Shown here piece by piece: positions 1-64,000 of a stretch of DNA of 64,000 bases. A program made the position numbers and the translations under genes. Each line of letters starts with the position of its first letter. Position 1 is the first letter of the stretch. Under the pieces are notes generated by a model. That model did not search any database. It saw only the letters and a list, made by a program, of their open reading frames with translations, and had not been told where the DNA came from. Origin of the DNA: Cyclina sinensis (taxonomy: Eukaryota > Mollusca > Bivalvia > Venerida > Veneridae); assembly GCA_012932295.1 (NCBI GenBank), contig JAAONU010000009.1:2864197-2928196 (forward strand). Direction: 5' to 3'.

Positions 1-186
1 TTTTCAGTTACTTACAGCTTTCCACGTTCAGCGATTTCAAAATAATATCCTGTTCAAGAAAAATATGCAAAATTTCTTATCCTGTAATCGACGTGACATA
101 ACCTTATTTGACATAGGAATTTATCTTAATTTCTGTTAGCAGTATATTGATGTGATAGGTTTATAGCTCATCTGACCACATTGTTG

Positions 187-620
187 CCATGGTGAGCTTT
201 TGTGACCACTTAATGTCCGTCATCTATCCGGTCGTGCGTCAACAATATTTTAGCTTCATGACAGAAATTTCAATTTTTAAATTTGAATTGAACCGAAATT
301 GCACAGAACTTGTATCACCGGTTGATTTCGATTCTTCTCTTGAAACAGCCTGATCCAAAACTTTCAAACAAAGAAGTTCTTGGATTTTTTCTTGACCTGG
401 CCAGATCCAGTAATGGGCTCCAGGGTAATGGCCCCTTAAAGGGCTAAAATAAGGCATTTTTGTATAGACTTACATTGGAAAAAAAGCCTTTAAAAAGATT
501 TTGTAAGAAACCACAAGGTCTTGAGTTAAGATCATTTTTGTGCAACGTGGCCTAGTAGCCCTCTTCCAAGTTTGCTCAAAACATGGTCCTAGGGTCTAAA
601 ATGGCTCCACCAAAGTAGTC
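187..620 (+). repeat. Dispersed bivalve repeat, head plus one tandem unit
   Basis: Begins with a GTGAGCTTTTGTGACC head and a GTCCGTCATC..GTCGTGCGTCAAC segment, then a unit containing GAAACCACAAGGTCTTGAG and a GGTCCTAGGGTCTAAAATGGC motif. The same head and unit occur at 3.2-4.15 kb and, inverted, at 19.06-20.38 kb, so this is a dispersed family. No protein is encoded. The stretch from 620 to 1180 holds weaker, related units with 'tcactggggtcaaagtcaatgtca'-type motifs. Confidence 0.6.
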
Positions 621-1319
621 ACCTGGGTTTTTATTAACTTCAAAGAAAATATTTAAAAACCTTATTGTCATTGCAATCTCATTTGCTTTTATTTATCGTT
701 CAACATTTTAAATATTTGCTTTAAAGGCACCTTTCATGAACCTCTATCATTCACTGGGGTCAAAGTCAATGTCAAGAAAGCTAAAATTTCTACTTTCTGT
801 TATTGAGCCATCATTTATTGAATACTGTTCAGACCTTCCATAAGCCTCTACCATTCGCTTGGGCCATGCTTTAGGTTTTTATGAAACCTTTGTCAATTGG
901 CCGATATTGTGGATATTTGTTATGCAGGTACCTTCCATGACCTCTAAATCAGATGGTGTTTTAGGTCATTGAGGTCAGGTCAATGTCACGGAGAGGTTAA
1001 AAGTGGATTTATCTTCCTTATGTCGTAGTGCAATTGATTCAATTTTAACTTAACTTTCAGAATTCATTAACTGAACCAATGTAATCCTATCCTCGGTTCC
1101 AGAGTTATGGCACCTTAGCCCCTTAGCTATTGAACACAGGTGAGTGATTTAGCGATATATTCTACCTCTTCAAAAAAGCATTATATTCGGCTAACATCAA
1201 AAATAACAAAAACCAATTCTTGAAAAAAACTGATGCCATGGTAATGGTAATCAAAACTATCAATAAACACTTGTAATTTTTATGAAGGGCAATTTTACCT
1301 GTAACCTGCAATTACATTT

Positions 1320-2490
1320 ACGTTTAGCACGAAAAATACGACTGGGGCATAATTTGTATATGATTAGTGATTACAGAACTTGAATATAATAGTTTCATTA
1401 GCAGAAAAACAGAACAAATTTACCTGTCTTATTTGTAACTGCTACATGTAAAGTATTTTAATATATTGGTTTATTTGACTGATTTTTTTTTCCACAACTC
1501 AATGCATATACGCTTGCCTCTTAGGAATTTTGCCCGGCAAATATCTCCTTATCTTCTGCTACAAATCAAAAACTAAGAAGAAATTGTCTTTGAACATATT
1601 TTGAGTGTCACTAGTTATGACTTACAGACGTTTCTTAGTGGTTTGTTATTCTGTCTGTGAAAAATATTGAACATAGTCGAACTGTTTGTAAAATATGATC
1701 AATATGGTATTCGGTATATATTTGGTATTATTATACTTCAATTTCATTTACAATGTTAATCTTCCATAGGCACCGTGACATATAAGTACTGTCAGAAAAA
1801 ATTTACTATCGGAAAAATACTGTCACCCGCTACCATAGGTACAGAATGTTCGAAAATTATATTGTACAATTCGCGCATGCGCAATATCTATTATTACATT
1901 TCCGTTGTAAACAGACGACAAAAATGGCAAGCAACAAACTTTTTAAAGTTTAAAGTTGTTCATGGTTTGAATAGTTTTTCGGTATAATAAAATAAATGTT
2001 ACATGTCTGATAGGGCGACAGTAAAATTGTCACCTTGAGGAAATACTGTCAACCGAGGCTTCGCACACTACTATTTTGGTTCAGAGTATATTTTTCTGTC
2101 AGACATGTAATATTTATATAATATCACGTCAAAAGAAATTTAAAAAAAACGAATCTTGAACACGAGCAAAAGACAAAAAATTGCAGACAAATAATCTTTC
2201 AAAAAATTTCTTGTAATTAAAAAACCTATTATGCAGGGTTTTTTTTTTAAATCTGAAAAAACATTTCTATTCATTATTGATTGAAATGTTAATGTGAATG
2301 CATTACATTAGTGGGGAGCGTTTTTATTTGAGATCTACTTAAAATATTTAAAACATGAAAAAAAGCTTGAATTGGCCCTTAATTTTGCCAATGGATTAAA
2401 TAAGCATACAAAGGCATATTCGTGTTAAGGCGTGCAAAATATCTCTCATTAAAAATTTTGAAAGGATGAAAGAGTAGGAAGCGTTTTCAC
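1320..2490 (+). repeat. Diverged direct segmental duplication, copy 1
   Basis: Sequence from CGTTTAGCACGAAAAATACG through GCGTGCAAAATATCTC and AAAGGATGAAA matches 6186-6872 in the same order and orientation. Shared landmarks are CAGAACTTGAATATAATAG, TTTCATTAGCAGAAAAAC and TATTTGACTGATTTTTT. Copy 1 carries about 380 extra bases (roughly 1727-2110) that are absent from copy 2. Inside that extra piece TTACATGTCTGATAG and CTGTCAGACATGTAA are inverted. No coding content recognised. Confidence 0.7.
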
Positions 2491-3204
2491 CAGAGAACTA
2501 AATATATTTCAAAATTTATTATTATTCTTTGGATTTATTAAATCAATAAACCAAGGGACCGCTATTTATAACTATATTTAAACATACCTTGCAAAAAAGG
2601 TAATGCAAGAAAGGTTTATAATTGTATAAAATAACACACATGGTATCATTTAATGCACTCATTTTCAGATTTATTTATTAGTTTTGAACATTTTACTTTA
2701 TTCTCATTTTACTTCATTCACATCAGATCTCTGATAACTTTTTCCAACCTTCATTGAAAATATTTAAAAAAATATAATGTCTTATGACAAAATTTATACA
2801 ATATAAGACACTTTTTCATGTTGGAAGAATTAACTCCAAAACCTCACAAGATTAAACAGGCCTAGATATCTGTAAGATAAAGATAATCACATTTTTCTGC
2901 TTTTATCTGACCAGTAAAACAACTGCAATGTCATATGAAATCATGGAAAGTATGAGTGCGAATAAAACACGAAGAAAACACAGCCAGTATTGATGACTTA
3001 CAAAATGTAATTACAAACATGATACTTATTTATCCTATCCACTACACGATGAGAGAATGATATCAGAGTAAATTTCAGGCTTTGAATTACCTATTATAAT
3101 CATTTTTAATCTTACATGATTCTGAACAGTCTGACAAAATAAGAAAGAGATTAATCATGTAGTTTTGTAAAAAGTAAAAAACACTGAAATCCCTTATACC
3201 ATAA

Positions 3205-4150
3205 AGTGCCAGAGTGAGCTTTTGTCATACCCCAATGTCCGATGTGCGTCGTGCGGTGTGCGTCGTGAGGCGTGAGGCGTCAACAATTTCATTCAAACGA
3301 CATCTCTTCTGAAACCACTGGGCCAAATTCAATAAAACTTGCATGGGATGTTTCTTGCATAAAGCTCTTCCAAAATTTTCAAAGAATTCAATTCCACGCA
3401 GAATTCTGGGTGCCATGGCTAAAAAATGAAAAAAAAATCTTCTTCTCAAAAACCACAAGGTCTGGAGCTTAGATATTTGGTATGAGGCATCATCTAGTGG
3501 ACCTCTACAAAGATTGTTCAAATTATGATCCTGGGTTCAGAACTGCTCCGGCCCTGGGGGTCACCTGATTTTACATAGAGTTACATAGGGAAAACTTCAA
3601 AAATCTTCTTGTCAGAAACCACAACACATAGAGCTTAGATATTTGGTAAGCAGCATTGTCTAGTAGGTCTCTACCAAGATTGTTCAAATCATGACCCCTG
3701 GGTCAAAACTGGCGCCGCCTCAGGGGTCTTATGTTTTACATAGAGTTATATAGTAAATTCTTTAAAAATCTTCTTGTCAGAAACTGCAAGGCCTGGAGCT
3801 TAGATATTTGGTATGAGGCATCATCTAGTGGACCTCTACCAAGATTGTTCAAATTATAACCCTAGGGTCATAACTGACCCCGCCCAGGGCTTACTTGATT
3901 TACAAAGAGTTATATAGGGAAAACTTTAAAAATCTTCTTGTAAGAAACTACAAGGCGTGGAGCTTAGATATTTGGTGTTGAGAATTGTCTTGTAAACCTC
4001 TACCAAGATTGTTCAAATCATGGCCTCTGGGTCAAAACTGGCCCCACCCAAGGCGTCACATGTTTTACATAAAGTAATATAGCAAAAAACTTTAAAAGTC
4101 TTCTTGTCACAAACTGCAAGGCCTGGAGCTTAGATATTTTGTAGTAAACA
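3205..4150 (+). repeat. Dispersed bivalve repeat with five ~165-bp tandem units
   Basis: The head GTGAGCTTTTGTCATACC is followed by a GTGCGTCG-rich tract and five tandem units. The unit landmark GAGCTTAGATATTTGGT recurs near 3463, 3633, 3795, 3959 and 4124, a spacing of 162-170 bp. Each unit also carries AAGATTGTTCAAATCATGACC and a CTTCTTGTCAGAAAC motif. Short open frames here are by-products of the repeat. Confidence 0.75.
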
Positions 4151-4183
4151 CTGTGACCACAGTGGGGTCATCCCCCCTCCCCT

Positions 4184-4550
4184 GGGGGTCACCCCCCCCC
4201 CCCATCGCCCATTTTTTTTTTTTTTTTTTTAGTTTTTGCTATGGCAATAAAATTCGGACCATTTGTACTGTTTTTCAAGATGATTTCAAAAACATTATTT
4301 CTTGACTTATATTTTTGACCTACTGACCTATTTTTTTTGTCTTTAAGCTGCAACAATGAAATTTGGACCATGTGCACAGATTTTCGTTTTGATTTCAAAA
4401 ACGTCATTGCATGACCTATATTTTGGCCTACTGACCTACTTTCTTGTTTTAAAGGTACGGCAATGAAATTTAAACTGTGTGTACAGCTTTTCGTTCCGAT
4501 TTCAAAATGTCGTCTCATGACCTATATTTTGACCTACTGAATCAATTTTA
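4184..4550 (+). repeat. Poly-C/poly-T tract followed by ~113-bp tandem units
   Basis: Runs of C (about 4190-4203) and T (about 4211-4230) precede three diverged units that share GCAATGAAATTTGGACC, GATTTCAAAAACGTCAT and GACCTATATTTTGACCTACTGACC. It directly follows the previous repeat and may be part of the same composite element. Confidence 0.55.
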
Positions 4551-6185
4551 TTTTTCATTCACTCAAATTCGTTAAAAAATTAAAGAATGAATCATACCGA
4601 TAATTTACTCAGTTAGTGATAATTAAAATCATTAAAGTGCACTTCAGTAAAAAATGGTGAGTTCATCAAATCAACATAAACTTTTCTCACCAATAATAGA
4701 CCCTAAAATGAAAATTAAGATCCTAATTTAAGTGCACTTTTAAAGGTGCAAACAACAAACAAATGGAGATACGATCAGTACCTAAAATTGACAATTAACA
4801 CCCCTATTTAGGTGTAATTTGTAAAGTTGCAATCAACAAATAATCGTTGACACGCTTAGTTGGTCCGACCATTTCACACCTCGGAGGCACTGACAATAAT
4901 TGGTTATCCGTAAATTTTCACACTTCGACTTATCGTCGACGACTGGAAAAATACATAGGAAATTGCACGACGGGACCGAAAAATACGATTGACTTAACCG
5001 AAGTACGCACATGTCAAATTTGACTTCACAGGGGTTAAAATATATAAATAAAAAAGGGTTATGGGCGGGACATAAAAACAAATTCGACTCAGTCGGAAAT
5101 TTGATATAAGCGATTTTGACATACCGAGTGTGCACTGTATATTTATACGCTTCGAAGTTATTGTTGATTTTACTGTCATTTTCTTATAGATTTTATAGAT
5201 CTTCTATATGAAATTGAAGTTTTCTATGTTAGTTTTATTTCAAAATTTTCAAAAAAAAATATGAAAGAGATTTGTCCTTGGTGAATGTTTATAATAGCGT
5301 CTTTTCGGTAAGTATATATAAATTACTTAGCTAGAGCAATTAAACCAAAATAGTTGTTATAAATGAATCCGACACCTGTCATTAACACTTTTTACTAAAA
5401 CTTTTATTCAACTCCTCAAAAAATATATAATAAAGCTCGCCAGAGGCTGCTTGAACTTGTTGAATAAAAGCTAGATTGAAATATGAATGCACACAAGACA
5501 ACACGTAACTATAAACGATGTATTTCAAATTGATATTTAAACCAACTATCTATCATTTCTATTGCAGAATTTACATAATGAAATAAATGAAGTACTCAGG
5601 TTGCCATAATATTTTAGGTAGATCTTGCTTTTGTCAAACTTAGACAGATAATTTATCTTCTTCTCTTATCTTATTCTTGCATCAAAAGGAAGACAATGAA
5701 TAGCAATAGTATAACTTAAACAAGATCTTTCTTGTTTTCAACATAGTTAATGAAAACTTGAATAAAACTGACAAACAATTTATTATAACAAACACATCAT
5801 TAAGAACTGAAATGTCGCCGTCCTTTCTTTAAACTGCCTACCATTTTTATCTAGTCGTGCACTTTTATGGTATTAAATCAAAGTAACTATTGCGAAAGTC
5901 GGCCGCATGCGCAGGACTAATGCCCAAAATGCACTTACTGAACAATATTGTACAAAATCAACAAGACCCAACAAGACTTAACAAGACCTTACAGTTGTAA
6001 GGTAGAACTGATTCTGATCAAAAAACTATTTGTCTGACACAGGGTTGAATTTTCCATAAACATCAGCCTAGCTTAATGATATTAATTGGTAGAAATGAAC
6101 TAAACAATGTTGTTTACATATATTTCTGTTTGTTGTATAGCACATAAGAACATATTTATACACTGAGTTACCTCCTATGTCATTT
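4551..6185. other. AT-rich stretch without a recognised gene
   Basis: No open frame resembles a known family. A short palindromic fragment at about 5396-5470 (CTTTTATTCAACTCC..GTTGAATAAAAG, loop with AAAGCTCGCCAGAGGC) resembles the larger hairpin at 37.53-37.62 kb. Otherwise nothing was recognised. Confidence 0.4.
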
Positions 6186-6872
6186 ACGTTTAGCACGAAA
6201 AATACGATAGGGGCATATTTTCTCATATATAATAAGTGATAACAGAACTTGAATATAATAGTTTCATTAGCAGAAAAACCAAAATAATTACCTTTCTCAA
6301 TTATAACTGCGACATGTGAAGTTTTTTAATTGTTTTATTTGACTGATTTTTTATTCCACAACCCGATGCATGTACGGTTGCCTTTCGGGATTGTGCTGGG
6401 CAAATCTCTCTTTATCCTGCTACAGACGAAAAACTAAGAAGAGATTGTCTTTGAATTTGTCTTTGAATTTAAGGACACAAACATATTTTGTGTAAAACAA
6501 TTATTGATTGAATGACGTTTCATAGTGGTTTTATATTTTAGGTATGTCTGTGAAAAAATACTGAACGTAATAGTCGAACTGTTGGTCAAATATGATCAAC
6601 ATTATGTTTGGTATATGTTTGGTTATATCACGTCTAAAGAAATTATGAGGTATCTTGAAAACGAGAAAAAAGACAAACTGCAGTAAAATGAGTCTGCATC
6701 AAAATGTCTTTTAATGATAAGGCATATTTTACATTTTTCTTAAATCTGTTAAACTTTTTGTTCATTGTTGAGTAAAATATTAATGTGAAAGGAATACTCA
6801 ACATACGAAAGGAAGGCGTGCAAAATATCTCAAATATCTTTAAATTTGCAAAGGATGAAACAGTGGGAAGTG
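6186..6872 (+). repeat. Diverged direct segmental duplication, copy 2
   Basis: Matches 1320-2490 in the same order and orientation, starting at CGTTTAGCACGAAAAATACG and ending at AAAGGATGAAACAGTGGGAAG. It lacks the ~380-bp piece of copy 1, passing directly from GTTTGGTTATATCACGTC into the shared right half. At its right edge it runs straight into the TCGC-type tandem repeat. Confidence 0.7.
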
Positions 6873-7115
6873 TCGCCATCGCACTATCGCGTTTTCGCAT
6901 TATCGTACTGTCGTCATCGCATTATCGCACTGTCGCTATCGCATTATAGCACTGTCGCCATCGCACTATCGCATTGTCGCCATCGCATTATCGCACTGTC
7001 GCCTTCGCACTATCGCATTGTCGCGTTATCGCACTATCGCATTGTCTGGTTATCGCACTGTCGCATTGTCGCGTTATCGCACTATCGCATTGTCGACTAT
7101 CGACTTCCGGTACAA
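6868..7115 (+). repeat. TCGC-module minisatellite, left arm
   Basis: A tandem array built from 7-8 base modules (TCGCATTA, TCGCACTG, TCGCCATCGC). Several frames are open only because the modules contain few stop triplets, so the translations (repeated S-P-S-H-Y-R and I-V-A-L-S) are not evidence of a gene. The same modules reappear inverted and then direct inside the fold-back element just downstream. Confidence 0.8.
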
Positions 7116-7202
7116 ATGCGCACATCATTTTTTTTGTATGTACAAAAGCGATTTTTACGAAATAAAAACAATTGCAGAAACATAAAATGGATAGCTTTCT
7201 TA

Positions 7203-7590
7203 TACGGAATACCGTTAGGGCAATCGTAGTTAGACGTAATAATCCAGATGGCGACAATGCGATAGTGCGATAATGCGATGACGACAGTGCGATAATGCGA
7301 TGGCGACAATGCGAAAACGCGATAGTGCGATGGCGACAATGCGTTAGTACGATGGCGACAGTACGATATGACTATCGCATTGTCGCCATCGCACTATCGC
7401 GTTATCGCATTGTCGCCATCGCATTATTGCATTGTCGTCATCGCATTATCGCGTTATCGCATTGTCGCCATCGCATTATCGCATTGTCGCCATCGCATTA
7501 TCGCACTGTCGCCGTCGCATTATCGCACTATCGCATTGTCGCCCTCTAGATTATAACGTCTAACCACGATAGCCCTAACGGTATTCCGTA
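7203..7590. mobile_element. Fold-back/MITE-like element with TACGGAATACCG terminal inverted repeats
   Basis: Left end 7203-7249 (TACGGAATACCGTTAGGGC..) and right end 7546-7590 (..GCCCTAACGGTATTCCGTA) are inverted copies over about 46 bases with only a few mismatches. TA stands at both outer ends, as would fit a TA target duplication. The interior is a TCGC-module array that changes direction near 7371, so the whole element can fold into one long hairpin. It has no transposase and is presumably non-autonomous. The superfamily is not assigned. Confidence 0.75.
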
Positions 7591-7904
7591 AATAAATGCA
7601 CTGATTTTCAGTGAGTAAATAAATTTATAAGATCTTGACATACTTTGCTTGTGTAATTGCCTCTGATCCTTTGATTGCAATTATTAGATTATACTACCTG
7701 AACCAAGGATCAGAGACATCTAGTAAAATACACTACTTCAAGCCAAGGATCATAGACTACTACTAAAAATACAGCAACCTGTTGCAGAAACATGTTTCTC
7801 TGACATTTGCAAATCAATGTTATGGACACATTTCTTTCTATCAAGCTTTTTAAATCAACTGCATGAGGATGAAACTCCACAAAGATTTTTCTAGGTGCAC
7901 TTAT

Positions 7905-8960
7905 TATGCTCCCCGAAGGGCGAGCATATAGTTGCCGCTTTGCCGTCCGTCCGTCCCGTCCGTCCGTCATAATTTTGTCCGGAGCTTAACTTGAAAACCC
8001 CTGGATATAATTTGTTTAAACTGCTCACAGTGGTAGAGGGCACTGACGCAGAGTGCTGTGCCAAAGAACCATAACTCTATTTTGCCCTGTTTTTGAATTA
8101 TCTCTAATTTTAGAAAAATCTTGTCCGGAGCATTACCTGAAAACCCTTGGACATAATTTGTTAAAACTGCACACAGTTTTAGAGGGCATTGACGCGGAGT
8201 GCAGTGCCAAAAAACGATAACTCTATTTTGCCCCGTTTTTTAATTATCTCCCCTTTTAGAAAAATATTGTCCGGAGCATTACCTGAAAACCCTTGGAGAT
8301 AATTATGCTCCCCGAAAGGCGAGCATATAGTTGCCAATCTGTCTGTCCTTCCCTCCCGTCAGTCCGTTCGTCCGTTCGTTCGTCTGTTCGTCCTTCATAA
8401 TTTTGTCCGGAGCATAACACAAAAACTATGAGAGTTATCAGGACCAAACTTAATCGGTAGTTAGATCTCATTAAGGAGCAGTGCAGAGCACAAGAACCAT
8501 AACTCTTGCTTTATAATTTTTTGAGTAATTGCCCTTTGAAATTTCTCATACTCATTTTTAGCCCGTGGTATATCTCACAAAGTATAAGAGTTATCAACTT
8601 GAAACTTAAAAGTAGATAGATCTCATTGATGAGCAGTGCAGTGCACAAGAACCATGACTCTTGCTTTATTAATTTTTGAGTTATTGCCCTTTGAAATTTC
8701 TCATTCTTATTTTTTGTCCGGGGCATATCTCACAAAGTATAAGTCATTAGACATATTAACATGAAACTTTATTGGTAGAAAGATCTCTATGAGGAAAAGT
8801 GCAGCGTGCAAGAACCGTAACTCTATTTTGCATAATTTAGGAGTTATTGCCGTTTGTCATTTTCCATACATATAAAATACATATGAAACAATAGCACTTT
8901 TGGAATTGGCAATTATTCGGGGAGTATCCATCGGTTCTACCGATTTCTTGTTAACATTTT
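7905..8960 (+). repeat. Two copies of the ATGCTCCCCGAA dispersed repeat
   Basis: Heads at about 7909 and 8304 both read ATGCTCCCCGAA.GGCGAGCATATAG followed by a GTCCGTCC tract and ATAATTTTGTCCGGAGC. The second copy runs to an inverted tail at about 8925-8950 (TTCGGGGAGTATCCATCGG), which mirrors the head. The interior holds tandem units with CATATCTCACAAAGTATAAG and GCAGTGCA.AAGAACC. Non-coding. Confidence 0.75.
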
Positions 8961-9504
8961 ATGATGATTTTTCCATCTGAAGTAATGCGCACGGTTCGAC
9001 AACCTTCTTAAATTTCTGCCTGTTAATCTCTGTGTAGTGTAAAATTAAAAAAACGGTTGACGTATTTTATCAGACATTTTTTTAAGTATCGGTTTTACAA
9101 TTTATGTGTGCATATGTGACATTGTGTGAGTGGAAAATAACTATGCGTGTTGTATTTTAGCTCCTTCTTTTAAATAATGTGAGAGTATTGTTTTTCCGGG
9201 AAACGACGTGACGTCTTGAAGGAAATGTTACATACAGGAAATGACGTGACGTCGCCTCTGGACACAAACAGCAACATTGAGTAAATGAAAATGGCTATCT
9301 GTCTTTGTGTTTTTGTGCCTGTCTGTATGTCTGGCATGTGTGCATGTGTATGAACTTCAGAAAAAGGGACCTCTAAAACTTCAAACAAAGACATTTAAGG
9401 AAACCAGCCCCGCCCCTTTTGATGATTTTATTTTCACGGACCGATATGAATGCCATAGTTTTATTTAGAGGGTCGACAATAAAAAATTGTATTATTAAAT
9501 TTTT

Positions 9505-10930
9505 ATTCCCGCCATCGAAGATGATTGCGGGGTATAGTTTCGCAAATGTCGGTCGGTCGGTCGGTAAACACTTTGGTTTCCGATCAATATCTACAGAACC
9601 CTTAAAAACCTCCCTCAGACTTGGTAGGTAGGTTTGACATGACTAGTAAATGACCGCTTTAGTTTTTTCAGGTCACCAGTCTAAAGTTCAAGGTCACATT
9701 GACCTTAAAAAAGCAAACCAGTTTTCAAACAATAACTATAGAACCTTTAGTCCCAGGTTGTTCAGATATGTGTGTAGGTTGGTCATGATTAGTAGATGAC
9801 CTTTATAGTTTTTTATGTCACCAGATCAATGGTCAGGTAAGAGTGACCTTGAAGAGCAAAACAGTTTCCGATCAATAACTTTAGAACCGTAAGTTCAAAG
9901 TTGTTCAGACTAAGTGTGTAGATCGGTCATGACATGTAAATGACTGCTTAAGTTTTCAGGTTACCAGGTCAAAGGTTAATGGTTTCCGATCAATAACTCT
10001 AGAACCATTGGTCCCAGCTTCTTCAAACTTAGTGTGTAGGTTGTTTATGACAAGAAAATGACCCCTTTAGTTTTCAAGTCACCAAGTCAAATGTCAAGTT
10101 CAGAGTGACCTTTAACAGCAAAATCGTTTCCAATGAATAACTATAGTACCTTTGGTCCCGGCTTCTTTTAACTCAGCGTGCAGGTTGGTCATGACGAGTA
10201 GATGCCCCCTATAGTTTTCAGGCTACCAGGTCAAAGGTCAAGGTCAAAGAGACCTTGAAGAGCAAAATGGTTTTTGAGCAATAACTTTAAAAGGTTTGGT
10301 CCCAGGTTTTTCAAATTTAGTTTGTAGGTTGGTCATGACAAGTAAATGAACCCTTTGGTTTTCATGTCACCAGGTGTAAGGTCACCGTCAGAGTAACATT
10401 GAACAGCAAAATGGTTTCCAATCAATTACTATAGAACCCATTGTCCCAGGTTCTTCAAACTTAGTGTGTAGGTTGGTCATGAATAGCAAATGTCCCTTTA
10501 ATTTTTTCAGGTTACCGTGTCAAAGGTCAAGGTCACAATGACCTTGAAAAGCAAAATGGTAACTATAGAACTTTTAGGCCAAGGTTCCTCAAACATCGTA
10601 TATAGGTTGACCATGACAAATAGATGACTCCTATAGCTTTTCAGGTCACCGTGTCAAAGGTCAAAGTCACAATGACCTCGAAAAGCAAATAGGTTTCCAA
10701 TTAATAACTATAGAACACTTTTGCCGAGGTTCGTCAAACTTGGTAAATAGGTTGGCCATGGCCAGTAGATAACCCATTTAGTTTTTCAGATAACCAGGTC
10801 AAAGGCCATGTTCACAGTGTCCTTGAATAGCAAAATTGTTTCCGATCAATAACTGCAGAATGCTTGGTCCCAGCTCCTCAAAATTTCATGGCTGCCTCTA
10901 GGGATAAGGCACTATGAGGCACATATGTTT
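9505..10930 (+). repeat. Tandem ~145-bp units with AGGTCA motifs
   Basis: A head with GCGGGGTATAGTTTCGCAAATG and GGTCGGTCGGTCGG is followed by about eight units. The landmark GGTTGGTCATGA recurs near 9777, 9920, 10037, 10181, 10327, 10471, 10605 and 10750, mostly 144-146 bp apart. Units share TTTCCGATCAATAACT, CAGGTCAAAGGTCAAGGTCA and TGACCTTGAA. The sequence is non-coding. Confidence 0.85.
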
Positions 10931-11750
10931 TACTAACATCCCTTGTTGAATTAATCATCAATTTCTACAGAAAAGACTTTTATAGTATCTCATAAAAAAT
11001 ACCAGAAAAATTAGCTCCGGCTTTGGCGGATTTTTTTTCACAGATCGATATCACTTTTCACAACTAATATTGATGGTTAACCAAGGAAAATTTATAACAT
11101 ACTATTTTCATATTTGATCATCGGTTTCAACACAGGGATTTATTTTTAATTTCCAATGAAGACATATAACGAAAATAACGTCTCATTATGTTAAAATTCA
11201 TATTCATGTACCAAGAAACAGTTGTTACATATTTTTCATGTTTGGTCGGCAGTTTTTTAGTAGAAAAGTTTAGTTTTATATATAGACATTTAAGGAAAAT
11301 AACAACAACACGAAAAGAGGAGCGTTTAATTACATGTACTTTGAATCATGTGATTGTTTTGCAAGCATCCACTCTTTCTTTTGTTGTTACAGTAGGAAAA
11401 TAACGGAAATAGAAAACGGGGACAATCAGGCACGTGGGAAACGTGCTAGTGGACTTTTCATGGACACTGAATGACTGAAACCCAATGTAGGTCACAGACG
11501 AGTTTAGATTCTGCGAAAGCTAGACAGACAGGCGCTCTACGATTTAGAGAAGGAGGAATAACCTGTTTGCTCCTGTATGTATCGCAGATAATGACTGTTC
11601 TACATTATTTGATGCACTAAGCAAATGGACTTCTTCACGAACGAGATAACTCTTTGAATTACTATTAATACATTCCTTAGGCAACGCTGTTACATCGCTC
11701 ATTATTTAAATTGGTGATAATAAAATGTCTGCAGAATTACAAAAGTACAA
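10931..11750. other. Unannotated stretch
   Basis: AT-rich single-copy-looking DNA. No conserved protein, RNA gene or clear repeat was recognised. Confidence 0.3.
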
Positions 11751-11752
11751 TC

Positions 11753-12290
11753 TAGTGTTACGTCTAGCGCATACCTTCCTATAAGTGTATAGATACAACC
11801 TTTAACAACTGCTCAGGGAATCGATTCTTTGCCTCAGTGGTTAGAGTGTTGGTCTTCGATGCGTTTAGAATCGGAATTCGAATCCCGCTCAGGGTTTGTA
11901 TTCTAAGATGCATTGCATCTTTCTGTAACGGGTGTTCATGTTCGTGAGATGGGGGCTCGTAAAGGAAGAACCTATCCTAGAATTAGTTGTACACACTCAA
12001 AAAAGAATATTTAAGATTTATGTCTGATCTTCTGATCTAAATATACACAACACCATTCGTCATCATAAATGATGACTTTCTCAAGAGGGTATGTGTTACG
12101 GTCTAGTGCATGCCTTCCTGTAATTGTATTAATTCAACCTATGACGAATGGGCCAGGGAATCAATTCTTTGGCTCAATGGTTAGAGTGTTAGTCTTCGAT
12201 GCGCTAAAACCGTAGTTCGAATCCCGCTCTGGCTTGTGTATTCTAAGTTGTATTGTATCTCTCTGTTAAAGACTTTCATGTTCGTGAGAC
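11753..12290 (+). repeat. Two tRNA-like SINE fragments about 340 bp apart
   Basis: Copy 1 (about 11753-11951) and copy 2 (about 12093-12290) share GTCTAG.GCAT.CCTTCCT, GTGGTTAGAGTGTTGGTCTTC and ATTCGAATCCCGCTC. The GGTTAGAGTG region resembles a tRNA D-arm/A box and TTCGAATCCC a T-arm/B box. No complete cloverleaf with matching acceptor stem is visible, so these are read as tRNA-derived SINE pieces, not tRNA genes. Confidence 0.6.
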
Positions 12291-12587
12291 TAGGTTTATT
12301 TGGTAACAGTTCAAAATGCACAGGTTGTTGTTTTAAGGATTTTTAACCTAACGAACAAGATGATTGAGGAGTCATTTTCAAATTTTGTATCAAAAGATAA
12401 TTATTCTAAAATTTATTCTAAGATCAATATCTGAAATGAGACGGTTACAATTTTGCAGCACCATTGAGACTAATAGTCAAATTCTGGATAGTTATTTTAG
12501 AGCTAAGACACTTAGTGCATAGAACCAAGCTCCTGTATGCTTCTTGCTACACTTGCCGAGTAAAAATTGCTGGTTATATGTTTTTCC

Positions 12588-12836
12588 AAAGGTTCTCGAT
12601 CAGGTTCAAGTACAGACAAGGGGTTGCCACTCATAACGATTGATTCTCTCTGTATTCAGGTAATTCTGAACAAATCTGGCAGTCTGTGGGCAGGCGTATT
12701 TTCTAAAAGGATGAAATTGTCACGAATGTCATCGTAGCTCCGTACACAGACGTTATTTCTACACCGCTGACTAGTCATTGTACGACCATCAAGGATACAG
12801 AAGTAGATTTGGCCATACCAGTTGAAGCCATCTCAG
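12588..12836 (-). pseudogene. Decayed Tc1/mariner transposase fragment
   Basis: On the minus strand a broken frame reads DGFNWYGQIYFCILDGRTM near 12836-12780, then DNFILLENTPAHR near 12723-12685, and after a frameshift FVQNYLNTERINRYEWQPL near 12680-12624. This is the layout of the C-terminal half of Tc1-type transposases (the NTPAH.AR.VQ.YL region just after the second catalytic Asp). That Asp position appears to read Glu here. The fragment has frameshifts and stops, lacks the N-terminal DNA-binding region, and its terminal repeats were not found. It is dead. Confidence 0.75.
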
Positions 12837-13514
12837 ACTCTCACAGAGCACCTTCACCCAGATGCATTTGGAAGATCTCAACAAAGTAAGCAGAAGTTAG
12901 AAATGGCTCTCTCGTGTTTCATTAACCTGAAACCTATCAGCCCTGGACAGACTCGTTTCCACAGTGTCGTCTTGAAATTGATTTTAATGCCTCTCGTGTA
13001 GAATTGCCGAGTCATTAAACTTATTTTGTAATAAATGGTGCATAAGAGAACATGCTGAACCTAATTCTCTTTCTAACTGAAAAAGACAAATCTTCAAAAT
13101 AATTGACACACGCATTTCTTTTTATAAAAGAAATATATTTTTATCACCACCTCGGTCTCGTTTTTGACCATTGTCATGTGAGAAAAGGAATTCAGGACTT
13201 TCATAAAAGATTTGTATTGCCACCTGCTAATAAGCTTCAAACAAAGTAGTTATAGTATGACGTTATACGCTATATTAATATTCAAACTAAAGAGCTGAAT
13301 AGTACGGATGATTACAAAATTTAGAATTAGTGTTGAACCAAAACAATATAAAGTACCTACACTGTATTGTTTGCCAACGCACAAATCACCATATAAAACA
13401 AGATTAATAGCTACTTCCAGATCTTGCACAACTACTTAATTATCCGTGGCTTTAACATCTTGTCTTACAGCCATGAAAGAACATATTATTAAGTATTCCG
13501 AACAGAATTTGGAA

Positions 13515-14122
13515 ACCACCGGCAAAAATCAATTTTGGTCGATTAAAAACTAAGGTGACGTATTGAATAAGCTTAAATCTAATAAGTTTCAGAAGTTCTC
13601 TTTGTCTACGTATGATATTTATACACTCTACACTTCTTTTCCTCATAATTTGATAAGGGTTAAGCTCACCAGTCTCATTGGAAAAAAATCAGGAGAAAAT
13701 AAAACGTATTTCGCTAGTAATGAGAATCGAGTATATTTTTAACAGAGGGTTCTTATGATGCTAATGTTTTATAGACTTGTCAAGGCTTTATCGAGTCGTG
13801 GTTGGCATCCCTATGGGTAACTAACTGTGCACCCCTTGTTGCCGATCTGTTTCCATACTGCTATGAAAGAGACTGCATGATATCTCTTTCTACTAAAAAT
13901 GAAGATGGTATTATATCAGCTCAATATAATACCATCTCGAGGTATATTGACGATATGCTGAATATAGATAAAACCATTTTCCATCTCTGGTCAACAAAAT
14001 TTATCCAAATGACCTCCAGTTTAATAAAGCAAACACTTTATCTTATATCTTATGGGAATTATATTTCACAGCTGGTTCGCTTTTCTAGAGCTTGTAACAA
14101 TGTGAAAGATACACAAATATAA
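13515..14122 (+). pseudogene. Decayed reverse transcriptase fragment
   Basis: Plus-strand pieces resemble one RT domain. Around 13570-13680 the frame gives FSLSTYDIYTLYTSFPHNL, then a broken part, then GIPMG (about 13805-13818), NCAPLVADLFPYCYERD, the catalytic box RYIDDML (about 13942-13962) and YISQLVRFSRACNNVK (about 14065-14113). A surplus base near 13818 separates GIPMG from NCAPL, stops lie upstream, and the part between YIDD and YISQL is shorter than in intact relatives. The RT type resembles uncharacterised invertebrate elements, possibly Penelope-like, but the class is not settled here. A second fragment of the same family is at 28.88-29.0 kb. Confidence 0.75.
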
Positions 14123-14224
14123 ATCATAATTACAATTGCATTTTAAAACAACTACTGCAACAAGGTATTTCTCAACCAGTGTTTTTTGGAGGTTTGATTT
14201 ATAAACGCAGCTGAAAGAGTTACT

Positions 14225-14556
14225 GTCATTAGTCTAATCTATAATCTAAAAGCTCGCAAGATAATTTCAAACATTTTCACCCTCGATACCATATGTTGCA
14301 TTGAATAAACAAACAAGACCTTCTAGAAATACAATAAAAGTTCGCTTGCTCAATAAGGAACAATCTTTCAATCGTTCAGTAAAAAGAAACGTCATTAGTC
14401 TAATCTATAATCTAAAAGCTGGCAAGATAATTTCAAACATTTTCACCCTCGATACCATATGTTGCATTGAATAAACAAACAAGACCTTCTAGAAATATAA
14501 TAAAAGTTCGCTTGCTCAATAAGGAACAATCTTTCAATCGTTCAGTAAAAAGAAAC
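14225..14556 (+). repeat. 166-bp tandem duplication
   Basis: Bases 14225-14390 and 14391-14556 are near-identical head-to-tail copies beginning GTCATTAGTCTAATC and ending AGTAAAAAGAAAC. The only differences noticed are single bases (for example GCTCGCAAG against GCTGGCAAG). Very high identity implies a recent event. Confidence 0.9.
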
Positions 14557-15509
14557 GTAACTGCTCCTCTCAACATTGTATGGTTTAAATTTAATAATTT
14601 ATAATATTTGACAAATAGTTTGAAAATTTAATATGTTTTAACGATGACAACCGTAAAATGATGAATGATAATATAATGATGATACTTTGATTGTGGTTTC
14701 ATATTTCTATGTAATAAAAAACCTGTCACCAAGCGTTATTGTAAAAAATGAATTATATTTTCTCTCTTAAAATGGGACATCTTGCAAAAGAATATTTCAC
14801 CGACCAATTGTTTGGTCCCTATCTGCTTGATAATACAGTCTAAACTTATTCAATAAATTTAATTGGAATCTGAAAGACTGAATCTAATTTCGTCAGTTTG
14901 CAAGCAGGCAGGGATCTTATTAAACATTGCACACATTTTTTGAATGCCCAGAAAGAAGAGATTTATCGAGGGGGGAAAGAAAAACTTTGATTGGTGTTAT
15001 ATATATTTTTTTTCATTGAATATGTCACTCATTCTAGCATTCATTAAACTCTTATTTCGCACATCATTTTCTCTATTTTGAGCAGATACATGATGTAACC
15101 GTATGTCACACAATGAAGAAAACTCGTTATAATATACAAAGTAAATCTCCCAATACACCTGCACTGGATAATGCTGGGCGATAACATAATATGTATATTA
15201 CATAAACGTTTGTCACATTCTTATTATATATAAATGAACTGCAAATGTCTAAATTACAGAATGTTCACACAGAAATTACGTAAAAATATCAAGATTAGAA
15301 AAAAACAAGAAAATTACTTAAAAAATATTTTTAAAAATCTGAATCATCTTGAAAAGAATTGCCCAGACTTGTACAGATTTTTGATTTATTAATCACAATT
15401 TGAAGGAAACAAAATGCTACGAGTACTTTCTTTAAGGAAAAAAGTATCCAACACTTCAAAATACAATAAAGTAAGAATATTTGTTTGGAGTTATAATTTT
15501 TCTTTTTCT

Positions 15510-15622
15510 TTTTTTTTAATCAGCACCAGCATTACTGTCGTTGCTGACATTTGTATTATGTTTTCATCTTCTAACTGCTACCTCAACAACAACTATTATT
15601 ATTATTATCATCATCATCATCA

Positions 15623-15653
<31 letters not shown>

Positions 15654-16345
15654 CTAAACAATTTTACAACTAAGAAATCAGATAAAAAAGAGATACACAA
15701 TGGATACAGAATCTTGGATAGTAAAAATGACGCTTGGAAAAGGAAAGCTGTCATCATTGTTCATGGTCCGTTTAGACATCTGCAAAAATATTCTGCAAAC
15801 ATCATAGGTTTCCAGTCACCGATTTTCCCAGCACTATATCTGTCACTAGAAAGCAATATGATACAGGAAGAATGATGTATACCGTTGTATCAAAAACATG
15901 ATCAATTTAAGTATAAAGTAACCATGAAGTATCAAATATAATAGAATAATGAAAATGTATCTATCGTTATACATAGTTATAATTTGATTTTGTCATTCAA
16001 TATACTTCAGCAAGAATAAAGAGTCTTCCGATGCATTGCCGCCAGGTATTTAAGACAATAGGTTTCCTAATTTCTCGATGCTAAGTGCTTAAATGAAAGT
16101 AATGACCTACAATTGGAAAGTTATAGATGACGGCAAATGCTGGCCAATAAAAGTCAGAGAAATCTCTGAGTGGGTACAACGCTACATAATTTCGAAAAAG
16201 ATTGCCTTCTTAACTTTGAAATGAAAAGGCATCACTTGATGAAAAATAAATAAATAAAAGCAAGATCAATGTAAAAAATAAATACCTTACAATTGACGAT
16301 TTTGACTGGTTGCGAAATCGGGTGAATGTGTTTCGTAAGGAATGA
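15510..16345 (+). repeat. Large direct duplication, copy 1, with ATT/ATC microsatellite
   Basis: Shares with copy 2 (16350-16925 plus 17727-17890) the order: GTTGCTGA.ATTTGTATTA, a trinucleotide tract, ACGCTTGGAAAAGGAAAG, CATAGGTTTCCAGTCACCG, CCAGGTATTTAAGA, GAAAGTAATGACCTA, GGTACAACGCTACATAAT, AAGCAAGATCAATGT. The ATT/ATC tract is at about 15593-15655. Open frames through it are tract-driven and are not considered genes. Confidence 0.8.
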
Positions 16346-16349
16346 TCTG

Positions 16350-16925
16350 CAAGAGCATTTTTATTGTTGCTGATATTTGTATTACGATTTTCTTCTTCGT
16401 CTTACTGCGTCTACTACTACGACTGTTTATTTTAGTATTAGTATAATAATAATAATAATAATTATTATTATTATTATTATTATTATAATGAGACTTACAA
16501 TTTTACAACTAGGAAATAAGATAATAAACGAAATACACAATGGACACAGAATTTTGAATAAAAAAATGACGCTTGGAAAAGGAAAGCTGTCATCATTGTT
16601 TAGACATCTACAAAAATATTCTGCAAACACCATAGGTTTCCAGTCACCGATTTTCCCAGCATTACATCTGTCACCAGAAAGCAATATGATACAGGAAGAA
16701 TGATGTATACCGTTGTATCTAAGACATGATCGATGTGAAGTATAAAGTTACAATTAAAAATCAAAAATAATAAGACAAAGGAAATGTGTCTATCGTTATA
16801 CTTAGTTATATGGTTGCCAGGTATTTAAGAAAATAAGTGTCTGAATTTCGCGATGCGAAATGCTTTAATGAAAGTAATGACCTATAATTGGAATGTCATG
16901 GATGACGTCAGATGCCGGACAACAA
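16350..16925 (+). repeat. Large direct duplication, copy 2, left part
   Basis: Homologous to copy 1 with a spacing of roughly 800-850 bp. It carries its own AAT/ATT microsatellite at about 16442-16487. It is cut at about 16926 by an inserted repeat element and resumes at about 17727 with CAGAAATCTCTGAGAG. Confidence 0.8.
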
Positions 16926-16934
16926 CAAAAAAAT

Positions 16935-17726
16935 AGACAAGAAGCGCCGCAATGCGACGAAAACCAGGTTTTCAACGACCAAGTATTGATGTGACAGGAA
17001 TTAGGAAGAAATATGGCAGTGAAGTAAAAATGGTGCTGTTATTTTGGTACCAACACAGAAAGTTGGTTTCAATAGTTCAAAATAAAATTTTCAAGTTACA
17101 AAGTAGACATGAAATAATATATCATATCTTTTTTAAATTACCTCCAAAGATGATATGACCTTTGACTGCCAAATCAAGTTAAAATCATGTAAACAGGATT
17201 TTCAATGTTAATGTCACTGTGACCTTGACCTTGGAGCCAGCCATGCGGAACATGCGTTCTGCACGTCATCTTGATGTGGTAAACATTTGTCTGAAGTTTC
17301 ATCAAAATTCTTCAAAGGGTTGAAGAGTTACAGAGCGGACAGGATTTTCAATGTTAATGTCACTGTGACCTTGACCTTGGAGCCAGCCATGCGGAACATG
17401 CGTTCTGCACGTCATCTTGATGTGGTAAACATTTGTCTGAAGTTTCATCAAAATTCTTCAAAGGGTTGAAGAGTTACAGAGCGGACAGGATTTTCAATGT
17501 TAATGTCACTGTGACCTTGACCTTGGAGCCAGCCATGCGGAACATGCGTTCTGCACGTCATCTTGATGTGGTAAACATTTGTCTGAAGTTTCATCAAAAT
17601 TCTTCAAAGGGTTGAAGAGTTACAGAGCGGACACAATTTCGTTTGACGCCCGCCCGCCCATCCGCCCATCCGCCCGCCATACCCCAATCTAATAACCAGG
17701 ATTTTCAAAATTGAAAACCTGGTTAA
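16935..17726. mobile_element. Inserted repeat element with three identical 146-bp units
   Basis: Ends are loosely inverted: AAAACCAGGTTTTCAACG at about 16959 and ATTGAAAACCTGGTTAAAA at about 17711. The core is three head-to-tail units, 17194-17339, 17340-17485 and 17486-17631, identical as far as compared, followed by a CCCGCCCGCCCATCCGCCC tract. Units contain GTGACCTTGACCTTGGAGCC. The element interrupts duplication copy 2, so it is younger than that duplication. No transposase is encoded. Confidence 0.8.
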
Positions 17727-17890
17727 AAAACAGAAATCTCTGAGAGTGCGTACAACGCTACATAATCTCGAAATAGATGTTTTCTTAACTTTGAAGTGAA
17801 ACGTCATCACTTGATGAACAATAAATAAATAAAAGCAAGATCAATGTAAAAAATACCTTTCAATTGACTATTTTGACAGACTAGAAGCGA
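17727..17890 (+). repeat. Large direct duplication, copy 2, right part
   Basis: Continues the homology with about 16153-16310 of copy 1 (TACAACGCTACATAATCTCG, CATCACTTGATGAACAATAAATA, AAGCAAGATCAATGT), showing that the 146-bp-unit element was inserted into a pre-existing duplicate. Confidence 0.75.
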
Positions 17891-18211
17891 AATCGAATAA
17901 ATATGTTCTATAAGTAGTGAAATTTGAAGAGAGAGTACTTACATTCTTTTACACGAAACTGATTGGTGTTTACCTTCTACGCTGGCGTAAACGAATAAAT
18001 CTTAGCTTTGAGAGAAACTTACATATAAGTCTTTTGCTAAGACGACAGTGTGCAATTTAGTTAAATTTACATTTCATTAAAAAAAATATCCCAGCTTGAA
18101 TATATACAGTAGGATTCGATATCATACAATTAGTCACATTGACATTGTTGTTTAAAGGATCTCTGAAAAATTTCAAGACCATAATTATAAATAATTAATA
18201 ATTGTTAATTC

Positions 18212-18213
<2 letters not shown>

Positions 18214-18246
<33 letters not shown>
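18214..18246. repeat. ATT microsatellite
   Basis: About ten ATT triplets in a row, directly upstream of the diverged ~70-bp minisatellite. Confidence 0.9.
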
Positions 18247-18247
<1 letters not shown>

Positions 18248-18314
18248 ACAATATATGTTTACTTTAATTGTATGCTTCATTATTTTACAACGTAAATCAT
18301 GAAATTTTTATTAT

Positions 18315-19040
18315 TTCAGTATATCATGCAGACGCAATTAACTTGCAGACTACGAAGAAACAAGTCACTTCTGAAATTTTTCCTGCAGACGCGATAAAAA
18401 CACATCCACCGACATCAGAAGTTCCTTTTGAAGGTTATCCTGCAAACACAATTAAATCCCAGACACCGATATTCCAAGAACTTGCATACAAATGACTTTT
18501 AAAGTATATCCTGTAGACACAATAAAAAGACAAACAACGATTTCTCAAGAACAAAGATACAAGTAACTTCTGTACTTGCAGACACAATAGGATCCCAGAC
18601 ACCGCCTGCCTCTGAATTCGATATAAATTACTTCTATGGTATGTCATACAGACGTAATAAAATCTCGGACACAAATTTCCCAGAAGTTGGATGCAAATGA
18701 CGTCTGTAGTATGTCAAACAGGCGCAATAAAAATATCAAGGACACCGATTTCCCAAGAACAAGGATGCAAGTAACTTATTTAGGTTATCCTGCAGACGTA
18801 AAAGAATCCCAGTCACCGACTTCTCCAGATGTTAGATTCAGGTGACTTCTATAGTTTGTCCTATAGACGCAATTAAATCCCGGACACCGATTGCCCAAGA
18901 TCTTTGATTAAAAAGAAAACTTCTGTAATATGTCAAAAAGACGCAATAATTACCAGACATCGATTTACAAGTGACTTTACCAGTATATCCTACATACTCA
19001 ATAAAATTCCAGACACCGTTTTCTCAGCACTTGGATATTT
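18315..19040 (+). repeat. Diverged ~60-73-bp minisatellite, about eleven units
   Basis: The landmark ATCCTGCAGACGCAATAAA (variants TGTCATACAGACGTAATAA, ATCCTGTAGACACAATAAA and others) recurs near 18320, 18380, 18436, 18505, 18576, 18642, 18712, 18785, 18857, 18930 and 18986. Units also share CCCAGACACCGATTTCCCAAGAAC. Strong divergence between units indicates an old array. Short frames in it are not genes. Confidence 0.8.
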
Positions 19041-19054
19041 TTCTCTATATGTCT

Positions 19055-20384
19055 ATATGAATAGGCTCTAAGGCATACAGTGTCGGGCAAGAAGATTTTA
19101 AAGCTTTTTCCTATACAATATAAAGCAGTTGACTTTTAGACGGGATCAGTTTTGACCATTAGGAAATAGTTTGAACAATCTTTGTGCAGATCAACAAAAC
19201 AATGCTACATGAAGTTTTTCAAAGATTATATATAAAACATATAAATATCACCCGGCTAATTATGACCCCAGGAAAATAATTTGAATAATCTTGATTAATT
19301 TTGCAATGCTACATGCAAAATAGCTCTTGGGCATACACTATTAGACAAGAATATATTAAAGATTTCCAGTCAAAGATGATTACCACCCCAGGGCAGGGTC
19401 AATTTTGTACACAGGAACATGATTTGAATAATAATAATAGATATTTATAATACAAAAAATATCTAAGCTCTAGAGCATAACGTTAAAGGCAAATTGATTT
19501 TCAACGATTTTCGTACAGTCATTGTAAACAACCGACCCTGTGGCGTGGTCAGTATTGATCCTGAGGTCATCGAGAAGAATTAATATAATTTGCAAGGACT
19601 TGCTTCCCAATCGATGTAAAAGAAACATGTTTAAACTAACCTCACTGAACAGTCATAGGGCTTACGATTTTTCAGAAAACATTTTCAAAAGTTTTATATA
19701 TATACAAATACGACCCCTGTGAGAGACCAATTTAATCCCAAGGACATGATTTGATATCTTGATAGATTTTAACTTTGCAATGCTGTATACAAAATACCTA
19801 AGCTCTAAGGCATTATGGCATACAATTTCCGACAAGATGATTTTCAAAGTGTGTCCCACATAATACAATGTAACACAAGTGACCACCGGGACGTGGCCAT
19901 TTTTGATCCTAGGGACATAATTTGAACAATTGTGGTAGAAGACTATTAGACAATGCTTTGTGTAAAATGTTTGAACTCTTGGCCTTGTATTTTCCGAGAC
20001 GACTTATTTTAAAATTTTGTTCTTAAATATGTCTATGTAAAATCAAATCTCCCCCGGAGCGCAGGTAATAGTGACTACAGAAACATAATCTTATACAACT
20101 TGGAAGAGGTCAACTACAGATTAAATTTCAGAGCTCTGTGTCTTGTTGTTTTAGACAAGATTTTTATTCTTGTTGCCGTATCAACCAGATTTTTGAACAT
20201 AATGGAATTGTTTTGAACAAATTTGGTTAAGCTTTATGCAAGGAATATTTCTACAATGTTTAATTGATCTTGTGCTATAGGGGGAGATGTTGTTTTAAGA
20301 GAATGTTGACGACGCACGGACGCCGGACATTAGGCCATCACATTAGTTCACCATGAGCACTTTGTGCTAACGTGGGCTCAACAA
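19055..20384 (-). repeat. Dispersed bivalve repeat (family of 3.2-4.15 kb), inverted
   Basis: The right end GACGCACGGACGCCGGACATTAGG..CACCATGAGCACTTTGTGCTAACGTGGGCTC is the inverted counterpart of the GTGAGCTTTTGTGACC heads at 187 and 3205. The body is about seven diverged units of 150-175 bp with AGCTCTAAGGCATACA, GACAAGAAGATTTT and CCCAGGGACATAATTTGA. Read on the minus strand it has the same plan as the copy at 3.2 kb. Confidence 0.7.
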
Positions 20385-23300
20385 ACAAGCTGGAAATACA
20401 ATGGCCTTATGTAGTCTCTAAAAATTGGTAATTATCTTGAATAAATTCTTAAAGCTTTTATGTCAAGTATTTGACATATTTTTCACAAAACATTTAAACT
20501 ATTAAAGAATATAGTATCATGCTAACATTAAATGTGATCATTTTACGACGACAGACGGTTTGTCTATCGAAATAAAATCAATCCGAAAGTACTTAAAATG
20601 TTTCTCAAAACCATTACTAAGATTTGAAGTGAATTTGACGTTACAAATTTCTAATGTATATTTGCATTGATCTTTTTCCTCCTACCATCTCAATATGCTT
20701 TTTATCTTATCTACCTTCTTCTTTAACAACGTCTTAAATAGTTTTAGAAAATGAAGAATCTGAAGGTATGATAAAACATAAAGGTATTAACCCGTGTTTC
20801 TTTAGAGTAAAGAAGAATAACCACAAACAGGTTTCATAATCTGGAAGTAGTTGGGAAGTCAGTAAATGTGTTATGTAAATTTAATGTAACATAGCTGATC
20901 CTGTACAGCTGAATACATCAGTATGTCAAAAAAAGGACATCTTGAAAGGTGTTCATAATCGCTAAGTTTTATTTATTTATTTTTAAATCATTTCTTAAAA
21001 TTAATCCACGAGATGAAAAGTGCAAAGGAATTATTAACTGTACTGACATTAAATATTCTAAATATTTAGCGCAGAAAACGTAGGTAAGTAAATTTATTAT
21101 TCGCGTGTTTTGATTATCTGTTGATCTTTATGTATTTCGTGTTTTCCTTGTTGTTTTAATGTAGCTTTCTCGAAACATATAATAAGTTCTTTTTTTTCCT
21201 CGAAGCGTATTTCAATCTTAAAAATGAATGTATATGTATGCAATAACTACTATGAAATACAATGAGACTTATTATAATTATAACAAGGAAAATATCTATG
21301 ACAATGAATCGCAAATATTGAAAAGATCGATTTAAAATGAAATCAGAAGTGCTTTAAATATTTCTTTAACAAACATTTAGTTTGTGTTACTCGCAAAAAT
21401 AAGATATACTTTTCAGCTCAAAAATTCCTCATGAAATGACAAATTTAACTATGCATTAAAGGGGGAACATTTTCTGAACGAGTACATTATATGTCGTCCA
21501 TATTTTGTTATAACATTCTTCGACCATACTTAATGTCTTGATATTACGTCTCATTTAGTTAAACGATTTTAGAAATAAATTACATTGTATTATCTATATC
21601 AATATCCTCATTTATAAAAAATACATTATCTTTATGCGCCTTTGTCTTTGAATTGTGTTGACATTTCATCACCACGAAAAAAAGTAAAGTACCAAATTAG
21701 GTAAATAATCTGTAGAAAACATATCAAAACATATCAAAAGTTCAGGACTTATTTACAAAAAATGTGAAGATATTACTACAAAACATGAATGTCAGCATCA
21801 TGATAATCTTGATAGTTCCATATGTCCTCTCGTTGACTTCAATAGGTCTCTGAACTTTTCTACAAATATTATTTAAGCTCCTTTTTAACGACAGACTGCT
21901 CTTGTCTTGAACAATTTATATTCTTTATCCACATTTCTACATCGGCACTCTGTATCAGTAGGACCACAATGACGATGAGGTTTTTTTTCCGGATTTGAAA
22001 CCTCGGACTATGTTGTTTTCGTCATATTCCGTATCCCGTCCTAAAAATTAAAAACAAGATCTAAATACCATTGTATAAATCAGTGAATTCATATGTGTTT
22101 ACCAATGATAATTATTATTATTATATTACCTCGATGTCTTTATCAATCCTGATACTATCCCACGGGTTTCACGCATTTTGACTGTAAAATTGAATTTGAT
22201 CATATTCTTAATATCCTTAACTTTTTAATTCGTTTCAGTCAAACATGACTCTTTATGAACACAGAGTAATATATGACAGATGGTGAGGAAATTATTACAT
22301 AAAAAATTACTAGCTACTGCAGAACCGTTTTTTACAAAATAAAAGAAATAATAACTGCTACTATTATCCTTTATGAAATGAAATTGCTTTGTTTTAGGAC
22401 ATATGTATTTTGGATACAGTATACTTCTGTATTTTGGATATATTTGTATATAACTGCGGACCGCATCAGTTAAAGCACGGTGTGCACCTATTCACATTTA
22501 CACTTGGTTGATTTTCCTAGCGTAGTTTTGGTAAAAATTAATACATTTATATATTCCAGATTTTGTAGTTACACAACTGCGTATACTTTTCCTGAATGGT
22601 TAATCTCGAAATTTTAGAAAAGTCAGAGCTACCGTTACCTTTTGTCCAGAAAACAACCGTGGTAAAAAAAAACAATTTATTGCATTTTGTCTTGTGTATA
22701 CAATTTATAGTTTACAGTCGCGCCTACAGCCCAAATGGGGCAGTATACTACGTATAGATACAATAAACATCCTAAAGATATTACATATGAATGAAATAAT
22801 TGAGTAAAATCCACTTAATGTGATTATAATTACGTTTTTATAAATATACTATTTTAAACATCGATATAGAGGATATTTGTTTGTTTCAGCAAGGCATTTT
22901 TACTAGCTTGGTTTACATATTTTTTTCAAAAAAGTGATGGGCGGGCGGGCGGTCGAAAAAAAAAGATGGCATTCAGAATAAAAACAAGGTCTATTTTTGT
23001 TGGGATTATCCACGTAAAATATTTCCACGTGATACATTTTCTTCCGCGGATTTTACAAGCGTTCAGTACGCTAATCTTAACAAGCGTCTGAATAACCTGG
23101 ATGAGCTGGGGTAACAGCCGTACTGCACACTCACCCTACCGTATAGAGAATCACTTCGAATGCGGAATGGTATGGATTGTGAATGTCTCTCTGAACTGTC
23201 TGAACACTTTTTTCACTTTTTTTCATTGTATACTTATTTCTTTTATTCGGCTGAATGCATACAAAATTTAAAAAAAAACAACCAAATCTTATATTATTTT

Positions 23301-23687
23301 TTTTTTTGATTATAAAAAATAATTGGGTCGGTGATTTTGTAAACAAGTTATTAAGAAAGTCCCAATATATATCGATTTTATTTCACAAGTGAACACCAAA
23401 AAACAGATATTTTCACGAGTGGCATATTTAGTAGAATTTCGCACTAAAATAAATATCAGCACGATTTTTACAGCTTCTTTCCAATTCTAAAACGAAATAA
23501 TTAAATATATTTTCTTTGATAAACTTAGAAAAAGAAAACAATAAAATTTCCTATTGTTTATATTAATTATACTTCATTTTAACATTTTACAATTAATAGG
23601 GCTTTTAACGGTGAAGGCTATAGACTTATTTAAAGGTTAATTAGCATCAAGATAGCGTGTCATAGGTCAATATTTTCAACTAGAAGT
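20385..23687. other. AT-rich stretch without a recognised gene
   Basis: Long A/T-rich DNA with many stops in all frames. A GGGCGGGCGGGCGGTCG tract lies near 22938, and fragments related to the 60.9-kb palindrome lie near 22868 (ATAGAGGATATTTGTTTGTT) and 23387 (GTGAACACC..ATATTTTCACGAGTGGC). Nothing else was recognised. Confidence 0.35.
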
Positions 23688-24125
23688 TTTAAAGAGGCTG
23701 TACTCCAGATTTGACATAACATTTTTTTCATAAATTATATATTTAGATGCCGTAAGATTATAACAACATAATATTTTACTTCAAAACTGATTATAAAAGT
23801 CAAAATAGAATAAAAAAAATATTTTAGTTCCAGCCTGATTTGACCTCTGGACCCTTATGTTAACAAAATATTTCCAACGCTTTTACTGTCACCACATGTT
23901 GCCGCATGTGATATTACAGTTATTTACTTTAAATCTTATACGATTTAGTTATACCGTCGCGTTACGGTATAGCACTTTGAAAGGGAAAAAATCAATTTAT
24001 AATGTAATTATTTGACTTATTTTTTGTTAGTAAGTTATTTTTTAAGCATTAGTCATAAATATTACAAGAAATTTATAATACAAGAAAACTTTCTTTTTTG
24101 TCATCTGGAGCACAGCCCCTTTAAA
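23688..24125. mobile_element. MITE with TTTAAAG.GGCTGT terminal inverted repeats
   Basis: The left end TTTAAAGAGGCTGTACTCCAGAT and the right end ATCTGGAGCACAGCCCCTTTAAA are inverted with two mismatches. Length is about 438 bp and there is no coding content. The palindromic TTTAAA ends hide the exact target duplication. A non-autonomous DNA transposon is the simplest reading. Confidence 0.75.
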
Positions 24126-25092
24126 CAATTCTGCTGATTATCAAACTATTTTCACGATATATATTTCGTTGCGACCAGTAAACATGTTACCAATTATCTT
24201 AGTGAAAACACCTAAAAACAAAACACTTACGAAGTAAATGTTACATTCATGTGTTTATTTGAATTATAAAACTCTTTTTTTTTAATTAAAGATTGAAAGG
24301 GATAATTTAGACTTTCGTTTAATTCTATTAGAGAAGCAAACGCGAATAATATAACAATAACATTTGTCTTTAAAGTTAGCGTGTTATTGCAATTAACTAA
24401 CAGGATAATTTAACATCAAAATATAAATACCGTCAGTCACTTTGCTTGCAAATCACGTTTTCTGTCACAACAGATAGTTATTCCTTTCAACTACAATAAG
24501 TTTCATCACTGTCAATGTGTTGCCGCAAATAGCGGAACATCAAAATTTCTTCAGCGTTTCAGTTGTGTACAAATGAATATGCTTTTCCTCAAGACCGTGC
24601 TAGAAATGTCATTGTTCTTCTAGGTTGTGCCAGAAGGTCAGTAATTTCTTGTTTCATAAATCAGGGAATTTTATCAATTTGCTTTTTGTAAGTAGAATGC
24701 TAAATCTTTCCAGCTATTGATCTTCAATGTCATTACTGTTGACTCACTGGCACAAGCACCGACTACAATAGTGATTATCTATGCACAATTCAAAAAGCAA
24801 CTGGATGTTTCGTAAAATGACAGAGAAAATCACGCCTTTTTCTACATGATAATTTCTTATGGTACTGCGTGTACCAATACGATTGGCTGAAATATGAACT
24901 TCTGAAATATCTGGGATGTGCGTACAATTAAAGACAGTTAATCTAGATTATTCTGTTTTATAAAAGTTTGGGACACGCAGTTTCTGGTCTGTTATAACAT
25001 GTATCCACAACAAGAAACATGGTTACGGGGTCATTTCTAAGGTTTCCATTTGTTTTCGAAAACAGGTCCATAGAAACAGTATCTCCTGAATA

Positions 25093-25100
25093 TATATAAA
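25093..25100 (+). promoter_or_regulatory. TATA box of the two-cadherin gene
   Basis: TATATAAA lies 69 bases before the ATG at 25169. Transcription would be expected to start about 25-30 bases downstream, near 25125, giving a 5' leader of only about 45 bases. A clear TATA box suggests regulated expression. The start site itself is inferred. Confidence 0.6.
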
Positions 25101-25168
25101 GGCAATGAGATCGTTAGTGCCGGCATGCCTCTCTTGAGTTCTGGAGGGTTATTTTGATCGGAGTTATC

Positions 25169-28100
25169 ATGAAGACTTTAATTCCTCTGTTGGCGTTGGC
25201 TTGTGTTATGAGAATTGGAGGTAAGTGAAATGTAAAAATAGCATGAGGATTCTGAAGAATAAGCCTTTGAATTTTGATTTTGTAATCAATCCATCAGGTT
25301 TTTGTAATAATGATAAAAATTGCTGTCTTTAAAAATTTTACTTTTATATGTGCATTTTATTTTCATCATTACCAAATATGCCGAGCTTTGAGCATAACAA
25401 AGGTAGTAATTGCATTTTAAAATCGTATCAAGGTTCCATAAATTTTAGAAATATCTCTTTCGTTTTCTGATAGACTGTATAAGTAAAAAAAATATTGAAA
25501 GGCTTATTACTTTTTAAAGGAGAATGCCATAAATTCAGTAAATCATATACTGCGACCTTCGGATCCGGAGTTCTGTGCTCTACCCTTGGACCACGGTGCT
25601 TCCTCTAAAACGTACAGTCTACATGATGTACTTAAAACTTTAATGACTTCATGAGATTGCGTAATGATTTCTTCGGTATTCGTTACATTATGATTTTCTA
25701 TAAAATTGAATACTCTTAACTATCCTACCTCCACTCTGATATAGTCATCTGTTTTTATTCATTCATTTTTACGTTCAGTTTGTAAAATGCCAGCTTCCTT
25801 TAATGTTATTTATACTTTTGTAAAATCTTTGACTGTCTCATTTATTAGACAACACCCTTATTACAGACACATTCATTTTGATTGAAAAAGAACTCCATTT
25901 TGTCACAGATATAATACTGGTACACAGCAGACAAAGTTTTGAATAAAATGTGTTAGCACACAAGGCCTAATTGAATTTGATACTAAATAATACATTTAAT
26001 ACAAATGATTTGAGTAAACGGCTTCGTAACTTTACTTTTAATGTTTTGCATTTGCATCACTATTTATACAAAATGCAATGTATTGACACTACTAAAGAAT
26101 AAAATGATTTGTGATGATTTCTTTTTTTTTTACAATTTTCAAAGAATCGAAACATACGTTGTAAAAAGCGGGTGCAATATAAGAAGTTCAGCATTGATTT
26201 GAATCATGAAGAAAGACGATGTTGTTGCTCAAATTCAACAGAAAAAAGTCAACCTCCAGTTTGTGTTTTTATCACCAAACTTTTTAGACAAGACATTTAA
26301 TTGATAACTGACGGAGTCTTTTTACTACACATGTTAAAAAGGTTTTGTAATAACAAAAGTTTAATTATCAGAAGGAATAAAAAATATCCGTAAACAAAAA
26401 AATTTGACGCGTTTTATGAGATAGACAAAATTTTACGTGGATTGTTACGATGAACGAGTGGTCTAAAACGTTCTTACTTTGCATTGCTAGGCAAATGTGC
26501 CGTTCAGTGCAGGTTCCAATCCCACCAACAATGAAAGGGAGGGTAGTAAAACAAACACAATACATTTCGAAATATAAATGATTATTGGAAGACGTTCATA
26601 TGTTCATTTCTTTTTAGGCATTTTGACACTAAGTATGTGTATATTTGGGATAAATGGCTAACCGCTTAAGATAAAGACAGAAAAAAATGGATTACGTGTA
26701 TTTGTTGTACTGAGATTTTTACGATCTTAAATTGGCTGACTCACAGATTGGCCGACAATGAAAAAAGGAAAAAGTTTATACATTTAGAAGTTCGAGCTGT
26801 AATCGTGAAGAACATAAGTAAAGTAGGTTACTGACTCATTTTTGTTACAGAAAAAATATAAAAATATAGTTTTACACACTTTTATCGGTAAAAAATTTAC
26901 CCCGTTAGTCATGAGGTATATACTTTTAGTTATATCATTAATTCTGAGGGAACTTTATAACTAGTGTCTGTGGCTTAGTGGTGTAAATGGTTGCATTCCA
27001 TTTTTATCATCGAAAAGCATGGGTTCGAATCCACGTAAAATCAAAAGGTTTTTTTTTTAGTTTCAAAGTGTATAGAAGGATAATATTATGTTTTTTTTCT
27101 CCATTTTATATTCACTTCTCTTTCAGCTTCAAAGAAAAAAATCAGCTAAATTCTGTGTCAGTCGCTTTAAAGAAAATGGAATACTCTAGATTTTAAGACA
27201 TGAATATTAAATACTTTAGTTCAGTGTTATGATTATGAATATTTAATTCTTTCATCGTAGTATTATTTAACATACTACCTAAAATATAAAAAGCTTTTAT
27301 TACTTACTTTAGGCTTAATGGTAATAAAGGTCAGCTGAAAGGTCAGCTATTGGTAAATTCCAAAGGCAACTTTCTTTCCTTAGGTTTCAATAAAATGGAC
27401 AGACAAGTGAGAAGTGACATTCATATGCAATAGTATAAATTAAACATAAAACTTATACATTTTAAAATAATCTCGTAAAATGTCTTGTCTAAAACCTTCT
27501 TTTCTGGCAGTGCTTTTGGATAACACATTCACAAACTTCTAAACAATTTCATTCATAAGAAAACTTTTGCAAGAGAAAGCAGAGCGAAATAAAAATCATT
27601 TTTATTTCGATAGCTGACCGATCCATAGACATTTATTATCATTATATCAGACAGACCCTTATGACCAGTCTGACTCCTGATATCTATCCCTTCAAAAAAG
27701 TAAGTTTTACATCACTAGCAAATTCAAGTATTTCGTTATAAAAAACACAAAGTCCAAGCAACTGTGTTAACCAAGTGAAGTGTCTGCTCTTTCCATGCTG
27801 CGGCTACTTTTGATGGTAGATAATCACGCAACTTATTAGACTGTTGATTTTTTTGGTGTTGTTTCCTTTTCTCAGTCATAATTATGTATTTGTTATTGAC
27901 TTGGTCTGTTTCCAAAATTCATAAGTATTTATCAAACTTTTCTACAGATGCTGCAATCACAGGATGGACAAATCCAAATATACCTGGGGCGGCCAGTGGA
28001 TCAGGAAGTCTCAGTGTTGCCGAGGATCACGCTTTATCCACAACCATAGATACATACGTGGCAACCACGGACGCTACCCTAGGCGAATATACGTTGTTAA

Positions 28101-31100
28101 CGACGGGGACACCATTTTCTCTCACCACTGCGGGTGTACTGACAATAACGTCCAACCTGGACTACGAAACCACTGCAAGTTACTCATTAGAAATTCAGTA
28201 AGTTCATTAATATTTACCTTATTGAGCAATATTTAGTATCTTTGAAATAAAGTCCTTGCTCATTTCAAATAAAACCTAAAGGTAATTTGAAGAAGTCCTA
28301 AGAAAACAAGAGGGCAATTATAGCCCTATTTCGATCACCTGAGTAACAATGTTTTTATTGACCACACAACATGTCAAATACAAACGCAGATTCAATAGAT
28401 AGATGCATCAATAAGATTTTCTTTTGACATCAATCTTAAGAACGATAATTCATCATCAAAATATCATTTTTATAGGTCTTATGATGACTGATCATTGGTC
28501 CAAATTTGTGGCCAACTTTTGATCTCATCTAAAAGTTCATCATGACGATCGTTCTGGCCAAGAAAAATAGATGTGAACTATAAAGCCGGGGACCAAGTAT
28601 TGATCTCATTTGACCCAGTTTCAAAGTCCAAGGAATAATCGTAATAAATATTTTGACCAAGTTCAATGACGGATTTAACAATTACTTGACTTTTATGTAT
28701 TTTTATTGGTCAGACCTGGTGCCTTAAATATACCAAATAACAATCAAGGCACACTGTAAAAATGTTTAAGAAAGAATGGGTAAAATTTGACTCCTTCAAT
28801 TTAGTTCTTTGAATTGAACTGATTAATCGGTTTGACTAAATTTTTACTTTGTCTTAAATGCTATGAAGATAAAGACCACTACATCTTATTTCACAGCTTT
28901 TTCGCTTTTCTAGAGCTTGTAACGGTGTTAAAAATTTTAATGAACGCAATCTTTGCATGACAGAAAAAAATGAAACAGGAGTATCGGTACTACAAATAAA
29001 AGTTATAATACTGCTCATAATCGACATAAAAAGATAGAACAGTAGAGTGCTTAAAAGTATTATCAACATCCTATCTGCACGGTTGTATTTCGTGGATGGC
29101 AAGATGTGCTTAAGGATTACATCAGGATTAAATTATCCAATATTTTTATGACCCGCCGGTCTTAAATTGCTTCCGAAAATGCCAAAAGTGCTTCGCTAAT
29201 ATCCGTCAAACAATACTGAGAAAAAGCTGTAAAATAGTACAATTTATCTGGGATACTTATCAGCAGTAAATTTGTCAGGTTGTTTAAATGAAATGTTGTT
29301 TCTAAAATAACTTATGTTTGCAAATAGCATCTTACGACTTAATCAAAACAATAGTTGAGAGGTTACAGAAAACGAAAGTATGTGGCTTTAAATCCGCTGA
29401 CATCTACGAACATAGTCAAATTAAAAGTGAAAATAAACGGCAAAAATTCTCTTTAACAAATTTTCTAAGCATTGTTGTGAATATTTGCATAAATTGTCGA
29501 TATTTGTTAAATTGGGCTGTATTACAACTTTACGAAAATCGTTTTGCAAGTTTTGTCGCCAATACTTATGAAATACTGTAAAACTGTTGCAAATTTTGAA
29601 AGATTTCTACTGTTCTTTAATATAGAATACGAATTAAAAAAGAAATTTCGATGCAACAAGACAGACTAAAACACGTAGAAAAATTGTAAAACTTCACTGA
29701 ACAGATTTATAAATGACAACCCCAAACGTTTTTGATCACATGATATAAACATTTGTAATAGATATATAAACAGGGAACGATCTTCATTTTTACATTAACC
29801 TTAACATTTTCATTTCTCTTACAATAGGACATGATTTTTTTCTCCCTTTTTTTCTGTCTAATCTTTTCTCACTTTTGTTCCACCTATATCTTTCGATCAT
29901 TTCCTTCCAGTACCCTTTCTTTTAATGTCTGTGTAAAAAAATCTTATATGTAGGCTAATAACTCAATATTTATAGAAAATGGTATTGTAGATTGACATTT
30001 TCTGTTTTGAAATATTATTTTACAATCTGTATTGAATTTCAGAATGTTACCAATAGGACCAGCCATTTTTTCCATACAAACTTTTCTGTTTTTATTTTCT
30101 TTTTTCAATCAGAATATATTGAAAATTAAAAAAAAATAAAAAAGTCCATTAGTACTATAGCTAGCTAAATAATGATGACACACGTCGGACATTGACCCTC
30201 GATCCTCTCACTTCCCCCTCTCCCCCCCCCCTCCACCCCCCAACACACACTTTCTTCTTAAAGTCTTACTGAATGCCATATGCTCAGGAGAGGTAAAGAA
30301 TTGTAGTAATGACTACATAATTGACACGTGGAGTTTTATTTTACACGTCTGTAAAAATCATATTCAGAAGTTTTGCTTTATGTGTAGTTTGTACAGGACA
30401 AACTCTAAGATTAAGATCAGTTATTATGCTGTCAACAAGTTTTAGTACCGATGTTCATGTTATAACATTGCATTTAAAACAGTTGTATCATTTATGCTAC
30501 AGAGTTGCCGATGACGGCCCTTCCTCTGGCACAGCGACCATAGCCGTCACGGTTACCGATGTCAACGAAGCTCCAGCATTTGGCAAATCTTCATATGGCG
30601 TCACTATCGCTGATAACGCAGGAGCTGGTAATGTGATTTAAAATAATGCACAATGAACAGGTTTGAGGCAAGGGGAGAGAGATAACAAGCTAATGCACAT
30701 TACGAAAGAAAATAATAAGCGTGTCTTTATACTGTCAACAAAAAGATTAGAGAAATTAAAGACAGTTTATTTTTCAGAAAGTGAATTACAAATTAAGTTA
30801 TATTAAAGATTTTTGATTGAATATTTATATAAGAGTTACATGTAGCATTATTTCACGATGTTTGCCTTGAGGTATTAGAAGTTGAAGAGAAAAATACTAT
30901 TAACGGTAACCTCGGTTGCTAGGTTACAATAACTTTATTACATGACAAAACAGACCAAATTATTCTAGTGTTTGCAACAGAGGAACTTATATGAATTGTT
31001 ATTTTCAGGTAAAGTGTGTTGTAAGATATAATTTTTGTTGTTATTTAAGGTACAACATTAACCACCACCACAGCTACAGATCAAGATTCCGGAGACACTG

Positions 31101-32090
31101 TCACGTACAGTATTGCTGGTATGTAAATGTAACTCAGAAGCGTATATGCAAAACATGATTCTATAAGTAGTATGTAGACATTACTAAGATGTCGATATGT
31201 AAGCTTTAATCAATCGATTGTGTAAAAATCTTAGTTGTAGATAGGTAAACATATATAAAACGGCGCTCAGTAGGCTACATGCAAGCATAATTTAATGGAT
31301 GGTATGTTAATATAACTTAGCAGAAGATATGCAAGTATGATTCAATTGGTGTAGGTTTATCACTGTAAGTGACATATTATTAATAAGTGATGCTTGGTAT
31401 GTAAATGTAACTCAGTAGGCGATATACAAACATGTTTCAATAAATGATATGTAAATATAACTAAATAGGCGATATGTAACATTAAAATAATAAGTACGTA
31501 AATTTAGCTCTGTGGGCGATATGTAAGTATGATTCAATGAATGTTAATATGTAAATATAACTTAGTAGGCGGGTTTTTAGAACGATCAAATGGATTGTAT
31601 GAAAATAGAACTCGGAAGGCGATATGTAAGTATTGTGCAATAGACAGTATGTAAAAATAATCAAGTAGGCGTATGTTTCACTTGTATAATTTAATTTTAG
31701 AAGGTAGTATGTATTATGCATTTATTATGCATAAGGTATGGAAGTAAAGTAATTCAAGATAGTGATGTAAAAACGATATTGTAATGATGTCACTAAATTG
31801 TTTTAAACATAACGTCATATATCATTGTATTTATTTTAGCCGGTGACGCTAACAGTGATTTTACCATTGGAGCCAGCACCGGTGTGATAACTGTCAACAC
31901 AGGAAAGGCACTTGACGCCAGTACTACTGCAGGATACGCCTTACAGGTTGAGGCTGCGGATGATGACGGTACACCTCTCACTGGAACTACAACTGTTTTC
32001 GTTCTTGTGGGCTCATTTTCGGGCGCCTCTTCGCTTGTTGCTGGCATTGCAATGACTCTATTAGTAGCCTTCTTAACAATGTTACATTAA
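25169..32090 (+). CDS. Small secreted, probably GPI-anchored protein with two cadherin repeats (five exons)
   Basis: Five exons join in one frame to 248 residues: 25169-25220, 27948-28197, 30503-30627, 31050-31118 and 31840-32090 (stop TAA at 32088). Every intron is GT-AG, with donors such as GTAAGTG and GTAAGTTC. Residues 1-17 are a signal peptide (MKTLIPLLALACVMRIG). Cadherin repeat 1 spans about 27-125 with LDYE at 88-91, VADDG at 102-106 and the calcium/linker motif DVNEAP at 120-125. Repeat 2 spans about 126-222 with ATDQDSG at 151-157, TGVITV at 179-184 and AADDDG at 204-209. A small-residue stretch GSFSGASS (223-230) and a terminal hydrophobic segment (231-247) with no cytoplasmic tail fit a GPI-anchor signal. 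It is likely a cell-surface or shed calcium-dependent adhesion module, far shorter than classical cadherins. It has no catenin-binding tail. No gene name is assigned. Decayed paralogue exons lie at 53.9-54.8 kb. Confidence 0.88.
25221..27947 (+). other. Intron 1 of the two-cadherin gene
   Basis: Starts GTAAGTGAAA and ends TTTTCTACAG, phase 1. It is mostly AT-rich. It contains tRNA-like fragments: one inverted near 25553-25600 (CTACCCTTGGACCACGGTG) and one direct at about 26965-27045 (GTGGCTTAGTGGTGTAAATGG then GGGTTCGAATCC). No other gene was recognised inside it. Confidence 0.7.
26965..27045 (+). repeat. tRNA-like SINE fragment in intron 1
   Basis: TGTGGCTTAGTGGTGTAAATGG resembles a D-arm/A box, and GGGTTCGAATCCAC about 40 bases later resembles a T-arm/B box. 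The acceptor ends do not pair, so this is a tRNA-derived repeat remnant and not a tRNA gene. A related copy is at about 45468-45545. Confidence 0.5.
28306..28700 (+). repeat. Dispersed ACAAGAGGGC-type repeat in intron 2
   Basis: Begins AACAAGAGGGCAATTATAGCCCTATTTCGATCACCTGAG, with GAGGGC and GCCCT facing each other. This head is typical of a repeat abundant in bivalve introns. The interior has units with GATCTCATTTGACCC and TTTTGACCAAGTTCAATGA. It lies within intron 2 of the cadherin gene. Confidence 0.6.
28884..29010 (+). pseudogene. Second reverse transcriptase fragment (intron 2)
   Basis: The plus strand reads ISQLFRFSRACNGVKNFNER and NLCMTEK, then shifts frame to a KQEYRYYK-like continuation. 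The DNA closely matches the 3' part of the RT remnant at 14.07-14.12 kb (TTTCACAGCT..TTCGCTTTTCTAGAGCTTGTAAC). It is a dead fragment of the same element family lodged in a host intron. Confidence 0.65.
31119..31720 (+). repeat. ~50-bp minisatellite filling intron 4 from the splice donor onward
   Basis: Units contain GGTATGTAAATGTAACTCAG and TAGGCGATATGTAAGTATG. Landmarks occur near 31130, 31266, 31313, 31410, 31459, 31506, 31559, 31610 and 31658, with a period close to 50 bp in the right half. The first unit starts exactly at the exon 4 donor. The 20 bases from the donor recur unchanged at 31389-31408. Confidence 0.75.
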
Positions 32091-32332
32091 ATCCACGTAT
32101 ATAGAATTTCAAAAACATCAAATTTGAATTTAAACTTTCCCTAGGTAATTCCTTATCGTTTTTTAAATATCTGAACTTGAGAAATATCGACATATTTGGT
32201 AATGTGTTTTTATGTCATGTTGCTCCTTCAAAAAGACATCCAGATTTCAATCATATTGTTAAGTAACAAACAAATTTAATAGAAAGCAGTTTAAAGAGAT
32301 TGTAAAGCGTCAAATATTTTCCAGCATATGTT

Positions 32333-32338
32333 AATAAA
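32333..32338 (+). terminator. Polyadenylation signal of the two-cadherin gene
   Basis: The first AATAAA after the stop codon, 243 bases downstream of TAA at 32088-32090. This would give a 3' leader of roughly 260 bases. It is the best candidate by position; use of it is inferred. Confidence 0.5.
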
Positions 32339-33424
32339 GTCTTGACGTATTTTAAAAGTTATTGCCGCTTTAGTGCCTTGCCTCACTATTCTAATTATAC
32401 TTTAAGTGAATGATTATCTTTTCTTATCAGAATATTGAATGATATAATTTTATCACATATGTCACACAAATAGATCGATAATGTGTTGACAATTAACATA
32501 TGAATTTAGTAGTATGAAAAAAACAGGTGCTCAGTTTCTAGTGTTTATATAGTGGTTTATAAATGGTATATCTGGAATGTTTTCTCAAAAGTTCTTAATA
32601 TGTAAGTTTAGGGTTTTTGAATAATTCGGGCTATGTGTGCAGGAGTATAATAAAATATGAGGTCTAACATATCGACAAAAAAAAACTCCGAGGAAAGAAT
32701 TTGGACTTGCAACGAAACATCTCAGTCTCCTTTACAGAGTTTATTAATGAAATAACAGCATTGTTTTTGTGATAAGACAGGTCCTCGAAGTCAATCATTC
32801 CCTAAATTATTTTTGCAATACTCTGGAGCAAGATTATATGCTGGCAATATAACTATAGTCATGTGGTATTTAATGAGTATTTGTTGTTGTTGTTTACAGG
32901 ACCTTTTTCTCAAAGTATATGTACTTTTGCAAGAGACTGGTTTGCTAATGAAATGTTTAACATTGAAATGCATACCAGTTTTGACTGTTCTTTGCTCTGG
33001 TTAAGTGGAATTCATCAAACTTTCGGATTTGATCTTAAGTATGTGGCTTGTACCTTCATAACAAGAACATTTGTAATGTATCTGTCAAGAATGGCGTAGA
33101 CATATGAACAAAGAATGAGATTATAATCGGCATTACTACGGAGAAAAGATCGAACCCTGTGGTATTTGTTATATGACTGTTATTAACTGCTGAAAAACAC
33201 ACTTTGTGTGTAAATATCGTTTTTTACGAAATGATTTATAAAATTAAGATGAATTCCACGATTTTTGACGCTGAGAAAGCATTCACGTTTCCTCTTTTGT
33301 TGTTTGGATGTCACCAATAAATTCTTGTAAAAAGTTATTGTCTCATGTCATGCATTTTTCCTATCATGGCCCTCTTGTACATAAAACGTACATGTTATAT
33401 CAAAAAAGTCTTGATAATGGATTT

Positions 33425-33707
33425 ACCGGCCCGCCTAATTCAATCAGGCATTAGATTGTCATTCTTGACGATCCCGGTTCGGTCCCCATTAGTGCCAGCT
33501 AAATTTCTCTGTGATTATTGATCTCAGACATTGCGTCAATAGGTCATTTGTCCCTCACCTCTGAAACAAGTCAGGAAGGAGTCAGTAACTTGCGGACTGG
33601 TGAGATACCAAGGAACTCTGGTTAGGTGTACAGACCGGGGGATATGACCTTAGCTGTTAAAACTGGCGTTAAACCCCAATAAACAAAGCTAAACTAAACC
33701 ATTTTTT
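33425..33707 (+). mobile_element. tRNA-derived SINE, copy a, with 8-bp target duplication
   Basis: A tRNA-like head (CCGGCCCGCCTAATTCAATC.. then GATCCCGGTTCGGTCCCCA) is followed by a body with GATCTCAGACATTGCGTC, CACCTCTGAAACAAGTCAGG and GTTAAAACTGGCGTTAAACC, ending CCCAATAAACAAA. It is flanked by ATGGATTT at 33417-33424 and 33708-33715. Copies b (34.5 kb, inverted) and c (56.65 kb) share head, body and tail. Confidence 0.88.
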
Positions 33708-34524
33708 ATGGATTTGTGTAAGATATCGTAGTAAAATGAGAAAGATAGGCACCACCCATACAGTGGTAGCAATCTGCATATTTCTTTGAATAAACGCCCA
33801 AATGTACTGTCACTTCGCCCAAAAGCACCTATCTTTCATTTTCTGATAATTAAAAATAGCGTTGCAAAAACAATATACTGCTGTACTTGACCAACTTCAG
33901 AAATTATTGCAATATAACGCGAAAACCAGCAATCTTTATAAACCACATTCCAAAATTGAGAATCATTGTCCGCTGTTTAAACCCATTCGTTACTCTACCT
34001 CTGTTCTTAAGTGTAATGGTTCCTGAAATCCCTCACTGCATTTCCTTTAGAACTTGCCTCGGTGAGGAAAAGAAAGGCAAATGGGCAGATTCGAAGAAAA
34101 GATGCCGACTCTCAACTTTGAAAGCTTGTTCTCTCCTACCGGTATGATTTTTTCTCTCTGTTTGGGTGGGCATTCTAACTAATGTCGATTGTGAAATGTC
34201 AGATCACAGTACAATAAATAATACGGTGTAATAAGTCAGTCGTAAAAAAGTAAGAAAAGCCAGCAACAAAATAAAAAAAGCAATAAGATTTTTTACAACA
34301 GATTATAAGTAAAGTAATACATTACGATAACTAAAAGAAGTAACTGAAGCAGTTTCTTCCGGTATCCAAATATCAGGTATCAAATATATATATAAACTGA
34401 CCCCAGCTGAATAAACGTAGTCGTAGTATACTATGTTTTGAAGATTTGATTCAACTGTAATAAAAGATTAAAGAAAATTCTAAGTAACTTGACAGAAATG
34501 TACGATGGGTACTTTTTATTTTGG

Positions 34525-34806
34525 TTTAATTGGTTTATTTGGGGTTTAACGCCAGTTTAACAGCTAAGGTAATATCCTGGCGGTCAGTCCACCTTACAAG
34601 TGTTCCTGGGTATCCAACCAGTTAAATAAGCTAACAAGTTAATTTCCCCGCAAGTGACTGACAACTTTCCCACTTGCTTCAGAGGTGAGTGAAAATGACC
34701 TATAGATCAATAATCATGGAGAAATTTTGCCGGCCCAGATGGGAATTGAACCCGGATCGTCAAGATTGACAATCTGAAGCTCTACCGACTGAGCTAGACG
34801 GGCCGG
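34525..34806 (-). mobile_element. tRNA-derived SINE, copy b, interrupted by Ginger1
   Basis: On the minus strand the head reads CCGGCCCGTCTAGCTCAG with GGTAGAGC (A box) and CCGGGTTCAATTCCC (B box). The body and the tail GGCGTTAAACCCCAAATAAA follow. The downstream target duplication TTTTATTTTGG is at 34514-34524. Its partner lies 13 kb away at 47699-47709, just beyond CCGGCACG at 47691-47698, which is the missing 5' end of the SINE. Ginger1 therefore entered at the CCGG in this SINE's tRNA-like head. Confidence 0.88.
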
Positions 34807-34869
34807 TGTAACGTTGTAAAGTGACCCCCATAGAATAATGACCCCCCGGTCATTATTTTATATAAAATA
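34803..34869 (+). repeat. Ginger1 target duplication CCGG and left TIR
   Basis: CCGG at 34803-34806, then TIR 34807-34869. All 63 bases match the inverted right TIR, and the next base differs. The TIR contains GACCCCCCGGTCATT, itself a small palindrome. Further GGTCAT/ATGACC palindromes follow to about 34985 (for example TATGACTGGGGGGTCATTAT). Confidence 0.93.
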
Positions 34870-35989
34870 TTGACTCCGCGGTCATTATATTATGACTGGG
34901 GGGTCATTATATTATGACTCCTCACACGTAGAAAAATGACCCCTCACGTAGAAATGTGACCCCCTATAGAATAAGGACCCCCCAATCCAAACCTTGACCT
35001 AACCTATCTAAGGTACACTTACACAACATAATTATCTTCATCCATAGACATCGGAGGAGTGATGGCACCCGTCCGTGCATGCGTCCATACTGCACGTTTT
35101 TTTTGACCGCAGTTAGATGGAATTGATCCAAGCTTCAGGGATTACCACTACCGATGCCTATTTGTGTGGAAAGAAAAAATGGTTAAAGTCTCCGACCGAG
35201 AATCACTTGCCCCTCACCGTTGTGAGTTCGACGCCTACCAGGGTCGTGTATGGGTGACAGGCATACAAACTGTGCGCTGCTCAGTTTATCATTTAAAACA
35301 TAGGCGATGGACTGCATAGGAACGTTCCATCAACAAAATACGCAACTACTTGTTGTAATTTACGGCCTGTTTGAATATCAATCATCAAAAATATTTATAA
35401 TCACAGAACTAGCTAGTTTTCAGGGGGCGAGGGTGGCTGGATTTCAATCTAGTATCGTTGGACTTCTTACCAGAACTCGTCTAATCCTGATCTGATGTAA
35501 CATACTTCGATAGCTTCCTCGCCTGGGAATCGAATCTGGGCAACTGGATTAGGAGTCAACTATATAAACCTCTCTGCGATTGAAATCAAATAATTATTAA
35601 TTATACAAGCAGAATCACTGTAAGTGCACTGTAAGTGACAAGTGTTTGTTAGTGGTTTGAATCATTTTCGTAGTCATCAAAGTTGTATAGTGATTAAACG
35701 TCCCACACAGTTAAACTAATGGAACTAGCAATGATAAATAACTTAAAAATATTATCCCTTTTTTCTTTTCATGACCATTCGGAAAGTGGTTTTAGAAATC
35801 ATTTAGCACAAAAAGGATAAGCAATTCATGCAAAAGATCTGAGTTACAGGTTAATTACAGCAACCTCTTATCATCATAAATTTTCTTTCTTCCCCAGGAC
35901 TGTGTACCATTGGAACAACCTACCACTTACTGTTGCCCTCCTCCCTACCCCTGAGCAGTTCAGTGCAGCTATATCTAGCATTGAACATG

Positions 35990-36970
35990 TCTCGCCTTAG
36001 TTATACAGCCCCCTGATTTTTGTCGAGCCAGCTTGCGGTGAGCTCGACTTTGTCGCCACTTTTGGCAGTTTGGTTCGGTGTATGTGCGTACGTCCGTCCG
36101 TCCGGATTTGTCCGGCCTATATCTCGCTCAGTTTTTGAAGGAATTCAAAATAACTTGAGATATATGTTTACCTTAATGAGAAGACGTGTCGCGCACAACA
36201 CCCAGATCCGCTCGTCAAAGGTCAAGGTCACACTTAAGGGTCGGCGCAAAATCCGTGTCTGGAGCATATCTTCTATATGGATGGAAGGATTTTAATATAA
36301 TTTGGCATAAATGTGCTCCATAGCAAGGCGGTGTGTCGCGCGAAAAATTTAGGTCTCTGCGTCAAAGGTCAAGGTCACACTTAGAGGTCAAATAATCCGG
36401 ATTTGTCCGGCCTATATCTCGCTCATTTTTTGAAGGAATTCAAGATTAACTTGAGATATATTTTAACCTTAATGAGAAGACGTGTCGCGCACAACACCCA
36501 GATCCGCTCGTCAAAGGTCAAGGTCACACTTGGAGTCGGCGCAAAATCCGTGTCCGGAGCATAACTTCTATATGGATGGAGGGATTTTAATATAATTTGA
36601 CATAAATGTTCTCCATGGCAAGGCGGTGTGTCGCGCGAAAAATTTAGGTCTCTGTGGCAAAGGTCAAGGTCACACTTAGAGGTCAAATGTCAAATAACAA
36701 GTTCAAGGTTACATAGACCTTAAAACTGAAAACGGTTTCCGCTCAATAACTTAATTATTGTTCAACCTTCAGCTGCCAAACCTGATAGGATGATCACCCA
36801 TATTGAGTAAATGACCCCTATGGTTTTTGGGGTCACAATATCAAAGGTCAAGGTCATTATCATTCTTTCATCTTCACAAATGTCCATTATGAATCTTTCT
36901 GTGAAAATTTAAACCTACAAAGCGGGCTCGACATTCTGCCCGTGGGCATGCAGAATGTATTTCTAGTTAA
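35990..36970 (+). repeat. Dispersed GTCGAGCC repeat inside Ginger1
   Basis: The head TTGTCGAGCCAGCTTGCGGTGAGCTCGAC and tail GCGGGCTCGACATTCTGCCC face each other. After a GTCCGTCCG tract there are two direct units of 295 bp (from 36101 and 36396) starting TCCGGATTTGTCCGGCC and containing GTCAAAGGTCAAGGTCACAC. It lies downstream of the transposase gene and is a later passenger. Confidence 0.75.
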
Positions 36971-37074
36971 CCCTTTTAAACGTTCTTTTAAATCTTTCTA
37001 AACTACTCTTTAAACCTTCTTGCGATTTTGACGCGCAACCATGTCTACGTCCTCGGGGGTGTTTGACATTACCG

Positions 37075-37125
37075 GAAGACAGACAGACAGACGGACGGAC
37101 GGACAAACGGACAGACGGACGGACA
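37075..37125. repeat. GACA/GACG tetranucleotide tract
   Basis: AGACAGACAGACAGACGGAC and continuing GGAC units. It is typical of the ends of several bivalve repeat families. Confidence 0.8.
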
Positions 37126-37532
37126 TACTTCTAATTTTGACCTAACATGACTCAGTTTTAAACTCACTCGAATTAACTAGCATTCTGACCAAATTTTATA
37201 AAGATTCGTATAAAAATGTGGCCTCTAGAGTGCTTTTACTTTTGTGTGAATATAGATACGGGTCTTGGTAGCATTATCGTTGAATTTGCTAGATCTGATT
37301 TTATCACATGACATCGCTTGTTTTTCATGTAATATCATTACGAATTTCTTTATATTTAACACGTGTAATATAACTTTGACGTGACTCATTTCCGCCAATA
37401 CATTCCATATAGAAAAAAGGCGTGAAAAGCGTGCGTATTCATAGCGTTAAAAAGGGTTTATTTTATATGTTTTATTTTTATGTTTTAAGTCATGTGATAA
37501 AACGAATCTCTCATTCGTTGTCAAAAAATATA

Positions 37533-37622
37533 ATATTTTATTAAACTCGTTCAAGAAAATGTTATAAAGCTCGCCCGAGGCTCGCTATATAACATTTTCT
37601 TGAGCTCGTTTAATAAAATCTT
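37533..37622. repeat. Long hairpin inside Ginger1
   Basis: TATTTTATTAAACTCGTTCA.. and ..TGAGCTCGTTTAATAAAATCTT are near-perfect inverted arms of about 33 bases around a GC-richer loop containing AAGCTCGCCCGAGGCTCGCT, itself a palindrome. A shorter relative is at 5.4 kb. Confidence 0.75.
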
Positions 37623-37941
37623 ATATCATATGACAACTCATGTGAGATCCTATAAATCCGTGGTTCGGGAGTGTTGTTCGGTATATAATAAGGACAATTT
37701 CATAAACGAAAGGACTTTTTATTTAAAACTGTATGGAATATAGAGGCGAATCCAACAAAACGTCCCAGGGTGTTGACCTGTGCTTTGGTAAAACTACATA
37801 TCACATCTGTTTATATCTTAAGCTATTATTTTAGTTAGTAAATCACACAAGGTATATTTAGCACGCATTGTTATTCTCATCAGATGCAATATTTTAAACC
37901 AAATTTAGCATAAATTGTATCGTTCTCCACTGATTTGTTGA

Positions 37942-37947
37942 TTTATT
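37942..37947 (-). terminator. Polyadenylation signal of the Ginger1 transposase
   Basis: AATAAA on the minus strand, 17 bases after the transposase stop codon (TGA, 37967-37965). The position fits a short 3' leader; use is inferred. Confidence 0.5.
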
Positions 37948-37964
37948 CTTGCACGTGTCACTTA

Positions 37965-40900
37965 TCAATTAAGTTTGTTTTCGACATCGCTCCAGTCACA
38001 TACTATATTGAAAATATTTGCATCCACCTCGTCAGATAACCCACGCAGCCCTTCTACATTGTAAGGCGTGTTAGTAAAAGCCTTCACATATACAGTCTTT
38101 ACACTTTTGTCAAGTTTTAATAGCAAGGCTTCGTCTGCGTAACAATTCACTAAAGCAGCATCTAATAGGTCATCACTTATAAGGGCGTGGTATCTTTCTG
38201 GAATGTGGTTCCGAATTCGTTTGTATGGCTTTCTTGAGAACTCTTCGCCATCTACCTCTAGCACCGGGACAAAATGGTCGCTGGTATTCTGAATGTACAC
38301 TGCTCGACCCCTTAAATTACCACCAATGAGGCCTAACGGTTTGTATTCTAACCAACGCCACTGTTCCTTACTGCCATACTGTGAATAAACATACACAACG
38401 CTTCTGGTGAGAGTTGCAAAAGCAAATATCTCCACTTCTGTTCCCCAAGTGTTTTCGGAGGCCATCATTGACGTGTCTAGATATCTGGAAACCGAATCAC
38501 GTGTAATGCCTTTCATTAGAGTTTCGTTTTCTTTCATGAAGTCAACAATCGCTTGCCTTATCAAGCTATGGTGTGTTTGTACGCCAAAAACTAAATAACT
38601 GAATGTTCTAAACAAACAATTGCCATCCCCACGCATGTTTACAGTTTTAGTAGGTTTGGCGTCTCGTCGTATATATTTGTCTGGACCGGATGCATACGTG
38701 TTTTTGACTGCCGACTTAAATACACTCGAGATTTGTTCCTGCCATTCTTGATTAGATGGTCTGAATTGAAATGGTTGGGGTTCTTGATTAGTAGATTCTG
38801 TAGAATTGGTAGGTTGTGTTGCAACATCTTCTCGCGATACTCTTCTCTTTTTTGGAGGGAGATTGCAGTCGTCAGATTTATCGTTTCTTTTTGCAGGTCT
38901 TTCAAACGCTTTCTCGTTTGCTTGGGTTCCTGTTTCTTTGTTTATTAGACTGTGGTCATCTTTTGGACCTTCAGTTGGTTGCTTTTCTGTGTTATCTGTA
39001 GCAGCATCGTCATTACTCTGCCTATAGCGATTCAGTCTGTTCCCACTTACACTTGTTTTCATTCCTACTAGGAAATAAGTGCCTTTTCTAGTTACTTTTG
39101 TTATTTTGAATGGTCCTTTCCATTTAAGACCCAATTTCCCTCCTTTTCTCGTCAATTTTCTGGTGTTATGAAGAAGGACTTGGTCGCCGACTTCAAAACC
39201 TGCTGTATCGTCTTTAGGTAGTGAAGAATCGTAATATTTCTTCTGCTTCGATTGTGCCGTTTTAATATTGGACGATGCTTCTTTTCTGTTGCACGAAAGT
39301 TTAATGAACGAGTCTATTCTTTCCTTTAGTGACAATTCAGAGTCTTGGTTATCATCCGATTGCATTGCTAAGTCTAGTTCTATTGGTAAGCGTGCGTGCC
39401 TTCCAAACACAAGATAGAATGGTGTTTGTTTCGTCGACTCATGTTTAGACGTTCTATAGGCAAACAGTACGTATGGTAACTTAATGTCCCAATTTTTCTG
39501 CGACAAATCTACACTGTGCACAAGCATATCGCACAAAGTCCTGTTAAATCTTTCAGTATGTCCTCCTGTTTGTGGGTGATATGCTGATGCAATTCTATGT
39601 TCTATCCCAAACTGCTTGCAAAACTTTTCATTCAAGTCGTTGCAGAATTCTCTCCCCTGATCCGTTATTAATACGCTGGGGCAACCATGTGTCGTGACAA
39701 ACTTCGTGAATACTGATAGTACAGTTTCAGATGACTTGTCTGGAATCCCTTCTGCCTCTACCCATTTTGTCAAATATTCTGTTATAACGACAATGAACTT
39801 GTTTCCTGAAATGTATAAATGTAAAGCATTTTACAATACTTATTTTAATCAACGATGCATTGTCAAAGACAATACTAGTATATCCCCAGCCGATAGATGT
39901 TTCTTTTCAAGTTTGAATTTGCATAGAAACTAGAATTTCATTCTGCATGTCTACGGGCCAGCATCGCAGTTTTAAGATGTTGTTGCATAAAAATTCCCTC
40001 ATGCATATAGGATATCCTCTAGAAAAGCACTTCTAATGACCTCTGTTATCTTTACCTTTAACTGGAGACCTGGTTGATGCGTGCGACACTAGATCTCATG
40101 GTAGTTAACATTTGTGTGAAGTTATAGTAAAAAAAATCTCTTCATGCAGTTACCAGATATGCCCTGCACAAGCATTTATCAGTGATCTCTAAGAAGACCT
40201 TTACCTTTGACCCATAAACCCAGTTCATGCGCGCAGAACTAGAACTCATAGAGGTGATCACTTGTGTGAAGTTTTTACAGAAATTCCTCCATTTTCATTC
40301 AAATTGGAGTTATGGTCCGTAAAAATCAGGACAGACACATGCACGCACATATAGCGAACATCAAAAACTGGCGACTAAGGGTCGAGTTCACCGAAGGTGG
40401 GCTCGACAAAAATGGAAGGAAAATAAAAAAAGCACTACTCTGTTTCTTAATAATATCTTTCTCAAGTTTACAGTTGATATGTTCTATACAAACTACTTTA
40501 AGAAAAAATTCCCCCATTCATTTCGCTTGAAAATTGAAAATTGCTAGTCAAATGCTATAACTCTTAAAAAAATTAATTGAAATCTGGCCAATAATCTTCA
40601 AGAAATAGCCCGGAAACAAAACTTGGACGGACGGACAGACGGGACAGACGGACGGAGGGCAATCCTATCTCGGTTACACCGGTAGGGGAGTTCCATAAAA
40701 AAATTCAATGTACTTTTGGAGATATAGTGGGATCCAGTTAGGTTCAAGATGTGTTGAATGTTTTTTAAAGCAGACAGACAGACGGACGCAAAAACGAAAA
40801 AAGAAATAAATAAAAAGACGTGCATAATCTCCATATTGCCCTTTATCACTATTCCAAGTTTCATGAAAAAATTCTAAGTATTTTGGAGATATCGCGGGAT

Positions 40901-43900
40901 CCAGATTTTCGGACGGACGGACAGACGGACGGACGGACAGACTGACGGAGGGCATTCCTATAGTCCTCTCCGGTTACACCGGTAGGGGACTAATAAGCCT
41001 GATCATATTTGACTGACAGGTCATAAACAGCTGGTACATTGACATATCAGCTGGCAACCGTCGACGGCGTTTAAGTTACAGAACTATCAAAAATTAATTT
41101 AATAAACTATGGTTTTCCCGTAAAAATACAGAACTATCAAAATTTAATTTAATAAACTATGGTTTTCCCGTAAAAATACGACATATATTTACAGTGCTTA
41201 AGAAGAAATGCAGTTGCTTTCGCACATGGCCCTGTTTCACATGGGCGGTCGCTTTGCTTGTAACTAATCGTAAACTGCGTAAAATCTATTTCAGTTTACC
41301 ACCACTCAACAGGTGCATTACCGATACGTCTCTACCGCTCCAGTAACTAAAAATCTCAAGTAAAACTGACTACAATGTATTACAACGTTTCAAATGAGTA
41401 CGGTGGTACAGAGGTGAAATACCCAGTAGGTTGTTTTCCACCATCATTTAGCATTAACTTCACCGTCAAACCACGTGAAGACTGGACATGGTGATTTTAT
41501 CAATATAAGTATATTGTAACTTAGCAAACTGATCCTTATAGAAATATGCAGTGCAACCGTTGGTACTATGTGAAGGGCGTTTTCTATGTGTAGGGGAGTT
41601 GTAAAATTATGACCCCCAGTCACAGTTTATGACCGGGGGCACAATATTATGACTCTGCCTCACACAGAAAATAACCCTCATATAGTGGTTTTGTGTGAGA
41701 CTCATTTTCCTATGTGTGGAGGAGTCGTAATATTATGACCCCCGGTCACAGTATTATGACCCCCCGGTCATAGTATTATGACCCCCGGTCATAGTATTAT
41801 TACGGGGGTCATAACATTATTATGCTCTGTGGTGCCGCATAGCGGTGTTGCCGCATAAAGGTGGTCGGACTCGTTTATGCGGTGATTTTCAACGCATATA
41901 GAGGGTGACCACCTTTATGCGGCGACATGCCACGCATAAAACAACTAGATATGTGTCCATAGGACACTGGTGCCCCCCCCCCCCTACATGATGCTTAGTA
42001 ACATGTTATATCATTCGACCTTAAGCGCATGTCAAGTTTGTCTTAAAAAGGTTGTTGTGCTCAAGTATGAAGAAAACTAATAAATAAATAGCAAAGTTTT
42101 AGTCACTTTTGGGAAATTTCAAACTTTAAAGTCCCATAAGGCTTTTATTTTTATGTTAAAAATGGGTTTAACATTTGTCTAAATAGGGAATGTCAACAAT
42201 AAAACGTAAAGAAACACTCACTTTTAATTATCCTACATGTAAACATATAGTAAAAAGAATTAAGGGAGGTAATAAAATATTTTTTTATCCTTATAATGCT
42301 TATTGGATATACAAATCTGTTAAAAAGCTTTAAGAAAACAGTTATTTCTTATATAATTTAACTTGAAAAATATATAATTTCTTTAGTATACTTTAGTCAT
42401 AAAAAATAGTGGCAGCCACTCCAAACACAAAGGCCTTATGAGGCTTTAAATTTGAAGGTCAAGGTCATTCAGAGGCCAAGGTTATCTTCATATTAATTTT
42501 TTGAAGGTCCAGTTCAAAGCTTTGTTGTGTTCAAATATGAAATTAATAAGTATATTAATACCAAAATTATTACTTCACAAATATTTCCTTATATAATGTA
42601 TAGTGAATAAAACAACAAAGGGCCATAATTCTGCTAAGACTAAACGCAGCAAAAACTCCTGTCTTTACGATCATTAACATATTAAGGTTGATCATCTGTG
42701 AAAGTTTGAACAAAATCCCCCAAGCGGTGTAGGAGGAGTTGCGTTCACAATTTTTTTTTCCATATATAATGTATAGTGAATAAAACATCAAAAGGCCATA
42801 ATTTTGCTAAAACCAGTCACAGCCAAAATTCCTGTCTTTACGATCATCTACACATTGAGGTTGATCATCTGTGAAAGTTTGAACAAAATCCACCAAGCGG
42901 TGTAGGAGAAGATGCGTTCACAATTTTTTTCCCTATATAATGTATAGTGAATAAAACAACATGCCCCCACTTAAGATGGAATGACCTTCGGAACTTAAGA
43001 CTTTTTCAGAGGAAGAGAGAGTGAGTACATAAAACTAGATCCTGGTCTGGTTGAAACTTCATAGAAGTAACTAGTAATTATCGTTTATGTTTTAATGGGT
43101 TTCTTTATGCGGCGAAAGGGGGCCTTTCTGCCGCCTAAACATGCCCTCTTTATGCGTTGAAAATCGCCGAATAAACATTTTTGACCATCTTTATGCAGCA
43201 ACACCGCTATGCGGCACCACAATGCCCCGACATATATTGTCTACGAGTCAAAGTCACCAGGGTCTACCAAAGCAGCCCAACAAACCGACAGACAAAACTT
43301 ACCCTGATAAGAGGTTTCTAGAGGACCTATAATGTCCATGCCCACTTGCTTGAAAGCCTCGGTGGGAACTTTGATAGGTCGCAGTGGCTTCTTTGCTTTC
43401 TTCAGGTTCACCTTTCTTTGACAGTTGTCGCAGTTCTGTATAAACGTGTGTACATCTTCGAAACATCCTTTCCAGTAAAACCTAGTCGAAATCTTTTCCC
43501 ATCTGAAACAAAGCAAACATAACTATTAGTCCAGATAAGTTACCAACATACAGTCAACCTTGCCTTAGCGACTCACTGATTTAGACCACTTCCTGCCGTA
43601 TACGACCCTGTTTACGACCGCCTGACGTAAAAAAAATCTATATAAAGTCACTGACTGAATTAAAAGACTCCCTGTCTGACGCCACAAACGACCGTAATGT
43701 TTGCACCCCGTGATGATAATATGGCTTAATTAAACGATTTTCATGCATTTTTCAGTCATTAACATGTTTTAGCGCTTCGGATCTTGGATTTCTTACCAGC
43801 GTGTTTACTTTACTATGTGCTATGGCAAAAATGTTTATTTTTCTCTTTTATTATCTGAGTTAAGTCAATTTAACCATAACTTCTAATATGTCCAAAATTG

Positions 43901-46900
43901 GACGATCTGTGGATGCACGAGTGCATTTTATGTAATCCGTACGAACAACTTTTCTTGTGAGAAAATCGAATTAGAGCTACCAACCTAATTAAAATTTCGA
44001 AATTTCAAAATCCCTGCTCCTATTAGTATTACCAAACAATAATAAAATATGATGGAAATATAATCTCATATAAACCTATCCATTACCCGATGAATAAACG
44101 CGGGATTTGAAAAGCTGGCCATGGATGCACCTGAGACAAGAAAAACAGTTCAGGACAAGTGTATGATCTTTGAACCTTCCTATATGTATGCGCACGGGTT
44201 TGGATATTTAGATATCCTCAGTCCATGGTTTAAAGTTCGTAGCGGTAAGTAAAAGCGTGCAGATTCAAAGTATCTGTCTACCTTTCTCATGTCACAGTTA
44301 CGGATTGACAAATTCAGCACGTGGGGAACTGTTAACGAGGCCATGCCGAGTTGCCGCATGATTTTCTTTTCGAACCTGGTACATATGAAAGATACTTCTT
44401 GAATACCAGGAGCTAAGTAGAGTCATTTTTACTATTTCAAAAAAACCATCTACACTAGAGTTGGGTATCGCCCGGGGAAATGCATCACAATACTATCACG
44501 ATACTTGAAGCCTATATCGATACAGTATCGCAATATGTAAGCACTTGATGGAAAGATTTTGTTTTAGTTTTAGCAAGATTTTTTCGGGTCACCTCCATTT
44601 TATAAACTGTAAGTGTTGCCAAAGATCTGGTTTACCTATATCTGACCCCGTGTTTAATTAGAAAATTTCAGAATCAGAATCAACTGATCCCGATTTAGTT
44701 TCCATTGTTTCCTTAATTCAAAATTAAAGAAATTGAGTAAAGCACATTTCATATGCAATAAAAAATGGTAAAATACACTATTTTATACATATCTTTTTGC
44801 TTTCTCTAAATAAAATTTGTAGTAATAGCATAGAATACAAAAGCAGTTGGCTCAAAATATGGATCAATTTTAGGATCAGGATCAAAATTTGGATCAACTC
44901 AGAAAGGTAAATTCCTTCTTAATATATAAGGATTTAGTTACAAAATATATTTCATTCTGTGTCATTTAAGGTCTATTTGAATTTGCAAGAAATGATTATG
45001 ATATCTAAATAAACAATTGATATTTTGGAAATAAATATATTTGAATTTAGTTTGTGCAACTACATTAACATAAATACATAAATTAGTAATTATATTGTTT
45101 GAATTTTTTTTAGCTTCATTTACATGGGTTTTTCTATTAAATTTGACGCTAATTGGATTGCGAAAAATAGAGGAACTAAGTAGGAACAATAAAACAGCCA
45201 CCAAACTATATAATATTGCCTTGATTGGTCAATAGACAAAATTATTTTTCTTTATGTTCTTTTTATGCAAGTACAGTCCGTTAAAATTCAAATGAGAACG
45301 GTTATAAACAGCGAGTCCATGTTTAGGTATTGGGCAATTTTATTAACTTGATGCATTACCATAAATTTCATGGTTGAGTTGAAATCCAATACATGTTGTT
45401 CTAAATGTTCTAAATGACGATAGAATTATTAGAATTAGTTTTGAGTTTACATAAGCAACTTTCAATGACTGTGGCGTAGTGGTATAATGGAAGGACTGCG
45501 GAACACTATACATGTTATGTTCATGGGTTCGATCCTCATAAGTGCACAGATACAACCTTTTCCTTTTCGGCGGAATTCAAATACCTTCCTGGCATTCTTA
45601 TAGTTTACTTGGAGGATACTGTCTACTTATTATGTGTACTCGGAACTTATTTGAATTATACATGCAAAATCGAGATAAGTGAGGTTCTCGTGATTTAGAT
45701 TTTTACATAACATTACTAAATACAAACTGTGTAATTCTTTCCAAAAATGAAATAAAAAAAACTTCCTCACTTGAGGTTCGAACCCACAACCGCTATCGTC
45801 ATAGAACTGAACGATAACACTGGGCCAGCGACTCTATATGAGAAATTAATATCTGTAATTTCATTAAGTACAGAGCATTTTAGAGGACAATTTAGTTAAT
45901 GCTGACCGTTGGTCAGTGAATATGCTAATGCATCAAGTAAATAAAATACTTATCAAAACAATAACATTTACCTGGAGTCATCCGATCATTACACCCCTAT
46001 TTATTGACAATAAACTCGTATCTCATAATCAGCTTTTTTAAACGGACTATACTTTAATATTGCACACTGCATATCAAAATAAACCAGTATCATTTACTAT
46101 TGGCCTGAAAAGCGGACAATATATAGACAAAACACTTTATTTCAGTTTTATCTAATAATGGAATGATCCAAAGACCTGTTCACCTATATTATCAACTTTA
46201 AATAAAGTACCGTTATATATTCTTTACCTATTTCAGTATAATGGTTTTGTTAGCGAAAACCAAAATATTGCGTTCGGATCGTTCTCACAATATATTTACA
46301 GTTATTATAATCGAAAATTAATCATAACTGATACAAAGATCTAGAGCTTAATGTTAGTTTGTAAAACGACTCATCTGATACGCCTTATTTATACATACAT
46401 GACTGTTTTAAAGCATGAAATAACTTTGAGAGTATCCTCTGCCTGTCGGTTGTTCGCTCTCAGTGTCCGTGTCCGTCATAATCCGTACAAGTCTAATAAC
46501 AAGATAGTTGTCTCGTTATAACGAGATACTTAGTCGTTTTTACGAGATATTTATCTCGTTATTACGAGTTCAGTCACGTTTTTACGCTTTTGTTATTCGG
46601 CTTTCGTACTAATTTAAATAATCTTAAATGTCATATCTAACACAGGCTCACAGGAATCACAAGTTCCTTTTTGGTCATGATAATGAAATCATTATATCAA
46701 ACTTACGTTTTTGAAACTTCCAAATGTCCTCCGTGATCTGATGCATGCATGCTCTGAATGATGTCATCTGTCTTCCCTTTCTTAACAACTTGCAGACGTT
46801 TTGATGAGCTGGTTTTCTTATAATACAACCCGTCATCAAAAATAAAAGGTTTGCACTTTCTACGAAAATTCCTCTTTTTGTTCTTGTCTTTTACAGAAAC

Positions 46901-46958
46901 GGGATACTTCCCATTTTTTTACAAACTCTAGAACATCTGTGTAATCTTTCTCGTCCAT
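37965..46958 (-). CDS. Ginger1 transposase: DD35E integrase with GPF motif fused to OTU protease (three exons)
   Basis: The minus-strand exons are 46958-46707, 43502-43303 and 39805-37965, joined through GT-AG introns (donors GTAAGTTTGA and GTAAGTTTTG; acceptors TTTGTTTCAG and TACATTTCAG) in matching phase, about 763 codons. The start is the ATG at 46958; a stop lies just upstream in frame (47012-47010). In order: a YP-type N-terminal region; an HHCC zinc finger (His codons at 46747 and 46726, Cys at 43432 and 43423); and an integrase core with Asp at 43336, Asp at 39662 in TDQG and Glu at 39554 in HTERFN, with 35 residues between the last two. Then comes the GPF motif (39116-39108), a basic PPKKRR segment that could be a nuclear signal, and an OTU domain with D-G-N-C (38627-38616) and catalytic His in SDHF (38276). 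It should cut and paste the element by its TIRs; the OTU domain would remove ubiquitin. The only defect seen is seven A at 46914-46920 where six would keep frame. Confidence 0.9.
40610..40995. repeat. Pair of GGACGGACAGACGG / CGGTTACACCGGTAGGGGA repeats
   Basis: Two copies, at about 40622-40692 and 40911-40990, each with a GGAC/GACAGACGG tract, GGAGGGCA.TCCTAT and CGGTTACACCGGTAGGGGA. Between them are two related units with GGAGATAT.G.GGGATCCAG. This is a dispersed repeat nested in the transposase intron. Confidence 0.75.
41588..41827. repeat. Cluster of GACCCCCGGTCATAGTATTAT palindromes
   Basis: Several 21-22-base units of the form CCCCCGGTCATAGTATTATG run head to tail, preceded by TGTAGGGGAGTTGTAAAATTATGACC. 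The units match the ATGACCCCCCGGTCAT motif of the Ginger1 TIR and subterminal DNA. The TGTA..GTTGTAAA start resembles a diverged Ginger1 terminus. This may be a nested relic of a related non-autonomous element. Confidence 0.65.
41829..43220. mobile_element. Nested unclassified TIR element (1,392 bp)
   Basis: The left end GTGGTGCCGCATAGCGGTG.. and the right end ..CACCGCTATGCGGCACCAC are inverted over about 77 bases with roughly ten mismatches, both continuing to GATTTTCAACGCATA. The interior has a 171-173-bp tandem unit starting near 42592, 42765 and 42936 (TATAATGTATAGTGAATAAAAC) and no transposase. No target duplication was found adjacent to the ends. It sits 83 bases from a transposase splice donor without harming it. 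Confidence 0.75.
45468..45845. repeat. Two tRNA-like fragments in the first transposase intron
   Basis: One direct (45468-45545: TGTGGCGTAGTGGTATAATGG then CATGGGTTCGATCCTC) and one inverted (about 45770-45840, reading GGTTGTGGGTTCGAACC on the minus strand). Both show A-box-like and B-box-like segments but no paired acceptor stem. They are tRNA-derived SINE relics. Confidence 0.5.
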
Positions 46959-47627
46959 GCTGCAAGGTTGGACTGACTGCTTACCACAGACCTTTATATA
47001 TACACGCGTTTACGTAGAACTGCTTTCGGTGTCGCTGTCGTTTTCTTTGATGTTGAACGAGCGGCTTTTCTGAGGTAAATCAAAGGAACTATTTTTAGAA
47101 ATGATGCAGTCTGCATAAAACATAAAAAAACACCGCTCAGTGACATCATGGACTTTGATGTAAGTCATGGCACGAACAGTGAATTCTTAAATAGCTCCTC
47201 AAAGCCTTGCATTTTTAACACATTCGTTTTAAGCAATGCCTCCACGGTATGAACAAAGGCTATCTAACGTCAGATGAAGTAGAACAATGTTGTCTTTGAA
47301 GTTGAATCATATACAGCTACGTTAAAGCGACTTATGGATATTGTATTACAATGATGATAATTTAAATGAAATTCAAATGGAAGCAATTTTATATTTCATT
47401 TCAATAGATGTAGACACAGCAGCTTCTGCAGCAGTAACATGCAGCGGCTCCAGAAGAAAAAAACAACAACAACAACAACAAATATAAAAGCCATAGAAAC
47501 ACGACAGTGACTTGAATTGATATAGATATGTTAGTAACAGGCTAAGTGGGGGGGTCAATATTTTACAGATAAAATCGGGGGGTCATTATTTTAAAAGGGG
47601 AGTCAGTATTTTATAGAAAAGGGTCAT

Positions 47628-47694
47628 TATTTTATATAAAATAATGACCGGGGGGTCATTATTCTATGGGGGTCACTTTACAACGTTACACCGG
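47628..47694 (-). repeat. Ginger1 right TIR and target duplication CCGG
   Basis: TIR 47628-47690, the exact inverse of 34807-34869, followed by CCGG at 47691-47694. Inside it (about 47550-47627) are subterminal GGGGTCATTATTTT motifs mirroring those at the left end. They are candidates for transposase-binding sites. Confidence 0.93.
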
Positions 47695-47709
47695 CACGTT
47701 TTATTTTGG
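47691..47709 (-). mobile_element. Severed 5' end of SINE copy b plus its target duplication
   Basis: CCGGCACG (47691-47698) is the duplicated CCGG plus the last four bases of the SINE head. TTTTATTTTGG (47699-47709) repeats 34514-34524 exactly and is the SINE's upstream target duplication, now 13 kb from its partner. Confidence 0.85.
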
Positions 47710-47764
47710 CTGAGTATATAAGAAAATAGTTCCCAAAGAGATTCTCACATTAATTGTCTAAAAC

Positions 47765-50340
47765 AGTACTCAAGAAGCAGAGTAAAAAAAGCACAGCCAG
47801 ACTAAAAAGCACACAAAAATTAGGAACGCAACCAGAATAAAAAGGAGGGTAAAATTAGAAAACACACCGAGACTAAGAAGCGAGTAAAACTATAAAGCGC
47901 AGAAAGACTAAGAACCAGAGTAAAACTAGGAAGCGCAACCAGACTAAGAAGCAGACTAAAACTAGAAAACGCAGTCAGACTAAGAAGCACACTAAAACTA
48001 GAAAGCGCAGTCAGACTAAGAAGCAGACTAAAACTAGAAAGCGCAGCCAGACTAAGAAAAAGAGTAAAAAAAGAAAGCGCAGCCAGACTAAGAAATAGAG
48101 TAAAACAGAAAGCGCAGCCAGACTAAGAAGCAGATTAAAAAGTAGAAAGTGCAGCCAGACTAAGAAGCAGATTAAAAAGTAGAAAGCGCAGCCAGACTAA
48201 GAAGCAGATTAAAAAGAAGAAAGCGCAGCCAGACTAAGAAGCAGACTAAAAAGTAGAAAGCGCAGCCAGACTAAGAAGCAGATTAAAAATAGAAAGCGCA
48301 GCCAGACTAAGAAGAAGAGTAAAACTAGAAAGCGCAGCCAGACTAAGAAGCAGACTAAAAAGTAGAAAGCGCAGCCAGACTAAGCAGCAGACTAAAACGT
48401 AGAAAGCGCAGCCAGACTAAGAAGAAGAGTAAAACTAGAAAGCGCAGCCAGACTAAGAAGCAGATTAAAAAGTAGAAAGCGCAGCCAGACTAAGAAGCAG
48501 ATTAAAAAGTAGAAAGCGCAGCCAGACTAAGAAGCAGACTAAAATGTAGAAAGCGCAGCCAGACTAAGAAGCAGACTAAAAAGTAGAAAGCGAAGCCAGA
48601 CTAACAAGAAGAGTAAAACAGAAAGCACAACTAGACTAAGAAATAGAGTAAAACAGAAAGCGCAGCCAGACTAAGAAGCAGATTAAAAAGAAGAAAGCGC
48701 AGCCAGAATAAGAAGCAGACTAAATATAGAAAGCGCAGCCAGACTAAGAAGCAGATTAAAAAGAAGAAAGCGCAGCCAGACTAAGAAGCAGACTAAAAAG
48801 TAGAAAGCGCAGCCAGACTAAGAAGCAGACTAAAAAGAAGAAAGCGCAGCCAGACTAAGAAGCAGATTAAAAAGTAGAAAGCGCAGCCAGACTAAGAAGC
48901 AGATTAAAAAGTAGAAAGCGCAGCCAGACTAAGAAGCAGATTAAAAAGAAGAAAGCGCAGCCAGACTAAGAAGCAGATTAAAAAGTAGAAAGCGAGGCCA
49001 GACTAAGAAGCAGATTAAAAAGTAGAAAGCGCAGCCAGACTAAGAAGCAGACTAAAAAGTAGAAAGCGCAGCCAGACTAAGAAGCAGATTAAAAAGAAGA
49101 AAGCGCAGCCAGACTAAGAAGCAGACTAAAAAGTAGAAAGCGCAGCCAGACAAAGAAGCTGATTAAAAAGAAGAAAGCGCAGCCAGACTAAGAAGCAGAC
49201 TAAAAAGTAGAAAGCGCAGCCAGACTAAGAAGCAGATTAAAAAGAAGAAAGGGCAGCCAGACTAAGAAGCAGACTAAAAAGAAGAAAGCGCAGCCAGACT
49301 AAGAAGCAGATTAAAAAGTAGAAAGCGCAGCCAGACTAAGAAGCAGATTAAAAAGTAGAAAGCGCAGCCAGACTAAGAAGCAGATTGAAAAGAAGAAAGC
49401 GCAGCCAGACTAAGAAGCAGACTAAAAAGTAGAAAGCGCAGCCAGACTAAGAAGCAGACTAAAAAGTAGAAAGCGCAGCCAGACTAAGAAGCAGATTAAA
49501 AAGTAGAAAGCGCAGCCAGACTAAGAAGCAGATTAAAAAGTAGAAAGCGCAGCCAGACTAAGAAGCAGACTAAAAAGTAGAAAGCGCAGCCAGACTAAGA
49601 AGCAGATTAAAAAGTAGAAAGCGCAGCCAGACTAAGAAGCAGACTAAAAAGTAGAAAGCGCAGCCAGATTAAGAAGCAGATTAAAAAGTAGAAAGCGCTG
49701 CCAGACTAAGAAGCAGACTTAAAAGTAGAAAGCGCAGCCAGACTAAGAAGCAGATTAAAATGTAGAAAGCGCAGCCAGACTAAGAAGCAGATTAAAAAGA
49801 AGAAAGCGCAGCCAGACTAAGAAGCAGACTAAAAAGTAGAAAGCGCAGCCAGACTAAGAACCAGACTTAAAAGTAGAAAGCGCAGCCAGACTAAGAAGCA
49901 GATTAAAAAGTAGAAAGCGTAGCAAGACTAAGAAGCAGACTAAAAGTAGAAACCGCTGCCAGACTAAGAAGCAGACTTAAAAGTAGAAAACGCAGCCAGA
50001 CTAAGAAGCAGACTAAAAAGTAGAAAGCGCAGCCAGACTAAGAAGCAGACTAAAAAGTAGAAAGCACAGCCAGACTTAGAAGCAGATTAAAAAGTAGAAA
50101 GCGCAGCCAGACTAAGAAGCAGATTAAAAAGTAGAAAGCGCAGCCAGACTAAGAAGAAAAGTAAAACTAGAAAGCGCAGCCAGACTAAGAAGCAGATTAA
50201 AAAGTAGAAAGCGCAGCTATACTAACAAGAAGAGTAAAACTAGAAAGCGCAGCCAGACTAAGAGGCAGACTAAAACTAGAAAGCGCAGCCAGACTAAGAA
50301 GCAGATTAAAACAAGGAATCGCAGGCAGACTAAGAAGCAG
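47765..50340. repeat. Minisatellite array, left half: 37-bp units
   Basis: About 70 units of the form AAAGCGCAGCCAGACTAAG.. plus AAGCAGATTAAAAAGTAG, 37 bases each in the homogeneous middle. The left edge (47765-48100) is more diverged, as expected when unequal exchange homogenises the centre of an array. A 37-base period shifts frame each unit, so no long open frame exists here. Confidence 0.95.
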
Positions 50341-53300
50341 ATTAAAAAGAAGAAAGCGCAGCCAGACTAAGAAGCAGATTAAAACAAGTAATCGAAGGCA
50401 GACTAAGAAGCAGAGTAAAACAAGTAATCGCAGGCAGACTAAGAAGCAGAGTAAAACAAGGAAGCGCAGCCAGGCTAAGAAGCAGAGTAAAACAAGTAAT
50501 CGCAGGCAGACAAAGAAGCAGAGTAAAACAAGGAAGCGCAGCCAGACTAAGAAGCAGAGTAAAACAAGGAATCGCAGGCAGACAAAGAAGCAGAGTAAAA
50601 CAAGGAAGCGCAGCCAGGCTAAGAAGCAGAGTAAAACAAGGAATCGCAGGCAGACTAAGAAGCAGAGTAAAACAAGGAATCGCAGCCAGGCTAAGAAGCA
50701 GAGTAAAACAAGGAATCGCAGGCAGACAAAGAAGCAGAGTAAAACAAGGAAGCGCAGCCAGACTAAGAAGCAGAGTAAAACAAGGAAGCGCAGCCAGGCG
50801 AAGAAGCAGAGTAAAACAAGGAAGCGCAGCCAGACAAAGAAGCAGAGTAAAACAAGGAAGCGCAGCCAGACTAAGAAGCAGAGTAAAACAAGGAATTGCA
50901 GGCAGACTAAGAAGCAGAGTAAAACAAGGAAGCGCAGCCAGGCTAAGAAGCAGAGTAAAACAAGGAATCGCAGGCAGACTAAGAAGCAGAGTTAAACAAG
51001 GAAGCGCAGCCAGGCTAAGAAGCAGAGTAAAACAAGTAATCGCAGGCAGACAAAGAAGCAGAGTAAAACAAGGAAGCGCAGCCAGACTAAGAAGCAGAGT
51101 AAAACAAGGAATCGCAGGCAGACAAAGAAGCAGAGTAAAACAAGGAAGCGCAGCCAGACTAAGAAGCAGAGTAAAACAAGGAAGCGCAGCCAGGCGAAGA
51201 AGCAGAGTAAAACAAGGAAGCGCAGCCAGACAAAGAAGCAGAGTAAAACAAGGAAGCGCAGCCAGACTAAGAAGCAGAGTAAAACAAGGAATTGCAGGCA
51301 GACTAAGAAGCAGAGTAAAACAAGGAAGCGCAGCCAGGCTAAGAAACAGAGTAAAACAAGGAAATGCAGCAAGACTAAGAAGCAGAGTAAAACAAGGAAT
51401 CGCAGCCAGACTAAGAAGCAGAGTAAAACAAGGAATCGCAGGCAGACTAAGAAGCAGAGTAAAACAAGTAATTGCAGGCAGGCTAAGAAGCAGAGTAAAA
51501 CAAGAAATCGCAGCCAGACTAAGAAGCAGAGTAAAACAAGGAATCGCAGCTAGACTAAGAAGCAGAGTAAAACAAGGAATCGCAGGCAGCCTAAGAAGCA
51601 GAGTAAAACAAGGAATCGCAGGCAGGCTAAGAAGCAGAGTAAAACAAGGAATCGCAGCCAGACTAAGAAGCAGAGTAAAACAAGGAATCGCAGGCAGACT
51701 AAGAAGCAGATTAAAACAAGTAATCGCAGGCAGACTAAGAAGCAGAGTAAAACAAGGAAGCGCAGCCAGGCTAAGAAGCAGAGTAAAACAAGGAATCGCA
51801 GGCAGACTAAGAAGCAGAGTTAAACAAGGAAGCGCAGCCAGGCTAAGAAGCAGAGTAAAACAAGTAATCGCAGGCAGACAAAGAAGCAGAGTAAAACAAG
51901 GAAGCGCAGCCAGACTAAGAAGCAGAGTAAAACAAGGAATCGCAGGCAGACAAAGAAGCAGAGTAAAACAAGGAAGCGCAGCCAGACTAAGAAGCAGAGT
52001 AAAACAAGGAAGCGCAGCCAGGCGAAGAAGCAGAGTAAAACAAGGAAGCGCAGCCAGACAAAGAAGCAGAGTAAAACAAGGAAGCGCAGCCAGACTAAGA
52101 AGCAGAGTAAAACAAGGAATTGCAGGCAGACTAAGAAGCAGAGTAAAACAAGGAAGCGCAGCCAGGCTAAGAAGCAGAGTAAAACAAGGAATCGCAGGCA
52201 GACTAAGAAGCAGAGTTAAACAAGGAAGCGCAGCCAGGCTAAGAAGCAGAGTAAAACAAGTAATCGCAGGCAGACAAAGAAGCAGAGTAAAACAAGGAAG
52301 CGCAGCCAGACTAAGAAGCAGAGTAAAACAAGGAATCGCAGGCAGACAAAGAAGCAGAGTAAAACAAGGAAGCGCAGCCAGACTAAGAAGCAGAGTAAAA
52401 CAAGGAAGCGCAGCCAGGCGAAGAAGCAGAGTAAAACAAGGAAGCGCAGCCAGACAAAGAAGCAGAGTAAAACAAGGAAGCGCAGCCAGACTAAGAAGCA
52501 GAGTAAAACAAGGAATTGCAGGCAGACTAAGAAGCAGAGTAAAACAAGGAAGCGCAGCCAGGCTAAGAAACAGAGTAAAACAAGGAAATGCAGCAAGACT
52601 AAGAAGCAGAGTAAAACAAGGAATCGCAGCCAGACTAAGAAGCAGAGTAAAACAAGGAATCGCAGGCAGACTAAGAAGCAGAGTAAAACAAGTAATTGCA
52701 GGCAGGCTAAGAAGCAGAGTAAAACAAGAAATCGCAGCCAGACTAAGAAGCAGAGTAAAACAAGGAATCGCAGCTAGACTAAGAAGCAGAGTAAAACAAG
52801 GAATCGCAGGCAGCCTAAGAAGCAGAGTAAAACAAGGAATCGCAGGCAGGCTAAGAAGCAGAGTAAAACAAGGAATCGCAGCCAGACTAAGAAGCAGAGT
52901 AAAACAAGGAATCGCAGGCAGACTAAGAAGCAGATTAAAACAAGTAATCGCAGGCAGACTAAGAAGCAGAGTAAAACAAGGAAGCGCAGCCAGGCTAAGA
53001 AGCAGAGTAAAACAAGGAAATGCAGCAAGACTAAGAAGCAGAGTAAAACAAGTAATCGCAGGCAGACTAAGAAGCAGAGTAAAACAAGAAAGCGCAGCCA
53101 GGCTAAGAAGCAGAGTAAAACAAGGAAATGCAGCAAGACTAAGAAGCAGAGTAAAACAAGGAATCGCAGCAAGACAAAGAAGCAGAGTTAAACCAGGAAG
53201 CGCAGCCAGACTTAGAAGCAATGTAAAACAAAAACGCGCAGCCAGACTAAGAAGCAATGTAAAACAAGGAAGCGCAGCCAGACTAAGAAGCAATGTAAAA

Positions 53301-53653
53301 CAAGGAAGCGCAGCCAGACTAAGAAGCAGAGTTAAACTAGGACGCGCAGCCAGACTGAGAAGCAGAGTAGAACAAGGAATCGCAGCAAGACTAAGAAGCA
53401 ATGTAAAACAATGAAGCGCAGCCACACCAATAAGCAATATAAAACATGGAATTGCAGCCAGACTAAGAAGCAGAGTAAAACAAGGAATCGCAGCCAGACT
53501 AAGAAGCAGAGTTAAACAATGAATCGCAGCCAGGCTAAGAAGAAAAGTAAAACTAGGAAGCACAGCCAGACTAAGAAGCAGAGTAAAACTAGGAAACACA
53601 CCCAGACAAAGAAGCAGAGTTAAACTGGGAAGCCCAGCCAGACTAAGAAGCAG
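50341..53653. repeat. Minisatellite array, right half: 36-bp units with higher-order structure
   Basis: About 92 units of the form GAAGCGCAGCCAGACTAAG.. plus AAGCAGAGTAAAACAAG, exactly 36 bases each. Unit variants (GGCAGACAAAG, CCAGGCGAAG, AATTGCAGG and others) recur in fixed order: about 50690-51790 repeats at 51914-53014, an offset of 1,224 bp or 34 units. Further block offsets are 15, 23 and 11 units. Because 36 is divisible by three, four of the six frames stay open, including one of 1,133 codons on the minus strand. That frame contains no ATG and is not annotated as a gene. Units diverge toward the right edge (53210-53650). Confidence 0.95.
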
Positions 53654-53735
53654 AGATATACGCGCGCGCGCACACACACACACACGCGCACACACACGCA
53701 AACACACATACACACATACACACGCACGCACATTC
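53647..53735. repeat. CG/CA dinucleotide tract at the array end
   Basis: TATACGCGCGCGCGCACACACACACAC-type alternating purine-pyrimidine DNA, continuing as ACACGC and ACATAC variants. It abuts the last 36-bp unit. Confidence 0.9.
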
Positions 53736-53887
53736 GCACACAAATACTCACGGCATCACAATATACATAATAAAAGCATACCTGATACAAGAAAAAAAAC
53801 TCTCTTATTTACATTGTGAAAGATACTTTCAATGATTTTTTTTCTTTTTTTTTTCTTCTACTAGTAAATATCTACCTTTCATTTCAG

Positions 53888-53962
53888 GCACATCTGTGAT
53901 ATCTGCTTCGGCAACAGATGATGGTTCAAAGTTAGATGGTTCTATCTCCTTCTTAATTTCAA
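53888..53962 (+). pseudogene. Decayed paralogue of cadherin-gene exon 4
   Basis: After a TTTCATTTCAG acceptor the frame reads GTSVISASATDDGSKLDG then SISFLIS, ending in phase 1 before GTATGG. It corresponds to exon 4 of the intact gene (31050-31118; GTTLTTTTATDQDSGDTV) in position, phase and the ATD.D.G calcium motif, and is two codons longer. Upstream exons are missing; the minisatellite occupies that space. Confidence 0.72.
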
Positions 53963-54740
53963 GTATGGTTTTTAAATCTTAAACTTAAAAGAAATCAATT
54001 CTTAACCGAAGCAAAGTTGTCTCTTTACATTAATGTTTATTGATCTATTTCTAGCCAATGTTTTTAAGATCGATAACAGATAGAAATGAACTGTTTACTT
54101 TAGATATTTTAATCTTATCTTTAACACTTAGGAGAAAAACAATAATTAGAAATAGATAAACAAAAAGGTTTGATGTTCATTTTACCATAACCGTTAAGTG
54201 CCAATACTGACCTTTACCCTTGTCGAATCAGTATAATAGTTATTGTTGACCTAGTCAAAGTGCATACTTTTAAAGAATTTCTATCGTTTATAATTAGTTT
54301 GACATTTGTTTCTCATTATCCATAAAAGACATGATAACACCGACAACAAACAAAACACATACAAATTAAACAAGCAATAATTTACCGTCAAAATTTAGCC
54401 AACGGGTCAATCAATAATAAAAAGTTGTGCTGAAAATTATAATTTAGAAGGTTACGGGTAATATCATTTTAATGATAAAACAAGAAATTATGATTTTGCT
54501 TATTTTTACACAAACTATGAAATATCAGTCTTTTACAGGTGTGGATCTTCTGAAGAGACTTTTTACCTAATATCATATACATATCAAACGTTATATGTCA
54601 TAGTTTGTTTCTTACGGTTTCAAAATTTCTAGTTTGGCCTTAAAATGTCCAAGCAGAAAAATAAAGGTGGCCTTATTTTCCTCAGAATAATAAACTTATC
54701 GATAATAATGTTATTTGACTTTTTAAATTCACAATAACAG

Positions 54741-54830
54741 GTGGTAATGACAATGGTCGTTTTGATACTGATTCAGGCACAGGCGCTATATCAGTCAAAC
54801 CTTGAGAAACACTTGATACCACAGTCCTTT
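54741..54830 (+). pseudogene. Decayed paralogue of cadherin-gene exon 5
   Basis: After a CAATAACAG acceptor the frame reads GNDNGRFDTDSGTGAISVKP, then stop TGA at 54803-54805, with ETLDTT-like sequence beyond it. It matches GDANSDFTIGASTGVITV of exon 5 in the intact gene. The TGA removes the end of the repeat and the membrane anchor, so the locus cannot make the equivalent protein unless spliced differently. Confidence 0.72.
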
Positions 54831-54849
54831 TTACAAAGGTTTTCTAGTA

Positions 54850-56638
54850 AAAATATATCGTAACACATATTGTACATTTTTTATAACAATTCATGTCGAA
54901 GTGGTAAGTTATTTCCATTAATTTATAAGGACGATATATTTATACTTAAGAACAAAAAAGTTAAGTATTACCAGACAGAGAAGATATGTGTTTTCTTCAG
55001 TCTCCTTTTCCAATCCTTCATAAGTGTTTCCGTGAAAATGTTTTCAATCATAAAACGCTTATTTCCTAAGCGTAGAAATTTGGAATTTTCTCTGAAAAAA
55101 ATTAAGAATGGTAAGTAAATGAAGACAAATTTATGTTATGTGTTGTTACAGATATAATTTCGAGCAAAGCTTTACAATATTTGAATGATCGTTAAGTGAA
55201 AATAATGAAAACTACCGAATTAGATATATAAATCTGAATATCAAGCACAGTTTTCTTTTAAAGAATATAAGAACTAGCTAGGTTTCGCTGCCGTTTACAT
55301 AGATATGCGCAAACACGATGTTCTATTTTGCTAAATATTGATAACCAAATTAAAAATGGAAAATCGATGTGAACTAGTATTTTAAGTGTTTCAAAAATAG
55401 TCGAATAATCACCTCATTTGTTGAAAATTTGTTGTTGTTTTTTTTTGTTTTTTTTCAAAAGTCAAAGTATGTTTCACACTATTTCATCTTCTTGCTTCAT
55501 TTGAATATTTTTAGTATTTCAGATGGATATTTAAACACACGAAACAGTTTAGAATATTGAATTGACAATAACATTTCGAGCTTTGGATGATTTAAGCACA
55601 ATGTACTGAGAAAATAAATCTTTGATTTTTATATCAAATCCAGTACTCTGATATAACAATGTTTTTACACGGGAATGTGTCCTTACTGGGTATCTTTATC
55701 GAAAACGACAGATTTGCTTCAAATAACTTGTCCTGTTGAAAAGAGAGTTCTCTTTTTTAACTTTATTCATCAATTGATGTATTATGTCTTTGTGCGTTTA
55801 GTAAATTTTAATCTTGTTAACTTTGTTATTAATGTAAATATAATTGATAGTATGTTTCTTACGATATACTTCGCGATAAATGTTAGACAATCCGAACATA
55901 GACTTCAGACTATGAAACGTATTGTGTCAGAGCTTAGAAACTTTACACAACAACCTCAACTACTAAAGCTTAAATACAAAATAGCATCAATAGCATCTTC
56001 TTTTTCTTAATAACGAAAATAAAAAGGAACCTGGACATAACGGGAACTGGTACCAAACAAACAGAAATATCGCGTAGTAGTCGGGCTACGGAATTGAATC
56101 AATTACTTGAAGTCGAAAATGGCTGGGAAGAGTTATTTTTTACCGAAAGAGACTGGTAACTTTAATAAATTTTAAAAAAAATATCAAAGCTTCTTAATAT
56201 TAATCTATTTCGCATTATTTGAAAAACCAACTTCTTCTCAATGACTGCACTCGTACAAACATGAGATCAACAATGCGAAATATATACATGTATGTTCGAA
56301 TAACCTTATAGAATTCTATTCAATCGTCGATTAGTCCTTATATTCGCTCTATCATTACACCGATAGTTTCTGAACGAAATTCTTACATGAATGTTGTGTT
56401 TAGATGCTCACATTATTTAAAGTAATGGTTTCAGAAGGTATATAGCTACAAGACGTAGGTGTAGACACTCACCACTGTCCCATATCAACAGTGATACAGA
56501 GCATTTGAACTTGATCCACAAATGATTTATGTCCAATCCAATGAATAAAATAGTTGCATGCCAAATTGTAAAGGACACATAATCAAACACTAACGTCTGT
56601 ACCGAGAGATGCATCACAGCAAAATCAAACGCGTCGGT
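54850..56638. other. AT-rich stretch without a recognised gene
   Basis: Several open frames of 60-111 codons occur but none shows a recognisable motif, and composition explains them. No repeats were clearly identified. Confidence 0.3.
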
Positions 56639-56652
56639 AAATAGTCTATAAG

Positions 56653-56929
56653 CCGGTCCGGCTAGCTAAATCGACAGAGCAAAGGATTGTCAAGAGCCGA
56701 TCCCGGTTCATCCCCATAAGGGCCAGTGATATTTCTCCGTGATAACTGATCTCAGACAATGCGTCTATAGGTCATTTGTCCTTCACCTCTCTATCAAGTG
56801 AGGAAGTAGTCAGTCACTTTCGGAGAAATTGGTTCGTAAACTGGTTGGATACCCAGGAACACTGGTTAGGTGGGCTGACCGCCGGGATATGACTTCAGCT
56901 GTTAACACTGGCGTGAAACATCAATGAAC
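56653..56929 (+). mobile_element. tRNA-derived SINE, copy c, with 14-bp target duplication
   Basis: The head (CCGGTCCGGCTAGC.. then GATCCCGGTTCATCCCCA), body (GATCTCAGACAATGCGTC, CACCTCTCTATCAAGTGAGG, GGATACCCAGGAACACTGG) and tail (GTTAACACTGGCGTGAAAC) match copies a and b. It is flanked by AAATAGTCTATAAG (56639-56652) and AAATAGTCGATAAG (56930-56943), one mismatch. Confidence 0.87.
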
Positions 56930-56943
56930 AAATAGTCGATAAG

Positions 56944-59900
56944 TACAATAATTATGTTTCGTTTTATTTAAAGGAAAGATTTTATGAAGAAAAAATGAAA
57001 AAGAATAGATTGTCTGAAGCCTTTCTGATTTACTCACTAATTTACAGATACAAACGTTTTTGTCTTGTACGAGAAGAACTTAAACCAAGATCAACACTTT
57101 TATACTTCTTGTTAGGAGTTAATTCCCTTTATCTCACAGTTGTATTTTGGTTTTGTGACAGTGTAAGCTTCGCACGATCGTTAAAACGGTAAGCAAAAAC
57201 AAATTAAGTTTAAAGTTGAAGCTTTTTTACCTCGACCCGGAAACAATTAATTTTAAACACTATTGTATTCCTGTATTCTGGGTTTTGATACAGGTGTTAT
57301 GTTATGATGTTTACATTAGTTGAGAGAAATGTTTTAAATGATATATAACTACAAGAACTATGATTAATGCCAAAAGTGTAGATTGTCGAATGTCAGATTG
57401 AAGACTACCAATGCTGATAGAACTCAATCTACCTTTTGACTGCTGCTTATCAGATGGATGTATGAAACTTTCGTAAAAGATATGTAATACTTTGTCTTTT
57501 AAGGCCTTACCCCACGTCTATATCCATTTACAGTTCTCAAGAAATCAGTTTCCAGATTTTTGTTTCATTTCTATGCCCTTTATAAAAGCGTGGCAAAAGT
57601 ATTAAAGTGGTATTTTCTTCTAAAGGCTTTTGTTTGTGTATTTATTTGATCTCCGTTCAGTCGGGAATAATAGTGCAAAACTCTCAAAATGTTAAAATAA
57701 ATTTAATTTAATTCATTGAAGACATTAGTTTCAAAGTACAATTCGTTGAAAAAATGACAGATAGTAGAAATAAGCTATAGACAGTTGACACTCGCAACTT
57801 CTTTTAAAACGCCAGATTTATAGATTATTTTATGTTCCCTAATAAATCTATAAAACTGGTTAACTTTGCAGTTGAACTTCTAACGGGGTGTAAAATTTCT
57901 TTGTTATATTTACAGTGTGATATTTCGAGAATATGCGATTTATATTTTTACGAACGTAGAAGTTCGTATCAGAAAGATGCAATCTTGAAACAAAATCTGC
58001 CAAAGAGTGGGATATGAACTTAGATCCTTCAGCATAGAAAACCAGCGCCCTGTAACACCGAGGTAAAGACGCAGCTGGTAGAGATTGTATTCATGCAATT
58101 ATAGGCCGGTATGTATTGGATCCAAAGGCCGAAAGTGCAAAAATAACATTTTTGTTCAAAAATGAAAACTTATTATATCTTATGTATTTATTTCCTATTA
58201 TTGTATAAGGTAATTATGTCAATTTACTTCGTATAAAGGTCAGGATGAGTTCACTAATGACTAATTAATGCTGCAGTGAAAGCAAGACAATTAAAACACG
58301 ACTAGATATACATGCACGAATTGTTTTCAAATTGTGAAGTCTAATGACTGGAAATTGTCGTTCAATAAAGTTTAAACGTGTTCTAACTTAACCGTTAACC
58401 TGTTCTTTTATTACATTTCTACCTTTAGTCTAGAAAATCAAGCAATAACAGAGAAAATTGCAAAAAAAATCAAAGACATTAGGGTTATCAATTTTTATAA
58501 GCAATGAAAAGTTTTAATGCAAAAATAACATGGAGCCTCCTGACATTCATTCCTGGCATTCTAACATACCTATTTGTAGTTGTAACACATTGTCTTATTA
58601 CGTGGTTTTACAGTATTCTTTATGTAGCCTTACTTTCTTTGTTTACATATTGCAGAATTGTTCAAACTAGATGCACAGATTTTCAGGGATCATTTTGTGA
58701 CTTATTAACTGTTATAGGTGTATTAATCGTTTTGGCATAGGTTGTATGTCTTTTATATATTGTGCACGAGTACATCTTGATTGTTTTACTATTTTGTGTA
58801 CCAATACCAGCTGAGTATTATTTGATGTCAATTTATTACTGTCAAAAGTCAATACTGACTATAATAGATCCCCTGATCGGTTAGAAGAAAGTCCGTGACT
58901 GGTTTATAGCTTATTCACGACAACCTTGACTCCAACTGTGACGAGAATAGTTAAACCAATGGTTAAACAAATTGTTAAACCGTAAGAACTGAAATTAACA
59001 ATACAGTGTTTCAGTGTACGCTAACTTAACAACATCAAATAGCATATTGTTTCAATGACTAGCGACTAACGTCTTTAACAAATGTGTTTTAACCCATTAC
59101 ATTCTAGTAATTTCAATTACATACATAAATTTTAATACTGAACTTATTAACATTATGTTTTAAAGCCAATAAGAAATGTTTAATAACATTGCATAGAATT
59201 AATGGCGTAAAGTTCAAACTATAAATTTATCGTTACCAACACATCCAAAAAACAACAATTTCGTTCAAAATCGTTTGAACAACAAAACATTCTGACTTCG
59301 TTCGATGCGTTAATAATTACAGTAAATGAAAAGCGGGTTCATCTGTCCAAGGTCCTTAAATATTCGTTGGAATGTACGTTTGATTTGTCTGTTTGTAACC
59401 TTTTCATCAGTATCATTTAATAAAGAACGTCTCAAATACCATGACTTAGGATACACACCACTAATTTTATAAGCGACAAGGATTCACGAGTTAACTTCCT
59501 TGCTAAAGAGACCCTGTTAACAGAGCAAACAAGTAAAAAATAAAACATTTAAGATCAAACAATTTTAAAGACATTTATATTTGATATTAGCATTGTCTTA
59601 CGAGATGTTTTTTTTTCCGAAAACCGTTTGTGCTCACAAATTAACACAAACGTTTTCGTCTGAAATAAATGCTCGCTTTCTTTTTTCAAGGGAAGGAACT
59701 AAGGTTCCCAACTTTACGGAGGTCAACGATAATGATGTAACTTTGTGTGTATGCTGGGAAATCATGTATGTGTATACGAAGCATCTATGTATAAAATTTA
59801 GCACATATATCAGTTTTGAGTGATGTTGCAGTAATTGCAATATGAAAATGTAAAACATTTCTGTAGGAAACTACAGGTCGGAGTTGTTACTTAATAAAGT

Positions 59901-60000
59901 CTTTTTAGAAGAAGAAAATATGCAAAACTAGGTGACCCTTTTATTGCTAGAGAAGAGTTTTTTATATGATCCCAAGGAGTATAACGAACCTTTCTCATGT
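56944..60000. other. AT-rich stretch without a recognised gene
   Basis: No known domains. An ATG-started 78-codon hydrophobic frame at 58504-58740 is possible but unsupported. A weak inverted tRNA-like fragment lies near 58010-58080. Nothing else was recognised. Confidence 0.3.
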
Positions 60001-60019
60001 ACTGGAAGGAGAAAAAATG

Positions 60020-60215
60020 TTCAGACCTGATATAGAACTCAAACCGCTAATCTGGGACTTTACCAACTGAGCTAATCGGCAGTTTATGCATGTAAATGTT
60101 TTGACTAGAGTAAGAAATATGTTCATATACGCTACATGATTCAAATTTGCGAGTTCTTGCTTGATAGGAAGGCGCTCTACGAACTGAGCTCATCGGGCAG
60201 TCAAGTAGTAGAACT
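60020..60215 (-). repeat. Two inverted tRNA-like fragments
   Basis: The minus strand reads CTGCCGATTAGCTCAGTTGG near 60083-60064 and CTGCCCGATGAGCTCAG near 60201-60185, each like a 5' acceptor plus D-arm. Neither has a 3' acceptor strand that pairs, so they are SINE heads, not tRNA genes. Confidence 0.5.
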
Positions 60216-60884
60216 ACACTTCTTACATTGGTTGTATATACATGAGTCCGACCAACCACAGGGATAGGCACAGCAAAATTTTAATGATCTATACCATGAT
60301 TTTGCACATTGATTGACCTGGATGTAGCCAATCTCAAAAGTATGTCGTCAAAATTCTCTCACGCCCATTTTACAAAACTGTCGGGCATGGTAAGTAAGTG
60401 CAATACCATTTCAATTGGCGAATGTATCATTGGCAAAACCTTCGTTAATTGCTCATGTAGGTAAAGACTGTATAGATGCATAAGTTCGTTCGAGAACAGA
60501 AAACTCATTTAGGCCATCAAATCATTGACGCGCACAGTGCCTAATAAATGGCGTTACTAGAGCGACTGAAGCACAGAATTTAGATTTTTTCCCTTTAAAA
60601 TCAAAAAGAAGTTAACGTTTATCATAATTTGATGTCTTTGTACAGAATGAAACCTAAAGAAAAACGTTTTATTTCATAGGACTCGAACCTAAGTCTTTCC
60701 GGTCATTAAAATTACGAACGGCAATCTACACTCTTTACCCACAGAAATGTGTTACTGCTAGGAGTCAATATTAATTATATTAATAAAGTATCTATTACGT
60801 GACAAAAGGAGTGTGCATAACTATATATTACGGCGTGTTTTTGTAACTTAGTTTTGATGTTCTTCATAATTATAACTAGAATTT

Positions 60885-61027
60885 CATAGAGGATATTTGT
60901 TTGTTATTCGAGTGAACACCATATGTGATATTTTCACGAGTGGCGCAGCCACGAGTGAAAATATCAACATATGGTGTTCACGAGATGAAATAAATTCCCA
61001 TCTTCCACTAAAAAACAAACAAATTTT
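60885..61027. repeat. Large palindrome (fold-back element)
   Basis: The core arms GTGAACACCATATGTGATA..TTTTCACGAGTGGC (60912-60944) and GCCACGAGTGAAAATATC..ATGGTGTTCAC (60948-60981) pair almost perfectly around three bases. Outer GATATTTGTTTGTT and AACAAACAAATTTTC extend the symmetry. Related half-copies occur near 22868 and 23387. Confidence 0.8.
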
Positions 61028-62500
61028 CTTTTTATTTTATGCCAACACGTCAAAAATGGGTTTTTTATGATATTTTTAATCAGGGCCTTCAATAAATTCC
61101 CCATGGTTAGCCCCAAATCAGTTAATGCGTACTTTGGTTACTCCGCACAAAAAAAGTGCAGACAATTTCCAATACTTTACTTCTGCTGAAATAAACTGAA
61201 TACAATTTCATCAAATAACATTTATTTTTGTCTACACAGTTTATCAATATTTATTGAATTTTTGCCATACATACTTTAATTATAAAAGCGGATTAATACC
61301 GAGTAATATTCAATCAATTGAATTGAAAGTCGGCCATATTGGATATTGTCCATGTGAGTTATGTAAACAAATCAGACATTTTAAATAATTTATGGCGAAT
61401 TTCATCATTGTTCACAACTAGTTAGGCTCAGGAATTCAATATTATAATTGGATTTAACAAGGTAAATAAATTTCACTCGCTGTCACAGTCTGAAATACAG
61501 CGGATTCTCTTGTGGTGGGGAAATTCCTGAAGTTTCATCAAGCAGTAGTTCCGGCACAAACAGTGTATTATCAAAATGGTAATTAACTGATTCAAAACAG
61601 TGTATTATCACTTTTATCTCACTGATATTTCCCTATATTTCATTGGTAGGCATAAAATAAAGTCTTGTAATTTCAAATTAACTGATTGGCATGTTACATC
61701 GGAAGTAGGAATGTTACAATCCTCAATGTAATTTTTAATTCAACCTAAACTTTAGAACACTATGTTGTAAAATGTACAATCAGCATGTCTGTTTTCAGGT
61801 TGTCTGATTGTGTCTGTTGGTCCTTCAATTCGTCCGTCTGTCTATCTATCCATTTATCCATTTGACAATGTATCTATACACTTAATATACATACCTAAGA
61901 TATGAAATTTAAAAAAAACCTTAATTTACAGAGAAAAAAGATCTTCTTGGTCGTCTTCTTTAAAAAATTTGAAATTTAAAACTTAAAAAACTTAAAACCC
62001 ATTAAAACTTAGTTTGATATCTTTCTTTTATTTGAGCTTTTATACACGTCTTGGTGTAGAACATTTCCAAACGAGCGTTTGTTTAAATATGTCATTGCGA
62101 TGTTTTAACATCAGCCTTTATCTTGTCCGGATTTTGACTATCGTTTTTAGTTTTACATGAAATTATAAAATATTGTTTTCTTTCCTTAAAATATTGATTA
62201 GAAGTTAAAAATCCGTAAAACAATTACCCTAATAAAAACATTATTTGCAACATGAATAAAGACTTTTATATCTGATAACTCTCTCTCTCAAATGCGTGTC
62301 TTGGTCGTGTTTTAAGACGATATTGAGACGTGTTTAAGAAAATCTTACTTTACGAATGTAGAAAAGTCGTTGTGGAAAAAATGTGTATTTCTCCGTAGAT
62401 GGTTTAAAGCTAGGCATTTTCAAGTCCTTTTTTATCTCCGACACTTAAGAAGATCGGATTGATTGCTGTACGTAATTAACAAAAAGATACAGTAAACGTC
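61028..62500. other. Unannotated AT-rich stretch
   Basis: No gene, RNA or clear repeat was recognised, apart from a short GTCCGTCTGTCTATCTATCC tract near 61830. Confidence 0.3.
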
Positions 62501-62502
62501 TT

Positions 62503-63715
62503 TTTATGCCCCCGGGGGAGGGCATATTGTTTTTGGACGGGCTGTTTTTTTTGTCTGTTTGTTTGTCAAAAAACTTTAACCTTGAAAATAACACGGAAGT
62601 CCTTCCATCTACATCCTCAAAACTTCACAGGTGCATGCACCTTTATCAGGTCTAACCGCAAGCCCATTTAGAGGTCAGGGGGTCAAATGTCAAGATCACT
62701 TTGACCACAAATAGCAAATATTTACTTAAATAAACATATTTCCTTCAAAAGTATTATAGCTTCACATGTATATACACCTTGATGCGCTCTATCTGCACTA
62801 AGAAGTCCTAGGGTCAAAGGTCCAGGTCATCATACAGCAAATATTAACATTAATCATAAAATGAAAGTGCTTCCATCCAAAGCTTTCTAACTTAACATGT
62901 ATATTAACCTTGATGAACTCATCCGATTCACCCAATAAGAGGTCCCAGAGTCAAAGATCAATGTCACCGTATAACAAATATTTACCTTGGCAATAAAACG
63001 AATTTTTTTCCTTAAAGCTCTCTAACTTCACATGTTTATTTACCTTGATGTGCTCTACCAGCAAGACCCACTTAGAGGTCACGGGTCGAAGACCAAGGTC
63101 ACCGTTATATCAAATAACAAATATTTTCTTTGGCCATTTAATAAACATGCTTCCGTTAAAAGCATTATTAATACACATGTGTATACACATGGATGTGCTT
63201 CATCCACCAGACCTACCAAGAGGTCCCAAGGTCAAAGGTCAAGGTCACCATAAAGCCCCTTAATGCTCTTTTATTAACAAGAAATAAAACACAAAATAAA
63301 ACACAAGAACTGTATTTATGTCTGATGCCTAATGTGCCTTTAACCTTGGCCATAAAATTAAAGTGCTTCCATGCAAAGCTTTTTAAATTCACATGTGTAT
63401 TTACATTATAAAGCTCTATTCAACAGACCCACTAAGAGATCAAAGGTCAAGGTCACCACGACCAAAATAGAAAATATTGACCTTGGCCACAATGTGAATG
63501 TGCTTCCATCTATACCTCTGGAGGGAGAGCATCTCGTTTAAGACTGTCCGTGTGTTTGTTTGGTTGTCACCAAACTTTAACCTTGACTATAGCACAAAAT
63601 TCCCTCCACCTACACCCTCCAAACTTCACAGCTGCATGCACCTTGATGAGCTCTACCGACCAGACCCACTTTGAGGTCATGGGGTTTAAGGTCAACGTCC
63701 CCGGGGTGTATGGCG
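62503..63715 (+). repeat. Dispersed repeat with ~140-bp tandem units (ATGCCCCCGGGGG head)
   Basis: The head TATGCCCCCGGGGGAGGGCATATTG is followed by a GTCTGTTTGTTTGTC tract and about seven units. The landmark CTTCACATGT.TAT..ACCTTGATG recurs near 62625, 62761, 62893, 63030, 63175, 63391 and 63620. Units carry AGAGGTC..GGTCAAAGGTCAAGGTCACC. A second head-like stretch starts near 63520. Non-coding. Confidence 0.8.
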
Positions 63716-64000
63716 TTCATTTAAACCAAGCGCTCGTTCTATAGTGAAGACTTTGGTTATTTTGAGTTTTTGTTTTTTTGCATAATTTGGAAAGTCGTTA
63801 TTTAAGCTGAAATTTACTGCAGTGCTGTTAAGTTGTTTATATCTTAATTAACAATGAATTTCACCAATTTGTAAAACAGTATATACTTTCTTAATTCAAC
63901 GCGTCATACTTTAGTACAGAAAATGGTGTATTTGCACTACCTAATAAACTATGCGATAAGTGACATGACCTTTGTTCATGTCCTGATGTCCGGCAGATGC

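Follow-up and report, generated by a model that had tools for sequence, protein, structure and literature searches.

The window analysed here, a 64,000-nt stretch of the genome of the bivalve Cyclina sinensis, carries at positions 34803–47694 what is almost certainly a DNA transposon of the Ginger1 group. The element is about 12.9 kb long, with 12,884 bp between two copies of CCGG. The original prediction had described perfect 63-bp inverted ends that start with TGTAAC and have CCGG outside each, and this description proved exact to the coordinate (Table 1): the two terminal inverted repeats (TIRs) are exact reverse complements, 67 positions match when CCGG is counted, and the sequences diverge beyond that point. 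The founding description of Ginger1 by Bao, Kapitonov and Jurka in 2010 (PMC2836005) lists, in the passages drawn on here, TIRs of 40–270 bp, TGTNR ends, a CCGG/CCGT duplication and introns as traits of the group. The window element fits the end rule with TGTAA, its TIR falls inside the length range, and CCGG lies on both of its sides. The TIRs contain palindromic and tandem TGACC...GGTCA units, and it is plausible from their sequence that these are candidate binding sites for the transposase.

Table 1. Coordinates of the element and its predicted transposase gene within the window
Feature	Position	Strand	Basis or content
Left CCGG target-site duplication	34803..34806	.	sequence; single-copy empty sites of two sister insertions
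Left TIR, 63 bp, TGTAAC start	34807..34869	+	sequence
Exon 3	37965..39805	-	second D and E of DD35E, WKGPF, OTU domain, stop codon
Intron 2	39806..43302	-	GT-AG, about 3497 bp
Exon 2	43303..43502	-	CC half of H2C2 finger and first D
Intron 1	43503..46706	-	GT-AG, 3204 bp
Exon 1	46707..46958	-	YPYY-like stretch and HH half of finger; frameshifted in window copy
Right TIR, 63 bp	47628..47690	-	sequence
Right CCGG target-site duplication	47691..47694	.	sequence

Repeats adjoin the element on either side. About 70 bp from its right end a 36-bp unit begins to repeat in tandem over 5.9 kb (47764–53655), and in this array frames of up to about 1,100 aa are open on both strands because 36 is a multiple of three. 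The left end is adjoined by a dispersed repeat (33448–34805) with a tRNA-like end, called as tRNA-Asp, and the two extremities of this repeat, about 1.2 kb from each other, pair up as inverted copies. Farther to the left, the plus strand holds pieces of Cadherin at 27848–28198 and 31797–32087 (17.9 bits, below the cut-off, and 36.4 bits, above it), so the element may sit in or near a cadherin gene.

Pfam scores and residue reading agree with the predicted integrase-like gene bearing an HHCC finger, DD35E, a GPF motif and an OTU domain. The gene, of about 760 codons, lies on the minus strand in three predicted exons separated by two GT-AG introns. Exons were located by tblastn with the proteins P0003, P0008 and P0029 (exon 1 with P0008 at E 8e-9 and with P0029 at E 1.6e-6) and their borders were set by GT-AG signals, the acceptor boundary of exon 3 being placed by CAG and the start codon of exon 1 being a guess. 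In the transposase ORFs, Pfam OTU (PF02338) scored 38.2 bits (cut-off 23.3), rve 35.6 bits (cut-off 32.6) and Integrase_H2C2 (PF17921) 33.3 bits (cut-off 25.5), the last of these in exon 2 over the CC half of the finger; the HH half was placed in exon 1 via alignment to P0008. The second D and the E of DD35E are spaced by exactly 35 residues in exon 3, where the GPY/F motif reads, by eye, WKGPF. In exon 1, a YP...F...YY stretch that aligns with P0008 and P0029 was likewise recognized by eye, with no profile. The OTU Cys and His are both in place in exon 3, and we take them to be the catalytic residues.

As assembled, the enzyme gene is broken in the window copy: exon 1 is divided between two reading frames at a site where the copies on contigs C12 and C9 are open. 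Among the three copies in which exons 1 and 2 were read, the window is shifted in exon 1, C12 in exon 2 and one in neither. The frameshift of the window copy may have arisen in assembly. The original prediction of a complete transposon holds for the two ends, both of which are intact, and fails for the gene, frameshifted in exon 1 relative to C12 and C9.

The search for other copies by means of the element end, suggested with the original prediction, covered a 903-Mb assembly in 154 contigs and gave at least 65 matches to the 94-bp left end (40 of 87 candidates scored), one of which, on C9, is identical to the window across all 94 bases. Allowing up to two mismatches, the genome contains 68 occurrences of the first 20 bases of the end, versus 17 of a reversed-letter control. 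Among the 71 of 1545 exon 3 candidates that were scored, at least six copies show 98–100% protein identity, four of them with no stops and two with one or two, and older copies and fragments at about 69–82% nearly all contain stops. Eighteen copies are two-ended and share the same end sequence, namely five long ones (about 12.8–13.8 kb) and 13 short ones (about 1–4.6 kb). Sister copies stop at the same TGTAAC boundary, rather than at the differing boundaries that had been named as counter-evidence, and CCGG stands at both ends of each of the five long copies. On C12 the right CCGG of the long copy lies beyond an extra, truncated terminal sequence that follows the TIR (L066, G000:C12:8697647), as though part of the end had been duplicated.

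Over the main blocks, the window element is 98.2–99.1% identical in DNA to the C12 and C9 copies, whose intron 1 contains an extra stretch of about 308 bp that is absent from the window. The claim of recent movement fits both the perfect TIRs and this 98–99% identity to two other long copies. The window element was thus probably inserted recently, and, read from the sequences of its relatives, an old lineage may have become mobile again in recent times.

Of the 18 copies with two ends, 10 have CCGG as the left outer 4-mer and 15 as the right one, and nine have it at both; in the short copies an exact duplication is often absent, and both 4-mers are CCGG in four of the 13. CCGG is palindromic and could therefore have belonged to the inverted repeat, which would mean that the outer CCGG (or GCCGG) is no target-site duplication at all, and the bases farther out are themselves symmetrical, with G before the left 4-mer in 16 of 18 copies and C after the right 4-mer in 16 of 18. 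We regard this explanation as very improbable given the empty sites of two sister insertions, which have the same flanks and one 4-mer. The C9 insertion has two uninterrupted paralogous empty sites, 98% identical across the whole joined flank, and the C6 insertion lies inside a dispersed repeat with at least 38 uninterrupted relatives listed. At the junctions that were read (both for C9, four of the 38 for C6) there is a single 4-mer, CCGG in five cases and CCAG in one, from C6. For the C9 and C6 insertions these sites refute CCGG as part of the repeat, and since they hold one 4-mer, CCGG is read here as a target-site duplication. The joined flanks of the C12, C11 and C3 insertions returned no site among the 40 of 1148 candidates scored, from which their own places were also missing, so that this absence carries no weight. 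The check for empty sites was thus positive for C9 and C6, and for the window's own insertion none spanning both flanks appeared among the 40 of 1807 candidates scored: many of these are dispersed-repeat matches to the left flank that end at the junction or within 3 bp of it, one runs 14 bp past the junction, and the right flank is uncovered in all.

Comparison with the 45 CCGG sites that the rest of the window contains, where G precedes nine and C follows 11, indicates that the symmetrical flanking bases are in excess; in the 16 copies with independent flanks, G and C each occur in 14 (p about 7e-15 versus the window CCGG sites). This excess points to GCCGGC as the preferred target, and the alignment of insertion sites suggests that the Ginger1 target is wider than CCGG, being mostly this 6-bp palindrome. 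The founding text, as excerpted, gives the duplication as CCGG in 75% and CCGT/ACGG in 24% (PMC2836005).

The tRNA-like sequence at the left end, which ARAGORN calls as tRNA-Asp at 34729–34805, might also be taken to mean that the element targets tRNA genes. We consider this extremely unlikely and rejected it, as the tRNA-like sequence is part of a dispersed repeat and adjoins the element at only one of the 26 loci scanned (26 of 30 left-end loci, L016, L020, L022 and L023 having been left out as they overlap others). At a further locus, L024, a tRNA-Thr lies about 0.5 kb away from the element.

A degraded gypsy (Ty3-like) retrotransposon, with an integrase left over after loss of reverse transcriptase (RT) and long terminal repeats (LTRs), would account for the rve domain, and integrases of this genome about 40% identical to that of the window include RT-linked ones. 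We searched for the missing parts. Pfam detected neither an RT nor an RNase H family in the 44 of 60 ORFs (at least 75 aa, within 15 kb) that were scanned, the other 16 lying in or overlapping the 36-bp tandem array; the families present in these 44 were OTU, rve, rve_3, H2C2 and Cadherin. The window holds none of the 150 best RNase H matches of the genome (150 of 1904 candidates scored), and self-BLAST revealed no LTR pair within 15 kb among direct repeats of at least 80 bp. Outside the array, such repeats comprise two tandem duplications inside the element and one 99-bp pair 277 bp apart; one 236-bp direct pair (78%), the only one to flank the gene, lies 23 kb apart, outside the element's ends. 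The RT, RNase H or LTR that the original prediction had asked to be sought within 15 kb, and that would have spoken for a retrotransposon, was accordingly absent from the ORFs scanned and the self-BLAST. Together with the perfect inverted ends common to independent copies of a family, the CCGG duplication and the OTU tail, this leaves a degraded gypsy retrotransposon with hardly any probability, and we retain the assignment to Ginger1.

The integrase tree bears on the same question. From 46 integrase regions prepared (29 of 120 and 13 of 120 listed proteins, three loci and the window), 45 remained after the short P0159 was dropped. P0001 is the partner of the window at 100/99, further OTU proteins join them at 99/98 and 100/99, and 13 RT-linked integrases form a separate branch at 100/100, although a single search, with the thirteenth as its seed, supplied 12 of these 13, so that they represent one gypsy lineage and few gypsy clades; for this reason Athila/Tat and Cer1, placed near Ginger1 or having YPYY too according to portions of the founding paper (PMC2836005), are absent. 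The tree proposed with the original prediction therefore sets the window with OTU proteins and apart from RT-linked ones, in a sample that lacks sequences named Ginger1, GIN1 or GIN2. The accompanying concern about misannotation was a fair one: the database relative P0073 is named 'RNA-directed DNA polymerase', and a mollusc survey, in the text seen in part, took special steps to avoid confusion between Ginger and Gypsy (PMC10294476). Integrase-only matches need a check for inverted ends and a protease tail before they receive a gypsy label.

On the best tree of the 45 proteins, OTU and Ulp1 rows interleave with at least three changes (protease labels were precomputed for the P rows, while the window and L053 were scanned anew). 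Grouping all Ulp1 rows in one clade is rejected (AU p 0.000375), as is a clade uniting OTU and Ulp1 jointly (p 0.000213), the latter because integrase-only rows, possibly fragments, fall among them. This branching pattern is compatible with one protease fold having been exchanged repeatedly for another that does a related job. It is conceivable, if somewhat doubtful, that a protease able to remove ubiquitin or SUMO is required by Ginger1 transposases, and that one kind can stand in for another. Should this be true, then, together with the GCCGGC target, a role of the protease in integration or repair would become testable across one family.

In the mechanism that we propose, a transposase of the gypsy-integrase type would pair the two 63-bp inverted ends; it would have to be supplied by a sister copy, because the window gene is broken as assembled. 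The ends would be exposed as TGT...ACA and joined to the two strands of a GCCGGC target at positions 4 bp apart, and gap repair would then leave CCGG on each side. We infer that excision is performed by this same enzyme and that it binds the TIR palindromes. Cut-and-paste movement of Ginger1 comes from the literature, where the founding paper, in the passages at hand, describes the mechanism of excision as unknown and proposes that OTU and Ulp1 act in repair (PMC2836005). The OTU protease may remove ubiquitin around the transposition or repair complex.

What is already known is the Ginger1 type, and the window element represents no new class of system. The protein traits given in parts of the founding paper are YPYY, H2C2, DDE, GPY/F and a C-terminal OTU or Ulp1 (PMC2836005). 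With OTU-type Ginger1 as presented there, for instance the Aplysia element in Table 1 of that paper, the window element shares its ends, TIR length, CCGG and introns as well as H2C2, DDE, GPY/F, a YPYY-like stretch and the OTU tail. It differs from the Ginger1 elements of the same excerpts in measuring 12.9 kb, nearly twice the longest, against about 2.6–7 kb, a descriptive range of 2010 and no defining trait (PMC2836005); in having two introns of more than 3 kb each; and in a family target preference that extends to GCCGGC. The closest named relative, the uncharacterized protein LOC128550298 of Mercenaria mercenaria (P0003), also has rve, H2C2 and OTU and is 65% identical over 99% of exon 3, being known here as a protein only.

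Within the C. sinensis genome, an integrase-Ulp1 family (L053–L057) resembles the window in H2C2, rve and a cysteine protease tail of the ubiquitin family, and differs in having Ulp1 rather than OTU, a single open frame and a distant branch. At least five copies exist (L053–L057, L100; for example G000:C1:32536931) at 99.6–100% identity over about 3.7 kb, with an 867-aa frame without RT that has tandem repeats of about 383 bp in front of it; element ends, sought in L100, were not found. Elsewhere, L047 (G000:C9:14774462–14775340) has an open 327-aa frame without integrase that shares 39% identity with the OTU portion of the transposase and may represent either an OTU gene of the host or a fragment of some other element. 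Gypsy/Ty3 elements have the integrase domains in common with the window, as in L061 of the same genome (about 40% identical), but in L061 RT and RNase H lie in the integrase frame, whereas none was found in the window ORFs scanned.

Ginger in molluscs is already known from the Aplysia family (PMC2836005) and from a survey of mollusc genomes with 98 Ginger elements (PMC10294476), both cited from portions of the texts; this particular family was not found reported in the accessible parts of the open-licence literature, including PMC10294476, PMC6431247, PMC12863088 and PMC10045372. Relative to that partial literature, three features are new: the length of about 13 kb, a target wider than CCGG and protease tails that interleave on the tree. 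The locus is a clear example of a DNA transposon with a gypsy-type integrase, for which one assembly provides exact ends, a family of copies and sister empty sites. It extends the size of Ginger1 to about 13 kb and, as the insertion sites suggest, sharpens its target from CCGG to mostly GCCGGC.
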